Below are positions 1-64,000 of a DNA stretch of 64,000 nucleotides, in pieces. Both the position numbers and the translations under genes were made by a program. The stretch's first letter is position 1; every line of letters starts with the position of its first letter. The notes under the pieces were generated by a model. The model searched no databases and was not told the DNA's origin. It saw only the letters and a list, made by a program, of their open reading frames with translations. This DNA comes from Myxococcus stipitatus (GTDB taxonomy: Bacteria > Myxococcota > Myxococcia > Myxococcales > Myxococcaceae): the NCBI RefSeq assembly GCF_037414475.1, contig NZ_CP147913.1:8628501-8692500 (forward strand). The letters are read 5' to 3'.

Positions 1-823
1 CTCCTGCTTCCGCCTCCAGGTAGTCCAGGAAGCTCTGCTGACAGACGACAGGGGAGGCGTTGAGAAGGCACACGGTGTCGTCGGCGAGCTCCACCGCTTC
101 GGCCGAGCCCATGCCTCCATCACGCGCCAGCCGCCACCAGACCCCTTCGGCGTTCTGGTACACGACCAGCCCCCGGCGCGTGTCGTCCCCCAGCGCGCGC
201 TCCACCTGCGCGGGAAGGTGACAGGGCGCCACGTGGTACTGGCCCACCAGCACCAACACCAGCGGACGGTCCTCGGCCCGAGCCACCCGCGCGATGCGCT
301 CCGCGGCGTAGGCATCCCTCAAGGCGAGTGAGCGCTCCCCTTGGGCCCGCCGATCAATCCCGACCACCTCCAGCCGATGCCGCCGGGCGAAGGAGAGCAG
401 GGCGCGCAACGAGTTGCCGGGGCCGAAGCTCGTACCATCCGTGCTACCTCCCAGACGCGCCAGGAGGGAGCGCTCCGAAAGGCGTCCCGCGTTCCACGCA
501 TCGAGCGAGGCCTGGTGCCGGCCCTCGATGCACTCGAGGGCGAGCACGACACGGCGGCCCGAGGTGAGCGCGTGCTCCGCCAGCTCGACGTAGGTCTGCT
601 GCGCCAGGGGGAGCGTGTGGTAGTCGCCCACGTACACGATGTCCGAGGCGCGCACGCGCTGGTGCACGTCGCTCAGCGGCAGGACGCGCCGATAGCTGGC
701 GGTGCGCCGACGGTAACGAGCCTCGTAGGCTCTGAAGGCATCTGTCTGCCCGTCCACCACGCGGGCGATTTGTGCCCTCTGTCGACGGAAGAGGGCATGG
801 TGCAGGGCGAGCGAGTCGCGCAT
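1..823 (-). CDS. ChaN-like haem-associated protein (DUF399/Tiki superfamily), C-terminus beyond window edge
   Basis: The minus-strand frame opens at ATG 823 and runs off the left edge with no stop, giving 274 codons. A GAGGGA Shine-Dalgarno lies about 12 bases upstream; no other start is in frame before an upstream stop. Family hallmarks are visible: VYVGDYHTLP around residue 65 (ChaN proteins have a GExH/GDxH motif here), ALECIEG, and VLVGQYHVAP further on. ChaN proteins bind haem or take part in iron acquisition and are often lipoproteins. No signal peptide or lipobox is seen here, so the protein may be cytoplasmic or the family role may differ. It diverges from a TonB-dependent receptor at 940 across 116 bases, which fits an iron/haem uptake module with a shared regulatory region. 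The family call is solid; the role in haem uptake is inferred. Confidence 0.78.
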   Translation of the reverse strand, partial: MRDSLALHHALFRRQRAQIARVVDGQTDAFRAYEARYRRRTASYRRVLPLSDVHQRVRASDIVYVGDYHTLPLAQQTYVELAEHALTSGRRVVLALECIEGRHQASLDAWNAGRLSERSLLARLGGSTDGTSFGPGNSLRALLSFARRHRLEVVGIDRRAQGERSLALRDAYAAERIARVARAEDRPLVLVLVGQYHVAPCHLPAQVERALGDDTRRGLVVYQNAEGVWWRLARDGGMGSAEAVELADDTVCLLNASPVVCQQSFLDYLEAEAG

Positions 824-939
824 GAGGTGCGCAGATCCCTCGCACGGCCTCGGAGACCCGGCAAAAAATCGGCGGCTCGGAAGCCATCCGGGGCCGTTCC
901 TTGACTCGGAGATCCCGTCAATAGACCATCGCCGTCAGC

Positions 940-3900
940 TTGAAGAACACACTCGCACGCGCGACCCTCCTCAGCCTCGTGCTCTTCGCGGCCGTACCCG
1001 CCCAGGCCGAGGAGCCTTCACTTCTTCACTCCGCTCCCCCTCGCGCTCAGGCCCACAGCCCGCTGCGACTGGACGGCACACTCGTCGAGGGAGGGCGCAT
1101 CCTCGAGATGTTCGTCCGCTACCGAGGCCCCGGCGAGCCCTTCGCCCGGGTCCAGATGGAACGCCAGTACGGCGATCTCTATCGCGGCGTCATCCCCGCC
1201 GAGCACATGGTGCCGCCGGGCGTCGAATACTACGTCGAGGGCCTCACCGCCGACGGCGAGCGCATCTCGCTCTTCCAGTCCCCTGAACGTCCCGCCCGAG
1301 TCCTCGTCGCCGGGGAAGTCCCCGTCAACACGAGCCGCGCGGCGACCTCCCCGCCTCCTCCCTCGATCTCCGCCGACGAACGCCCCTCCACCCGGCCCGC
1401 GCCCCCTCCCGAGCGAACCAAGCCTCCCTCTCCGTCCACGAGCGCGTCCGCTGATGATTCCATGGCGGCCCTCACCGCGGACCTGGCCGACGGCGTACCG
1501 CCTCCGAAAAGCACGCTGCGTGACACCCGCTCCTCGACGTCGCGCGAGCCTCCGCCGCCCTCGCGAGGAAGCCCGTCGTCGTCGCGAGACCCGGTGCCCT
1601 CGACCTCCTCGCGGGAGTCAGGTGCTTCGAGAGGCACGGGCACGCGGGACGCCGCCACGCGCGAGCCCGTGTCGTCGCGGGACACGTCCACCCGCGAGCC
1701 GGCCACGACTCGCGATTCAGGCCCACGAGATACACCCACGCGTGACGCCGTGGCCACGAGGGAGTCCTCGTCACGGGACTCTGGCTCCACGCGAGGCTCG
1801 GCCTCGAGAGACTCGGTGTCGCCGCGCGATGCCTCCTCCCGCGAATCCGTGAGCTCGCGGGAGCCTTCGAGGCGCGACGAGTCCGCAGGACGGGAGACCT
1901 CCGTGGGCCCCAGCGAGCCCCGCTCGGAGCTGGAGGAGGACATGGCCCTCTACAGCGCCGAGGACACCCTGGCCCTGGCCACTCGCCACGAGGAGAAGGT
2001 GCGGACGGTGCCCGCCATCGCCACCTCGTTTGGCCGCGAGCAGATCAGCGCGTTGGGCGCCCGCACCGTCGCGGACGTGTTGGACGTGGTTCCCGGTCTC
2101 ACCATCAGCCGGGACGTGCAGGGCTTCCACCGCACGGCGGTGCGCGGCCTCCGCAATGACGCCGAGGTCCTCTTCCTCCTCAACGGTCACCGCCTCAACA
2201 ACTTCTTCGATGGCAAGGCGCTGATGAACCTCCCCGTGGAGAACCTCGAGCGCATCGAGGTCATCCGCGGTCCAGGCTCCGCGCTCTACGGCGCGGGCGC
2301 GTTCCTGGGCGTGGTCAACATCGTCACCGACACCTCGGATGGCGTTCGCACCGCCGTCTCCGCTGGAGGCTTCCCGGAGCAGGACGACCGCCTGGCGGTC
2401 ACCGTCAACGGGCACGCCTCCGCGGGGCACTCCTTCGGTGACCTGCGCCTCTTCGCGGATGTGGACGTGTGGAGCCAATCCGGAGACTCGAACATCATCG
2501 AGAACGATGGCCTCGATGATGAATCCATTGCCCAGGGGCTTCGCACGGTGGAGGACCCCGCGGGCAAGACTCGCGATGACCGCCTCCTCGTCAACGTGGG
2601 CGGTGGGGTGACGTACGCCATGGGCGACGCGGGGCGGGTGGGGGCCTCGGTGCGGTTCCTCACCGAAGACCGCACCGCGCTCATGGGCCTCTTCGACTCG
2701 GTGGGCGAGGACTCCAAGCTCAAGTGGAATGTCCTCATGGCGGACCTCCACTGGCAGCGGGAGTTCGGCTCGTCGGTCCTCCTGCGCGCGCGCGCAGGGT
2801 TCGACCAGCAGTCCACCGACCGGCTCTTCCAGCTGACGCCCAAGGACTTCCGCACCGGGCCGGACGCCAACCAGCTCTTCACCGACGGTCTCCGCGAGCA
2901 GACCCGCATCTCCGTGCGCACCCTCATGGGCGGCGTGGATGCGGACATCACCGTGGCACCGGGCAACAGGCTGTCCCTGGGCGCGGTGGTGGAACAGCAG
3001 TCGCTCGGCGATTACGACTACGAGACGAACTACTCGCTGGACGCACGCCTCCGGCCCGGGGGCTTCACCGCGCCAGAGGGCCTCGCGAACCCCCTGGAGC
3101 TCGCCGACGGCGCCGCGGCGCGCCGGCTCACCGTGGGGTTCTTCGCGCATGACCAGTGGACCGTCGTCAGCCCGCTGACGCTCACTTTCGGCGTGCGCGT
3201 GGATGCCACGCAGCTGCCCACGGTGGATGGCAGTGGCACCATCACCGGCACAAGCTTCGTGCCCCGCATCAACCCTCGTGTGGGGCTGGTGTTCGCGGCC
3301 ACGGACGCGCTGGTCCTCAAGGCGCTCTACGGCCGGGCCTTCCGCGCGCCCACGCTCCAGGAACTCGTCGAGCGAATCCCCAACACCGACTACAACCAGG
3401 GCCGCTTCGAGGGAAACCCGCGCCTTCAGCCCGCCACCGTGGACACCTTCGAACTGGGCGCCGACCTCATCCAGTCCGCTGGTGATGCCCGCGTGCGGCT
3501 GCGCGCCAACGCGTACCTGGAGCTCTTCGCCTCGCCCATCGTCCCGGTGGACACCTCCGGCAACATCGTCCCCCTGCGCAACCGCGAGCTGGGCGTGCGC
3601 GTGTACGGCATCGAAGGCGAGGCCCGCCTCGAGGCCTCCAAGCGCGCCAACGCCTGGTTCAACGCGAGCATCTCCCGCGCGCAGGACATGGAGCTTCCGC
3701 CGCACTCGCGCCTGCTGACGGACACGCCGCAGGCCCGCTTCAACGCGGGTGTCTCCATGCCCATCGGCGCTTGGGTGAACTTCGACCTGGTCGTGCGCGC
3801 GGGCGCCGAGCGCCGCAACAACAGCCGCTCCGTGCTGGAGCTCCTCCGCCGCTACAAGATTCCCGCCTACAGCCTCATCACCGCGCAGATCCGCTCCGAG

Positions 3901-4050
3901 CCCATCTTCGACATCTGGGAGGTGACGCTCGTCGCGCACAACGTCTTCGACCACGACCTTCGCGATGACGTCCCCCGCCCGGACCGCGTCCCAGGGAACC
4001 TCCCTCGCGAGGGCATGTCCGGTTACCTCACCGTGAGGGCCCACTTCTGA
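940..4050 (+). CDS. TonB-dependent outer-membrane receptor with N-terminal extension and low-complexity linker
   Basis: 1036 aa from TTG 940. A typical signal peptide covers residues 1-24 (ends AAVPAQA-EE). Residues about 30-130 look like a small beta-sandwich extension, with segments such as MFVRYRGPGEPF and GVEYYVEGLTADG. Residues about 190-325 are a low-complexity run of [S/T]R[D/E] triplets. The plug domain follows (about 345-470: SFGREQISALGARTVADVL, VRGLRNDAEVLFLLNGHR, IEVIRGPGSALYGAGAF), then a 22-strand-type barrel ending in phenylalanine (TVRAHF), the usual outer-membrane insertion signal. No TonB box is recognised with confidence. It is translationally coupled (TGATG) to a lipoprotein gene and divergent from a ChaN-like gene. 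A vitamin B12/siderophore/haem-type substrate is plausible; the ligand is not determinable here. Confidence 0.88.
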   Translation: MKNTLARATLLSLVLFAAVPAQAEEPSLLHSAPPRAQAHSPLRLDGTLVEGGRILEMFVRYRGPGEPFARVQMERQYGDLYRGVIPAEHMVPPGVEYYVEGLTADGERISLFQSPERPARVLVAGEVPVNTSRAATSPPPPSISADERPSTRPAPPPERTKPPSPSTSASADDSMAALTADLADGVPPPKSTLRDTRSSTSREPPPPSRGSPSSSRDPVPSTSSRESGASRGTGTRDAATREPVSSRDTSTREPATTRDSGPRDTPTRDAVATRESSSRDSGSTRGSASRDSVSPRDASSRESVSSREPSRRDESAGRETSVGPSEPRSELEEDMALYSAEDTLALATRHEEKVRTVPAIATSFGREQISALGARTVADVLDVVPGLTISRDVQGFHRTAVRGLRNDAEVLFLLNGHRLNNFFDGKALMNLPVENLERIEVIRGPGSALYGAGAFLGVVNIVTDTSDGVRTAVSAGGFPEQDDRLAVTVNGHASAGHSFGDLRLFADVDVWSQSGDSNIIENDGLDDESIAQGLRTVEDPAGKTRDDRLLVNVGGGVTYAMGDAGRVGASVRFLTEDRTALMGLFDSVGEDSKLKWNVLMADLHWQREFGSSVLLRARAGFDQQSTDRLFQLTPKDFRTGPDANQLFTDGLREQTRISVRTLMGGVDADITVAPGNRLSLGAVVEQQSLGDYDYETNYSLDARLRPGGFTAPEGLANPLELADGAAARRLTVGFFAHDQWTVVSPLTLTFGVRVDATQLPTVDGSGTITGTSFVPRINPRVGLVFAATDALVLKALYGRAFRAPTLQELVERIPNTDYNQGRFEGNPRLQPATVDTFELGADLIQSAGDARVRLRANAYLELFASPIVPVDTSGNIVPLRNRELGVRVYGIEGEARLEASKRANAWFNASISRAQDMELPPHSRLLTDTPQARFNAGVSMPIGAWVNFDLVVRAGAERRNNSRSVLELLRRYKIPAYSLITAQIRSEPIFDIWEVTLVAHNVFDHDLRDDVPRPDRVPGNLPREGMSGYLTVRAHF
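1519..1905 (+). repeat. Low-complexity [S/T]R[D/E] triplet-rich segment inside the TonB receptor
   Basis: The nucleotide sequence is built from degenerate TCGCGGGAC / ACGCGTGAC / TCCCGCGAA-like elements that encode Ser/Thr-Arg-Asp/Glu every three to five residues. The segment separates the periplasmic N-terminal extension from the plug. It is charge-balanced (Arg against Asp/Glu) and probably extended or disordered. Such imperfect repeats may vary in length between strains. Confidence 0.7.
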
Positions 4051-4889
4051 TGCCGACCACCAAGTCCTTCCTCGCCGCCCTCGCGTGCGCCCTCACGGCG
4101 CCGCTGTCCGGGTGCATCTCCTACAACGACTCGTGCCAGCCGCTCGTCCCGGACCCGGATGCCGTCGTCGGCTACCTGGGGCAGGACGTGCAGCTCGACA
4201 AGCCCTTCACGCGGCACGACAACAACGCGCTGGCGCAACTGGTCGCCGATTCCTTCCGGCACGCCGAGGATGGCTCCTCGCGCCCCGCCGTGCTGGGCGT
4301 CGTCAACGGCGGCTCGCTGCGCGCCGAGGGCCTCTGCTACACGCGCATGACGCTGAAGAAGGGGCCGCTGACCGACGGCGTGCTCCATGAGGTCATCCTC
4401 TTCGAGAACCTCGTGGTGACGCTGGACCTCACCGAGAGCGAGCTGGTGCAGATGATGGAGGCCAGCGTGGGCAGCCTCTACGCGGAAGGGCAGCTCATCG
4501 CCTCGCCGTCCGGCGCGTTCCTCCACGTGTCCGAGGGGACGAAGATGCACGTGGACTGCGCGCAGAGGAAGGGGCAGCGCGTGCGGACGCTGACGGTGGG
4601 TGGGGTGAACGTCCCGCTGCCGCCTCGCGAGGATGCGAGCATCCGCTACCGCGTGGCCGTTCCCACCTTCCTGCTCGAGGGCGGTGACGGCTACGACGCG
4701 GTGTTCGGCAACGCGGGGAAGGACCCGGACCGCAATCCCGTGCAGGCGCGGAAGCTGGGCGGCACGGACGCGAACATCGCCTCGGCGTACATGCGGGAGA
4801 AGCACCCCACGCCCGCGCAGCCGCTCATCGAGGAGTCGCGCATCACCTTCGAGAACTGCGCGCTACCCGCGCGGCCCGCTGGCAGGTGA
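4050..4889 (+). CDS. Lipoprotein with 5'-nucleotidase C-terminal domain
   Basis: 279 aa; the ATG at 4050 overlaps the receptor stop by one base, so the two are probably co-translated. The N-terminus is a lipoprotein signal (LAALACALTAPLSGC, Cys about residue 22). The body matches the C-terminal domain of 5'-nucleotidases (PF02872 type): NNALAQLVADSFRH, VLGVVNGGSLRAEG, LFENLVVTLDLTESELVQMME and FLLEGGDGYDAV are the usual landmarks. The N-terminal metallophosphatase half is absent, and usual bifunctional members are about twice this length. A free-standing C domain normally binds nucleotide but has no metal centre for hydrolysis, so it may act as a substrate-binding or receptor-associated lipoprotein. 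The link to the TonB receptor is inferred from operon structure. Confidence 0.75.
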   Translation: MPTTKSFLAALACALTAPLSGCISYNDSCQPLVPDPDAVVGYLGQDVQLDKPFTRHDNNALAQLVADSFRHAEDGSSRPAVLGVVNGGSLRAEGLCYTRMTLKKGPLTDGVLHEVILFENLVVTLDLTESELVQMMEASVGSLYAEGQLIASPSGAFLHVSEGTKMHVDCAQRKGQRVRTLTVGGVNVPLPPREDASIRYRVAVPTFLLEGGDGYDAVFGNAGKDPDRNPVQARKLGGTDANIASAYMREKHPTPAQPLIEESRITFENCALPARPAGR

Positions 4890-4919
4890 GTGCCAGTGGG
4901 CCGTTCGCGGGGCCATTCT

Positions 4920-5198
4920 TCAGGACTTGGGCTCGGTCGAGTTCGGAGCCGCGGCCGCCACCAGGGACGGAGCCGCGGGAGCCGCCACCGGACCCGCCGT
5001 GACTGCGGCGGGACGCGGGGGCGAGCTCAGCACGTCGTTGACCGACGGCATCTTCCGAATGTCGGCACGCGCCACCTTCCATGCCTGCTGGACTATCCAG
5101 GACAACGAACGGTCCTGCCGCGTCGCCTCACGCTGGATCTCCTCCAGCATGTCCTCGGGGAAGTAGAGGCTTTGCTTGCGGTGGTCGGTGGTGGCCAT
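4920..5198 (-). CDS. Small ribbon-helix-helix-like protein (TIGR04563-like), longer paralogue
   Basis: 92 aa from ATG 5198. The core (HRKQSLYFPEDMLEEIQREA, then DRSLSWIVQQAWKVARADI) is a beta-strand plus two helices as in MetJ/Arc regulators. I associate this sequence type with the myxobacterial TIGR04563 family. The last 35 residues are Ala/Pro-rich and probably disordered. It starts 7 bases after the stop of its paralogue at 5206-5409, and a GAGGAG Shine-Dalgarno overlaps that stop codon. Likely role: DNA binding or another small regulatory function; no target is evident. Confidence 0.7.
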   Translation of the reverse strand: MATTDHRKQSLYFPEDMLEEIQREATRQDRSLSWIVQQAWKVARADIRKMPSVNDVLSSPPRPAAVTAGPVAAPAAPSLVAAAAPNSTEPKS

Positions 5199-5205
5199 GC
5201 CGGCG

Positions 5206-5409
5206 CTACTCCTCGCGCGGGTCCTGGCGCTCGTCGCCAGTCACGTCATTGACGGCGGGGAACGACTTGATGCGCTCGCGGGCGATCTTCCACGCCTGCT
5301 GGACAACCCAGGAGAGAGAGCGGTCTTGGCGGTTTGCTTCCTCCTGAATCTCCTTCAGCATCTCCTCGGGGAAGTACAGCGACTGCTTGCGCTTGTCGGT
5401 GCCTGCCAT
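5206..5409 (-). CDS. Small ribbon-helix-helix-like protein (TIGR04563-like), shorter paralogue
   Basis: 67 aa from ATG 5409, with GGAG about 8 bases upstream. Residues 6-45 (KRKQSLYFPEEMLKEIQEEA followed by DRSLSWVVQQAWKIARERI) are nearly identical to the next gene, so this is a recent or strongly constrained tandem duplication. The reading frame stays open upstream to 5703, but that extension is Pro/Gly-rich, crosses a strong hairpin and lacks a ribosome site, so I reject it. The two paralogues are probably co-transcribed from the region at 5410-5560. Confidence 0.72.
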   Translation of the reverse strand: MAGTDKRKQSLYFPEEMLKEIQEEANRQDRSLSWVVQQAWKIARERIKSFPAVNDVTGDERQDPREE

Positions 5410-5569
5410 ACTTGAGTCTCCGGGGCGGATTCGAGGTGACGACCTGAACACACCGGGGCCGTTATCCGACAGACTCCCAAGAGGGTCAACGGTTTCGGAT
5501 GACTCGTTCAGTGCTCGCCGGGCCGTTTTCCAGCCATGTTCAGTCCCGCCTGACGTATCCAGCCGGGCG

Positions 5570-5700
5570 CGAAAAAAGGAAACGCCCCGGGCCTCAGAAA
5601 AGTGAGGCGCCGGGGCGTTTCGGAAAGAGGGACCGCCGGGAGTTGATCTCCCAGCGGACCCGTGGGCCCAGAGGGGGAGGGGGGGGACCCCTAGGCCCAA
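5570..5700 (-). ncRNA. Candidate structured small RNA (three hairpins) or leader RNA, minus strand
   Basis: Read on the minus strand, three hairpins follow one another: TGGGCC/GGCCCA arms (5694-5699 with 5663-5668), a 10-bp stem with an ATCAA loop (5648-5657 with 5633-5642), and a long GC stem followed by CCTTTTTT. In the middle stem the only non-Watson-Crick position is a U-G pair in minus-strand RNA but would be C-A in plus-strand RNA, which argues for minus-strand transcription. No coding frame with a ribosome site is seen. It may be an independent sRNA (three hairpins plus terminator recall the myxobacterial sRNA Pxr, but identity is not shown) or a terminated leader upstream of the RHH genes. 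Confidence 0.5.
5580..5620 (-). terminator. Strong Rho-independent terminator, minus strand
   Basis: Arms AAACGCCCCGG + GCCTCA and TGAGGC + CCGGGGCGTTT close a six-base loop with one bulged base. On the minus strand the hairpin is followed by CCTTTTTT. It ends the candidate RNA at 5570-5700 and lies about 160 bases upstream of the RHH gene pair. Confidence 0.75.
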
Positions 5701-5867
5701 CACCTGGAAAATTCGACCGTCCCCTCAACATCGTGCGCGGCCACGCATATTTCCCCTTTCGCAGCCACGCTCATCCGGTGTGACGATCATAAGAACCGGC
5801 CCCCCTGCCTTCAACCGCGCGCGCCTGTGTAACCCTGTTACCCGACATTCCATTCCACCCGTGTCAG

Positions 5868-7232
5868 ATGGCTCTCACTGGACCCGCGACGAAGCTTCTG
5901 CAGAGGACGTTGATGGACGCGTATGCGCGGCTGGGGCTCGAGGGCCGCTCTGTGCTGTGCGCCGTCTCTGGAGGCGCGGATTCGGTGGCGCTGCTCGTCG
6001 GCACGGCGTGCGTGCGTGAGCGGCTGGGGCTGCGCGTGGAGGTCGCCACGGTGGACCATGGCCTGCGTCCGGAGGCCTCCCTGGAGACGCGCTCGGTGGT
6101 GGAGTTGGCCGCGCGACTCGGCCTTCCATGTCATGTCCGGGAGCTGACACTGCGCCCGGGGCCTGGTCTGGAAGCGCGCGCGCGGCAGGCCCGGTACGCG
6201 GCGTTGGAGTCCGTGCGCCAGGAGCGAGGGCTGGCGGTGGTGGCGACGGCTCACTCGGCCACGGACCAGGCGGAGACGCTGCTGATGCGCCTGGCGCGCG
6301 GCGCGTCGACGCGAGGCGTGGTCGGAATCCAGGAGGCACGGACAGGACTCGTCCGCCCGCTGCTCGAGCGGACGCGCGTGGAGTTGGTCGACTTCCTCGC
6401 CGAACAGGGTGTCGGGTACTCAACGGATGCGATGAACGCGGACCCGGCGTTCTTCCGGGTCCGGGTCCGTAGGGACGCTTTGCCCGCGCTCAGCCGGGCG
6501 GCGGGCTTCCCGGTGGAGGCGCGGTTGGCGTCCTTCGCGCGGCTGGCCGCGGAGGATGATGCGCTGCTCACGGACCTGGCGGACGCGGCGTGGCGGCGCG
6601 TGCGGCTGGAGGATGGGAGCCTGGAGGCGGTGGCCGTGCGCGCGCTGGAGGTGCCGCTGCGCCGCAGGGTGCTCGCCCGATTGCTGGCCGAGCATGGCGT
6701 GGAGACAGACGCGGCGACGGTGGAGCGGGGGATGCGCGCGGTGGAGCAGGGCGGCTCGGCCACGGTGGGGCGCGGCTCGAGGCTGCGGGCCACGGGTGGG
6801 CGGGTCCGCTGTGTCGCGCCGGGCCCGGTGCAGGCGCCACGCGGAGGGAGGGAGCTGTGCCTGGAGGGCGCGGGAGCTCAGGGCGTGCTGGAGGGCACGG
6901 GGTGGGTCTTTCGCGTGGAGTCCCACGCGCCCCCGGCTGGGATGCACGGCCTGGCGTTGGCTCGGGACCTGTGCTGGCCGCTCACCGTGCGGACGCGCAA
7001 GCCAGGGGACCGGGTCCGCACCCGCGCGGGACAACGCCGGCTCCAGGATGTGTTGGTGGATCTTCGAGTGCCCGCGGAGTCGAGGGATTCGCGGCCGGTG
7101 GTGCTGGACGCCGAGGGCACGGTGGTGTGGCTTCCGGGACTGTGGACTCCCCCGTCGCCGGTGGGGTCATCCGAGCACTACTTGTGGGCGACACCCTTGG
7201 GTCCGAGCATTCAACGGACCCCTTCGTTATAG
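5868..7232 (+). CDS. tilS: tRNA(Ile)-lysidine synthase
   Basis: 454 aa from ATG 5868. The PP-loop ATPase signature SGGADS is at residues 34-39, followed by TVDHGLRPEA and the TilS-typical ATAHSATDQAETLLMRLARG. The C-terminal part carries the extra domain of full-length TilS, with RKPGDRVR (the family has RxPGDRxR) and WLPGLW near the end. TilS adds lysine to C34 of tRNA-Ile(CAU), changing its decoding from AUG to AUA. tilS directly upstream of ftsH is a widely conserved arrangement. No strong Shine-Dalgarno is seen. Confidence 0.93.
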   Translation: MALTGPATKLLQRTLMDAYARLGLEGRSVLCAVSGGADSVALLVGTACVRERLGLRVEVATVDHGLRPEASLETRSVVELAARLGLPCHVRELTLRPGPGLEARARQARYAALESVRQERGLAVVATAHSATDQAETLLMRLARGASTRGVVGIQEARTGLVRPLLERTRVELVDFLAEQGVGYSTDAMNADPAFFRVRVRRDALPALSRAAGFPVEARLASFARLAAEDDALLTDLADAAWRRVRLEDGSLEAVAVRALEVPLRRRVLARLLAEHGVETDAATVERGMRAVEQGGSATVGRGSRLRATGGRVRCVAPGPVQAPRGGRELCLEGAGAQGVLEGTGWVFRVESHAPPAGMHGLALARDLCWPLTVRTRKPGDRVRTRAGQRRLQDVLVDLRVPAESRDSRPVVLDAEGTVVWLPGLWTPPSPVGSSEHYLWATPLGPSIQRTPSL

Positions 7233-7411
7233 ACTGGAACGGAATGTTGTCGGGGGGTGGCCGTGCCCCCCTAAATAGTTGAGGGCGTTTTGCTGTTGCT
7301 GATACGGTCCGACGACTGGGAGCTCGCCTGGTGTCGGGCAAACGATTGAAAACGCTGGGGTTCCCCTGGCACGGCCCTCAACCCGCCGAGTACCGAAAGG
7401 GCAGCTGACAC

Positions 7412-9328
<1,917 letters not shown>

Positions 9329-9358
9329 TCGCCTCCTTCTGTCGCGGTGGATTCAACG

Positions 9359-9389
9359 AAGGCCCTTCCCATCCGTGGGGAGGGCCTTT
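9359..9389 (+). terminator. Rho-independent terminator after ftsH
   Basis: AAGGCCCTTCCC and GGGGAGGGCCTTT form a stem with a short loop, ending in TTTCGCGTT. It lies between the ftsH stop (9328) and the folP start chosen at 9407. This is one reason to reject the longer folP reading frame from GTG 9347, which would read through the hairpin. Confidence 0.7.
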
Positions 9390-9406
9390 CGCGTTATGAG
9401 GGGGCC

Positions 9407-10642
9407 ATGATTCGTGCCCGCCCCATCTGCGTCGACCGTCCGGAGGACCTGACGCTGGCCCTGCGCCGCATGGGCCTGCCCACGCCGGCACGCGAGTACC
9501 TGCTGGAGAAGGTGCCCCACGCGCAGGTGCTCCTCACCGGGGTTCCCCGGGAGGTGGGCGCGTTTCTCCAAGGGCTCCATGAGCGGGCGCTCGTGCCCGG
9601 CCGGGAGGAGCATCCGGCGTGGGTCTCCGGGGATATCCGCTCGCGTCCAGGCACCGGGCTGCTGTCCGGGCGCCGTGAGCAGTTCGAGCGGCTCATCGCC
9701 CTGGCGCGCTCGCAGCACGACGCGGCGTTGGTGGCGCTGGCGGAGGCGCTGACCCGGGTGCTGGACGCGGGGAAGGCCCCGGAGCCTTGGGTGCTGGGGG
9801 ACCGGGTCTTCCACTGGGGCTCACGCACCCATGTGATGGGCGTGGTCAACGTGACGCCGGACAGCTTCTCCGATGGCGGCCGCTACCTGGGCGTGGACGC
9901 GGCCATCGCGCACGGCCTCGCGTTGGTGGAGGCGGGCGCGGACTTCCTGGACATCGGTGGTGAGTCCACGCGGCCGGGCTCCTCGGGCGTGTCCGCCGCG
10001 GAGGAGGTGGCCCGGGTGCTGCCCGTCATCGAGGGCCTGCGCGCGAGGACCTCCGTCCCGCTGTCCGTGGACACGACGAAGGCGGCTGTCGCGCACGAGG
10101 TGCTGGGCGCGGGCGTGCAGCTCATCAACGACATCACCGGCTTCCGCTCGGACCCGGAGCTGCCCCGGGTGGTGGCCGAGGCCAACGCCGCCTGCTGCCT
10201 GATGCACATCCAGGGGACCCCGGGCACGATGCAGCAGGCACCTCGGTACGAGGACCTGGTGGACGAGGTGCTCGACTTCCTGGAGGGCTCCGTGGCGCTC
10301 GCCACGGCGGCGGGCATTCCCCGGGAACGCATCCTGTTGGACCCGGGGATTGGCTTCGGCAAGACGTTCGACCACAACCTCTACCTGCTTCGGCGCCTGG
10401 GGGAGCTGCGCGTGCCGGGGCTGCCGCTGCTCGTGGGGACCAGCCGCAAGGGCTTCCTGGGGGCGCTGACCGGGGGCAAACCGGCGGGCGAGCGGCTGGC
10501 GGCGACGCTGGGCTCCGTGGCCGCGATGGCCGTGTTGGGGGGCGCGGACGTCGTCCGTGTCCACGACGTGGCGGAGGCCCGCGACGCGCTGGTGGTCGCG
10601 GATGCGATTCGCACCGCCATGGATGGGGGGGCCCTCAGGTGA
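9407..10642 (+). CDS. folP: Dihydropteroate synthase with N-terminal extension
   Basis: 411 aa from ATG 9407, preceded by GAGGGGG. The C-terminal ~275 residues are a canonical DHPS TIM barrel: [15 protein letters not shown] (pterin site), [34 protein letters not shown] and GTSRKGFLG. It joins 6-hydroxymethyl-dihydropterin pyrophosphate to p-aminobenzoate in folate synthesis. About 135 residues precede the barrel, with no motif I recognise. Most bacterial FolP are near 280 aa, so this is a lineage-specific extension. Confidence 0.92.
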
Positions 10643-10775
10643 TACAGGCTGCCTGACCGGGCCGTTGCCAGGGGGGCATTGGGGCCCTACCTTCGAGCCC
10701 CGGCGGTGGGCGGGGTATAAGCCCCGACGTCGAGAGACCGGCACAGGCCCGGCGTGGGAAAGGTGGAGCGGCACC

Positions 10776-12170
10776 ATGGCGTACAGGATGAACATGGCTC
10801 CCAAGGAGGAGCGCGCATCGCAGAAGCTGTTCGGTACGGACGGTGTTCGCGGCAAGGCGAACGTCCACCCGATGACAGCCGAAGTGGCGATGCAGCTCGG
10901 ACGGGCGCTCGCGTACCTCATCCGCAATGGTCCCCACCGTCACCGCGTCATCGTCGGCAAGGACACGCGGCTGTCCGGCTACATGCTGGAGCAGGCCCTG
11001 GCCGCGGGGTTGACGTCCATGGGCGTCGACGTGGAGCTGGTCGGGCCGCTGCCGACGCCGGGCATCTCCAACATCACCACGTCCATGCGCGCGGACGCGG
11101 GCGCGGTCATCTCCGCGTCCCACAACCCGTACGAGGACAACGGCATCAAGTTCTTCTGGCGCGACGGCTTCAAGCTGCCGGATGAGACGGAAGCCAAGAT
11201 TGAAGAGCTCCTGTCCACGGGCGCCATCGACTCCATCCGCCCCACGGCGACGAAGATTGGCCGCGCGTTCCGCATGGAGGACGCCCGGGGCCGCTACATC
11301 GTGTTCCTCAAGGCGACCTTCCCGCGCGAGCTGACGCTGGAGGGGATGACCATCGTCGTCGACTGCGCCAACGGCGCGGCCTACAAGACGGCGCCCGCGG
11401 TGCTGGAGGAGCTGGGCGCGAAGGTCATCACGCTGGGCGTCTCGCCGGACGGCAAGAACATCAACCACAAGTGTGGCGCGCTGCACCCGGAGAACCTGGC
11501 GCGCACGGTGCTCAAGCACGGCGCGCACCTGGGCATCGCGCTGGACGGCGACGCCGACCGCCTCATCGTCGTGGACGAGAAGGGCAAGGTGGTGGACGGC
11601 GACGCCATCATGGCCATCTGCACCGGTGAGCTGGTGGCCCGCAAGCAGCTCAAGAAGAAGGTGCTGGTCTCCACGGTGATGAGCAACGTGGGCCTGGAGC
11701 GCGCGGTGGCGCGCTGGGGCGTGAAGGTGGTCCGCACGCGCGTGGGCGACCGCAACGTCGTCGAGGAGATGCGCCGCAACGGCTACAACCTGGGCGGCGA
11801 GCAGAGCGGCCACCTCATCTTCCTGGACCACACCACGACGGGCGACGGCACGCTGGCGGCGCTCCAACTGCTCGCGGTGATGTGCCGCGCGGGCAAGCCG
11901 TTGAGCGAGCTGGCCTCCATCTTCGAGCCCGTCCCCCAGACGTTGATCAACGTCGTGGTGAAGCAGAAGAAGGAGCTGGGCGAGCTGCCGGACGTGATGA
12001 AGGTCATCAAGGGCGTGGAGCAGAAGTTGGGCACGTCCGGCCGGGTGCTGGTGCGCTTCTCCGGCACGGAGCCCAAGGCGCGGGTCCTCGTCGAGGGCGT
12101 GGACGCCGCGCGCAACGAGGCCTACGCGAAGGACATCGCCGAGGTGCTGGCGAAGGCGCTCAACCGCTAG
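10776..12170 (+). CDS. glmM: Phosphoglucosamine mutase
   Basis: 464 aa. ATG 10776 is chosen because GGAG sits 8 bases upstream; an open frame extends to 10557 inside folP but has no initiation signals. Landmarks: [10 protein letters not shown] at the N-terminus, the phosphoserine loop [12 protein letters not shown] (Ser115), the metal loop DGDADR, sugar-binding GGEQSGH, and the phosphate-binding [10 protein letters not shown] near the C-terminus. It converts glucosamine-6-P to glucosamine-1-P for UDP-GlcNAc and cell-wall synthesis. It is separated from folP by 133 bases; the cdaA-ybbR genes that often sit here in other bacteria are absent. Confidence 0.95.
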
Positions 12171-12186
12171 TCGCGGTAGAGGACGG

Positions 12187-12214
12187 TTGACTTCCGGACG
12201 CTGGCCGCGATTAG
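12187..12214 (+). promoter_or_regulatory. Candidate sigma-70-type promoter ahead of pdxJ
   Basis: TTGACT (12187-12192), a 16-base spacer, then GATTAG (12209-12214), in the 108-base gap between glmM and pdxJ. It would drive pdxJ-acpS-nnr-tsaE. The -10 match is moderate. Confidence 0.35.
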
Positions 12215-12278
12215 AGGGGCCAGCGCGTGCCGGGGCCCCCGACAATCCCGGCACCGCGCGTCAAGCGAGGTGCGGTCG

Positions 12279-13004
12279 ATGGGACAGCGACTGGGTGTCA
12301 ACGTGGACCATGTGGCGACGCTGCGTCAGGCGCGGCGGACCACGTATCCGGATCCGGTGACGGCCGCGGCCCTGGCGGAGCTGGCCGGCGCGCAGCAAAT
12401 CACCATTCACCTGCGCGAGGACCGGCGCCACATCCAGGACCGCGACCTGCGCATCCTGCGTGAGACGACGCAGACGCTGCTGAATCTCGAGATGGCGGCC
12501 ACCACGGAGATGGTGAAGATCGCCTACGAGCACAAGCCGGACGTGGTGACGCTGGTGCCCGAGCGCCGCGAGGAGCTCACCACCGAGGGCGGCCTGGACG
12601 TCGCGGGCCAGCGCGAGCACGTCGCGAAAATCATCAAGAACCTCAAGGACGGCGAAATCTCCGTCTCGCTGTTCATCGACCCGGACCTGGACCAGGTGCG
12701 CGCGGCGCACAAGGTGAACGCGGACCGAATCGAGCTGCACACGGGGCGCTACTGCGAGGCGCGCAACGAGAAGGAGCGCGCGCGGGAGCTGGCCCGTATC
12801 GTCGACGCGGCGAAGGCGGGCACCAAGCTGGGGCTGGGCGTGGCCGCGGGCCACGGGCTCAACTACGACAACGTGCAGCCCATCGCGCGCATCTCCGAAA
12901 TCGACGAGCTCAACATCGGCCACTCCATCGTCGCTCGCGCGGTGCTGGTGGGGTTCGACCGGGCCGTGCGGGAGATGCTCGACCTGATGCGCAACCCGGG
13001 ATAG
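12279..13004 (+). CDS. pdxJ: Pyridoxine 5'-phosphate synthase
   Basis: 241 aa from ATG 12279 with GAGG 9 bases upstream; GTG 12270 is also in frame but less likely. Family landmarks are [17 protein letters not shown] at the N-terminus, [25 protein letters not shown]-type residues [33 protein letters not shown] and [15 protein letters not shown] near the end. It condenses 1-deoxyxylulose-5-P and 3-amino-2-oxopropyl phosphate to make pyridoxine 5'-P (DXP-dependent vitamin B6 route). The downstream acpS starts 6 bases after the stop, as in many proteobacteria. Confidence 0.96.
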
Positions 13005-13010
13005 CGCGCC

Positions 13011-13391
13011 ATGGGAATCCGCGGCCTGGGCCTGGACATCTGCTCCATCTCCCGCATCCAGCGCATCATGGATGGGCCTCGCGCCGAGGCATTCCTGAAT
13101 CGCGTCTACACCGAGGCGGAGCGGGCCCTGTGTGGCCAGCGCCACGACGCCGCCAGCGCCTATGCCGCGCGCTTCGCGGCGAAGGAGGCGCTGGTGAAGG
13201 CCTTGGGCGCGCCGCCGGGCATCCGCTGGAAGGACATGGAGGTGCGCCGGGACAACGGCGCGCCGTACTTCGCGCTCTCCGGCGTGGCGTTGGAGGTGAT
13301 GGAGGCGCGGGGCCTGGAGGCGTTCCTCGCGTTGACACACGACGCGGACGTGGCCGCCGCCACCGTGGTGCTTCAGAAGAAAGGGGAGTGA
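13011..13391 (+). CDS. acpS: Holo-[acyl-carrier-protein] synthase
   Basis: 126 aa. The AcpS signatures GLGLDICSISRI (metal-binding Asp near residue 9) and RFAAKEALVKALG are present. It transfers 4'-phosphopantetheine from CoA to the serine of ACP. It lies between pdxJ and nnr with 4-6 base gaps, so it is surely in the same transcript. Confidence 0.95.
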   Translation: MGIRGLGLDICSISRIQRIMDGPRAEAFLNRVYTEAERALCGQRHDAASAYAARFAAKEALVKALGAPPGIRWKDMEVRRDNGAPYFALSGVALEVMEARGLEAFLALTHDADVAAATVVLQKKGE

Positions 13392-13395
13392 GCCG

Positions 13396-14931
13396 ATGTT
13401 GCGCGTCCTCACCGCCGCCCAGATGCGTCAGGCCGAACAGGCCGCCGAGCAGCGCCATGGAATGCCTTCCGCCCTGCTGATGGAGAACGCGGGGCGGGGA
13501 CTCGCGGAGGTCGCGCGAAGCCTCGCGGGGCCATCGGGCCGCTTCGTGGTGGTGTGCGGTCCGGGCAACAACGGCGGCGATGGACTGGTGGCCGCGCGGT
13601 TCCTCCTCGAAGGCGGCGCGCGAGTCTCAGTGACGCTGGTGGGAGACCCCGCGAAGCTGACGCCGGAGGCCCGGCGCAACCTGGAGGCGCTGAAGGGCTT
13701 TGGTGGGACGTCCCGCACGCTGGAGTCGCTGGAGGCGCCCGGGGCGGGGGACGTGGTGGTGGACGCGCTGTTCGGCACGGGGCTGAGCCGCGCTCCGGCG
13801 GGCGCGTTCGCGGAGGCCATCTCCGCCATCCATCGCTGGCGGCAGGCGGGCGCCAAGGTGGTGGCCGCGGACGTGCCCTCCGGACTCCAGAGCGACACGG
13901 GCGAGGCGTTCTCGCCCTGTGTCGAGGCGGATGCCACGGTGGCCTTCGGCTTCCTCAAGCCAGGGCAGGTGCTGGAGCCGGGCGCATCCTTGTGTGGCCG
14001 CGTGCGGCGGGTGGACATCGGCATGGGGGGCGCGTCGGCCCGCGAGGTGTCCGGCCCCGCGCTCTTCGTGGTGGAGGAGTCGGACGCACGCGCCACGTTG
14101 CCGGTGCGCAAGCCGGACACACACAAGGGCACGTACGGCCATGTCCTCGTCGTGGCTGGCGGCCGGGGCAAGACGGGCGCCGCGGCGCTGGTGGCGAAGG
14201 CCGCTCTTCGCACGGGCGCGGGGCTGGTCACCGTGGCCACGCGGGGCGATGCGCTGGAGGCCGTGCAGGCGCACTCGGCGGAGATCATGGGCATCCCCTT
14301 GGAGGCCGCGGGTCCGCTGGGAATGGGGGACCTGGAGGCCCTGCTGACCGCCGCCGAGGGCAAGGACGCGCTGGTCATGGGGCCGGGCATCCCCCGAGGC
14401 CCTGGGACGGGGACCCTCATCGGCGAGCTGCTCTCGCGCTTGGAGATTCCCGCCGTCCTGGATGCGGATGCGCTCAACGCCGTGGCGGATGACCTGTCCG
14501 TGCTTCGCCGCGCGAAGGCCCCCGTCGTGCTCACGCCGCACCCCGGAGAGATGGCGCGGCTGACGGGCAAGTCGACCCGGGAGGTCCAGGCCCATCGGAT
14601 GGAGGTGGTGGGTCGAATGGCCTCGGAGACGGGGGCGACGGTGGTGCTCAAGGGCGACCGGACGCTGACGGCGCACCCGGATGGCCGCGTGTTCATCAAC
14701 ACCACGGGCAACCCGGGCATGGCCACGGGGGGCTCCGGTGACGTGTTGTCCGGTGTCTGCGGCGCGATGCTGGCGCAGGGCTTCCCCGTGCCGGATGCCG
14801 TGTGGACGGCCGTGTTCGCGCATGGGCTCGCGGGAGACCTGGCCGCGGCCCGGCGAGGACAACTGGGTCTGGTGGCGGGGGACCTCATCGAACAGGGCCT
14901 CTGCGAGCTGTGGGTGAGGTGGGGACGATGA
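13396..14931 (+). CDS. nnr: Bifunctional NAD(P)H-hydrate repair enzyme (epimerase + ADP-dependent dehydratase)
   Basis: 511 aa. The N-terminal ~220 residues are the YjeF_N epimerase domain (LLMENAGRGLAEV, VVCGPGNNGGDGLVAAR, DALFGTGLSR, AADVPSGLQSDTGE). The C-terminal half is the ribokinase-like dehydratase domain (HKGTYGHVLVVAGGRGKTGA, VLTPHPGEMARL, NPGMATGGSGDVLSG). The enzyme repairs hydrated NADH/NADPH. Its stop overlaps the tsaE start by four bases (ATGA). Confidence 0.94.
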   Translation: MLRVLTAAQMRQAEQAAEQRHGMPSALLMENAGRGLAEVARSLAGPSGRFVVVCGPGNNGGDGLVAARFLLEGGARVSVTLVGDPAKLTPEARRNLEALKGFGGTSRTLESLEAPGAGDVVVDALFGTGLSRAPAGAFAEAISAIHRWRQAGAKVVAADVPSGLQSDTGEAFSPCVEADATVAFGFLKPGQVLEPGASLCGRVRRVDIGMGGASAREVSGPALFVVEESDARATLPVRKPDTHKGTYGHVLVVAGGRGKTGAAALVAKAALRTGAGLVTVATRGDALEAVQAHSAEIMGIPLEAAGPLGMGDLEALLTAAEGKDALVMGPGIPRGPGTGTLIGELLSRLEIPAVLDADALNAVADDLSVLRRAKAPVVLTPHPGEMARLTGKSTREVQAHRMEVVGRMASETGATVVLKGDRTLTAHPDGRVFINTTGNPGMATGGSGDVLSGVCGAMLAQGFPVPDAVWTAVFAHGLAGDLAAARRGQLGLVAGDLIEQGLCELWVRWGR

Positions 14932-15407
14932 CCGTAGGGGAACACGTGACGCGGGCCCTGACGTTGGCCTCGCCCGAGGAGACACACCGGCTGGGCATCC
15001 GCCTGGGCGGGCTCCTGGAGCCGGGTGACTTCGTCGGGTTGATTGGGGACCTGGGCGCGGGCAAGACGCACCTGGTTCGCGGAGTCGCCGAGGGCGCGCA
15101 TGTGCCCAGGTCCGAGGTGGCGAGCCCCACGTTCGCGATTGTGTACCCGTACTCGGGACGGATTCCGCTCTACCACGCGGACCTGTACCGCCTGACGGGC
15201 TACGACGACCTCTACGCCACGGGCTTCATGGACCTGGTGGGCGGAGAAGGCGCGTTGCTGGTGGAGTGGCTGGACCGGGTGCCGGAGGCGGCGCCTCGTG
15301 AGCACCTGCGCGTCACCCTGGCCCACGCGGGCGGAGACGCGCGCACGCTCAAGGCCGAGGCCTTTGGCGCGCGCGCCGCCGCGCTGCTGACGGCGTGGCT
15401 TCCCTGA
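14928..15407 (+). CDS. tsaE: tRNA threonylcarbamoyladenosine biosynthesis ATPase TsaE
   Basis: 159 aa from ATG 14928, overlapping nnr by ATGA. The P-loop GDLGAGKTHLVRG is at about residues 40-52, followed by VASPTFAIVYPY, LYHADLYRL and VEWLDRVPE, all typical of TsaE (YjeE). It powers the TsaB-TsaD complex that makes t6A37 in ANN-decoding tRNAs. The nnr-tsaE pairing is widespread. It ends 3 bases from the convergent amidotransferase gene. Confidence 0.93.
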   Translation: MTVGEHVTRALTLASPEETHRLGIRLGGLLEPGDFVGLIGDLGAGKTHLVRGVAEGAHVPRSEVASPTFAIVYPYSGRIPLYHADLYRLTGYDDLYATGFMDLVGGEGALLVEWLDRVPEAAPREHLRVTLAHAGGDARTLKAEAFGARAAALLTAWLP

Positions 15408-15410
15408 CGC

Positions 15411-16268
15411 TCAGGCCGCGTGGCGCGTGGGGCCGGGCGTCGGCGGTGGAACGACATCTCCGGCCAGCTGCGGCACGCGCCAGTGGTGGAAGACGAGGCT
15501 TGCGTCCACGCCGATGACGTCCTCTTCGGCGACGGGCGTCCAATGCGGGCCGCCGCACAGCGCCTCGCTGGAGACGATGAGCTGCTCCAGCTTCGTGCCC
15601 GGAGAGGGCAGCGCCGCCGCACTGGACGTGTCGCCCAGCGAGACGAAGAGGGTGCGGTTGCGCCGCGAGGCCACCATCACCTCGCCGTCCGTGACGAGGA
15701 AGTTCATCGCGGAGCGCTGGTTCGTCTCCGTGGTGTCGGTGATGGCGGAGACCAGGCTCATGGTCTCCGCGAGCGCTCGGGCGACTCCCTCCACGGGGAC
15801 GGGCTGGCCGATGGGATGCCGCGCCGCCAGCCTCGTGAGGAAGAGGTAGAAGCAGCGCTCGCTGTCCGTGGTGCCCTGGATGCCCGCGCGAAGGGTGGGG
15901 CAGATGAGCGCTTCGATTCTCGCGTGGTGCTTGGCGAAGTCGCGCACCGTGCCGTTGTGAACGAAGGTCCACCGGCCATGGTTGAACGGGTGTGAGTTGC
16001 GCAGCTCCACCGCGCCCACCGACGCGAGCCGGATGTGCGCCACCACCGTGTGCGCGGAAACACCGCTGCTCACTCGCTCGAAATCAGGGTCGCTGTGGGC
16101 GGGCTCCACACCGTGCGCGACGAGTGGCATCGCCGCGGCGCCATATGCGGCGATGCCCCAGCCATCCTTGTGCTCACGCGACTGGATGAGGAGCGAGTTC
16201 TTCTGCGTCACCAGCGAGCGGTGCACGGCGGAAGGGACTGACGAACGGAATCCAAAAAGTCGGCACAT
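15411..16268 (-). CDS. Class II glutamine amidotransferase (YafJ/EgtC-like)
   Basis: 285 aa. The N-terminal MCRLFGF places Cys2 as the Ntn nucleophile once Met is removed. HKDGWGIAAYG, VVAHIRLASVG, NSHPFNHGRWTFVHNGTV and TDSERCFYLFL match free-standing class II glutaminases of the YafJ/GAT_4 group. These hydrolyse a gamma-glutamyl amide bond, and the family includes EgtC of ergothioneine synthesis. No egtB/egtD genes are adjacent, so the physiological substrate is open. It is probably a monocistronic unit between tsaE and hutI. Confidence 0.85.
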   Translation of the reverse strand: MCRLFGFRSSVPSAVHRSLVTQKNSLLIQSREHKDGWGIAAYGAAAMPLVAHGVEPAHSDPDFERVSSGVSAHTVVAHIRLASVGAVELRNSHPFNHGRWTFVHNGTVRDFAKHHARIEALICPTLRAGIQGTTDSERCFYLFLTRLAARHPIGQPVPVEGVARALAETMSLVSAITDTTETNQRSAMNFLVTDGEVMVASRRNRTLFVSLGDTSSAAALPSPGTKLEQLIVSSEALCGGPHWTPVAEEDVIGVDASLVFHHWRVPQLAGDVVPPPTPGPTRHAA

Positions 16269-16356
16269 GGCTGCAGTTGGTACTTATAACGCCCGGCCCT
16301 GGCGGGAAGCTCACCTGCCCTCCCGTGCGACGTGCGTGTCACCGGATGACGTCGCT

Positions 16357-17622
16357 TCACCCGCAGGAGTTGAGCTCCTGCCGGAGCACCACGCGCCCGG
16401 ACTTAACGACCGTGCGCGCGTGCCCTACGCCCAGATGGTAGGGCAGATGCCGGTAGGACGCACAACTGAACAACACCAGGTCGCCTGCATCACCCACAGC
16501 CAGCCTGCCATTTCGTTGCAGTCCCAATGACAGAGCAGCTCCGCGTGTGGCCGCCCAGTAGGCCTCCGCCGCGGTGAGGCCATTCTCCAGACACGCCAAC
16601 CCCAGGGCCAAGGCTGTGTTTTCACTCATCGCCGAGCCTGGATTCACGTTGGTGCCCAAAGCGATGTTGAGGCCCGCGTCGCGAATGCGGCGCCCCGGGG
16701 CGTAGGGGCGCATGCGCAGGAAGAGGGTGGAGGTAGGCACGAGCACCGCGGTGACGTTGGCGTCGGCGAGTGCTCGCAGGCCCGCGTCGGTGACTTGCTC
16801 CAGGTGGTCGGCGGTGGCGGCGCCCAGCTCGGCGGCGAGCTCGGAGGCGCCGCAGGCGGTGAGTTGGTCCGCGTGGAGGCGCGGCACGAGCCCCAGCGCG
16901 CGGCCCGCGGTGAGGATGCGGCGGGCTTCATCCACGGTGAAGGCGCTGTCCTCCACGAAGACGTCGCAGAAGCGCGCCAGCCCCTCGCGTGCGACGGCGG
17001 GGAGAATCTCGTCGATGCAGAGGCGGACGTAGTCCTCGCGGCGGCCGCGGTACTCCTCGGGCACTGCGTGCGCGCACAAGAGCGTGGGCACCAATTCCAC
17101 GGGCGCCAGCGCGCGCAGCCTGCGCACCACGCGCAGCATCTTCAGCTCGTTCTCCACATCCAGGCCGTAGCCGCTCTTCACCTCGGCCACCGTCACGCCA
17201 TGGGACAGCAGGCGCTGGACGCGCGGGAGGGCCAGGCGTACCAGGTCCTCCTCGCTGGCGGCGCGCGTGGCGCGCACGGTGCTCACGATGCCGCCGCCGG
17301 CCTTGGCGATCTCCAGATAGGTGGCGCCCTGGTTGCGCAGGTCGAACTCCGCGGAGCGCTCTCCGGCGAACACCAGATGCGTGTGGGGGTCCACGAAGCC
17401 TGGGCCCACGAAGCCGCCCTCGGCATCCAGCACCTGCGTCTGGAGGCTCACGGCGTTCGGCGGCAGCTCCGACTCCTGTCCGACGAAGGCGATGCGTCCG
17501 TGGCGGATGCCCACGCAGGCGCCAGGGCGCGGGGTGAGCGCTGTCTCCGCGCGCTCGCGGTGCGAGCCTTCGAGGGTGAGGACCTCGGACGTGTTCCGAA
17601 CCAACAGCTCCAGTGCTTCCAT
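16357..17622 (-). CDS. hutI: Imidazolonepropionase
   Basis: 421 aa from ATG 17622, with GGAGG 10 bases upstream; the in-frame GTG 17640 lies in the ribosome site itself. The amidohydrolase fold carries DPHTHLVFAGERS (zinc ligands), EVKSGYGLD, ALCAHAVP-like TLLCAHAVPEEY, HADQLTACGASELAAELGA, ADHLEQV and GTNVNPGSAMSEN, all typical of HutI. It opens the ring of 4-imidazolone-5-propionate to N-formimino-glutamate in histidine degradation. It follows a lipoprotein gene by 4 bases and, beyond that, hutU. hutH and hutG are not in the window. Confidence 0.95.
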   Translation of the reverse strand: MEALELLVRNTSEVLTLEGSHRERAETALTPRPGACVGIRHGRIAFVGQESELPPNAVSLQTQVLDAEGGFVGPGFVDPHTHLVFAGERSAEFDLRNQGATYLEIAKAGGGIVSTVRATRAASEEDLVRLALPRVQRLLSHGVTVAEVKSGYGLDVENELKMLRVVRRLRALAPVELVPTLLCAHAVPEEYRGRREDYVRLCIDEILPAVAREGLARFCDVFVEDSAFTVDEARRILTAGRALGLVPRLHADQLTACGASELAAELGAATADHLEQVTDAGLRALADANVTAVLVPTSTLFLRMRPYAPGRRIRDAGLNIALGTNVNPGSAMSENTALALGLACLENGLTAAEAYWAATRGAALSLGLQRNGRLAVGDAGDLVLFSCASYRHLPYHLGVGHARTVVKSGRVVLRQELNSCG

Positions 17623-17626
17623 GGCG

Positions 17627-18367
17627 TCAACGACCTCCACGCACGCCCACGATGGGGACGTTCCAGCTCGCGCTCTTGCCGACCTTCGCGCGGCCGAATC
17701 CTCCAGACAGCTCCACGGAGTCCAGCCATCCCCAGCTCAGTCGCGCGGCGACGACCCCGCCGTAATAGACCGAGCGCTCATTCACCCCATGCGACGACAG
17801 GGTGTGGAGCGCGAGGAACGGCACGACGCCCACGGACACGCCGGGCTCCGGCGAGAAGCTCAACGCACAGGTGGCCTCGGCGCCGGCCATGCTGCCCGGG
17901 CCTCCGATGCTCGAGCCGATTCCAAAATCCGAGGCCCCGCGCAGGGCGATGGACGGCGCGAGGCCCAGCGTCGGCGAGCCGATGTAGTACGACATACCCG
18001 CGTAGGCGCCGTAGCCCGGCAAGGGCAGGGGGAGGAACATCTCGCCCTGGATGCCGGTGTGCAGGTGGAGCCGCTCGGTGAGCGGCCACGTCATGGCGGC
18101 ATCGAACGCGAGCCCCCATTGCTGAAGGGCGAACGTCGCCGTGTCTCCGTTGAACATGGCGTTCTCGCCGATGCCGTCGCGGCTCCCGGAGATGGGGGCG
18201 CTGAGGCGAGGGCCGGTGCGAATCCCGGCCTGGAGGACTCGCTCCGCGGCGTTGCCCGGGCCCAGGCGCATCACCATGGGCCCGACGGCGGACGGGGCAC
18301 ACCCCGCGAGCGCTCCGAGAGCGAGGAGCAGGGAGGCGAGGACTCTCGGGCGCGCGCGAAGGTGCAT
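17627..18367 (-). CDS. Predicted lipoprotein with beta-rich body, inserted in the hut operon
   Basis: 246 aa. Lipobox LLALGALAGC, so lipidated at about Cys23. The rest has alternating hydrophobic/aromatic strands rich in Gly, Ser and Tyr (YGAYAGMSYYIGSPTLGLAPS, YYGGVVAARLSWGW) with no motif I recognise. It looks like a small outer-membrane barrel or lipocalin-like protein. It sits between hutU (13-base gap) and hutI (4-base gap), so it is co-transcribed with the histidine genes. A histidine/urocanate-related envelope role is only a guess. Confidence 0.7.
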   Translation of the reverse strand: MHLRARPRVLASLLLALGALAGCAPSAVGPMVMRLGPGNAAERVLQAGIRTGPRLSAPISGSRDGIGENAMFNGDTATFALQQWGLAFDAAMTWPLTERLHLHTGIQGEMFLPLPLPGYGAYAGMSYYIGSPTLGLAPSIALRGASDFGIGSSIGGPGSMAGAEATCALSFSPEPGVSVGVVPFLALHTLSSHGVNERSVYYGGVVAARLSWGWLDSVELSGGFGRAKVGKSASWNVPIVGVRGGR

Positions 18368-18380
18368 GACGTCCTGAAGG

Positions 18381-20036
<1,656 letters not shown>

Positions 20037-20205
20037 GAACAGGCTCCTGGGGGAAGGCTGACGGAAAGGCCCGGCACACTAGCCGAACCCACGCGGGGCG
20101 GGGCCAGCACCATGTGGCCCTTCTCCGGCAGTGTCCGCTGGAGGCCCGGAACTCCCGCCGCCAGTGCCCTGGAGTGTTCTTGACGCGAGGAGCCGAGGCG
20201 ACGCC

Positions 20206-21318
20206 TCACGAGTGCAGCGCGCCGTCCTCCTCCCACCCTTCCTCCACGGAGGGCACGGGAGATTGGGACGCGGGTGGGTGTGACACTCCCTCGCGGTGGA
20301 GGCGCAGGTGGTTGAGGACCTCCTTGACGCCCAACACGGCCTCCGCGGCGTCCTCGATGGCGCGCTTCTCGTCGCGGCTGCGCACACTTCCCCGCAGGGT
20401 CACGACACCCTCCCGGACCTCGACCTCCGCGTCGGAGGCGTCCATCCAGTCCTGCATCAGCCGGTCGCAGATGTCCGCGCGGATGCGGTCATCGGCGCGC
20501 TGGTAGCCCCGGGGCCCTCGTCCCTGAGTGCGCGGCCGGAATGTGGCACCCGAGTAGCCACCGTGACCCAGCTCATGGTCATCCGGGCGCGACCTGCTGG
20601 TGGAGAATCCCGTCTGGGGCGGGGCCATGTTCTCCACGCCGGGGCCATGTCCCGAGGGCTGGGTGCCACCCAGGCGCACGTCCGCTTCGGCTGGCCGCTC
20701 CCGGGGGCTCAGCTCGCGCAGCTCATCCATCCATGCATCGGGCTCATCCCATTCGTCGATGCCGCGCTGGCCGTAGCGCGTGTGGCCTGGGCCCGCGTCA
20801 TCGCGGTGGAGCCGGTCCGAGGGTTCGATGCGCCATGCGCCCCGCCGGGACATGTGGCGCGGAGGCGTGTCGTCGCCGAGGTCGCGGAACGTCCCACTGG
20901 GGCTGTACCCCGGGCGCCTCGTGATTCGCTCCGGGTCGAAGTGGCGGGCGCGGCGGTCCAGCTCACGCTCGCGGTTGTAACCCCGGCCGTACTCGTGGGC
21001 CTGCTCCATGGCCCGCGCGGCGTCGCCGAAGTCCCGGTCGATTTCGTAGTCGAGCGTATCGCGGTCGCCTCGCATCGAGCGGTACGCGCGGTCCCTGGCG
21101 AGGTCCCTGGAGGGGTGCTCGAAGTCGCGCCGAGCGTCCCAGTCCGAGCGGTGCGAGTCCCGAGGAGGTCTTCCCGAGGACTCGTGGCGCGGTGGGCCGC
21201 CACGCTCCGTGGCGTACCTCGCGGAGTCCGGGTGACGCCCTTGGGTCTGCTCCGGGTGGGAGGGGCCGCGACCGCGTCGCTCCCTCCGGCGGGGGTCTTC
21301 GTGGCGCTTGCCAGTCAT
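20206..21318 (-). CDS. BON-domain protein with long charged N-terminal region
   Basis: 370 aa. ATG 21318 is chosen for its near-perfect AGGAGG 8 bases upstream; the frame stays open to 23622 but that part is the complement of the oxidoreductase gene. Residues 1 to about 270 are rich in Arg, Asp, Glu, His and Gly, with no predicted fold. Residues about 290-350 form a BON domain (DDRIRADICDRLMQDWM, VEVREGVVTLRGSVRSRDEK, VLGVKEVLNHLRL). BON domains bind phospholipid or other ligands, often at the envelope, but no signal peptide is seen. It is divergent from the YdeP-like gene. The name is safe for the C-terminus only. Confidence 0.78.
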   Translation of the reverse strand: MTGKRHEDPRRRERRGRGPSHPEQTQGRHPDSARYATERGGPPRHESSGRPPRDSHRSDWDARRDFEHPSRDLARDRAYRSMRGDRDTLDYEIDRDFGDAARAMEQAHEYGRGYNRERELDRRARHFDPERITRRPGYSPSGTFRDLGDDTPPRHMSRRGAWRIEPSDRLHRDDAGPGHTRYGQRGIDEWDEPDAWMDELRELSPRERPAEADVRLGGTQPSGHGPGVENMAPPQTGFSTSRSRPDDHELGHGGYSGATFRPRTQGRGPRGYQRADDRIRADICDRLMQDWMDASDAEVEVREGVVTLRGSVRSRDEKRAIEDAAEAVLGVKEVLNHLRLHREGVSHPPASQSPVPSVEEGWEEDGALHS

Positions 21319-21456
21319 GTCCTGTGCCTCCTGTGGTATCGGCTCGCTCGGGTCCCTGTCTCTTGAGGGTTTTGACCGCGAGCGTTCGCGGCAACGCGGT
21401 AGAGTCGGGCGCGCCACGGACGGGCGACCGTCCGCATGGCACCCGGAGGGCGGGGC

Positions 21457-23835
<2,379 letters not shown>

Positions 23836-23850
23836 GGTCCGTGAGCGCGC

Positions 23851-26800
23851 ATGCACCCGTCAGGTGAGGCCGCATGGCCGGAGTCGCTCCGGCCGCTCTA
23901 TGAGGGAGTCGCCAGCACGCCCGATGCCGAGGCGGTGGCGGCGTCCGTCCAGTGGGCGGAGTCCTTCGCGCAGTGGGTGCGTGGGGCTTCGTTGGAGGAG
24001 CGCAACCTGGCGCAGCTCGCCGCGTGGGCCCGGCTGGCGCAAGGGGAGCGTGGGCTGGCGGAGTTGATGTTCCTGGTGGGCTCGTGTGGCGAGCTGCTCT
24101 GGCCGTATGCCGTGGCGCCTTCGGGTTTGCTGGAGCGTTTGCTGTCGCGGCAGGCGGCGATGCTTTCGGCGCTGCGGGCGGTGGGGGAGATGGAGGTCGC
24201 CACGCGGTTGCTGCGTGAGACCGAGGCCGGCGTGTCGGCGGTGGTCACGCGTTATGTGAAGCGTCATCCGGATTCGCTGGGCGCCCTGGTGGGACGTGTC
24301 CCGTGCACGTTCAACGGGAGTGTCCTGCGCTTCATGGAATCGGTGGAGGTGGACCTCAAGCGGGTGATGGCGTCGGGCGCGAAGGCCATCGGGATGTTGG
24401 AGCAGCTTCGTGCGTTGCTGCCGGCGACGGCGGAGGGGGGACGGGACAAGCTCGCGGAGTTCATCCGAAGCCGTGCATCGCGCATTCCGTGGCAGGAGGC
24501 TTCGGAGATTCTGGCGGAGCGGTTGTTCTCGCTGGCGACGGCCCCCGAGGGCCGCGGTGGGATGCGCGGGTTCCTGGCGTGTTATCCGAACGGGCGCAAG
24601 GAGCCGGAGTGGTGCGAGCGCGCGGGTGTGTTGCTCGCGCGGACATTGGAGGTGGGGGGCTCTCCCGCGGTGGTGGAGAACCTGTGCGAGTTGCTGGGGC
24701 GCTTCGATGCGCCGCCGGTGGATGGCTTGCGCGGAGCGCTGGGGGCGCTGGTCGGGAGCGAGTTCGAGGCATCCTCGGACCTGGGGCCAGCGCGCTTCGT
24801 CGTGGACCACTGCCTGGCGACATTGCGCAAGGGTGAGCCGGGGCTCGTGTTGACCCTGGTGTGGCTGGAGGAGCGATTGTTCCGGGCCTCGGTGCGCAAG
24901 GGGCTCACGGATGCGTTCGAGCGGCGCAAGCGGATCCGGACGAAGTTGGAGCCGTTGGCTCCGGCGTTCGCGCAGCTGTGTTGGTTGGCGGAGGAGTGCG
25001 CGGAGCTGTGGCCTCGGTTGAAGGCGGATGCGCGGCCGGGCATGGATGAGCTGGCGGCGTGGCGCGACGAGGTGGCGGAGCGCGTGGGGCGCAAGCCCAT
25101 GCTCCGCAAGGCGGCCATCGAGTTCTTCCTGTGGTGCGCGCCCGACGCGGCTTCGTCCGAGGCGGAGCTCACGGTGTTGTCGCTGGTGCGCACGGAGACG
25201 GACCGGCGGCAGGTGCGCAAGCTGAAGGACCATCCATCGTCGCGGGTTCGGCTGCGAGTCCGGACGTTGCAGCGCTGGTTCCAGGGGGCGGGGAAGGAAG
25301 GGGCTCCGGTTGCGCCGACGGGCGCGGTGGCGCCCGCGTCCATCACGGAGGCGCTCCGGCATCTGCATGTGACGCGTGCGGTGCCGATGGGTGGCAGGAC
25401 GTGGCTGAAGGACCGCGACCTGGAGGAACTGGCGCTCGGTGCGGTGGCGCGAGTGGAGGCGGACTTCTCGGCGCGTTATCCGGAGCGGTTCCGCGAAGAC
25501 ACGGTGGAGTTGGTCGGGACGCTGCTGGAGGGGCTGCGTGAGGAGATGGGCCGCGTGAAAGCGGACCTGTTCACCTTGCTGGCGCAGGGACAGCCGCCGC
25601 CGTTGGACTTCGAGCTGACGATTCGTCGTGGGAGAGGCGGCGAGCCCGAGGCGGAGCAGGCTTCACCGGAGGGCGAGGTTCAGGCGGCGGACCAGGGTGA
25701 CCTGTTCGGAGCGGCCGCGGTTGCCGAGGCGGGAGAGGTTGTTTCGGCGGAGGATGTTCCCGTTGCGGATGGGCATCTCGGTGAAGGGGACGATGCGCTG
25801 AGTGCGTCGGAGCCTGAGTCGGGTGGAGAGGGGGCTGGCGCGCGTTGGGGCTTTGAGCCAGGAGCCTCGTTGCCGGCAGAGGCGGTCGTGGATGCGCCGC
25901 AAGCGGATGAGTCCTCGCCCGGTGGTGATGCGTGGGTTCGCCTGGATATGGGCTTCTCGTCGGTGACGTCTATCGACGAGGTCCCGACGGACGACACCGC
26001 TTCGGATGCGGCTGCGTCATCGAGTACGGATGATGCGCTGGACCCGAATTCTCCTTCGGGCGTTCGCGATGATGCGGCACGCGGCGTTCCCGATGTCTCC
26101 CTGGGGTTCTCGGGTGTAGCGCTTTCGGATGAGCCTTCGGTTTCCTCCGATGCTGGGACGCCTTCCGACGTGGGCATCCCTGCTGTCTTGGGCAATTCGA
26201 CCGAGCCCGATCTCGAGAGGGGCGAAGTGTCCGCGCCCGTTGATGCGAGTTCTCATTCGATGTCGGAACGTTCGACAGAGCGCAACCCGGGTGGGGGCCA
26301 GCCTTTCACGTCGAGCGACGCTGCGGAGGTGATGCCTCGGTCAGGCGACGAGAGCAGCCCTACGAACCTGGCGTCCTCGACGGAGATCCCCCCGGAGCAC
26401 ATTGAGGGGCAGCCTCATCTCTCTGCGCTGGCGACTGGCCCTGCCGCAGACGTTGTTCCGCATGACGCTGAATCGACGACGCCCGCAGCAGCCGATGGGG
26501 GCCTCCCTTCGAGCACGGAACGAATTGAAGGGCCACCCCAAGCCCTCGCTCTTGCGGACGAGCCCATCGGAGATGTCTTCGCGAGCGGCACGGAAGCGAC
26601 GGTCTCGGCGTCTGACGATGATCGCCTCCCAACTCAAGCCTTCGCTCTTGCGGACGGACCCGTCGGCGATGTCATCGCGAGCGGCACGGAAGCGACCGTT
26701 TCGGCGTCTGACGATGACCGCCCCCCAACTCAAGCCTTCGCTCTTGCGGACGGACCCGTCGGCGATGTCTTCGCGAGCGGCACGGAAGCGACCGTTTCGG

Positions 26801-27900
26801 CGTCTGACGATGACCGCCCCCCAACTCAAGCCTTCGCTCTTGCGGACGGACCCGTCAGCGATGTCTTCGCGAGCGGCACGGAAGCGACCATCTCGGCGTC
26901 TACCGATGAGCGCCTCCCGCCCCAAGGTCTTGCTCTTGCGGCTGGACCCGTCAGCGATGTCATTGCGAGCGGCACGGAAGCGACCGCTTCTGCGTCTGCC
27001 GACGAGCACCTCCCACCCCAAGCCCTCGCTGTTGCGGACGGCCCCGTCGGCGATGTCATTGTGAGCGGCACGGAAGCGACCGTTTCGGCATCTGCCGATG
27101 ATCGCCTCCCAACAGGGACGAAGGGTAGCGACGAACAGCCTCAACTCCTCGCTCCTGTGGATGCCTCTGCTAGCAGCGATGTCCCGCGCGATGCGGCGGA
27201 GGTTCTGCCCACGGCAGCGTCAGTGGACGCAGTTCATCCCACGGCTCCGGAGTCGGCCGTTCAGGATGACGGCGAGGTGCTGCCTCCTCTCCTCGCTCCG
27301 ACGAGCACCTCCGGCGCCGATGCCCGCCTCCCTGACGAAGCCCCACTGGAATCCGTATCCACCCCAGCCCTTCCGCGGAACAAGCGAGGGAAGGGAAGAG
27401 GCTCTCGCCGCCGTGGCTCCGCACACTCCGTCACCGGCACTGAAGTCGCCTTCATCCTCGAAGCGAATGTCGACGGCTTCGTGCACACCGAACGCGTCTC
27501 CCTCGTGCACGTCGTGAAGCTCGAGCAGCGCGGGGAAGGGCAGTGGCTGCCCCACTTCCGCATCGGCCGTGAACACATCGACACGATGCTCTCGCGCACC
27601 GACTCCGCCTTCTGCCTGTTCCTCGTTCCACCCGTCCCTCGCGCTGAGTGCTGGTTGCTCCCCGCTCGACTGGTGCGCGAGCTGATGGAGACTCAGCGCT
27701 CACTCACCACTGTTCCCCGGGACGCCGTCGCACGCGCCGCGCGCTCCCTGTCTCAGTGGTGGCTGGGTGACTTCGCCAGCCTGTGGACCGGAGACACCCG
27801 CGCCTCCCTCCTGGCCCACGTCTCCAGTCACGCCCCGGATGCACCGGACTTCGTCGTCCGGTGGTCGCTCCACTCCGGTGAACGCCCGGGGCGCACGTAG
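23851..27900 (+). CDS. Large unknown protein with internal 32-aa repeats
   Basis: 1349 aa from ATG 23851, 15 bases after the oxidoreductase stop, so probably co-transcribed. Residues 1 to about 590 are mostly helical and contain no motif I recognise. Residues about 600-1190 are acidic, Ser/Ala/Pro-rich and disordered-looking, including six tandem 32-aa repeats (26533-27108). A basic patch (NKRGKGRGSRRRGS) leads into a folded C-terminal domain of ~160 residues (VAFILEANVDGFVHTERVSL, HFRIGREHIDTMLSR, CWLLPARLVRELM). No signal peptide or membrane segment is visible. I do not recognise the protein; the domain order suggests a scaffold linking a helical and a compact domain. It ends 6 bases from the convergent hydrolase gene. 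Confidence 0.8.
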   Translation: MHPSGEAAWPESLRPLYEGVASTPDAEAVAASVQWAESFAQWVRGASLEERNLAQLAAWARLAQGERGLAELMFLVGSCGELLWPYAVAPSGLLERLLSRQAAMLSALRAVGEMEVATRLLRETEAGVSAVVTRYVKRHPDSLGALVGRVPCTFNGSVLRFMESVEVDLKRVMASGAKAIGMLEQLRALLPATAEGGRDKLAEFIRSRASRIPWQEASEILAERLFSLATAPEGRGGMRGFLACYPNGRKEPEWCERAGVLLARTLEVGGSPAVVENLCELLGRFDAPPVDGLRGALGALVGSEFEASSDLGPARFVVDHCLATLRKGEPGLVLTLVWLEERLFRASVRKGLTDAFERRKRIRTKLEPLAPAFAQLCWLAEECAELWPRLKADARPGMDELAAWRDEVAERVGRKPMLRKAAIEFFLWCAPDAASSEAELTVLSLVRTETDRRQVRKLKDHPSSRVRLRVRTLQRWFQGAGKEGAPVAPTGAVAPASITEALRHLHVTRAVPMGGRTWLKDRDLEELALGAVARVEADFSARYPERFREDTVELVGTLLEGLREEMGRVKADLFTLLAQGQPPPLDFELTIRRGRGGEPEAEQASPEGEVQAADQGDLFGAAAVAEAGEVVSAEDVPVADGHLGEGDDALSASEPESGGEGAGARWGFEPGASLPAEAVVDAPQADESSPGGDAWVRLDMGFSSVTSIDEVPTDDTASDAAASSSTDDALDPNSPSGVRDDAARGVPDVSLGFSGVALSDEPSVSSDAGTPSDVGIPAVLGNSTEPDLERGEVSAPVDASSHSMSERSTERNPGGGQPFTSSDAAEVMPRSGDESSPTNLASSTEIPPEHIEGQPHLSALATGPAADVVPHDAESTTPAAADGGLPSSTERIEGPPQALALADEPIGDVFASGTEATVSASDDDRLPTQAFALADGPVGDVIASGTEATVSASDDDRPPTQAFALADGPVGDVFASGTEATVSASDDDRPPTQAFALADGPVSDVFASGTEATISASTDERLPPQGLALAAGPVSDVIASGTEATASASADEHLPPQALAVADGPVGDVIVSGTEATVSASADDRLPTGTKGSDEQPQLLAPVDASASSDVPRDAAEVLPTAASVDAVHPTAPESAVQDDGEVLPPLLAPTSTSGADARLPDEAPLESVSTPALPRNKRGKGRGSRRRGSAHSVTGTEVAFILEANVDGFVHTERVSLVHVVKLEQRGEGQWLPHFRIGREHIDTMLSRTDSAFCLFLVPPVPRAECWLLPARLVRELMETQRSLTTVPRDAVARAARSLSQWWLGDFASLWTGDTRASLLAHVSSHAPDAPDFVVRWSLHSGERPGRT
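26533..27108 (+). repeat. Six tandem 96-bp repeats encoding 32-aa units
   Basis: Units start at 26533, 26629, 26725, 26821, 26917 and 27013, each exactly 96 bases. The protein unit has the form P-[TP]-Q-A-x-A-L-A-D-G-P-V-x-D-V-x-A-S-G-T followed by EATVSAS-[DAT]-D-[DE]-R-[LP]. Units 2 to 4 are nearly identical in DNA, the outer ones more diverged, as expected for recent internal expansion. The frame is kept, so copy number could vary without loss of the protein. Confidence 0.92.
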
Positions 27901-27906
27901 TCCACC

Positions 27907-29298
27907 TCAGGCCGCGAGCTCCAACTCCACCTTCTCCATGTAGCTGGGAACATGGGCACTCCAGCCCCGCGCCTCGACGCGCCGGCGCAGGGCCTCCAGC
28001 GCATCCGGCTCACCGTGAACCAACAAGGTCTGCCTCGGCGGTGAATCAAACCCCTCCATCCAGCGCATCGTCTCCGTCCAGTCCGCGTGCGCCGAGAAGC
28101 CGCTCACCGTGCGAATCTCCGCCTCCACTGGCACGAGCTGCCCATGGATGCGCGCTTCCTTCTCACCATCCAGCAGCCTCCGGCCACGCGAACCCACCGA
28201 CTGATACCCCACGAACAACACCGTGTTGCGTGGGTCCGGAAGCCGGTGCTTCAAGTGATGCAGCACGCGCCCACCCGTCGCCATCCCCGACGCGGAGATG
28301 ATGACCGCGGGCCCCCGCACCGCGTTCAAGGCCTTGCTCTCCCTCGCGGACGTGATGAACCGCGTCCGCTGCGTCGCGAGCGGAGACACCCCTCGCTCCA
28401 CCAGCGACTTCATCACCAGGTCATGCTCCTCCGGGTGCGCCAGATAGACAGGCGTCGCGTCACACGCCATGGGCGAGTCCACGAACACATCCACCACCGG
28501 GATGCGCCCCGCCTCCTCCAGGTGCCGCAGGTGATAGAGCAGCTCCTGCGTGCGCCCCACCGCGAACGCGGGAATCACCACCACGCCGCCTCTGTCGAAC
28601 GCGCCCTGAATCGCCTCGCACAGCGCATCCATCGGATTCAAGTCGCGATGCTGTCGGTCCCCGTACGTGCTCTCGACCACCAGCGTCGTCGCTGAGTCCA
28701 CACTCTGCGGGTCGCGCAGAATCGGCGCGTTGTACCGCCCCAAATCCCCACTGAAGACCACGCGCTGCCGCGTGCTCTTCAAATCGAACACACACACCGC
28801 TGAACCCAGGATGTGCCCCGCGCGATAGAAGGTGAGGGTGATGCCCGGGACAATCTCCTTCGGCCGCCCATACCCGAAGGTCTCCATCATCCCCACCGCG
28901 CGCTCCGCGTCCGCCACCGTGTAGAGCGGCAGCGCGGGGTGATGCTTGGAATAGCCCTCCTTGTTCGCGTAGCGGGCTTCCTCCTCCTGCAGGTGCGCGG
29001 AGTCCGGCAACAGCAGCGCCGTCAAATCGCGCGTGCCGGCCGTGGTGTAGATGGGACCGTCGAAGCCATCCCGAATCACCCGGGGAAGGCCGCCCGTATG
29101 GTCGATATGCGCGTGCGTCAGGACAATCGCGTCGACGTCTCGAGCGGGCAGGGGCAGGGGCTGCCAGTTGCGCTGGCGCAGCTCCTTCTGTCCCTGGAAG
29201 AGCCCACAATCCACGAGCACCTGCTGACCATCATGCTCGAGGAGGAACTTCGAACCCGTGACAGTGCCAGCGGCGCCAAGGAATTGAAGGGTGGCCAT
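27907..29298 (-). CDS. Metallo-beta-lactamase/beta-CASP hydrolase (RNA-processing type)
   Basis: 463 aa. The metal-binding THAHIDHTGG is at residues 61-70 (His62, His64, Asp66, His67), with GHILGSAV and SGDLGRY downstream. The beta-CASP insertion and the RMMBL-type C-terminus (VEIRTVSGFSAHADW-like residues EAEIRTVSGFSAHADW, LVHGEPDALEALRRR) are present. This is the architecture of Ysh1/CPSF-73-like and bacterial RNA-maturation nucleases, so an RNA endonuclease or exonuclease is likely. An XRE regulator gene ends 30 bases upstream and is probably co-transcribed. Confidence 0.9.
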   Translation of the reverse strand: MATLQFLGAAGTVTGSKFLLEHDGQQVLVDCGLFQGQKELRQRNWQPLPLPARDVDAIVLTHAHIDHTGGLPRVIRDGFDGPIYTTAGTRDLTALLLPDSAHLQEEEARYANKEGYSKHHPALPLYTVADAERAVGMMETFGYGRPKEIVPGITLTFYRAGHILGSAVCVFDLKSTRQRVVFSGDLGRYNAPILRDPQSVDSATTLVVESTYGDRQHRDLNPMDALCEAIQGAFDRGGVVVIPAFAVGRTQELLYHLRHLEEAGRIPVVDVFVDSPMACDATPVYLAHPEEHDLVMKSLVERGVSPLATQRTRFITSARESKALNAVRGPAVIISASGMATGGRVLHHLKHRLPDPRNTVLFVGYQSVGSRGRRLLDGEKEARIHGQLVPVEAEIRTVSGFSAHADWTETMRWMEGFDSPPRQTLLVHGEPDALEALRRRVEARGWSAHVPSYMEKVELELAA

Positions 29299-29328
29299 GC
29301 GCCCAGCGTAGCCGGGCCCCTGGGTGAT

Positions 29329-29577
29329 TCAGTCACTCATCTCAGGCAAGTCCGGCAGCGTGTCCGGGTCCAGCTTGAGGATGACGCACAGCCGCGTCAG
29401 CGTGGAGATGGTGGGGACCATCACCCCGCGCTCCACCCGGGCGAGGACCTCCACGGGCATCTCCAGACGCTCGGCGACCTCTTCCATCCCGAGCCCCGCC
29501 TGCTGGCGGGCGGCCTTCAGTGCTGCCCCGAGCACCTCGGCCCTTTCCGCGCGACTCGTCTTCATGGTCCCGAGCAT
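29329..29577 (-). CDS. Small XRE-family helix-turn-helix regulator
   Basis: 82 aa from ATG 29577 (ATG 29565 also possible). The HTH spans residues about 17-72: LKAARQQAGLGMEEVAERLE, PVEVLARVERGVMVPTISTL, LCVILKLDPDTL. An open frame extends to 29757 but its upstream part is Pro-rich and not protein-like. It precedes the beta-CASP hydrolase on the same strand. Autoregulation and control of that gene are likely but inferred. Confidence 0.75.
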   Translation of the reverse strand: MLGTMKTSRAERAEVLGAALKAARQQAGLGMEEVAERLEMPVEVLARVERGVMVPTISTLTRLCVILKLDPDTLPDLPEMSD

Positions 29578-29853
29578 GACGCCATCCGGCCCGCTCGTCA
29601 CCCAATTCACCACATGGCCGGGCTCCGACGCATGGCCTCCAACACTGGGGAGGGGCTTGGGTCGGAGGTGGGTGGGGCGGGAGGGCGGCCGCTCGGCGAC
29701 GGGAGGGACACGGGGGACCCTGGAGGTGGGGTGGGCGCCCGGCGGGCCCGTGCGCACGCTGGCCGCCGGAGGCTAGCGGCATTGGCGCCGGACAGGGCCT
29801 GTGTTAGGCCGCCCCTCCCCCTTGGCCTGCCCAGCAGACAGGAGAAGCGAAGA

Positions 29854-30261
29854 ATGGCCCGTCGCCATGTCCGCGTCGTCGGTGCGATGCTCGAGAACGA
29901 GCAGGGACGCTACCTCATCACCCAGCGCCCCCCCACCGCGTCGCTCCCCCTGCTGTGGGAGTTCCCCGGCGGACGTGTGGAGGAGGGCGAAAGCGACCCG
30001 GAGGCCCTCATTCGTGAGATTCGCGAGGAGATGGGCGTCGCCGTGGAGGTGCTGGACCAGGCCATGCACACCCGCCACGAGTATCCCACCTATGACATCG
30101 ACTTCCGGGTGTTCCGCTGCCGTCTGGCGGAGGCGGAGCACCACATCCGCCACCTGCGAGTCCATGACCACCGGTGGGTGACGTTGGAGGAGATGTCGCA
30201 GTACCGCTTCCCCGACGCGGATGCCAAGACGCTCGCGAAGCTGCTGGGGCTGGATGGCTGA
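29854..30261 (+). CDS. MutT-type Nudix hydrolase
   Basis: 135 aa from ATG 29854, with AGGAGA 10 bases upstream. A perfect Nudix box (GX5EX7REUXEEXGU) lies at about residues 38-60, beginning GGRVEEGE and ending REIREEMGV. The length and the FPGGRVE lead-in are those of MutT/8-oxo-dGTP diphosphatases, which remove oxidised nucleotides from the precursor pool. Other small (d)NTPs are possible substrates. It is followed without a gap by a lipoprotein gene. Confidence 0.88.
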   Translation: MARRHVRVVGAMLENEQGRYLITQRPPTASLPLLWEFPGGRVEEGESDPEALIREIREEMGVAVEVLDQAMHTRHEYPTYDIDFRVFRCRLAEAEHHIRHLRVHDHRWVTLEEMSQYRFPDADAKTLAKLLGLDG

Positions 30262-30262
30262 C

Positions 30263-31195
30263 ATGGGGCCGCGCCGGGCATGGGTCGTGTTGTTGTGCTG
30301 GGGACTCGTGGCGTGTTCCCGCCCCAAGCCCTTGCCCCCGGAGGCGGAGGTCCAGGATGCCGGGAGCGCACCTCCCGCCCTGGGCATGCCGGGCTGCGCC
30401 GCCTACGGTGTCCCCCGGCAGACGGGCTCGGTGCCTCGGGAGCTGCCGGAGCTTTCGGGCCTGGCCGCCAGCGCCCGCTACCCGGGCGTGTATTGGGCGC
30501 ACAACGACTCGGGCAACGACTTCGAGCTGTTCGCCATCGATGAAACGGGCCGCGTGCGAGCCCGCCTGACGCTCACCGGCGCGCAGCCTCGGGACGTGGA
30601 GGACGTGGCGGTGGGGCCGTGTTCACCAGGTAGCCCCAGCACCTGCGTCTTCCTGGCGGACATCGGCGACAACTTCGAGCTGCGCGACCAGGTGCGGCTG
30701 TTCCGCCTGCCGGAGCCGGACGCCCTGGGGGATGTCTCGGTGCGAGTGGAGGAGCTGCCCTTCAAGTACCCGGACGAGGCCCACGACGCGGAGGCGCTGG
30801 TGGCGGACCCTCGCTCCGGACGGCTGGCGGTCATCACCAAGACGCGCCGCTCGCTGGGGGATGTGTACGCGCTGGACGGGCTTGCGCCAGGGGTCGTCAT
30901 CCAGGCGACGAAGCTGGGCACCCTGGTCGCGCCTGGGGGCGTGGACCGCGTCACCACGGCCGCGTCGCTCCACCCGTCGGGTGAGCGGATGTTGGTGCGC
31001 ACCTACTCCCGGGTGTGGGAGCTGCGGCAGCCGGGCTCGGAGAACCTGGAGTCGCTCTTGCGGGGCTCGCTCGTCGAGGTGCCAGGCGCCAGCCAGGCTC
31101 AGGCGGAGGCCGTGTCCTATCTCCCCGAGGGTGAAGGGTATCTGCTGGGCACGGAGTTCAGCGGCCAACCCTTGTGGCACGTCGGGTGTCGCTGA
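30263..31195 (+). CDS. Predicted lipoprotein, beta-propeller-like
   Basis: 310 aa from ATG 30263, one base after the mutT stop (ATG 30254 overlaps mutT and is an alternative). Lipobox WVVLLCWGLVAC. The mature part has several blade-like segments: ELSGLAASARYPGVYWAHND, DVEDVAVGPC, VFLADIGDNFELRD, VADPRSGRLAVITKT and GVDRVTTAASLHPSGER. The theme of 'display of a value, then its explanation' recalls esterase-like/phytase-like propellers found in secreted lipoproteins. No catalytic residues are assigned. Confidence 0.75.
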   Translation: MGPRRAWVVLLCWGLVACSRPKPLPPEAEVQDAGSAPPALGMPGCAAYGVPRQTGSVPRELPELSGLAASARYPGVYWAHNDSGNDFELFAIDETGRVRARLTLTGAQPRDVEDVAVGPCSPGSPSTCVFLADIGDNFELRDQVRLFRLPEPDALGDVSVRVEELPFKYPDEAHDAEALVADPRSGRLAVITKTRRSLGDVYALDGLAPGVVIQATKLGTLVAPGGVDRVTTAASLHPSGERMLVRTYSRVWELRQPGSENLESLLRGSLVEVPGASQAQAEAVSYLPEGEGYLLGTEFSGQPLWHVGCR

Positions 31196-31242
31196 TCTCG
31201 CGACTGCTCCGTCACCGGGTGGCGCGAAGGCGGGCCCACGGG

Positions 31243-31271
31243 TTGACGCTCTCTTGTCGGTGAACATCTTT
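31243..31271 (+). promoter_or_regulatory. Candidate promoter for the second ftsH
   Basis: TTGACG (31243-31248), a 17-base spacer, then ATCTTT (31266-31271), about 65 bases ahead of GTG 31336. The -10 is weak; the call rests mainly on the -35 and on position. Confidence 0.33.
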
Positions 31272-31335
31272 CGCCGGTTGAGGGTGACGCCATTCGCGCA
31301 CGGGGCTCGAATGCGCGGGGAGGGGGAGGGCGAGC

Positions 31336-33387
<2,052 letters not shown>

Positions 33388-33431
33388 TGACGGGTGCCCG
33401 GGCGCCTGCCCTCCGGCCAGCCCCGCGCCTC

Positions 33432-33459
33432 CGGGCGCCGCGCATTCCTGCGGCGCCCG
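33432..33459 (+). terminator. GC hairpin after the second ftsH
   Basis: CGGGCGCCGC and GCGGCGCCCG pair perfectly around an 8-base loop, followed by AGGGGCGAAATTATCTT. The tail is only partly T-rich, so this may be a weak terminator or a stabilising 3' end, 45 bases after the stop. Confidence 0.5.
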
Positions 33460-33498
33460 AGGGGCGAAATTATCTTGTGCCGTAAAGGAGGCGTCGCC

Positions 33499-33741
33499 GT
33501 GGAGAACAGGATCGGCAAGAGCTACATGGCTCGCAAGGCCCTCTTCGCCAAGGGGCTCAAGGAGGGGCGGCTGTCGGTTCAGGAAATCGAGGAAGCGCTG
33601 CCGGCGGGGACGCTGACGGCGGCGGAGCGCTGGCTCCTCTACTACTCGCTGCGGGCCGCGCAGGTGGAAATCATTGACGAGGTGACAGGGAGGGTCGACC
33701 ACGGGTTCATGGCCGAGGCCCCCGCGCCCCAGGAGCACTAG
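33499..33741 (+). CDS. Small protein resembling sigma-70 region 1.1
   Basis: 80 aa from GTG 33499, with a strong AAAGGAGG 7 bases upstream that decides the start; the frame is open to 33394 but lacks signals. Residues 13-56 (ALFAKGLKEGRLSVQEIEEA, LPAGTLTAAERWLLYYSLRA, AQVEIIDEV) follow the pattern of sigma-70 region 1.1: helix, 'G-x-L-T-x-x-E-I-x-x-x-L-P', helix, 'I-x-V-x-D-E'. In housekeeping sigma factors this acidic domain blocks free sigma from binding DNA. Here it stands alone, with no other sigma regions. It could bind core RNA polymerase or DNA as a regulator; this is an inference from pattern only. Confidence 0.62.
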   Translation: MENRIGKSYMARKALFAKGLKEGRLSVQEIEEALPAGTLTAAERWLLYYSLRAAQVEIIDEVTGRVDHGFMAEAPAPQEH

Positions 33742-33752
33742 CGCTCCGCGCG

Positions 33753-33780
33753 TTGACAGGCTGTCACGCGCGGTTAGGTT
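33753..33780 (+). promoter_or_regulatory. Candidate sigma-70 promoter for grpE
   Basis: Perfect TTGACA (33753-33758), a 16-base spacer and TAGGTT (33775-33780), in the gap between the sigma-1.1-like gene and grpE. No CIRCE element or sigma-32-like heat-shock promoter is seen nearby. Confidence 0.5.
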
Positions 33781-33840
33781 GCGGCCAGCAGTTCAGGCCC
33801 GCGCGAAAGCGCGTTCATCCACCTCGACTTCAGGTTCGAC

Positions 33841-34488
33841 ATGTCTGGCAATTCGCACTCCGACACCACCCCCGATGTTCAGCAGGCCCAGTCCTCCAAC
33901 GGCGGAGCGGCCCCCGTCCAGGATGGCGGTGCCGCGGGTGCGCGCCCGGAGCAAGCCGAGGCCCGCCCGCCCGTCGACGACGTGGTGTCCGAGGCCGCCG
34001 ACGGGGAGAAGGAGCGCTTGCGCGCGGAGCTGGAGTCCTCGCGCCGCCGGGTGGATGAGCTGGCGCGGGCCTACCAGGCCCTCAACAAGGACCGCGAGGA
34101 GTTCAAGCAGCGGCTGACGCGCGAGCGTGAGCGCATGCTGGACGTCGAGCGCGGCACCGTCGCCGTGGCGCTCCTGGAGGCCATCGACGAGTTGGACCGC
34201 GCCCTGGCCATGAGCGGCCAGGACGGCTCGTCGCTGAGCCACGGGGTGCGGATGATTCGCGACTCGCTGCTCGCCAAGGCCCAGGGCATGGGCATCGAGC
34301 GGGTGAAGGTCGTGGGCCTCCCCTATGACCCCAACGTGGCCGAGGCCACGGACATGGAAATCACCCCTTCTCCGGATGACGACCAGAAGGTGGTGGAGGA
34401 GTTCCGGGCGGCCTACCGCATGAAGGACCGCGTCATCCGTCCGGCGCGCGTGAAGGTGGCCAAGTACGTGGCCCCCGCGAATGCGTGA
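33841..34488 (+). CDS. grpE: Nucleotide exchange factor GrpE
   Basis: 215 aa. A disordered N-terminus (about 1-55) is followed by a coiled coil (LRAELESSRRRVDELARAYQ and on to REEFKQRLTRERERM) and the four-helix/beta-wing part: VALLEAIDELDRAL, GVRMIRDSLLAKAQGMGIERV, YDPNVAEATDME. GrpE drives ADP release from DnaK. The C-terminal wing reads EEFRAAYRMKDRVIRPARVKVAK, matching the family's 'GY.l.drvLRpA.V.V'. dnaK/dnaJ are not adjacent. Confidence 0.88.
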   Translation: MSGNSHSDTTPDVQQAQSSNGGAAPVQDGGAAGARPEQAEARPPVDDVVSEAADGEKERLRAELESSRRRVDELARAYQALNKDREEFKQRLTRERERMLDVERGTVAVALLEAIDELDRALAMSGQDGSSLSHGVRMIRDSLLAKAQGMGIERVKVVGLPYDPNVAEATDMEITPSPDDDQKVVEEFRAAYRMKDRVIRPARVKVAKYVAPANA

Positions 34489-34532
34489 CGGCGGGGTTGT
34501 TTGATTAATCCGGAAGACGGCGGCGGCGCGGG

Positions 34533-36005
34533 ATGTTTGCGCCGTTCGCCATGCGACGCCGTATAAGCTGCCCCTTCGTGTCTTCCCGACTGCTGACCGT
34601 CCTGCTCGCCCTGGCGTTGACCCCTCTGTCGGCACGTGCCGATGAGGACCCCGTGGGGCCCTGGCTCCAGGCGCGCGTGCGAGAGCACGCCGCCTGGTTC
34701 TCCTATTCAGGAGCGGGCGAGGGCCGCTCGGGGGCCATGGACCTGTGGCGGGAGCGCCCCGCGGGTGAGCAGGGCCTGCCCAACTTCACGCCGCCCACGT
34801 CGCTGGCCCCGCTGATTCGCGCGGTGGAGGCGGGCGTCGTCAACATCACCACGGTGAGCCCCCGGGAGAGCGGGCTCGCGGGCATGAAGCGCTCCACGGG
34901 CTCGGGCTTCGTGCTGACGCCCGATGGCCTGGTCGTCACCAACAGCCACGTGGTGTCGGGGGCGAACAAAATCGCGGTGCGCCTGTCGGATGGCCGCGAG
35001 TTCTCCGCCGAGGTGGTGGGCCGGGACGCGTCCACGGACGTGGCGCTGCTGCGGCTGAGCGGCTCGGACCTGGGGAACCTGCCCGCGCTGTTCCTGGGGG
35101 ATTCGGACCGGCTGGAGGTGGGGGACTGGGTGGTGGCCATCGGCAACCCCTTCGGCCTGGACCACTCCGTGTCGCACGGGATGATTTCCGCCAAGGAGCG
35201 CGTGCTGGGCGTGGGCCAGTTCGACGACTTCATCCAGACGGACGCGCTCATCAACCCGGGCAACTCGGGCGGGCCGCTGTTCAACATGAAGGGCGAGGTG
35301 GTGGGGGTGAACACGGCCATCATCAGCCAGGGGCAGGGCATCGGCTTCGCGGTGCCCATCAACCTGGTGAAGGACCTGCTGCCCAACCTGCGGGAGAACG
35401 GGAAGCTGGAGCGCGGCTGGCTGGGCGTGGTCATCAACGATGACCGGGACCGCGGCGAGCGCCGGGCGCCCATGGTGAAGGACGTCTTTCGCGGCAGCCC
35501 CGCGGACGCCGCGGGCATCCGCTCCGGGGACAAGCTGGTGGCCGTGAATGGACGGGCCATCGGCTCCTATCTGCAGTTGCTCCGGAAGGTGGCGCTCCTG
35601 GCGCCGGGCACCGAGGCGCGGCTGACGCTGCTTCGCCAGGGCGCCACGCAGGAGGTGTCCGTGCGGCTGGTGGCGCGCCCCGCGCAAGAGGCCACCGAGG
35701 GGCTGGTCCGGCGCGCGCTCAGCGACGAGGACCTGGGGCTGACGCTGCGGGATTTGACGCCGGAGGTGGCCTCGCCCCTGGGACAGGAGGCGTGGACCGG
35801 GGCGCTGGTGGCGGCGGTGGCGCCCCGCAGCCCCGCGGACGAGGCGGGGGTCCGCTCGGGCGACGTGGTGATGGAGGTCAACCGCAAGCGGGTGAAGGAC
35901 GCGGCGGGGGTCCGTGCCGCGCTGGCCAAGGGCAGCTCCGGCGCCAGCCTCCTGCTCCGGGTGAAGCGGGGAGACTCCCTCCAGTACGTGGCGATTTCTC
36001 GCTGA
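34533..36005 (+). CDS. HtrA/DegP-type periplasmic serine protease with two PDZ domains
   Basis: 490 aa if started at ATG 34533; ATG 34551 or GTG 34578 are equally possible, and all include the signal peptide (LLTVLLALALTPLSARA). The trypsin-like domain has His139 (VTNSHVV), Asp169 (STDVALL) and Ser245 (NPGNSGGPL). Two PDZ domains follow, at about 290-375 and 395-485. HtrA proteases degrade misfolded envelope proteins and sense stress. An ~50-residue segment sits between signal peptide and protease domain. It follows grpE by 44 bases. Confidence 0.9.
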   Translation: MFAPFAMRRRISCPFVSSRLLTVLLALALTPLSARADEDPVGPWLQARVREHAAWFSYSGAGEGRSGAMDLWRERPAGEQGLPNFTPPTSLAPLIRAVEAGVVNITTVSPRESGLAGMKRSTGSGFVLTPDGLVVTNSHVVSGANKIAVRLSDGREFSAEVVGRDASTDVALLRLSGSDLGNLPALFLGDSDRLEVGDWVVAIGNPFGLDHSVSHGMISAKERVLGVGQFDDFIQTDALINPGNSGGPLFNMKGEVVGVNTAIISQGQGIGFAVPINLVKDLLPNLRENGKLERGWLGVVINDDRDRGERRAPMVKDVFRGSPADAAGIRSGDKLVAVNGRAIGSYLQLLRKVALLAPGTEARLTLLRQGATQEVSVRLVARPAQEATEGLVRRALSDEDLGLTLRDLTPEVASPLGQEAWTGALVAAVAPRSPADEAGVRSGDVVMEVNRKRVKDAAGVRAALAKGSSGASLLLRVKRGDSLQYVAISR

Positions 36006-36029
36006 GGGAGTCTCGGGGACAGACGGACG

Positions 36030-36710
36030 TCAGCGGCGCGCGTTGGCGTCCTTGCCGTTGAGCCACAGGCCCAGCTGGTTGCCGGTGCGGCCCTCGCTGA
36101 CGAGCAGGCCTTCAATCCGGGCCGTCACGCCATAGTTCTTTCCGCCGCCCTTCTTGGGCAGGGACCACACGGCCTGCGGGGTGAAGACTACCTGGGCGCG
36201 CACGCCGCGCATGGAGAACATGCGGGAGAAGAGCTGGATGCTCCACCCGTCCGGCAGGGTGCCGGTGACGGTGAGCAGGGGCATCACCGGGTTGCCGTTG
36301 GCGTCCGTCTTCTTGGGCGTGCCGTGCGTCATCGCGTAGCGGCCGCTGGGGAAGAACGGGGTGATGTTGATGGTGTACTCGCCCGACGCGGGGGAGAACG
36401 GGCCGGGCGCCAGCATGTTGGCGTCGTCCTCCGTCACAATCATGTACAGCTGCTTGCCCTGGTACTTCTTGCGGAAGGCCTCCGCCTGGGACTTGCACTG
36501 CGGGTCCACCAGCGCCCCTTCACACGCCCCTACGTACTTCTCCAGGAACGCGCCCAGCCCCCCCAGGGGCTCGGACTCGTCTCGCAGCTTGGCGAAGCGG
36601 GGGTCCACGTCGGCCAGGGCCAGGGTGGGGAGGAGGACGGCGGCGAGGGCGACCAGGAAGCGGCTCAAGACGGGGGGCTCCAGGGAACGGTGGAATTTCC
36701 ATGGTGCCAT
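36030..36710 (-). CDS. Secreted protein of unknown function
   Basis: 226 aa from ATG 36710; TTG 36668 (MSRFLVALAAVLLPTLALA) has a better GGAG site and gives a more standard signal peptide, so the mature protein is the same either way. The mature part (~190 aa) has no recognised motif. It contains DPRFAKLRDESEPLGGLGAF, four cysteines in two close pairs region (ACEG, PQCK) and a beta-rich middle (GEYTINITPFFPSGRYAMTHG). Conserved hypothetical envelope protein; it converges on htrA with a 24-base gap. Confidence 0.7.
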   Translation of the reverse strand: MAPWKFHRSLEPPVLSRFLVALAAVLLPTLALADVDPRFAKLRDESEPLGGLGAFLEKYVGACEGALVDPQCKSQAEAFRKKYQGKQLYMIVTEDDANMLAPGPFSPASGEYTINITPFFPSGRYAMTHGTPKKTDANGNPVMPLLTVTGTLPDGWSIQLFSRMFSMRGVRAQVVFTPQAVWSLPKKGGGKNYGVTARIEGLLVSEGRTGNQLGLWLNGKDANARR

Positions 36711-36836
36711 GCCTGCCTGGAGGCCGGGGATGCCTTCTCGTAGGTGAGTGAGGGTGGATGTAGGTGAATAAATTGCCTACATGTGGCTACCATGTAGGGT
36801 GTGCCTGTCACCACCTGTTGCCGGGAGGCACCCTCC

Positions 36837-37196
36837 GTGTTCGAGCGTCCGCAAGAGCGCCGCAGTCACCTTCGCTTCGACAAGGTCTTCACCGTCTACC
36901 TCTCCACCAATGACGGGATGATGAGGGGCGTTGGCCGCAACATCAGCGCGCGGGGCATGTTCGTGGAGGTCCGCGACGCGGTGGGACTGGGAGAGAAGCT
37001 GAAGGTCACCTTCGCGGGCGAGGACGGCACGGAGATGACGTGCCTGTGCGAGGTCCGCTACCAGGTGGCGCTGGCGTTCGGCCGCAAGGACGGGCGCGAG
37101 GGCTCCAGCCGCGGGGTGGGCCTGCGAATCGTGGCGTACGAGACGCACGACGACGCGCCGCTGCTCCTGGTGGACCGCGAGCGGGTGATGCACTGA
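36837..37196 (+). CDS. PilZ-domain protein (cyclic-di-GMP binding)
   Basis: 119 aa from GTG 36837, chosen for GGGAGG 9 bases upstream; GTG 36801 is in frame but weaker. Both PilZ signature elements are present: RxxxR in ERRSHLRFDKVF (about residues 6-10) and NxSxxG in NISARGMFVEV (about 35-40). So it is expected to bind c-di-GMP and act as a one-domain effector. No partner gene is adjacent. A terminator shared with the convergent gdh follows. Confidence 0.85.
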   Translation: MFERPQERRSHLRFDKVFTVYLSTNDGMMRGVGRNISARGMFVEVRDAVGLGEKLKVTFAGEDGTEMTCLCEVRYQVALAFGRKDGREGSSRGVGLRIVAYETHDDAPLLLVDRERVMH

Positions 37197-37234
37197 GAGG
37201 CTAGGGCGTGGGCCCGGCACCCACGGCACATGAC

Positions 37235-37270
37235 AAGGGCACGGGCCTCGCTGGGAGGCGCCGTGCCCTT
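37235..37270. terminator. Bidirectional terminator between the PilZ gene and gdh
   Basis: AAGGGCACGG and CCGTGCCCTT form a perfect 10-bp stem around a 16-base loop. It sits between convergent genes ending at 37196 (plus) and 37299 (minus). Confidence 0.7.
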
Positions 37271-37298
37271 GGTGTTTCAGGGGCCTGCTTTCAACGGG

Positions 37299-38849
37299 CT
37301 ACTGCGAGAAGCCCTCGAGCAGGTAGTGGGCCTCGATGCGCTTGAGCGCGAGAATCATCGCGGCGCAGCGGGTGTCCACGGGCTCGCCGATGCAGTACTG
37401 GCGGCTGTCGTGCATGTCCGTCTTGCGCGGCTGGTTGCGGGAGATGTCGCGGATGATGCGGTAGTTGCGCTTCATCGCGCGCTCGAGGCGCTGGTCGACC
37501 TCGGCCTCGCTCCAGCGCTCCATGCGCTTGTTCTGGATCCACTCGTAGTAGCTCACCGTCACACCACCGGCGTTGGCGATGATGTCCGGGATGAGCTCGA
37601 TGCCGCGCTTCTGCAGGACGCGGTCGGCCTCCGGGGTGGTGGGGCCGTTGGCGCCCTCGGCGATGAGCTTGACCTTGAGGCGCTCGGCGATGTCGGCGGT
37701 GATTTCGCCACCCAGCGCCGCGGGGACGAGGATGTCCGCCTGGACGTCCCACAGGTCCTTCTTCTCGATCTTCTGCGCGCCGGGGAAGCCCAGCACGCTG
37801 CGCTTGAGGTTCTTCGGGTCCTGGACGTAGGCCATGAGGGCCTGCACGTCGATGCCGTCGCCGTTGTAGATGGTGCCGTCGGCGTCATTCACGGCCAAGA
37901 GGCGCGCGCCCGCGCCGGCCAGGATGTTGGCGGCGTGGCTGCCCACGTTGCCGAAGCCCTGGAGGACGAAGGTCTTGCCCTTCACGCTCTCGCCGCGGTC
38001 GGCGTAGTAGTCCTCGATGCAGAACGCGACGCCCTGGCCGGTGGCCTTGCCGCGGCCCTCGGAGCCGCCGATGCGCACGTCCTTGCCCGTGACGATGCCG
38101 CGCAGGTTGTGGCGCTCGCGCTCACCGTCGGAGAACTGGCGGTACAAGAGCGCCATGATCTCCGGGTTGGTGCCCACGTCCGGCGCGGGGATGTCGATGT
38201 TCGGCCCGATGAGGCTCTTGAGCCGGTACATGAAGCGCAGGGTGATGGCCTCCAGCTCCTCCTTGCCGTACTCGCGCGGGTCGATCTGGATGCCGCCCTT
38301 GCCGCCGCCGAAGGGGACCTCGGAGATGGCCGTCTTCCAGGTCATCTCCGCGGCCAGGGCCTTGAAGAGGTCCAGGGAGACTTCGCGGTGGTAGCGCAGG
38401 CCGCCCTTGTAGGGGCCACGGGCCTGGTTGTGCTGGACGCGGTAGGCCTTGAAGCGCTGGGACTCGCCGGGGACCAGCTGGTAGACCTTGCCGTCCGGCA
38501 GACGGAGGTGACCCTGGCGGATGGCCACGTCGGAGCCGAGCAGGGCGCGGCCATTGAGGATGATGCTGCCGTTGGCCAGCAGCTCCAGGCCATCCTTGTT
38601 GCGCACCTGGGTCTCCGGCAGATCGGAGAACTGCTTGGCGCGCTCGGGGATGAGCGGGACCAGGCGGTCCTTCAGCTTCGCCGTGACATAGAAGATGTGC
38701 TCGTAGTCGGGCTCCTCCAGCTCAAGGCGGACGCGCTTGTCCAGCTTGATGAGGTCCGCCGCCCGATGGAAGATCTCCATCGCCTCGGTGTAGACGGTGC
38801 GCTTCGGCGTGGGCGCCGGCGCGCGCATGAAGTTCTCTTCGCTGGCCAT
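37299..38849 (-). CDS. Glu/Leu/Phe/Val-type glutamate dehydrogenase
   Basis: 516 aa from ATG 38849 (MASEENF), with AAGGAG 11 bases upstream. Catalytic-domain signatures: RGPYKGGLRYH (catalytic Lys region), PFGGGKGGI, IPAPDVGTN; Rossmann part: VLQGFGNVGSHAANIL, LVPAALGGEITADIA, EGANGPTTPEADRVL, IPDIIANAGGVTVSYYEW. It interconverts glutamate and 2-oxoglutarate plus ammonia. An N-terminal extension of ~90 residues precedes the usual start of the catalytic domain, slightly longer than standard. Whether NAD or NADP is used is not settled from sequence. Confidence 0.92.
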   Translation of the reverse strand: MASEENFMRAPAPTPKRTVYTEAMEIFHRAADLIKLDKRVRLELEEPDYEHIFYVTAKLKDRLVPLIPERAKQFSDLPETQVRNKDGLELLANGSIILNGRALLGSDVAIRQGHLRLPDGKVYQLVPGESQRFKAYRVQHNQARGPYKGGLRYHREVSLDLFKALAAEMTWKTAISEVPFGGGKGGIQIDPREYGKEELEAITLRFMYRLKSLIGPNIDIPAPDVGTNPEIMALLYRQFSDGERERHNLRGIVTGKDVRIGGSEGRGKATGQGVAFCIEDYYADRGESVKGKTFVLQGFGNVGSHAANILAGAGARLLAVNDADGTIYNGDGIDVQALMAYVQDPKNLKRSVLGFPGAQKIEKKDLWDVQADILVPAALGGEITADIAERLKVKLIAEGANGPTTPEADRVLQKRGIELIPDIIANAGGVTVSYYEWIQNKRMERWSEAEVDQRLERAMKRNYRIIRDISRNQPRKTDMHDSRQYCIGEPVDTRCAAMILALKRIEAHYLLEGFSQ

Positions 38850-38914
38850 GACTCGACTCGCTCCTTGTGGTCCCAGCCAAAGAAGGGCCGGGGACTCTGG
38901 GGATAGCGGCGCCC

Positions 38915-38944
38915 TTATGTGCATATGCGCTACAGGAGTTCAAC
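38915..38944 (-). promoter_or_regulatory. Candidate promoter for glutamate dehydrogenase
   Basis: On the minus strand TTGAAC (38939-38944), an 18-base spacer and CATAAG (38915-38920), about 65 bases upstream of the start. The rest of the 314-base gap 38850-39163, apart from this and the tRNA promoter region, shows no gene. Confidence 0.38.
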
Positions 38945-39163
38945 CGCCGCGGCGCCCGCTTTCCCTCCCGAAAACCGGAGCGATGACGGGGACTTATGGC
39001 AACGCACTGTGTCACCTACGGCGGATGCACCGTGTCATCGATGTCACGGTGGGGGTGCCGGTTCGTTGGTGTTCAAGCCACGCGTGATGGGAATGAAACA
39101 AGCGGGTGCTTCATTTTGCCTTGCCCTACCGGAAACCCCATGGTACTTCGCGCACCGCCTTGC

Positions 39164-39239
<76 letters not shown>

Positions 39240-39249
39240 CCAAAGTCAG

Positions 39250-39289
39250 AGGCCCGGAAGCTATCTCGCTTCCGGGCCTTTGTCTTTTT
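39250..39289 (+). terminator. Rho-independent terminator after tRNA-Thr
   Basis: AGGCCCGGAAGC and GCTTCCGGGCCT form a 12-bp perfect stem with a six-base loop, followed by TTGTCTTTTT. It lies 10 bases after the tRNA 3' end. Confidence 0.88.
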
Positions 39290-39302
39290 GGGGGCACGTC
39301 TC

Positions 39303-39596
39303 ATGGCCGATTCGAAGGCTGCAGTGTCCGTGAAGCTTGCTCGCTACCTGGATGCCGAGGGGCGGCTGAAGAGCTGGCCGTCCAAGCGCTCCGTCCAACT
39401 CGAGGCCTTGCGCTACCTGGCGGGCCGCCTGCCGACTGGGGTGGAGTGGAGCGAGCGCGAGCTGAATGAGCAGTTGAAGTCACTGGCGACCTTTGGCGAC
39501 TGGGCACTCCTTCGCAGGGACCTGTGCGATGCGCGCTGGCTGGACCGCTCTCCCGATGGGCGGAGGTACTGGCGGGTGCCTTCGTCTCCTGGCTGA
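39303..39596 (+). CDS. DUF2087-domain protein
   Basis: 97 aa from ATG 39303. LARYLDAEGRLKSWPSKRSV, QLEALRYLAGRLPTG, YSERELNEQL-like residues SERELNEQLKSLATFGDWAL and LRRDLCDARWLDRSPDGRRY match the DUF2087 domain, a small winged-helix-like module sometimes fused to ArsR regulators. The protein may bind nucleic acid or act as an anti-regulator. Its start lies 13 bases after the tRNA terminator. Confidence 0.82.
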   Translation: MADSKAAVSVKLARYLDAEGRLKSWPSKRSVQLEALRYLAGRLPTGVEWSERELNEQLKSLATFGDWALLRRDLCDARWLDRSPDGRRYWRVPSSPG

Positions 39597-39632
39597 GGAC
39601 GTGGCGCTGGACGGGGTCCTGGAGCTACGTCC

Positions 39633-40603
39633 TCAACGAAAGGTGCTCGGGGACGTTCCGAAGTACCGTCCCCAGGCCACGGACACCGCTTGAGAGCGGA
39701 CTGCCTGGGTCAGCGTTCGGCACACCCCCTCCAGTCCGCCCAGGCGCAGATACAGCATGGGGTTGTCGCGGAGCAGCGTCTTCGCGAGCTGTCCGGGTGT
39801 GGCCGGCCCTCCGAGCGCCAGCGCCGCACCGAGTGCCCTCTGCGCGGGTGACACTTCCTGGCGGCTCGCGTGCCGTGTGGATTCAGCGCGGTGAAGCGGC
39901 AGCCCGCGCAGCGCATGGGGGCTCTTGCTCAGCGGGTATGCGCTCGCGCTCTTGTACTGATTGAGCAGCACCCGGATGGAGTGGTTGCCCGCGTTGCCTC
40001 CGGCCCGGTGGACGGTCAGGACATGCAGGAGGAGCACATCCCCAGGCGAGGCCTCCACGGGCATTCCCCTGCCGGCGAGCCGCTCCTCGGCGATGAAGGC
40101 TGGACCCTCATGGTGCCACTCGCCCTGGAGATGGGAGCTTGGGACAACCCAGGTGGAGCCCCTGGCCGCGGTGGTCTCGTCCAGATAGGTCAGCGCCGTG
40201 ACCAGCCCTGGCGTTGTGTGGCGGTCATAGGTCCAGTCCTGATGCCAGGAACAGAAGTTGTGATGTCCAGGTGGTCTGATCCGGGCAAAGCCCATCTGGA
40301 AGTCGATATCGTGTCCCAAGCAGTCCGAGACGACCTCCAAGATGCGCCGGTCATGAGTTTGCTCCAGCCACCAGGGCCCTGCCAGCGGCGTGTTTGTCAC
40401 CAGCCAGATTCCTTGGGGGTTGTCGGGGCGGTACGTGCTGCAATGCTCCCGCTTGAACTCCATCCTGGCGTGGGTGGACGCAGGCTGCAGGAGCAAGCGA
40501 TTCAGCTCGATGCGAGCCGCCTCTACTTCCCGAGGGGGAGGAACCCTCGAAGCTCGAGGTATCCCTCGCGCTCGAAGCGCTCGATTTGAGCAGGGGACAG
40601 CAT
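39633..40603 (-). pseudogene. Phytanoyl-CoA dioxygenase-like tailoring enzyme, one-base frameshift near the 5' end
   Basis: From ATG 40603 (GGGGAGAG upstream) the frame reads MLSPAQIERFEREGYLELRG-FLP and then hits a stop at TAG about 26 codons in. One base missing from the C-run at 40534-40538 explains it: restoring it gives the family-typical GFLPPREVEAARIELNR and joins an open frame of 300 more residues to 39633. The body has Fe(II)/2-oxoglutarate ligands HxD (WHQDWTYDRH) and a distal His...Arg (HRAGGNAGNHSIRV). Residues about 245-300 (ALALGGPATPGQLAKTLLRD, NPMLYLRLGGLEGVCRTL) resemble the C-termini of the four neighbouring radical SAM enzymes. It is last in their operon, 24 bases after rSAM-1. 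It could be a sequencing error, -1 slippage or a real lesion; the protein would be a hydroxylase acting on the modified peptide. Confidence 0.78.
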
Positions 40604-40627
40604 CACTTCTCTCCCCAGCGCGGTCGC

Positions 40628-42592
40628 CTATTCGACATCGGAGGTTCGCGGCCTGCCCACGACTCCCTTGAGTCTTGCCCTGGGTTGGACCGATGGACGG
40701 CTCTTGCCCTCGTGCAGCACCCAGAAGTCCTCCGACTCGGGGATGGCGAGGAACAGGTATTGGCCCGCCTCCGAGTAGAGCAGGTGCTCTCGGACGAGTG
40801 CCTCGACGAGCCGCCGGACGCCCTCCTTGCCTCCCATTCGGAGGTAGGCCTCGGGGTGGTGCGTCAGGAGCCGCTTGCCCGCGCGCTGGAGCGTCAGCGG
40901 CTCTTCGAAGGTCCGCAGGATGAGCCCGCTGAGCGGATCGAGAAGCCGCCTGCCTGCATTGGGAACGGGCCGGTGGTCGATGATCTGGAGATGCTCTCCG
41001 GGCAGCCTCGTCGCCGTGAAGATGGCCTTGGACCGTGCCCACTCGGCCACCCCTGCCCGCAGGCGTGCTCCGAGTGGCCCGTGTCTGGCGACACCAGGGG
41101 CCTCGAAGTCCAGGTCGAAGCAGAGCTCCTCTATCTCCGCATCCGGCAAATCCCACACGAAGCGATACCCGGGGAGCGGCCCCTTGATGTGGACCTGATG
41201 CTTGTCCGGGTGATTGAAGTAGGGGCTGAACCGCTCCAGGCTGAACTCGACGACGTCTGGCCAGGTCAGGTGGAAGAACCAGGGCAAGCGCGACAGCAGG
41301 GCTTCGTACCACTCGGCCCTCTCCCCTGGCAGACCATGCAGCATGTTCCAGTACACGTTGATTCCCAACTCGCGTGTCCGGCGCAGGAAGCAGAGGTTGA
41401 TGATAGGGGTGGTGCCCTTCTTCACCATCTCCAGCACCTCTGGTACCAGGCTCTCCAGGCCAGGTTGGAGGTGGATGATGCCACCCCGTGCCAGGCCACT
41501 CATCTGCGCCCGGGTCATTACCGCACGGACCTCGAAGAAGAGCTCCACGCCGGAGAGTCGTTGCTCGAGCTGCCGGGGCAGGGAGACGAGGTGCCTGGGG
41601 TCGATGATGTTGTCTGTTGCAACGAAGAGCGCGGTCTGGTGCTGCTCGCGCTGGGTCTTCAGCTCCTGGACGACCGCCTCCACGGGGCGGGCGCGCTGTC
41701 GGGTGACTTCGCCGTTGAGCCCGCAGAACAGACAGTGGCTCTGGACGGCCCACCAGCACCCCCGCGAGGCCTCGAATGGCAGCCGGACCTCGATGCCTGG
41801 CGCGAAGCGTCTGTGCTGGAGTTGATCGAAGTAATCCTGATAGGTCGGCAATGGGTAGTCGTCGAGCTCGGCCACGGGCTGGGGCGGACGGCGGGTGCAG
41901 GTGCCGTGCGCATCCCGCCAGAGCAAGCCGGGAATCTCCGTGGGGTCCTCATCTCGCAGCAGCGCCTGGACGAGCGGGGCGATGGTAAGATCCGCCTCTC
42001 CGTCAACGACGCCGTCCACGAAGATGAAGTTCCTGTGCAGTGCGCGCCCCATCGGCCCCGAGCAACCCGCTCCGCCGAAGAGGACCTTGAGGTGCGGGTG
42101 GCGCTCCTTCAGCAATCGCGCGAGCGCCAGGGAAGCGACTGGCTGGAGCATCGTCGTGGAGAATCCGACGACACGCACGTGTGCCCAGTCGACCGCCTCG
42201 AGCACCCACTCGATGAAGTTTGGCACCACGTCCTTGAGCCGCCGAATCTCCGCGAGCTGCTCGGCGCTGCACCCCTGCTTCGTGGCGAACGCATAGAACT
42301 GGCTCGTGGATGTCCTTCCGGTGTGTTCATCACCGTCACGCCCGGGGAAGAGCAAGGTTGAGAAGAGCCAGTCCGCGATGAAGTTATGGAATGAGCTGTA
42401 TTCCTCGTAGGTGGGAAGGCCGAGCCGTTCAGCGAACTCAAGGTTCGCGTACAGCCCGCGCGCTGCGATGCCTGCGCGCTCAAGCCTCGCGCACAGGATG
42501 CCAAGCTGCAGGGAGGGTTGCCGGACGGAGGCCCAGGGCATGGCCACCATCACCACCGGCGAGGCCCACCTCTCCGCGCGAGACGGGCTCAT
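40628..42592 (-). CDS. B12-binding radical SAM RiPP C-methyltransferase-type enzyme 1
   Basis: 654 aa. N-terminal Rossmann-like cobalamin domain (about 12-210: VVMVAMPWASVRQPSLQLGI, VVGFSTTMLQPVASLALARL, FGGAGCSGPMG), radical SAM core with Cys279, Cys287, Cys290 in GCWWAVQSHCLFCGLNG (CX7CX2C, the pattern of the TIGR03975 'RiPP maturation radical SAM protein 1' family), then LQPGLESLVPEVL and NVYWNMLHGLPGER. The last ~80 residues hold the ILRTFEEPLTL/AYLRMGGKEGV element shared in this locus. The family is expected to methylate unactivated carbons of peptide substrates. Start overlaps the stop of enzyme 2 by ATGA, so strongly coupled. Confidence 0.9.
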   Translation of the reverse strand: MSPSRAERWASPVVMVAMPWASVRQPSLQLGILCARLERAGIAARGLYANLEFAERLGLPTYEEYSSFHNFIADWLFSTLLFPGRDGDEHTGRTSTSQFYAFATKQGCSAEQLAEIRRLKDVVPNFIEWVLEAVDWAHVRVVGFSTTMLQPVASLALARLLKERHPHLKVLFGGAGCSGPMGRALHRNFIFVDGVVDGEADLTIAPLVQALLRDEDPTEIPGLLWRDAHGTCTRRPPQPVAELDDYPLPTYQDYFDQLQHRRFAPGIEVRLPFEASRGCWWAVQSHCLFCGLNGEVTRQRARPVEAVVQELKTQREQHQTALFVATDNIIDPRHLVSLPRQLEQRLSGVELFFEVRAVMTRAQMSGLARGGIIHLQPGLESLVPEVLEMVKKGTTPIINLCFLRRTRELGINVYWNMLHGLPGERAEWYEALLSRLPWFFHLTWPDVVEFSLERFSPYFNHPDKHQVHIKGPLPGYRFVWDLPDAEIEELCFDLDFEAPGVARHGPLGARLRAGVAEWARSKAIFTATRLPGEHLQIIDHRPVPNAGRRLLDPLSGLILRTFEEPLTLQRAGKRLLTHHPEAYLRMGGKEGVRRLVEALVREHLLYSEAGQYLFLAIPESEDFWVLHEGKSRPSVQPRARLKGVVGRPRTSDVE

Positions 42593-44526
42593 CCCAGAGC
42601 CTCCGCTGAGTCCCGGGCTTCGCCTGGAGCACCCTGGTGGTTCAAGGCGAGAGGGTTGCTCCCAGGGCGGAGCCAGAATCCTTTCTGCTTGGGAATCGCG
42701 AGTGCGACGAAGGTCCCCTCTTCACGCCAGACCAGGCCCTTGCGGTAGAAGCTGGCGACTCGGGCCCGGATGCCCCGCGCCCCTCCCAGGCCCAGGTAGG
42801 CTCGTGGCGAATCATCCAGTATCCGCTGCGCGAGCACCCCCAGGTCGATGGTCCGCTCGAGGTTCCGGTAGAGCAGTGTGTCCAGGGGCGCAAGTTCGTA
42901 TGTGCTCATCTGGGGATGGCGACCGTCTTCAATCCGTGCTCGTTCGCCCCGCAGCTCCACCGTCAGCGAGGCCGCTGGATGGAAGGACTCCCACCGCCGC
43001 ACCGCCTCGGATAGGAGTTGCGCCACCGGTCTGGGATCGTACCCATCCAGATACTCGAACTCGAAGTTCATCGCGATGTCGTCAAGGAGCTCTGGGGCCA
43101 CGGGATATGCGAACTGGAGTCCCTCCTGGGGACGCGTAATCCTGATTCCAAACCGGCCGGGCTCCGAGTGATATGGACTGAATCGCGCCAGGGTCAGCGG
43201 CAGAGGGTTGGGGGGGCGCAGATGGTAGAGGGCGGGGAAGTGGCGGAGCACTGGCTCATAGTGTTCGAACCGTTCGCCAGGAATCCCGAACAACATGTTC
43301 CACAGCAGATGGATGCCCAGCTCCTGCGCCCGCCGCAGGAGGCAGACGTTGTCGATGCCCCGCAGGCGTTTGTTCATGGCATGCAGAACGGGGGTGATGA
43401 GGCTCTCGATGCCGGGCTGGCTGTGAAAGGTGACGCTGGCGGCCAATGGCTCGAGCAACTCCCGGGGCACCGCGGGTGTCATCTCATAGAAGAGCGCTGC
43501 GTCCGGCAGCTGTTCCTCCAGCAGTGGAGGCAGCTCGCGGAAGAATCGCTGAGGGATGATTTCGTCTACGGCCACGAAGGTGCTCACTCCGTGGCGCTGC
43601 CGCTGCTCCGCCAACTCGCTCACGATCTGCTGTGCGCCGCGCGAGCGGTAGGTCATCGTCTGTCCATTGAGGCCGCAGAACGCGCAGTGTCGTCGCTCGC
43701 CCCACCAGCACCCGCGCGAGCCCTCGAAGGGAACCGAGCGTGGCAGGATGGCGCCCAGGCTGGATGCGTCGAGCTGCTGAAAGTAGTCAGAGAAGTCAGG
43801 GGTGGGGTTGCTCGCCAGCGCGTGGAATGTGGGAGCCCGCTCGTTGACGATCACCGCTTCGCCCTGACGACAGATGATGCCCTTCAGATCCTCGACGCCA
43901 CGGCCAGACAGCAGCCGCCGGAAGAGCTCTCCGACCCAGGCATCACACTCCTCGCGCACCATCACATCGACCGCGGGCAGGGCACGCATGAGCGCGGGAC
44001 CCATGACGCCCTGGCAGGGGGCTCCTCCGAAGACGATGCGGATATCGGGCCTTGCGGCACGGAGCATCCGGGCCAGCGCCGCAGCCGGCAGGGTCTGGAG
44101 CATCGCCGTCGTGAACCCCACCACCCGCGGAGCGGCTTCGAGCACGTACTCGAGACACTGTTCCAGGAACGGACGCACCGCGCGCCTCATGGTGAGGAGC
44201 TGGGCCAGGTGGTCCGTCGGGACGCCGCGTGTCCGCAGGTCGTGGAGATAGGCCCCTGCTGCTGAGTCATCTTGTCCGAACGCGGCCTGGGTGAATACCC
44301 ACTCACAACTCGGGCGGTGGAAGTCGTCCGCTGCCCGGTAGAGCGCGGGGCCGAGCAGCTCGGCGTACCAGAGTGTCGGATAGAAGGAACGGACTCGGAT
44401 GGCTTCCCGGGCCAGCAGGGCCTGGAGCAGACCGAGCTGCATCGACGGGCGATGAAACTCAGCCCACGGCATGTCGATGAGGAGGACCTCGGCTGGCTCC
44501 GGTCTGATCCCGGAGCGCCGGCTCAT
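42589..44526 (-). CDS. B12-binding radical SAM RiPP C-methyltransferase-type enzyme 2
   Basis: 645 aa. Cobalamin domain (LIDMPWAEFHRPSMQLGLLQ, VVGFTTAMLQTLPAAALA, FGGAPCQGVMG); cluster ligands Cys273, Cys281, Cys284 in GCWWGERRHCAFCGLNGQ; downstream FHSQPGIESLITPVLH and HLLWNMLFGIPGE. The C-terminal element is LLYRNLERTIDLGVLAQRIL with SPRAYLGLGGARGIR and VALAIP. ATGA overlaps at both ends tie it to enzymes 1 and 3. It differs clearly from its three paralogues over most of its length, so it probably targets another residue or position. Confidence 0.9.
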   Translation of the reverse strand: MSRRSGIRPEPAEVLLIDMPWAEFHRPSMQLGLLQALLAREAIRVRSFYPTLWYAELLGPALYRAADDFHRPSCEWVFTQAAFGQDDSAAGAYLHDLRTRGVPTDHLAQLLTMRRAVRPFLEQCLEYVLEAAPRVVGFTTAMLQTLPAAALARMLRAARPDIRIVFGGAPCQGVMGPALMRALPAVDVMVREECDAWVGELFRRLLSGRGVEDLKGIICRQGEAVIVNERAPTFHALASNPTPDFSDYFQQLDASSLGAILPRSVPFEGSRGCWWGERRHCAFCGLNGQTMTYRSRGAQQIVSELAEQRQRHGVSTFVAVDEIIPQRFFRELPPLLEEQLPDAALFYEMTPAVPRELLEPLAASVTFHSQPGIESLITPVLHAMNKRLRGIDNVCLLRRAQELGIHLLWNMLFGIPGERFEHYEPVLRHFPALYHLRPPNPLPLTLARFSPYHSEPGRFGIRITRPQEGLQFAYPVAPELLDDIAMNFEFEYLDGYDPRPVAQLLSEAVRRWESFHPAASLTVELRGERARIEDGRHPQMSTYELAPLDTLLYRNLERTIDLGVLAQRILDDSPRAYLGLGGARGIRARVASFYRKGLVWREEGTFVALAIPKQKGFWLRPGSNPLALNHQGAPGEARDSAEALG

Positions 44527-46430
44527 GCCGTCACCCGAAGCTGTTCCGGCTCTGCGGCCATCATTCGGGGGGGCATCTCCAGCCAGAATGCCTCGTCGTC
44601 AGGGACGGCCAGGGCCACCAGCTTCTCTCCCTCACGGAAGAAGAGGTGCGCGGCCTCCAGACGCTCCAGCACCGCGTGCGTGTTTCCTCGCAGGTGCAGG
44701 TACGCCTGCGGCGAGATGCGCAGCAGGGCCTTTCCAAGCTGTTCGGCTGTCTGGGGCGACTCGCCGAGGCGGTAGAGCAGGCTGGCGATGGGGTCCAACC
44801 GGTAGGTCCGTTCGATGCCGCTGCGCGTGTCTGTGAGGAAGACCTCTTCTCCTTGGAGCGTCGCCCTGAGTTGCGCCAACCCGCTCCGGGAGCGCTCCTG
44901 CCAGCGGCTGACCATGTGGGTGAGGAGGAGGGCGGTCTGCTCGGGCTCGTACCCGTCGAGGTAACGGAACTTGAAGTAGTAGGCCAGCTCGTCGAGGTCT
45001 TCGTCCTTGAAGCCGTAGATGTACTTGTAGTCGTCGAGTGCCCCTGTCACCTCGATGCCGTTCTTCTCGGGCTGGGAGTGGTAGGGCGCATAGCGTTGGA
45101 GGCTGAGGGGGAACGCAACGTCTGGCGGCGGTAGATGGTGCAGCCAGGGGTCGATCCTCGGCTGCAATTCCTGGTAGTGCACCAGCTTCTCGCCGGGGAA
45201 CGCATAGAGATAGTTCCAGAGCGGGACGATGCCGAACTCGCTGCAGCGGCGCAGGAACCGGACGTTGTGGATGCCTGTGGCCCCCTTGCCCATGCTCTTC
45301 AGGATGGGCGTGGAGAGGTTCTCCAGCCCCGCCTCGAGCTCGCGGATCCCGGCGCGTGCCATGCATCGCATCTGCTGTCGTGAGACGTCCGCGCGGATAT
45401 CGTAGAAGACCTGGATGTTGGGGACCTTGGCCTCCATCGCGGCGGTCAGCTTGTCGATGGCGCGCTTGTCCAGGATGTTGTCGGCCGCGGCGAAGTTGCT
45501 GATGCCATGGCGTTCCTTGAGGGTGTGGAGCTCATGGACGATCTGCTCCACGGACTTGGAGCGGTAGAGCATTCCCTGCCCGTTGAGCGCGCAGAACTTG
45601 CAGTGGCTGCGCTCGCCCCACCAGCAGCCGCGTGAGGACTCGAACATGACGAGCACCTCGGTCGTCTCGCGCATGGGCAGCCGGGCGAGCTGCTCGAAGT
45701 AGTCTCCATATTCAGGCACAGGGTTCTTGGTGAGGTCCTTTACCAGCGCGGCGGGAGGGCCGACCACGGACCTTTCTTCCTGGCGGTAGCAGAGCCCCGG
45801 CAACCCCTCGAGCGGCGCGTTCAGCAAGAGGCGTCGGAACAGTTCGTGGACGATGTCATCCACCTCCCCGCGCACCACCACGTCCACCTGCGGAAAGAGG
45901 CGATGGAGTGTCTGCCCCATGCTCCCCTCGCAGTTGGCACCGCCAAAGACAATCGTGATGTGCGGGTAGCGCTGCTTGATGAGCAGGGCCAGTCGGAGCG
46001 AGGCGACCGTCTGCATCATCGACGTGGTGAAGCCCACCACCCGGTACGATTCCCAGGGGACGAGTTCGAGGCATCGCTCGAAGAACTTCGGGCTGGCCGC
46101 GCACAGCTCCTGCCACAGGGCCAGCTCGGAAGTCCCGGCGCCCCTCGATGCGAGATAGGTCAGGTATCCCTCCTGGGCGGGAGTCTCCGTGAGCCTCTCG
46201 GCGAAGACCCACTCGGAGGCCATCACGTTGCGGTTCTTGGTGGCCTCGTAGGTCTCGGGACTCACCAGGTCGGCCAGCAGCAGGTTGAAGTAGGCCACGT
46301 CGGCCTGGATGCCGACCTGCGCGAGCTGGGCCTTGATCAACCCGAGCGCCAGTGAAGGTTGGGAGGTGCTTGCCCACGGCATGCATGCCAGCAGGATTTG
46401 AGCTCCAGGGGAGGCTTTCAGCAACGGCAT
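44523..46430 (-). CDS. B12-binding radical SAM RiPP C-methyltransferase-type enzyme 3
   Basis: 635 aa. Cobalamin domain (LLACMPWASTSQPSLALGLI, VVGFTTSMMQTVASLRLALL, FGGANCEGSMG); cluster ligands Cys269, Cys277, Cys280 in GCWWGERSHCKFCALNGQG; LEAGLENLSTPILKSMGKG and VPLWNYLYAFPGEKL follow. C-terminal element: SLLYRLGESPQTAEQLGKAL, SPQAYLHLRGNTHAVL, VALAVP. It starts 11 bases after the stop of enzyme 4 and overlaps enzyme 2 by four bases. Confidence 0.9.
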   Translation of the reverse strand: MPLLKASPGAQILLACMPWASTSQPSLALGLIKAQLAQVGIQADVAYFNLLLADLVSPETYEATKNRNVMASEWVFAERLTETPAQEGYLTYLASRGAGTSELALWQELCAASPKFFERCLELVPWESYRVVGFTTSMMQTVASLRLALLIKQRYPHITIVFGGANCEGSMGQTLHRLFPQVDVVVRGEVDDIVHELFRRLLLNAPLEGLPGLCYRQEERSVVGPPAALVKDLTKNPVPEYGDYFEQLARLPMRETTEVLVMFESSRGCWWGERSHCKFCALNGQGMLYRSKSVEQIVHELHTLKERHGISNFAAADNILDKRAIDKLTAAMEAKVPNIQVFYDIRADVSRQQMRCMARAGIRELEAGLENLSTPILKSMGKGATGIHNVRFLRRCSEFGIVPLWNYLYAFPGEKLVHYQELQPRIDPWLHHLPPPDVAFPLSLQRYAPYHSQPEKNGIEVTGALDDYKYIYGFKDEDLDELAYYFKFRYLDGYEPEQTALLLTHMVSRWQERSRSGLAQLRATLQGEEVFLTDTRSGIERTYRLDPIASLLYRLGESPQTAEQLGKALLRISPQAYLHLRGNTHAVLERLEAAHLFFREGEKLVALAVPDDEAFWLEMPPRMMAAEPEQLRVTA

Positions 46431-46441
46431 GTCAGGCTCCG

Positions 46442-48391
46442 CTAGCGGTACAGGTGGTCGACCTTCCAGTGCAGCAGGCTGGGCTTGGGGCGGCCATCGC
46501 CCGCGGTGGCGGGCAGGGCTTCGGCGAGGCTGGGCTGGCCGTCGAGGTACCAGAAGGCATCAGGGGCCTCGGGGATGGAGAGCGCGACATCCTGCTCCCC
46601 TTCCGTGAAGACCAGCCGCGCCGCGCGCAGTTGTTGGAGGATCTCCCGCACCCCACGCACGCCCCCCTCGCGCAGGTAGTCCGCGGGGCACCGGGCCGCC
46701 AGAAGTGGCGCGGCGGCCTCGGGCTTGCGAGGGCGCTCAAGCACCCGGTACAGGTGGGCGGCCAGTCCCGTCAGCCGGTGTGTCTGGCGCTTGCCAAATC
46801 GATCATCCGAGATGATGACGTCCCGCCCCTCCACCGCTGCTTTCAACGACACCTGCCGCACGTAGTAGGCGTGGTTCCAGGCCTTTGTGGTGGAGAGCAC
46901 CAGGTCGCCGACCGCTGCGGGCTCATAGCCATCCAGGTAGTCGTACTCGAAGTAGTACGCCAGGCGGGAGACCTGCTCGGGCTCCAGCTTGAAGATGTAT
47001 TGGTAATGCGGCAGGGGCCCCCGGATGCGGACGCCCATGGCCTGTGGCTTGTTGAAGTACTCGCTGAAGCGCATCATGCTCAGCCCGAAGCCGACGTAGG
47101 GGGCTGGCAGATGGAAGAGCCCCGGGTTGGCGAACTCCATCAGGCTTGTGTAGTCCGAGAGGCGCTCGCCAGGGAACCCGTACAAGTAGTTCCACATGGG
47201 CCAGATACCGACCTCCGCGAACATTCGCAGGACGTGGACGTTGCGGATGCCGGTGATGCCCTTCTGCATCAGTTTCAAGACGTGTGTTGAGAAGGACTCG
47301 ATGCCTGGTTGGACTTCATCGATCCCGGCGCGCTTCATGGCGACGAGTTGCTTGCGTGTGAGATTCGACTTCACGTCGAAGAAGATCTTCGCGTTGGGGA
47401 TCCGCTCCTCGATGGCGCGACACAGCTCGGACTGGGAGCGGTGGTCCAGGATGTTGTCCGCGGCGCCGAACCAGCTCACTCCGTGACGCTCGGCCAGGTG
47501 GGCCAGCTCATCCACCAGCCGCGCCGGAGACTTGGCCCGGTACTCCATGGAGCTGCCATTGACCGCGCAGAAGGTGCAGGGAATCTTCTGGCCATACCAG
47601 CAGCCCCGCGAGCCCTCGAATACGATGTTGACGCGGACGTCCTTCGCGTAGGGCATGTGTTGAAGCTGCTCGAAGTAGTCGCCGTAGTCTGGGAAGGGAT
47701 TGCGATCCAGATCGTGGAAAATAGGTGGCATCTCCGCGATGTGTACGGCCCCTTGCTCCCGGTAGCAGACTGGGAGTCCCTGAAGGGAGCGTCCCTCTCT
47801 CAGACGTGAGAACAGCTCCCCCACGAGTCCGTCGCAGTCCCGGCGTGCGACGACGTCGATGAACTCGAAGTTCTCGAGCATGGCCACACCCATCTCGCCT
47901 TCGCAGTTGGCTCCACCGAAGACGATGCGCAGCTCAGGGTTGAGCGCCTTCGCGCGCCGTGCCAGTGCCAACGAGGCAAGTGATTGTACCATGGTGGTGG
48001 TGAAGCCCACGACGCGATAGCGCTTCCAGTCGATCCTCTGAGCGCATTGCTCGATGAAAGGAGCCGCGGCGGCCTGCACTCGGGCCCACCGTTGCAGCTC
48101 TTCTGCGGGGTAGCCGCGCCGTGCCAGGAAGCCCAAGAACTCAGAAGGTTTTCGGAAGGCGCCGAACGCCGCCTCCGCGAAGATCCAATCGCAGGCCAGG
48201 ACGTCGCGGTCCTTGAGTGAGCGGTAGTTCTCCAAGCCAACGGCTGTCGCGAACTCCAAGTTGCAATAGCGGACGTCCGCGCCCATTCCCTCGCGTGCGA
48301 GCAGGGCCTTGATCAGGCCGAAGGCAAGGCTTGGCTGCTCGAGGGAGCCCCAAGGTAGACTGACCAGGAGGATGTCGTTGGCGTTGGACAT
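46442..48391 (-). CDS. B12-binding radical SAM RiPP C-methyltransferase-type enzyme 4 (first after the precursor)
   Basis: 649 aa from ATG 48391, 11 bases after the precursor stop, so on the same transcript with no terminator between. Cobalamin domain (LLVSLPWGSLEQPSLAFGLI, VVGFTTTMVQSLASLALA, FGGANCEGEMG); cluster ligands Cys264, Cys272, Cys275 in GCWYGQKIPCTFCAVNGSS; VQPGIESFSTHVLKLMQKG and WPMWNYLYGFPGERL follow. C-terminal element: HLYRVLERPRKPEAAAPLLA, CPADYLREGGVRGVREIL, VALSIP. Tyr replaces Trp and Pro replaces His in the cluster loop, so it is the most divergent of the four there. Confidence 0.9.
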   Translation of the reverse strand: MSNANDILLVSLPWGSLEQPSLAFGLIKALLAREGMGADVRYCNLEFATAVGLENYRSLKDRDVLACDWIFAEAAFGAFRKPSEFLGFLARRGYPAEELQRWARVQAAAAPFIEQCAQRIDWKRYRVVGFTTTMVQSLASLALARRAKALNPELRIVFGGANCEGEMGVAMLENFEFIDVVARRDCDGLVGELFSRLREGRSLQGLPVCYREQGAVHIAEMPPIFHDLDRNPFPDYGDYFEQLQHMPYAKDVRVNIVFEGSRGCWYGQKIPCTFCAVNGSSMEYRAKSPARLVDELAHLAERHGVSWFGAADNILDHRSQSELCRAIEERIPNAKIFFDVKSNLTRKQLVAMKRAGIDEVQPGIESFSTHVLKLMQKGITGIRNVHVLRMFAEVGIWPMWNYLYGFPGERLSDYTSLMEFANPGLFHLPAPYVGFGLSMMRFSEYFNKPQAMGVRIRGPLPHYQYIFKLEPEQVSRLAYYFEYDYLDGYEPAAVGDLVLSTTKAWNHAYYVRQVSLKAAVEGRDVIISDDRFGKRQTHRLTGLAAHLYRVLERPRKPEAAAPLLAARCPADYLREGGVRGVREILQQLRAARLVFTEGEQDVALSIPEAPDAFWYLDGQPSLAEALPATAGDGRPKPSLLHWKVDHLYR

Positions 48392-48402
48392 GGCCGATGC
48401 GC

Positions 48403-48936
48403 CTAGGACTCGCCCTTGCTCCAGTCGCCATAGAAAGTGAGTGCTGAACGCGCAGGGCCCGCCATGGTGGAGCCCGCCGCGTACTTGGACATGGCCGAAC
48501 CGGCGGCGTACTTGGACATGGCAGAGCCCGCCGCGTACTTGGACATGGCCGAACCAGCGGCGTACTTGGACATGGCAGAGCCCGCCGCGTACTTGGACAT
48601 GGCCGAACCGCCGCCCGCTGGCGCGGCCTGCTCGGCAGTGGCCTCCGGCCCCATGACCTGGACGGGGACAGTCGGCGCGGAGCCGATGTAGATGTGGACG
48701 ACGGGGCCTGACTGCACGATGGGAACCGTCTGGGGCGGTACGCCCTCGCCCCCCGACTCGCAGCCCGAGAAGCTCTCCGCCGCTGACTCGACGAAACCCT
48801 GGGCCTCCGCATCAAGGATTGTGCTCTCCACCTTGTCAGGCGCTACCTTGTACCGAGCCAGGTCCTCCCGGCTGATATGGTAGATGGAGCCGTCTGGCGC
48901 GGTGAATAGGACTCCTTGCTTCTTGGTCTCGGCCAT
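48403..48936 (-). CDS. Candidate RiPP precursor with five 9-residue core repeats
   Basis: 177 aa from ATG 48936 with GAGGG 7 bases upstream; the ORF could open at 48948 but has no ribosome site. Residues 1-110 form a long leader-like part: KKQGVLFTAPDGSIYHISRE, DLARYKVAPDKVEST, and a hydrophobic stretch VVHIYIGSAPTVPVQVM. Residues 111-155 are SAMSKYAAG five times without a single amino-acid change. The tail is STMAGPARSALTFYG plus DWSKGES. The only Cys is residue 59 in the leader, so lanthionines, thioether crosslinks and disulfides in the core are excluded. The role as substrate of the four downstream radical SAM enzymes is inferred from gene order and repeat form; no homologous precursor is recognised. 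Confidence 0.8.
   Translation of the reverse strand: MAETKKQGVLFTAPDGSIYHISREDLARYKVAPDKVESTILDAEAQGFVESAAESFSGCESGGEGVPPQTVPIVQSGPVVHIYIGSAPTVPVQVMGPEATAEQAAPAGGGSAMSKYAAGSAMSKYAAGSAMSKYAAGSAMSKYAAGSAMSKYAAGSTMAGPARSALTFYGDWSKGES
48472..48606 (-). repeat. Five tandem 27-bp repeats encoding SAMSKYAAG
   Basis: Exactly 5 x 27 bases. Codon use alternates A-B-A-B-A: units written GGT TCG GCC and units written GGC TCT GCC before ATG TCC AAG TAC. This implies expansion by a 54-base (two-unit) step. All differences are synonymous, which points to selection on the peptide. Confidence 0.95.
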
Positions 48937-49055
48937 GGATGCCCTCATTCACTGAGTGTGTGTTCTTGTTCACTCCATGATAGGTTGCCTTCATGCTGAG
49001 ATGCAATGCCTTACGATGTCTGGGATGGTGAGTGAACAGGGGAGCGAGCGCACGA
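48937..49055. promoter_or_regulatory. Divergent promoter region with perfect inverted repeat
   Basis: Minus strand (precursor operon): TTGCAT (49001-49006), 18-base spacer, TATCAT (48977-48982). Plus strand (GNAT): TTCATG (48990-48995), 16-base spacer, TACGAT (49012-49017). Each promoter is followed by one arm of a perfect inverted repeat: TGTTCACTC (48967-48975) and GAGTGAACA (49030-49038). Arm centres are 63 bases apart, close to six helical turns. This would suit one regulator acting on both start sites. All of it is pattern-based. Confidence 0.45.
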
Positions 49056-49970
49056 ATGTCCAGGATTCAGTGCAAACGTCTGTCGGTGCAGGAGTTGGAA
49101 GGTGTGTTTGCATTTGTGGGAGACCATCCCTCTTGGGGGATGAGCGCGAATGATGTGCGTCGGATCATGACCAGCCTGGTGCGTGGGTTGGATGCGGTGC
49201 TGGACCTGCATGACGAGGCGGGTCGTCTACTGGTGGCTGCTGTCGTGGACACCTGCGTCAACGTGGATGACAGCGCGGACCTGGCCATCCTGGGGATTCG
49301 GGAGCAGCCAATGACTCCAGCGGGGCTCCAGGTCTTGTTCGAGAATGCGGAGGAAGTCACCCGGCGGGGGCCCAGAGGCTTCCTGGACATCACCTTGACT
49401 TCCGAGCGGAGTCACTGGGAGCCAGCGCTGCGTGAGCGTGGTTACGAGCGTGCGTATTCACAGTACCTGATGGAGCGTCCGGGTGATGTCCTACTTCCGC
49501 GGCTCAGCGGGCTCTTGCCGGAGGGATGGCATTGGATGGACGCAGAGGATGACCAGCTCGCTGACTATCACCGCGTCGTCTCGGAGGCTTTCTCGAAGGT
49601 ACCCGGTGCGTTCGTGCCGCCATTGGAGGAGATGGTGGGGGCGTTGAGGCGCGGCGGCCGACGTCCGAGGGTCTTGTCCGAGGGGCGGCGCGTCCGTGGC
49701 TTCGCGACCGTTCGAGTGCATGAGCGGGCAAGCGGTGCGGTCGGTGAGGTGAGAAGCATCGGGCGAGAACCCGCCCTGCGAGGTGCTGGGTTGGGAGAAC
49801 ATGCGCTTCAGCAGGCGCTCACGCTCCTCCAACAGGAGGCCCCCATCGCGAAGTTCGAACTGGAAGTGGCGGCGCGCAACGAGGCGGCGCTCAAGCTGTA
49901 CCAGCGGCACGGCTTCCGAATCGTCCAGACCATGCCGGTCTTCCGGCGCGACCTGTCACGAACTGGCTGA
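49056..49970 (+). CDS. GNAT-family N-acetyltransferase
   Basis: 304 aa from ATG 49056. It has two GNAT-like halves. The C-terminal one carries the acetyl-CoA loop (VRSIGREPALRGAGLGEHAL) and the closing RNEAALKLYQRHGFRIVQTMP. The N-terminal half (residues ~1-140) has the fold's length but a degenerate CoA loop, as in other double-GNAT enzymes. It is divergent from the precursor operon and followed 50 bases later by a hydroxylase gene. It might acetylate the peptide (Lys in each repeat, or the N-terminus) or provide self-protection. Membership of the pathway is inferred from location. Confidence 0.85.
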   Translation: MSRIQCKRLSVQELEGVFAFVGDHPSWGMSANDVRRIMTSLVRGLDAVLDLHDEAGRLLVAAVVDTCVNVDDSADLAILGIREQPMTPAGLQVLFENAEEVTRRGPRGFLDITLTSERSHWEPALRERGYERAYSQYLMERPGDVLLPRLSGLLPEGWHWMDAEDDQLADYHRVVSEAFSKVPGAFVPPLEEMVGALRRGGRRPRVLSEGRRVRGFATVRVHERASGAVGEVRSIGREPALRGAGLGEHALQQALTLLQQEAPIAKFELEVAARNEAALKLYQRHGFRIVQTMPVFRRDLSRTG

Positions 49971-50020
49971 GGTCTTGCGAGCATCTCCCTGTTCTCCCGA
50001 GTCACCTGTCCGAGGAATCC

Positions 50021-50752
50021 ATGCAGAACTTTCCACGGGTCCACCGCGTGGCCGCCGAGATGGCGGTGGAGGCCATCCGAACAGGGCTGCCGGTCATCAT
50101 CGCTGGAGGTCTCGGAGCCTGGCCCGCGCTTTCGCACTGGAGCTTCGAGCGGCTGCTAAGAGACCATGGCGACTGGGTTGTTCCTGTCTCGGTATTCCGG
50201 CACGGCGCACTCTCGCCAGAGAAGGAGATGTGCCGCATCTCCGAATTGATTCCACGAATCCTCCCGTTCCCCTCCTGGCCTCTTTGTTATCTCCAGCAGG
50301 TTCCATTGGCGGAATGGCCACGTGCTCTTGCAGAGTGTATCGGTCCTCCACCAGGGCTCGCGCCTGGGACGCCGATGGATGCCTATCTCTGGTGTGGTCC
50401 ACACGGGGCTTCATCCCCGCTTCACTACGACACGCGTGACAATCTGCACGTGCTGCTGCGGGGGCATAAGCGATTCTTGCTCTTTGCGCCCGACCAGTCT
50501 CCGCTCATGTACCCTCACGCAGAGGACGGAGCGCAGCACCTCTCTCGTATTGACGTGGAGCGGGTGGACCGCCGTGCCTTCCCTCGGTTCGGGCGTGCCC
50601 GAGGGCTGCGATGTGTCCTCGGGCCTGGGGAGGTGCTCTACCTCCCGACGCGATGGTGGCACCAGGTCCATCTGTGGGCGCCATCCATCTCGGTCAACTT
50701 CTGGTGGACGAAGGAGCAAGGCGCCACACCCCAGGGCGAGCAACGCTCTTGA
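50021..50752 (+). CDS. Cupin-like (JmjC-type) Fe(II)/2-oxoglutarate hydroxylase
   Basis: 243 aa from ATG 50021. The Cupin_8/JmjC pattern is clear: LPVIIAGGLGAWPALSHWSF at the N-terminus, AYLWCGPHGASSPLHYDTRD (HxD), VLLRGHKRFLLFAPDQSPLM, GEVLYLPTRWWHQV (distal His) and SISVNFWW. These enzymes hydroxylate protein or peptide side chains (Asn, Asp, His, Lys, Arg). With the frameshifted phytanoyl-CoA-type enzyme it makes a second potential hydroxylase for the same peptide. It is last in the plus-strand arm of the RiPP locus. Confidence 0.85.
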   Translation: MQNFPRVHRVAAEMAVEAIRTGLPVIIAGGLGAWPALSHWSFERLLRDHGDWVVPVSVFRHGALSPEKEMCRISELIPRILPFPSWPLCYLQQVPLAEWPRALAECIGPPPGLAPGTPMDAYLWCGPHGASSPLHYDTRDNLHVLLRGHKRFLLFAPDQSPLMYPHAEDGAQHLSRIDVERVDRRAFPRFGRARGLRCVLGPGEVLYLPTRWWHQVHLWAPSISVNFWWTKEQGATPQGEQRS

Positions 50753-50834
50753 CGCCCAATCCGTGACGCTTGGGCATTGCGGCAGCCCTGTGCGGGCGAT
50801 GCCACTGCTTGTTTCGGGGATGCAGACCTCGGGC

Positions 50835-51974
50835 TCAGTAGCCTCGAAGTCGCGCGAATCGGTCGCGATGGAAAGCCCCGTCGCCGAACGTCATCGCCGC
50901 GACGCGGGCCCGCTTCAGGAACAGGCCGATGTCACACGCGTCGGTGACGCCCATTCCGCCGTGCAACTGGACCGCCTCGTTGGCCACGTGGAGGAACGTG
51001 TCCGATGCCTTGGCCTTGGTGGCGCTCGCCAGCAACGGCACGGTTGCCCTGTCTTCATCAAGGGCATGTTGTGCCTCCGTGACGATGGCCCGCGTGCGCG
51101 TCACTTCGCAGTGCAACCGCGCGGCCCGGTGCTTCAATGCCTGGAACGAGCCGATGGGCGCGCCAAACTGTCTGCGTGTCTTGAGTTGAGCGAGGGTTCG
51201 CTCGAAGACCTCCGAGAGGCTCCCGAGCATCTCCGCGCTGAGTGCCACCCGGGCCCGGTCGAGCAGCGGGTCCAGCACTTCGGCGCCCCGGTCGAGTGTG
51301 CCGAGGATGTCCCGAGGCGTCGCGAGCACGTCATCGAGGCGGACGCGTGCGGCGTTGCGGCTGTCCACGAGCAATGTACGTGTCACGTGGAGCCCGGAAG
51401 CTTGTGCTGGGACGAGGAAGAGCGTCAGTCCTTCTCTATCCCCCAGAGAGCCCGAGGTCCGTGACACCACGATGAAGGCATCCGCGATGTGTCCATCCAG
51501 GACCAGGACCTTTTCACCCTGAAGCCGGTATCCATCGGGCCCAAGGCTGGCGCGGGTCCCGACGTCATAGGGGGCATGACGAGAGCCTTCATCGTGCGCC
51601 AGGGACAGGAGCTTCTCGCCCGACGCGATGAGGGGCAGCCATTCCCGGAGCTGTGCGGGAGCGCCGCCCAGGATGAGGGCCGTGGTTCCGAGCACCCCCG
51701 TGGACATCATCGGGCTCGGGGCGAGGGTTCGTCCGCATTCCTCCAAGACAACCCCCAACTCCGTCCACCCGAGGCCCATGCCTCCGTGCCTGGATGGAAT
51801 CGTGATGCCAGCAAGTCCCAGGGCGGCGAGCTCTCGCCATACCTCGCGCGAGAGTCCATCCGAGGACCTGCCGTCACGCAGCTGCCTCAGGTGGGACAGA
51901 GGCATCCGCTCGCGCATGAATCGTCGAGCTGTCTCCCGGAGGGACTCCTGTTCCGTTGTTTCGAGGAGTCCCAT
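50835..51974 (-). CDS. Acyl-CoA dehydrogenase family protein, pair A small subunit
   Basis: 379 aa. ACAD fold: SREVWRELAALGLAGITIPS, GGMGLGWTELGVVLEE, EGSRHAPYD, TRRQFGAPIGSFQALKHRAA and AVQLHGGMGVTDACDIGLF. The usual C-terminal catalytic 'YEGT-S-E' element is not present (the end reads FGDGAFHRDRFARLRGY). It starts 8 bases after the stop of the longer ACAD at 51983. Such pairs resemble the heteromeric alpha-beta acyl-CoA dehydrogenases of actinobacterial steroid catabolism, where catalytic and FAD-binding residues are split between subunits. Pairing is inferred. Confidence 0.85.
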   Translation of the reverse strand: MGLLETTEQESLRETARRFMRERMPLSHLRQLRDGRSSDGLSREVWRELAALGLAGITIPSRHGGMGLGWTELGVVLEECGRTLAPSPMMSTGVLGTTALILGGAPAQLREWLPLIASGEKLLSLAHDEGSRHAPYDVGTRASLGPDGYRLQGEKVLVLDGHIADAFIVVSRTSGSLGDREGLTLFLVPAQASGLHVTRTLLVDSRNAARVRLDDVLATPRDILGTLDRGAEVLDPLLDRARVALSAEMLGSLSEVFERTLAQLKTRRQFGAPIGSFQALKHRAARLHCEVTRTRAIVTEAQHALDEDRATVPLLASATKAKASDTFLHVANEAVQLHGGMGVTDACDIGLFLKRARVAAMTFGDGAFHRDRFARLRGY

Positions 51975-51982
51975 GGTCGGTG

Positions 51983-53182
51983 TCAGTCCGGAAGGCCAAG
52001 GACACGCTTGGCGATGATGTTGAGGTGGATTTCGCTCGTGCCGCCCTCGATGGAGTGGGCTCGTGAGCGAAGCCAGTCGCGAGTGATGCGAAGCTCCTCA
52101 GCGGAAAACCCCGGACCTTCCCATCCCAACCCTTGGAAGCCCGCGAGCTCGACCTTCAGCTCACGCCAGCGCTGCCGGAGCTCCATCGCCTGGAGCTTGA
52201 GCACGGAGCTCTCCGGCCCCAGGGCGTGGCCGGCCTCCATGGACTCGACCGCCAGTCGCACCGCGCTGGCGTTGCAGAGGCGGTCCATGTCCACTTGCGC
52301 CATCCGGTCCCGCTGGACGGCGTCGCGCAGCGGTCCAGGTTCATCGCCGAGATACCGGCGAGCCAGCACCGCCAGCGGCTCCTCTCGTGTGAAGTCGGCA
52401 TCACCGAGCCGGGATATCCACGCACGCTCGTGTTCGAGCAGGCTCATGGCGATCTTCCATCCCTGGCCCGGCTGCCCCACGAGGTTCTCCGCGGGGACTC
52501 GGACGTCGTCGAAGAACGTCTCGCAGAATGGAGATTCGCCGCTGATGAGGCGGATGGGGCGGATGTCCACACCAGGGCTGGACAAGTCCACCAGGAGGAA
52601 CCCAAGCCCTTCATGCCGAGCCGACTCCGCACCCGTCCGCACCAGACAGAACATCCAATCGGAGACGGCGGCGTGCGACGTCCAGGTCTTCTGCCCGGAG
52701 ACGATGTAATGGTCTCCGTCGAGCACGGCGCGAGTCCTCACTCCCGCCAGATCCGAGCCTGCCTCTGGCTCACTGTATCCCTGACACCAGCGCAAGGCGC
52801 CCCGAGCAATCGGAGGCAGATGTCTGCGTTTCTGCGCCTCACTGCCAAAGCGCAGCAGCACGGGGCCCAGCATCCACAATCCCAGACTGTGTAGGGGAGG
52901 GCGGCAGCCCAGGTGCCGCAGCTCTTCCTCGAGGATGTTGGCCTGAGCCGGAGACAGCCCCGCGCCGCCGCACTCCACGGGCCAGGTGGGCGCGGTGAAC
53001 CCCCGCGAAGCCATTCGCTCCAACCACAGCCGCGAGTCTGGATGCTTGAAGACAGCGCGCGTGCCACCCCAGACCTCGTCCTCTTCGCCCGCCATGGGCA
53101 TCCGCATCGCGGGCGGGCAGTTCTCCTCCAGCCAGTGGCGCAGGTGCTGGCGGAGGTGCCCGTCCGGTTCCGCGATCCTCAT
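51983..53182 (-). CDS. Acyl-CoA dehydrogenase family protein, pair A large subunit
   Basis: 399 aa from ATG 53182, which overlaps the amidohydrolase stop by four bases. GYSEPEAGSDLAGVRTRAV (FAD/substrate contacts), IVSGQKTWTSHA, and the C-terminal HSIEGGTSEIHLNIIAKRVL are typical of mycobacterial FadE-like enzymes. The N-terminal ENCPPAMRMPMAGEEDEVWGG also fits that group. It oxidises an acyl-CoA to the 2,3-enoyl-CoA. Co-transcribed with P450, amidohydrolase and its smaller partner. Confidence 0.88.
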   Translation of the reverse strand: MRIAEPDGHLRQHLRHWLEENCPPAMRMPMAGEEDEVWGGTRAVFKHPDSRLWLERMASRGFTAPTWPVECGGAGLSPAQANILEEELRHLGCRPPLHSLGLWMLGPVLLRFGSEAQKRRHLPPIARGALRWCQGYSEPEAGSDLAGVRTRAVLDGDHYIVSGQKTWTSHAAVSDWMFCLVRTGAESARHEGLGFLLVDLSSPGVDIRPIRLISGESPFCETFFDDVRVPAENLVGQPGQGWKIAMSLLEHERAWISRLGDADFTREEPLAVLARRYLGDEPGPLRDAVQRDRMAQVDMDRLCNASAVRLAVESMEAGHALGPESSVLKLQAMELRQRWRELKVELAGFQGLGWEGPGFSAEELRITRDWLRSRAHSIEGGTSEIHLNIIAKRVLGLPD

Positions 53183-53988
53183 GCCCTGCCCTCGAAGAAG
53201 AGGCGGTGCGCGTTCGCGTACAGGTATCGGTCCAGCACACCCTCTCGAAGGTCCAACTCCTGCGCCTCGCGCAGACACCGCTCCAGGGGGAGCACCGGGT
53301 GATTGCTCGCGTAGAGGACCTTGTCCCGGCCCCGAGTGTTCATGAAGTGGATGAGCTCCGCGGGCAGGTACGCGGGCGCGAAGGCGGAGGTCATCAAGTA
53401 GAGGTTGGGGTATTTGATCATCAGGCGGATGGCCACCGCCCACCACGGGTCCGCCCCGTGGGCCATGATGAGCTTGAGCTCGGGGAAGAAGAAGCACACC
53501 TCGTCCAGGTTCATGGGGTCCTGGCATCTCCCCGGCATCGGTGGCCCCGGGATGCCCGTGTTGACGGAGATGGGCAGCCCCAGGTCGATGCAGCGCGTGT
53601 AGAGCGGATAGTAGGCCCGGTCGTCGGCAGGCAGGCCGATCATGAAGGGCACTGCGCGCACGAGCACGAGCGGGCTGTTTCGCGCGAGCTGTTCCACCTC
53701 CCTCAGCGCGGCCATTCCCCGTCGAGGGTCGACGTAGGCGGAGATCGCGAAGCGTTCAGGATGCGCCTCCGCGAACGCGAGCACCTCTCGCTGCGGCGCC
53801 TCGGCGTCGACGGTGAGGATGGCCTTCTGGACGCCGGAGCGTTCCATCAGAGCGAGCAGCTCCGCCTGGGAGATGTCGCGGAAGATGTGCTCGGCGCGCT
53901 TGAAGTAGTCCTCGGCGACGCGGACGAGAAAGTCCGGGCGCTGGGTCGACCCCATGTTCACGCTCACCCACGCATCGATTGCTCGCAC
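53179..53988 (-). CDS. Amidohydrolase-2 family protein
   Basis: 269 aa from GTG 53988, with GGGAGGG 6-8 bases upstream; it overlaps the P450 3' end by 25 bases. The start AIDAWVSVNMG and LMERSGVQKAILTVD, ERFAISAYVDPRRG, LKLIMAHGADPWW, LYLMTSAFAPAYLP and KVLYASNHPVLPLERCL match the TIM-barrel amidohydrolase_2/ACMSD-like group of decarboxylases and hydrolases. The N-terminal HxH of some members is absent. Frequently found with acyl-CoA catabolism genes in actinobacteria and myxobacteria. Reaction unknown. Confidence 0.8.
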   Translation of the reverse strand: MRAIDAWVSVNMGSTQRPDFLVRVAEDYFKRAEHIFRDISQAELLALMERSGVQKAILTVDAEAPQREVLAFAEAHPERFAISAYVDPRRGMAALREVEQLARNSPLVLVRAVPFMIGLPADDRAYYPLYTRCIDLGLPISVNTGIPGPPMPGRCQDPMNLDEVCFFFPELKLIMAHGADPWWAVAIRLMIKYPNLYLMTSAFAPAYLPAELIHFMNTRGRDKVLYASNHPVLPLERCLREAQELDLREGVLDRYLYANAHRLFFEGRA

Positions 53989-55241
53989 GCGGTCCCTCCC
54001 TGACTCTCGCGAGCGCCATCCCGAGGCCGGCTGCTGGGCGGACGGCGCACCGGCATGGCGCGGATGGCATTGACCAGCTTGGAGCGTCGGCGCTCCACGA
54101 GACCCGCGAGCTCCAGCCCGTCGAGTCGCTTGAGCAACTGCTCGAACATCACGCGAATCTCCAACCGCGCCAGACTCGCGCCCAGGCAGTAGTGCTGGCC
54201 GATGCCAAAGGCGATGTGCTCGTTCGGGAATCGGGAGATGTCGAAGCGGTTCGGATTCTCGAACACCGCCTCGTCCCGATTGGCGGAAGGGTAGAACAGC
54301 ACCACCTTGTCGCCTTCTCGCAGCTGCTGCCCGCGCAGCACGGTGTCTCGAGTGACGGTGCGGCGGAAGCACACCACGGGAGACACCCAGCGGAGCATCT
54401 CCTCCACGGCGGTGGGGAGCAGCGCCGGATTGGCGCGCAGCCGCTCCAGCTCTTCCGGGTGCTCCATCAGCGCCAGCATCCCGCCGGAGATGAGGTTCCG
54501 GGTCGTCTCGTTCCCGGCGACGATGAGCAAGAGGAAGAAGGCGTCGAACTCCGCCTCGCTGAGCCGCTCGCCGTCCACTTCCGCCTGCATCAGGACAGAC
54601 ACCAGGTCCTTGCCCTCACGTCCCTTGTTCCTCGCCGCGAGCTCATTGGCGTATTGCCACATCTCCATGGCGGCCATCTTGGCGTCGTCGAACGACCTGG
54701 CCCTCCCCGAGTCGTCATAGTCGATGAGCCGGTTGGACCAGCCGAAGAGCAGGTGCCGCTCCTCGTGAGGGATTCCCACGAGCTCGGCAATCACCTGGAG
54801 CGGCAGCTCCGCGGCGACACGTGTCACGAAGTCGAACTCCCGCTCATGGACCACCTTGTCGATGATTTCCTGGGTGACTGCCCGAATACGGGGTTCCAGG
54901 TAATTGATGGCCACGGGGGTGAAACCCGCGCTGACCAGCCGGCGGTATTTCACGTGCTGGGGCGGGTCCATGTTCAACATCATGAACCGGATGAGGGAGA
55001 GGTCTTCCGGTGAGTAGTCTTCGATGGAGGTTCCCCCTCGGAATGACGAGAAGCCCGCCGGGTCCCTCGAGATGGCGATGATGTCCTCATGGCGCGTGAT
55101 GGCCCAGAACCCAGGACCGCCGTCGGGCTCTCCGTGGAAGTAGACAGGGGCGTCACGGCGCAAGTGTTCAAAAGTCTCGTGAGGAATAGCCCTGCCGTAC
55201 GTGATTGGGCTTGCGAGGTCGGCGAGCTCTGATTTGTGCAT
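53964..55241 (-). CDS. Cytochrome P450
   Basis: 425 aa from ATG 55241; an in-frame TTG lies at 55277. Haem ligand Cys352 in FGIGQHYCLGASLARLE; I-helix oxygen-binding motif AGNETTRN; ExxR motif in EEMLRWVSPV context preceded by typical K helix; PANEDEAVF-like meander SANRDEAVFENPNRFDI. Bacterial class I, needs a ferredoxin and reductase that are not encoded nearby. Members near acyl-CoA catabolism genes often oxidise a terminal methyl group of a sterol or terpenoid side chain. First gene of the minus-strand operon, divergent from the enoyl-CoA hydratase. Confidence 0.93.
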   Translation of the reverse strand: MHKSELADLASPITYGRAIPHETFEHLRRDAPVYFHGEPDGGPGFWAITRHEDIIAISRDPAGFSSFRGGTSIEDYSPEDLSLIRFMMLNMDPPQHVKYRRLVSAGFTPVAINYLEPRIRAVTQEIIDKVVHEREFDFVTRVAAELPLQVIAELVGIPHEERHLLFGWSNRLIDYDDSGRARSFDDAKMAAMEMWQYANELAARNKGREGKDLVSVLMQAEVDGERLSEAEFDAFFLLLIVAGNETTRNLISGGMLALMEHPEELERLRANPALLPTAVEEMLRWVSPVVCFRRTVTRDTVLRGQQLREGDKVVLFYPSANRDEAVFENPNRFDISRFPNEHIAFGIGQHYCLGASLARLEIRVMFEQLLKRLDGLELAGLVERRRSKLVNAIRAMPVRRPPSSRPRDGARESQGGTACEQSMRG

Positions 55242-55337
55242 GTATTGAACAGAGCATGGCCCTGTCGGCAGTCGCAAGGCGTCGGGTGAGTGTTATGTGA
55301 AGACCTGTTGTGCTTTCGGCAGAGGAGGCGCTCGAAG

Positions 55338-56135
55338 ATGTCAGAAAGCCCGCACCTCGTCGTGCAACGCGAAGGACACGTCGTCACTCTCATCATGAAC
55401 CGGCCGGAGTCATGCAACGCATTGGGCGCGCAGATGTTGGTGCGCCTGGCGGATGCATGGGCACTCATCAACGAGGACCCCGACATCCGCGTGGCCATCC
55501 TCACGGGGGCGGGCGGAAACTTCTGTTCCGGCACGGACCTCAAGGCCATGGCGAGCGGCTATGGCGATGACGCATGGACCGCGCGAATCCAGGCCGAGAA
55601 GGACCTGCACTGGAAAGCGCTCCTGCGCGGCTACCGCGTGGTGAAGCCGCTCATCGCCGCGGTGGAGGGAGCCGCGGTCGCGGGAGGGACGGAGCTGCTC
55701 CAGGCGACGGACATCCGCATCGCGGGTGAGTCCGCGAAGCTGGGGCTCACCGAGCCGCGCTGGGGGTTGTTCCCGCTGGGCGGGTCCACGGTGCGCCTGC
55801 GCCGGCAGATTCCGTATACCCAGGCGATGGAGTTGCTCCTGACGGGCGCCATGCTCTCCGCGCGCGAGGCGCTTCGAATCGGCCTCATCGGCCGGGTCGT
55901 GCCGGATGGGCAGGCGCTCCTGGAGGCCCGTCGGGTCGCGGAGCGCATCGCGGAGAACGGGCCGCTCGCAGTGCAGGCCATCAAGCGCTCCGTGCAGGAG
56001 ACGGAGGGGATGCCCGAGGAGGAGGCCCTTCGCAGGGAGCTGGAGATTGGTTGGCCCATCCTCTCCACGGAGGATGCGAAGGAAGGGCCTCGTGCCTTCG
56101 TGGAGAAGCGCAAGCCGACGTTCAAGGGGCGCTAG
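55338..56135 (+). CDS. Enoyl-CoA hydratase/isomerase (crotonase) family protein
   Basis: 265 aa from ATG 55338, with AGAGGAGG upstream. Crotonase fold: TLIMNRPESCNALGAQM, LTGAGGNFCSGTDLKAM (oxyanion-hole Gly region), VEGAAVAGGTELLQATD, GLTEPRWGLFPLGGS and LTGAMLSAREALRIGL. The usual first catalytic Glu position reads GTELL, so hydration or a related reaction is plausible. First gene of the plus-strand operon with SDR, flavoprotein and Rieske genes; divergent from the P450. Confidence 0.88.
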   Translation: MSESPHLVVQREGHVVTLIMNRPESCNALGAQMLVRLADAWALINEDPDIRVAILTGAGGNFCSGTDLKAMASGYGDDAWTARIQAEKDLHWKALLRGYRVVKPLIAAVEGAAVAGGTELLQATDIRIAGESAKLGLTEPRWGLFPLGGSTVRLRRQIPYTQAMELLLTGAMLSAREALRIGLIGRVVPDGQALLEARRVAERIAENGPLAVQAIKRSVQETEGMPEEEALRRELEIGWPILSTEDAKEGPRAFVEKRKPTFKGR

Positions 56136-56137
56136 CC

Positions 56138-56887
56138 ATGAGGCGCTTCGAGGGTCGGTGCATCCTGATGACGGGTGCCGGTTCAGGCATCGGCCGCGCG
56201 GCCGCGCTGCGGCTGGGCTCCGAGGGTGGGCGTGTCTATTGCGTCGACGTGAACGAGGCGGGCGTCACGGAGACGGCCGCCGCCATTCGAGACAAGGGGG
56301 GAGAGGCCACCGCGGCCTGGTGTGATGTCTCCGACCCGGAGGCGGTGGGGCGAGCCGTGGAGGGGGCACTGCGGCGTTACGGCGCATTGCACGTGCTGGC
56401 CAATGTCGCGGGAGTCGGTGGGTTCCGGCGCACGGCGGAGGTGACGCTCGAGGAGTGGAGCCGTGTCCTCGCGGTCAATCTGACGGGCACCTTCCTCATG
56501 TGCCAGCGCACGCTTCCCGCCCTGCTCGAGACACGTGGAGTCATCATCAACACGGCCTCGGTGGCCGGGCTCAAGTCCCATCCGTACTCCGCGGCCTACT
56601 GTGCCTCGAAGGGAGGCGTGGTGATGCTCACCAAGGCGCTCGCGGTGGAGTACGCGCGCAAGGGTGTCCGCATCAACTGCCTCTGTCCAGGAGGGGTCGA
56701 GACACCGTTGCTCGCCCGTTTCCAGCCTCCCGAGGGAGTCCATCCGGCGGCCTTCGCGCGCACTGCTCCGCTGGAGCGCTACGGAAAGCCCGATGAGGTC
56801 GCGGGTACGCTGGCCTTCCTGGCGTCGGATGACGCCGCGTACATCAACGGTGCGACGGTGGCGGTTGATGGAGGAATGACCGCGTAG
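56138..56887 (+). CDS. Short-chain dehydrogenase/reductase
   Basis: 249 aa. Cofactor loop TGAGSGIG at residues 12-19, DVSDPEAV, NVAGVGG, catalytic Ser in INTASVAG, YCASK motif and C-terminal FLASDDAAYINGATVAVDGG. Acts on a hydroxyl/keto group, probably beta-hydroxyacyl-CoA or a steroid-like alcohol, given the neighbours. It starts 2 bases after the hydratase stop. Confidence 0.92.
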   Translation: MRRFEGRCILMTGAGSGIGRAAALRLGSEGGRVYCVDVNEAGVTETAAAIRDKGGEATAAWCDVSDPEAVGRAVEGALRRYGALHVLANVAGVGGFRRTAEVTLEEWSRVLAVNLTGTFLMCQRTLPALLETRGVIINTASVAGLKSHPYSAAYCASKGGVVMLTKALAVEYARKGVRINCLCPGGVETPLLARFQPPEGVHPAAFARTAPLERYGKPDEVAGTLAFLASDDAAYINGATVAVDGGMTA

Positions 56888-56972
56888 CGCGCGCTGCCAC
56901 GCGTGCGTGAAGAGCAGGCGGGGTGGTCCATGGCGCGAAGGTGGTGAGCAAAGGCTGCGTGAACGCATAGCC

Positions 56973-58655
56973 ATGAGGTGCCACGTGTCCTTTGAGAACG
57001 GTGGGGTTCCGGAGGTGGAGGCTGACGTGGTGGTGGTGGGCGCGGGCGCTGCGGGCCTGATGGCCGCGCTCACCGCGAGCGACGCCGGAGCCCGGGTCGT
57101 CGTGGTGGAGAAGACCGACAAGCTCGGTGGCACGGCAGCCGTCTCCGGCGGTGTCGTGTGGATTCCCAACAACCACCACATGCCCCGCGTGGACATCTCC
57201 GATTCTCGGGAGGAAGCACTCGCGTATGTGCGGCGGCTCGCGGATGGACGGAGTGAAGACGGGCCGCTTGGCGCGTTCATCGACACGGCTCCCGCGATGC
57301 TCCGCTTCCTCGAAGCTCGCACCTCGCTGCGCCTCCAACCCCTGGGCGTCTATCCGGACTATCACCCGGAGTTCGCGGGTGGCAGGACAGGAGGACGGTC
57401 GCTCGACCCGGGCCTCTTCGACATCAACCGGTTGAACGAATGGAAGAACACGTTGCGCCGCGGCCCGCTTCACGGAAGCGCGGCGCTGACGGTGGCCGAG
57501 GCGGCCGAGTGGGGTGCATTCACCCGGCCACGTGAGTTGCCCGTGAAGCTGCTGACGGAGCGCGCGCGGCAAGGCCTCGTGTGTTACGGCGCGGCGCTCG
57601 CCGGAGGACTTCTCGAGGCGCTGGTCCAACGTGGGGTCGAGCTCCTTCCGGGGGTGGCCGGGCGAGAGCTCGTGGCCGATGCGCGGCGCGTGGTGGGCCT
57701 TCGCGCGGAGAGGGCAGGGCGGTCTGTTCGGCTCGGCGCACGGCGCGGTGTCATCCTGGCCAGCGGTGGTTTCGAGTGGAACAAGTCCCTGGCCGCGCGT
57801 TTCCTCTCCGGTCCGCTCACCCATCCGCTCAGTCCCCCCGCGAATGAAGGCGACGGCCTGATGATGGCCATGGCCCTGGGCGCGGACCTGGGCAACATGA
57901 GCGAGGCGTGGTGGTGCCCCGCGCTGGCCATCCCTGGTGAGTCCTACGAGGGACAGCCCCTGAGCCGCGCGGACTTCTCCGCCCGCTGTCTTCCACACTC
58001 CATCCTGGTGAATCGCGCGGGGCGCCGCTTCGCGAACGAAGCGCAGAACTACAACGACCTGGTGAAGGCATTCTTCACCTTCGACCCCGTGAACTACGAG
58101 CGGCCCAACCTGCCCGCCTGGCTCATCGTCGACCAGAACTTCCGCGACCGATACGCCCTCGGCAATCTCCTCCCCGGCGCCGCGACTCCGCCGTGGCTCG
58201 CCAAAGCGGATTCATTGGAGGAACTCGCGCGGCGAATCGAAATCTCGCCAGAGGGGCTCGTCGACACGGTGAGGCGGTTCAACCCGCCCGCCCTCCAAGG
58301 TGTGGACCCCTGTTTCCACCGCGGCGGCAGCGCCTATGAGCGCTTCCATGGAGACCGGGCGCACCAACCCAGTCCGAACCTGGGGCCCATCGAGCGGCCC
58401 CCTTTCCACGCGCTCCAGGTCTTCGTTGGCGCGCTTGGGACGAAGGGCGGTGTGCGAGTGGACGCGAATGCGCGGGTGCTCCGCGTCGACGGGACGCCCA
58501 TCGATGGGCTCTACGCCGCCGGCAACGTGATGGCTTCGGTGATGGGCGCGGGCTACCCGGGTGCAGGCAGCACGCTCGGTGCCGCGATGACGTTTGGCTT
58601 CATCGCCGCGAGGCATGCCGTGGGCGCGCAGGCCCATCAGGGAGGTGCAGCGTGA
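56973..58655 (+). CDS. FAD-dependent oxidoreductase, ketosteroid-dehydrogenase-like
   Basis: 560 aa from ATG 56973. Dinucleotide site VVVGAGAAGLMAALTASDAG (GAGAAG at 23-28), EKTDKLGGTAAVSGGVVWIPNN, ILASGGFEWNKSL and the C-terminal GNVMASVMGAGYPGAGSTLG match the flavoprotein family of 3-ketosteroid 1- or 4-dehydrogenases and fumarate-reductase-like enzymes. In that family it introduces a double bond next to a keto group, breaking aromaticity barriers in ring degradation. Followed by a Rieske gene that overlaps it by GTGA. Confidence 0.85.
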   Translation: MRCHVSFENGGVPEVEADVVVVGAGAAGLMAALTASDAGARVVVVEKTDKLGGTAAVSGGVVWIPNNHHMPRVDISDSREEALAYVRRLADGRSEDGPLGAFIDTAPAMLRFLEARTSLRLQPLGVYPDYHPEFAGGRTGGRSLDPGLFDINRLNEWKNTLRRGPLHGSAALTVAEAAEWGAFTRPRELPVKLLTERARQGLVCYGAALAGGLLEALVQRGVELLPGVAGRELVADARRVVGLRAERAGRSVRLGARRGVILASGGFEWNKSLAARFLSGPLTHPLSPPANEGDGLMMAMALGADLGNMSEAWWCPALAIPGESYEGQPLSRADFSARCLPHSILVNRAGRRFANEAQNYNDLVKAFFTFDPVNYERPNLPAWLIVDQNFRDRYALGNLLPGAATPPWLAKADSLEELARRIEISPEGLVDTVRRFNPPALQGVDPCFHRGGSAYERFHGDRAHQPSPNLGPIERPPFHALQVFVGALGTKGGVRVDANARVLRVDGTPIDGLYAAGNVMASVMGAGYPGAGSTLGAAMTFGFIAARHAVGAQAHQGGAA

Positions 58656-59650
58656 GCCGGTTCCCGTTTCCTCGCTATCCGGATGGCTGGTTTCAGGTCG
58701 CCTACTCCCATGAGCTGCCACCGGGCGCGGTGAAGCCGCTGCACTACTTCGGCAAGGACCTCGTCCTCTTTCGTCCGAACGCCGCCGACGGCGCTGGGCC
58801 TCCGCCCGCGCCACATGTCCTCGATGCGCACTGTCCCCATCTGGGCGCGCACCTGGGACATGGCGGCAAGGTGGTGGACGGTTGCATCCAGTGCCCCTTC
58901 CACGCCTGGCGGTTCAACGGTGAAGGCGGCTGCGCGTCCATCCCCTATGCGCAGAAGCTCCCTCCTGGTGCCCGGCTCCGCTCGTGGCCCGTGCGCGAGG
59001 TGAACGGGCTCATCATGGTGTGGCACCACGGAGCGCAGCGACCGCCGTCATGGGAAGTTCCCTTGGTGGCGGAGTTCCAACATCCCGAGTGGACGGACTA
59101 TGAGCTGCGCCGCTGGACGGTCCGGACCCACAACCAGGAGATGACCGAGAACGCGGTGGACCTGGCGCATCTGCACTACTTGCACGGCACGGCCGAATTG
59201 CCAGTGACGACGGCGGACGCGCGGGAGCATGTGCTGCACGTCGTCTCGAACATCGTGATGAAGACGCCATTCGGCCGCACCGAGGGGACCATTGAGGTGC
59301 ACGCCCACGGCTTCGGCTTCACGCTCACCCGCTTCAAGGGCATCGTCGAGACGCTCCTCGTGAACAGCGTCACCACCATCGACGAGGACTCGGTGGACGT
59401 CCGCTTCGCTTTCCTCGTGAAGAAGCTGCCCCACAAGGACGTCACGCAGACCGTGGGCAAGGCCTTCCTGGCGGAGATCGAGCGCCAACTCGAACAGGAC
59501 ATCCCTATCTGGGAGAACAAGATCTACGTCCATCCACCGCTGCTCGTGAGCGGCGATGGTCCCATCGGCATGTTCCGCAGGTGGGCGGGACAGTTCTACT
59601 CGGAGCCACGCCTCGTGCCCGTGGCGCCGCGCCTCGCCGAGTCGGGCTGA
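58652..59650 (+). CDS. Rieske non-haem iron oxygenase, KshA-like
   Basis: 332 aa from GTG 58652, overlapping the flavoprotein stop (GTGA). Rieske ligands Cys61, His63, Cys81, His84 (CPHLGAHLGH ... CPFHAWRF). The mononuclear iron site is in ENAVDLAHLHYLHG. The N-terminus FPFPRYPDGWFQVAYSHEL is like ketosteroid 9-alpha-hydroxylase oxygenase (KshA) and related vanillate-type single-component oxygenases. Its ferredoxin reductase (KshB-like) is not in the window. The 3' 55 bases overlap the convergent nitronate-monooxygenase-like gene. Confidence 0.88.
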   Translation: MSRFPFPRYPDGWFQVAYSHELPPGAVKPLHYFGKDLVLFRPNAADGAGPPPAPHVLDAHCPHLGAHLGHGGKVVDGCIQCPFHAWRFNGEGGCASIPYAQKLPPGARLRSWPVREVNGLIMVWHHGAQRPPSWEVPLVAEFQHPEWTDYELRRWTVRTHNQEMTENAVDLAHLHYLHGTAELPVTTADAREHVLHVVSNIVMKTPFGRTEGTIEVHAHGFGFTLTRFKGIVETLLVNSVTTIDEDSVDVRFAFLVKKLPHKDVTQTVGKAFLAEIERQLEQDIPIWENKIYVHPPLLVSGDGPIGMFRRWAGQFYSEPRLVPVAPRLAESG

Positions 59651-60786
59651 TGTCCACTCGTACCCGCGTTCTCGAGCCCTCGCATCCTGAGCATCACCTC
59701 GCGGAACTCCGCCTCCAGGGACTCGAGCACCTCGTGCGTGGGCCTCACCTCGCGCATGCTCCCGACAATCTGTCCCACGGGGGAACCGAGCAGCTCGTGA
59801 GCGCGTGAGCCCGGTGTACTCGCGTGGTGGTGCATCCGGGTCACCGCGTCGGCGGTGAGCATGAACTGCAAGGGCATGGGCAAGGTGCCGGGGGACTCTC
59901 CGCCGTCCCACGCCTCGGTCCATGCCGTCTTCAGCAGGCGCGCGGGCTTTCCACTCATGGACCGCGAGCGCACCGTGTCACCCGACGTGGCGGCGAGGAG
60001 CTTGTCTCTGAGAACGGGATGCAGTCTGGCCTCCTCCACGCCGAGCCAGAGCGAGCCCGTCCAGACTCCCTCCGCGCCCAGCGCGAGCGCCGCGGCAAGC
60101 TGACGGCCTCGGCCGATGCCTCCAGCGGCCAGGACGGGAATGGGATGAACGGCGTCCACGACCTCGGGGACGAGCACCATCGTCCCAATCTCTCCGGTGT
60201 GGCCTCCGGCCTCGGTGCCCACCGCGACCACCACGTCGACGCCCACCTCCGCCTGCTTGCGTGCGTGTGCGGCCGTTCCAACGAGCGCGACGACCTGCAC
60301 GCCGCGCCGATGTGCTTCGTCCACGACATCGCGGGGCGGCGTCCCCAGCGCGTTGGCGATGAGGCGGACAGGATGCCGGAGCGCCACCGCGACCTGTGAG
60401 CGGCCCGCGGCCTCGGACCACCCCAAGAGTGACTCGTGCGCGGAGACCTCGGGAGGAAGTCCGGGCACTTCGTAGCGCGTGAGGACCTCCTCCACGTAGC
60501 GGCGATGGCCTTCGGGAATCAGCAGCTCCAGCTCCGCCTTGGACAGGCCTCCTCGCTCGGCGCCCTCGTACCGGGTGGGCATCACCACGTCCACGCCATA
60601 AGGCTTTCCATCCACATGCGCATCGAGCCAACACAGCTCCTCTTCGAGCTGTTCGGGCGAGAACTGCACGGCCCCCAGGACCCCCATGCCTCCCGCGCGG
60701 CTCACCGCCGCGACGACCTCCCGGCGGTAGCTGAAGGCGAAGACGGGCACATCGATTTCGAAGAGCTCACAGATTCGGGTGCGCAT
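59596..60786 (-). CDS. Nitronate monooxygenase-like FMN protein
   Basis: 396 aa from ATG 60786. TIM barrel with VPVFAFSYRREVVAAVSRAGG, GTEAGGHTGEIGTMVLVPEV, PVLAAGGIGRGRQLAAALAL and GAEGVWTGSLWL is typical of the 2-nitropropane dioxygenase/NMO family. Members linked to acyl-CoA dehydrogenase genes may act as enoyl reductases rather than on nitronates. The C-terminal ~25 residues (Ser/Gly/Arg-rich) overlap the Rieske gene and are probably not structured. Fourth in the operon fadD-like, ACAD, ACAD, this gene. Confidence 0.85.
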   Translation of the reverse strand: MRTRICELFEIDVPVFAFSYRREVVAAVSRAGGMGVLGAVQFSPEQLEEELCWLDAHVDGKPYGVDVVMPTRYEGAERGGLSKAELELLIPEGHRRYVEEVLTRYEVPGLPPEVSAHESLLGWSEAAGRSQVAVALRHPVRLIANALGTPPRDVVDEAHRRGVQVVALVGTAAHARKQAEVGVDVVVAVGTEAGGHTGEIGTMVLVPEVVDAVHPIPVLAAGGIGRGRQLAAALALGAEGVWTGSLWLGVEEARLHPVLRDKLLAATSGDTVRSRSMSGKPARLLKTAWTEAWDGGESPGTLPMPLQFMLTADAVTRMHHHASTPGSRAHELLGSPVGQIVGSMREVRPTHEVLESLEAEFREVMLRMRGLENAGTSGHQPDSARRGATGTRRGSE

Positions 60787-60789
60787 GGG

Positions 60790-61905
60790 TCAACCCTCGG
60801 CCAGCAGCGCGCCGAGGCGCGCCAGGTGAACGGTTCCCGAGCCCAGGGTGAGCTCGAGCTGCTTGCTCCAGAGATAGAAACGGTAGAGCGGATAGCGGGT
60901 GTCGAAGCCGATGCCTCCATGAAGGTGCTGAGCCGTGGACACCACTCGATGGCCCGCCTCGGAAGCCCACAGCTTCGCGATGGCCACGGCCTTCGCCGCG
61001 GGCTGCCCCGAGTCCAGCGCGCACGCGGCCTTCCACAGTGTCAGCCGCATGGCCTCCACGTCGATGGCTGCATCCGCCGCGCGCTGCGAGACGGCCTGGA
61101 AGGTGGCGATAGCCCGGCCGAACTGGTGCCGCGTCCCGGTGTATTCCGCGGTCATTCGGAGTGCCCGTTCGGCGACGCCGAGCTGGAGTGCGCACACGCC
61201 TAGGGTGGCTCGCTCCAACAACCACGTGAGCACGCGGTCGCCATCTCCGGGATGAGCCAGCACGTCCTTGGGGTCCACGCGAGCGCTGCTCAGCGTCATG
61301 CGCAGCAGTGGCTCACCCGTGGTGGCGTTCTGCCGTTCGTGTGTCACACCCGCTGCGCGCGGGTCGACAAGGAAGACACCGATGTCGCCGTCGCTTGATC
61401 GTGCGGGCACGAGGATTCGAGCCGCCAGGTGAGCGGCGGGGACACAGGTCTTGACGCCGCTGAGCCGCCACCATCCGCCGTGGTTCGTGGCGAGAGTCTC
61501 CGTGCGCGCGGGGTGTGGCGAGTCCTCCGTGAGCGCGGCCGTGAGGAATGTTCGCCCCTCGGCCACGCCTGGGAGCAATCGCTGACGTTGCTCGCGAGTT
61601 CCGAAGGCGGAGAGGGGGAGCGCACCGAGCACCAGCGTGGGCCAGAGAGGAACAGGGGCCACCGCCGCTCCGGCCTCCACGAGAAGGGCACACAGCTCGC
61701 GCATCCCGTGTCCGCTGCCTCCCTCTGTCGCGGGAATGCCCGTGCCGAGGAGCCCCGTGGTGGCCAGTTGTGCCCACAGGTTCCGGTCCAGGAAGTCCGC
61801 GCTCGTCTCGGCGGCGGTGAGGGACGCAGGGGAGACATGCTCACGGAAGAGCTTCCTCGCGAGCCCGCTGACCGTCTGTTGCGCCTCGGTGTAGGAGAAG
61901 TCCAT
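60790..61905 (-). CDS. Acyl-CoA dehydrogenase family protein, pair B small subunit
   Basis: 371 aa. TEAQQTVSGLARKLFREHV, TTGLLGTGIPATEGGSGHGM, TRHQFGRAIATFQAVSQRAA and TAQHLHGGIGFDTRYPLYRF show the ACAD fold. The end (LTLGSGTVHLARLGALL) lacks the classic catalytic-Glu element. Like the protein at 50835 it is the shorter of a tandem pair; the partner ends 27 bases upstream. I infer a heteromeric enzyme of the kind found in steroid side-chain beta-oxidation. Confidence 0.85.
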   Translation of the reverse strand: MDFSYTEAQQTVSGLARKLFREHVSPASLTAAETSADFLDRNLWAQLATTGLLGTGIPATEGGSGHGMRELCALLVEAGAAVAPVPLWPTLVLGALPLSAFGTREQRQRLLPGVAEGRTFLTAALTEDSPHPARTETLATNHGGWWRLSGVKTCVPAAHLAARILVPARSSDGDIGVFLVDPRAAGVTHERQNATTGEPLLRMTLSSARVDPKDVLAHPGDGDRVLTWLLERATLGVCALQLGVAERALRMTAEYTGTRHQFGRAIATFQAVSQRAADAAIDVEAMRLTLWKAACALDSGQPAAKAVAIAKLWASEAGHRVVSTAQHLHGGIGFDTRYPLYRFYLWSKQLELTLGSGTVHLARLGALLAEG

Positions 61906-61932
61906 GCGTGCTCCGGATGGGGCTTGGGGGGC

Positions 61933-63108
61933 TCATCGAGAGGGCCGTGGCATTCCCAGGCCCACCGTGGCGATGAGGTCACGCTGCACTTCGTTGTTGC
62001 CGCCTCCGAAGGTGAGGACGAGCGAGGCCCGGCAGTAGCGCTCCACGCGGCCGCGAAGGAGCGCGCCCGCTGAGCCCTTCTTGAGTCCACCGGACGGGCC
62101 GAGGACCTCGAGCAGTCGTTGGTAGATTTCGATGAAGGACTCGCTTCCGAAGACCTTGATGCTGGAGGACTCGGCGGGGTCCAGCACACCGTGGTCGATG
62201 TTCCAGGCCTGTCGCCAATGCATCAGCTCCAGCACGGTGACGAGCGAGTGGGCTCGCGCCAGTTGGAGCTGGACCCAGGCTTCATCGAGGACACGCCGGC
62301 CCGAAGGCGTCCGCGTCTCACGAGCCCAAGCGAGGGTCTCCTCCAGGAAGTACGCCGCCGCGCCTGGAGACAGGAGGACCACCCGCTCGTGGTTGAGCTG
62401 CGTGGTGATGAGCTTCCATCCTTCGTTCTCCTTTCCGACGCGCATGGAGACGGGGACGCGGACCTGGTCGTAGAAGGTGGCGCTGGTGCGGTTGCCTCCA
62501 AGCGTCTCGATGGGCGTGATGCTGACCCCGGGGAGTTTGGGGTCCACCATCAGGATGCTGAGCCCCTGGTGCTTGGGCGCATCCGGGTCCGTGCGTACCG
62601 CCAGCCAGATGTATCCCGCCTGTTCGGCCATGCTGGTGAACACCTTCTGGCCTGTCACCACATAGGAGTCCCCCTCGCGAACCGCGCGGGTGCGCAAGGC
62701 CGCGAGGTCCGTGCCTGCCTCCGGTTCGGTGTAGCCGATGGCGAACTGAAGCTCGCCTCGCAGCATCGCGGGGAGCAACCGCGCCTTCTGCTCATCGGTG
62801 CCGTACTTCATCAGCGTGGGGCCGACCGTGCACAGGGTGAGGAAGGGGATGGGGAAGCCTGCTCGCTGGGCCTCGTCGAAGAACAGGAACTGTTCCAGGG
62901 CGGGGCGCCCCTGGCCTCCGTGCTCGCGCGGCCAGCCGATGCCGAGCCAACCGTCGGCGCCCAGCTTCCTCAGCGCCTGTGTGTAGAGCGGGCCTCCCCC
63001 CTCGTTCCCCTCGACCTCGTCGAGGAGCTCCGTGGTGACGAGTTGTTGGAAGTAGCTCCGGAGACGGGCCTGAAGCGCGTGCTCCTCGGCGGAGAGCTCC
63101 AGGTGCAT
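61933..63108 (-). CDS. Acyl-CoA dehydrogenase family protein, pair B large subunit
   Basis: 391 aa. GIGWPREHGGQGRPALEQFL, IGYTEPEAGTDLAALRTRAV, VVTGQKVFTSMAEQAGYIWL and C-terminal LTFGGGNNEVQRDLIATVGL match steroid-type FadE proteins. It is preceded by an acyl-CoA synthetase gene (8-base gap) and followed by its smaller partner. Together these activate and desaturate an acyl chain. Confidence 0.87.
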   Translation of the reverse strand: MHLELSAEEHALQARLRSYFQQLVTTELLDEVEGNEGGGPLYTQALRKLGADGWLGIGWPREHGGQGRPALEQFLFFDEAQRAGFPIPFLTLCTVGPTLMKYGTDEQKARLLPAMLRGELQFAIGYTEPEAGTDLAALRTRAVREGDSYVVTGQKVFTSMAEQAGYIWLAVRTDPDAPKHQGLSILMVDPKLPGVSITPIETLGGNRTSATFYDQVRVPVSMRVGKENEGWKLITTQLNHERVVLLSPGAAAYFLEETLAWARETRTPSGRRVLDEAWVQLQLARAHSLVTVLELMHWRQAWNIDHGVLDPAESSSIKVFGSESFIEIYQRLLEVLGPSGGLKKGSAGALLRGRVERYCRASLVLTFGGGNNEVQRDLIATVGLGMPRPSR

Positions 63109-63116
63109 GGCTTCTC

Positions 63117-64000
63117 CTAGGCGCGCTCCTCGGTGGCGGCGCTCCGGGCCCAGCGATAGTCGGGCTTGCCACTGGGATGACGGACGATGTGGTCCACCAC
63201 TCGGAGTTGTCGGGGGACCTTGTACCCGGACAGCAGGGTACGGCAGTGCTCTCCGAGCACCTCGAGCGAGACGCGATGATTGGGGCGAGGCTCGATGACC
63301 GCCGTGACTCGCTCACCCCAGTGCACGTCGGGCACGCCCACCACCACCGCGTCGCGGATGGCTGGATGGGCCTTGAGTGCTGCTTCGACCTCCTCGGGGA
63401 AGACCTTCTCTCCGCCGCTGTTGATGCACACCGCGCCTCGGCCCAGCACCGTGATGCGGCCGTCCTTCTCGACGGTGGCGAGGTCTCCAGGGAGGACCCA
63501 GCGCACTCCGTCGATGACGAGGAACGTCGCCGCCGTCTTCTCCGGGTCGTTGTAGTAGCCGAGCGGCAGCCGCCCGCGCCTCGCGAGCCTCCCGATGACT
63601 CCCGAGCCCGGCTGCACGGGACGCAGGTCTTCTCCGAGCACCGCGCTGTTCTCGTCCATGTAGAACGCCACGGCCTCGCCGGAGGAGAACGCCGTCCCCT
63701 GATGTCCGGCCTCCGTCGCGCCGAAGTTGTCGAGAATCAAGGTCTCCGGGAGCTGCTCTTGGAGTTGTTGCCGCACCGCGGAGGAGAGGAACGCACCGGA
63801 CGAGGAGATGACCCTCAGGCAGGAGAGGTCATAGGGGGCGCCAGTGGCGCGCGCCTGGGCCAGTGCCTCGGCGAGCGGGCGGGCCATGGCGTCGCCGACG
63901 ATGACCAGCGTGTTGACCTTCTCCGACTGGATGGCCTGGCAGACGCGGTGAGGTTCATAGCTCCTGCCGGGGACGATGACGGCGGTGCCTCCGGAGAAGA
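63117..64000 (-). CDS. AMP-dependent acyl-CoA synthetase, N-terminus beyond window edge
   Basis: Open from the right edge to a stop at 63117: 294 codons, the C-terminal part of an adenylate-forming enzyme. FSGGTAVIVP and EKVNTLVIVGDAMARPLAE begin the visible part; then ISSSGAFLSSAVRQQL, LDNFGATEAGHQG (A5 motif), PGDLATVEKDGRITVLGRGA (A7/A8), INSGGEKVFPEEVEAALKAH and the catalytic lysine near PSGKPDYRWA. It is closest in style to FadD3/FadD19-type ligases of steroid degradation, but substrate is not predicted. It heads the operon at 59596-64000. Confidence 0.88.
   Translation of the reverse strand, partial: FSGGTAVIVPGRSYEPHRVCQAIQSEKVNTLVIVGDAMARPLAEALAQARATGAPYDLSCLRVISSSGAFLSSAVRQQLQEQLPETLILDNFGATEAGHQGTAFSSGEAVAFYMDENSAVLGEDLRPVQPGSGVIGRLARRGRLPLGYYNDPEKTAATFLVIDGVRWVLPGDLATVEKDGRITVLGRGAVCINSGGEKVFPEEVEAALKAHPAIRDAVVVGVPDVHWGERVTAVIEPRPNHRVSLEVLGEHCRTLLSGYKVPRQLRVVDHIVRHPSGKPDYRWARSAATEERA

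Follow-up and report, generated by a model that had tools for sequence, protein, structure and literature searches.

A gene for a protein with five perfect SAMSKYAAG units was found directly upstream of four tandem B12-radical SAM enzymes in Myxococcus stipitatus, within a 64,000-nucleotide stretch of DNA referred to here as the window (Table 1). As far as can be judged from sequence, the product of the locus is very probably a modified peptide of a type that has not been described before. The repeat gene is, on balance, best explained as a RiPP precursor whose units would be C-methylated by leader-docked radical SAM enzymes (rSAMs), hydroxylated by one or more oxygenases and perhaps acylated by a GNAT acetyltransferase, with the units staying together as one chain. 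The arrangement is that of a RiPP system, with a ribosomal leader and core precursor beside modifying enzymes in one operon. The gene order, the repeat, the enzyme families and their cysteine motif were read directly at the locus, and the RRE-like fold of rSAM A was predicted.

Table 1. Features of the repeat-precursor locus and its surroundings (positions in the window)
Feature	Position	Strand	Basis
tRNA-Thr(CGT), left edge of block	39164..39239	+	tRNA call
Species-specific block	39289..50833	.	homology to three sister species ends 39288, restarts 50834
PhyH-type Fe/2OG oxygenase, C-terminus like helical half of rSAM RRE; start codon uncertain	39633..40538	-	Pfam, HMM
rSAM D, TIGR03975; 4-base overlap between its start and the stop of C	40628..42592	-	profile, tree
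rSAM C, TIGR03975; 4-base overlap between its start and the stop of B	42589..44526	-	profile
rSAM B, TIGR03975, 44% identical to A	44523..46430	-	profile, alignment
rSAM A, TIGR03975 with CX7CX2C; C-terminal RRE predicted at about residues 514-605	46442..48391	-	profile, motif, AF2
Precursor gene (177 aa) with leader 1-110, core 111-155 and tail 156-177	48403..48936	-	sequence reading
Core array of five SAMSKYAAG units in alternating codon versions (A-B-A-B-A)	48472..48606	-	unit-by-unit reading, Tandem Repeats Finder
Leader, 110 aa; GVLFTAPDGSIYHI is the proposed RRE-bound strand	48607..48936	-	sequence, inference from predicted RRE
GNAT acetyltransferase, divergent from operon; possible core or N-terminal acyltransferase	49032..49970	+	profiles
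Cupin_8/JmjC-type Fe/2OG hydroxylase, divergent from operon	50021..50752	+	profile

Precursor gene and repeat array

The first-pass annotation had described five perfect repeats alternating between two codon versions and a leader of about 110 residues, and direct reading of the gene gave the same picture. The units (48580-48606, 48553-48579, 48526-48552, 48499-48525 and 48472-48498, in order) follow one another without gaps. The DNA of units 1, 3 and 5 is the same throughout; units 2 and 4 depart from it at four sites, every one synonymous, and from each other at a single synonymous position (GCT/GCC). Four random substitutions per unit would all be silent with a probability of about 0.002, and the restriction of inter-unit differences to silent ones fits selection on the peptide. 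Tandem Repeats Finder favoured a period of 54 (95% matches, score 275) over one of 27 (84%, score 213), so growth of the array by 54-base, two-unit steps with the amino acids kept, as had been proposed, is well supported. The 22-residue tail STMAGPARSALTFYGDWSKGES does not form a sixth unit.

Codon-usage scoring favoured coding on the precursor strand. The sequence GAGGG lies just 5' of the ATG at 48936, and a second in-frame ATG at 48948 would extend the precursor by MRAS. The core is free of cysteine, the residue sought in lanthipeptide and sactipeptide cores, and the leader has one (residue 59); the earlier argument that a cysteine-free core rules out thioether chemistry agrees with the B12-radical SAM C-methyltransferase-type enzymes alongside. 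The precursor matched nothing in Pfam or NCBIfam, even at E 1, and these profiles gave no sign of the nitrile-hydratase-like or Nif11 leader that marks a proteusin. The leader belongs to no known type.

Operon organisation and genomic setting

Gaps of 11 bases separate the precursor from rSAM A and A from B, and the B/C and C/D junctions overlap. The families to which its neighbours belong support the view that the gene encodes a precursor whose long leader precedes a core of repeats, set beside modification enzymes. No further small ORF in the operon scored well for coding in the codon-usage analysis, and neither a protease nor a transporter was recognised within the block from the ORF list, Pfam or NCBIfam. 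A DUF2087 ORF occupies the block's left end.

The block is about 11.5 kb long and its left edge lies 49 bases past the tRNA-Thr(CGT) gene. The three nearest sister species (G008, G014 and G013) were 95-96% identical to the window up to 39288 and 85% identical from 50834 on, and carry 4.3-5.0 kb of unrelated DNA in place of the block. GC content was 64.8% in the block versus 68.8% to its left, and no integrase was seen at the block. The vicinity of tRNA genes is a usual site of gene-block exchange, and this tRNA-Thr site may be an exchange hotspot.

Other features of the surroundings were also recorded. The tRNA-Thr neighbourhood in the sister species (middle segments of L209-L211) holds different genes, including one for a repeat protein of ~730 aa. 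Adjoining the block, the region 50835-61905 encodes acyl-CoA dehydrogenases, a P450, a KshA-type Rieske oxygenase, a flavin dehydrogenase and a nitronate monooxygenase, and looks like steroid catabolism. A 96-base tandem repeat present six times (88% matches) at 26539-27113 possibly encodes 32-aa protein repeats.

Four B12-radical SAM enzymes

The four enzymes each scored 505-568 bits against TIGR03975 (RiPP maturation radical SAM C-methyltransferase, rSAM_ocin_1), for which the cut-off is 282 bits, and each has a B12 domain and a radical SAM domain. The cysteines of the CX7CX2C motif (C264, C272 and C275 in A numbering) were invariant in A-D and 72 relatives in a 76-row alignment. This is the motif of PoyB/PoyC and the bottromycin C-methyltransferases (PMC11285071; PMC5682303), and by it A-D are of the PoyC type; PoyC acts on Val and Ile, and PoyB on Val and Met (PMC11285071). 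The profile of ApyD, an RRE-bearing B12-rSAM that converts Tyr to beta-methyl-Tyr (PMC11117315), scored on these enzymes far below TIGR03975. The AF2 model of A (pLDDT 92) matched TsrM, OxsB, TokK and CysS.

A, B, C and D formed one clade (support 100) with an Acidobacteriota enzyme (L096) and a Mesorhizobium enzyme (L099), separate from 70 other TIGR03975 enzymes in the tree. Within this clade A paired with B, and D grouped with the two outside enzymes, its closest relatives; the quartet is therefore an old duplication and not a recent burst. More than two TIGR03975-type enzymes in tandem were found nowhere else among 100 relatives or 79 collected loci, which are limited samples. The 79 loci were gathered by searching the genome collection with the four-enzyme alignment; rSAM A alone as query had given no matches there, and viral contigs yielded none. 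In several genomes of the genus (L083, L084, L085 and L088-L091) and in this genome (G000:C1:7110624), a TIGR03975 enzyme is flanked by a 930-aa protein on one side and a polyketide-synthase-like gene on the other.

Predicted leader recognition

The C-terminal domain of A is predicted to be an RRE. Residues 506-612 modelled alone reached a pLDDT of 92.8, and the best structural match was the TbiB1 RRE with bound lasso leader (Z 8.7, rmsd 2.9, 81/88 residues aligned), nearly equalled by winged-helix DNA-binding proteins (Z 8.4). PqqD matched weakly to A in Pfam (E 0.013) and NCBIfam and to B in Pfam, with the Pfam matches under the gathering score. The recognition element of a RiPP-modifying enzyme is thus present here as a predicted fold, and its likely occurrence on the enzyme adjoining the precursor would support the earlier suggestion of an N-terminal recognition segment in the leader.

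The C-terminus of the PhyH oxygenase showed a related signal. Its residues 218-259 scored 22 bits against a six-row HMM of the RRE domain, where 1000 shuffles gave a maximum of 5.4, and 39% identity to D was found across 49 residues (E 4e-5). The match to the full RRE profile was weak (hhalign probability 11%, E 0.0026), and none was obtained with the 76-row HMM. If the shared RRE half is real, the oxygenase may dock on the same leader as the rSAMs; alternatively, the segment may be a leftover of duplication from D.

Search for precursor relatives

Searches of the 100 relatives, of plasmids and of its own genome turned up no further copy or homologue of the precursor. Two extra matches among the 100 relatives were rejected, L002 being a Pro/Gly-rich repeat protein. 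The leader used as query against 195 genomes of the phylum gave no homologue, the best match (E 0.005) falling within a long unrelated frame. Motif and phmmer searches around other TIGR03975 genes returned noise only, and tandem-repeat matches at other loci were mostly out-of-frame GC-rich sequence. The suggestion that repeat number could vary by strain found no support, as these searches gave no precursor homologues and the entire block is missing from the three sister species.

A different precursor family was present in eight same-family genomes and consisted of MSKQTKYLLTVDSATGAAVKLERLGEAGDLTEVPLSTL, followed in most members by VVNIYLGG or a similar segment, and a tail of GPGGPG repeats. 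These KYLLTVD precursors (L174-L181, e.g. L086:6380-6835, minus strand) adjoin a single TIGR03975 gene wherever the neighbourhood was read, and no description of the family was found. Common to them and the window precursor are a strand-rich N-terminal leader, a VV-x-IY-x-G segment, a repeat-rich tail and a neighbouring TIGR03975 enzyme, the window precursor running from a strand-rich start through VVHIYIG to the repeats. The KYLLTVD family differs in its one enzyme, its collagen-like tail and the placement of its enzymes in another clade. Homology between the two was considered but not established (hhalign probability 0.5%; rank 52/2001 versus shuffles, not significant), and what the sequences suggest is a resemblance, with no kinship claimed. 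An ORF that resembles a precursor and ends in an Asn/Ala repeat was also seen alongside a TIGR03975 enzyme (L077:10735-11169), and a similar NANANAN stretch lies beside two such enzymes (L168:7231-7962).

Proposed maturation and alternative explanations

In the scheme we favour, a strand of the N-terminal leader around GVLFTAPDGSIYHI would dock on the predicted C-terminal RRE of the four PoyC-type enzymes, which would add C-methyl groups to chosen residues in each of the five units, with Ser, Ala, Met, Lys and Tyr as candidates. One or two Fe/2OG oxygenases would hydroxylate the chain, the GNAT possibly acylates Lys or the N-terminus, and a housekeeping protease would take off the leader, leaving the five units joined as one long modified peptide. 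We infer the docking and all later steps from domain content, and action of the enzymes on the precursor, the choice of residues and the single-chain product are likewise put forward as probable. Fe/2OG and JmjC-type oxygenases are known in rSAM RiPP clusters (TvgC, PMC9062424; BipG, PMC12707348). The GNAT found beside the D-type enzyme of L096 hints that the GNAT belongs to the system, although the GNAT and Cupin_8 genes are divergently transcribed and may lie outside it. Counted against this scheme is that no homologous precursor was found to show co-conservation of core and enzymes.

Within the same RiPP system, cleavage of the array might yield a modified nonapeptide in five copies, a release that the first-pass annotation had anticipated and that we regard as rather unlikely. 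The units are perfect copies, like those of multi-core precursors, and a host protease could cut inside them, for example after Lys or Gly. However, they are fused without spacer or recognition sequence and the block revealed neither a protease nor a transporter, leaving the release unsupported and leading us to favour one joined chain; TvgA, the precursor of a repeat-core rSAM RiPP, was modified as a joined multi-repeat substrate (PMC9062424). It is also unlikely, and we would put less weight on it, that one or more of the four enzymes cross-link residues, such as the Tyr of successive units, instead of methylating them. The B12-radical SAM enzyme BipD forms the biaryl bonds of biphenomycin in a cluster with the JmjC hydroxylase BipG (PMC12707348), each unit has one Tyr, and four enzymes per nine residues leave room for chemistry beyond methylation, but CX7CX2C and TIGR03975 are linked with C-methylation and ApyD, itself RRE-bearing and acting on Tyr, is a methylating enzyme.

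That the repeat ORF is an unrelated low-complexity or surface protein lying upstream by chance, with the enzymes using another substrate, seems highly improbable. It would explain why neither a family match nor relatives were found, but the ORF is on the same strand as rSAM A, 11 bases from it, and within the block absent from the sister species, RRE-bearing enzymes require a leader-bearing peptide, and among the other small ORFs of the operon none scores well as coding.

Under the favoured scheme of leader-docked C-methylation, four PoyC-type enzymes on an identical nine-residue unit would offer a natural experiment in the division of residues between B12-radical SAM enzymes, in which the site of each enzyme could be read from one short repeat. 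More tentatively, the locus could represent a class of RiPPs made by four specialised B12-radical methyltransferases that dock on one shared leader and act on each unit of a perfect repeat without gaps. The product would be a periodic chain, heavily C-methylated, whose length grows by DNA repeat expansion. Such a periodic chain would be an encoded C-methylated repeat polymer.

Comparison with known systems

The system shares with polytheonamide (PoyB/PoyC) and bottromycin biosynthesis the CX7CX2C type of B12-rSAM C-methyltransferase and the use of several methyltransferases per RiPP precursor. It differs from both in its four tandem enzymes and perfect nine-residue repeat core, and in lacking an NHLP (proteusin) leader, an epimerase and a dehydratase. 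The TVGG-repeat RiPP of Halomonas (TvgA/TvgB) likewise combines a repeat core, a radical SAM enzyme and an Fe/alpha-ketoglutarate oxidase, and TvgB works on joined repeats as is proposed here, but TvgB makes cyclopropylglycine, the Tvg cluster encodes a peptidase and transporters, and its motif and leader are different. The biphenomycin (BipD/BipG) and ApyD pathways are alike in applying B12-rSAMs to aromatic residues with RRE logic, and biphenomycin also in its JmjC-type hydroxylase, whereas both pathways, unlike the window system, use MNIO enzymes and a single short core.
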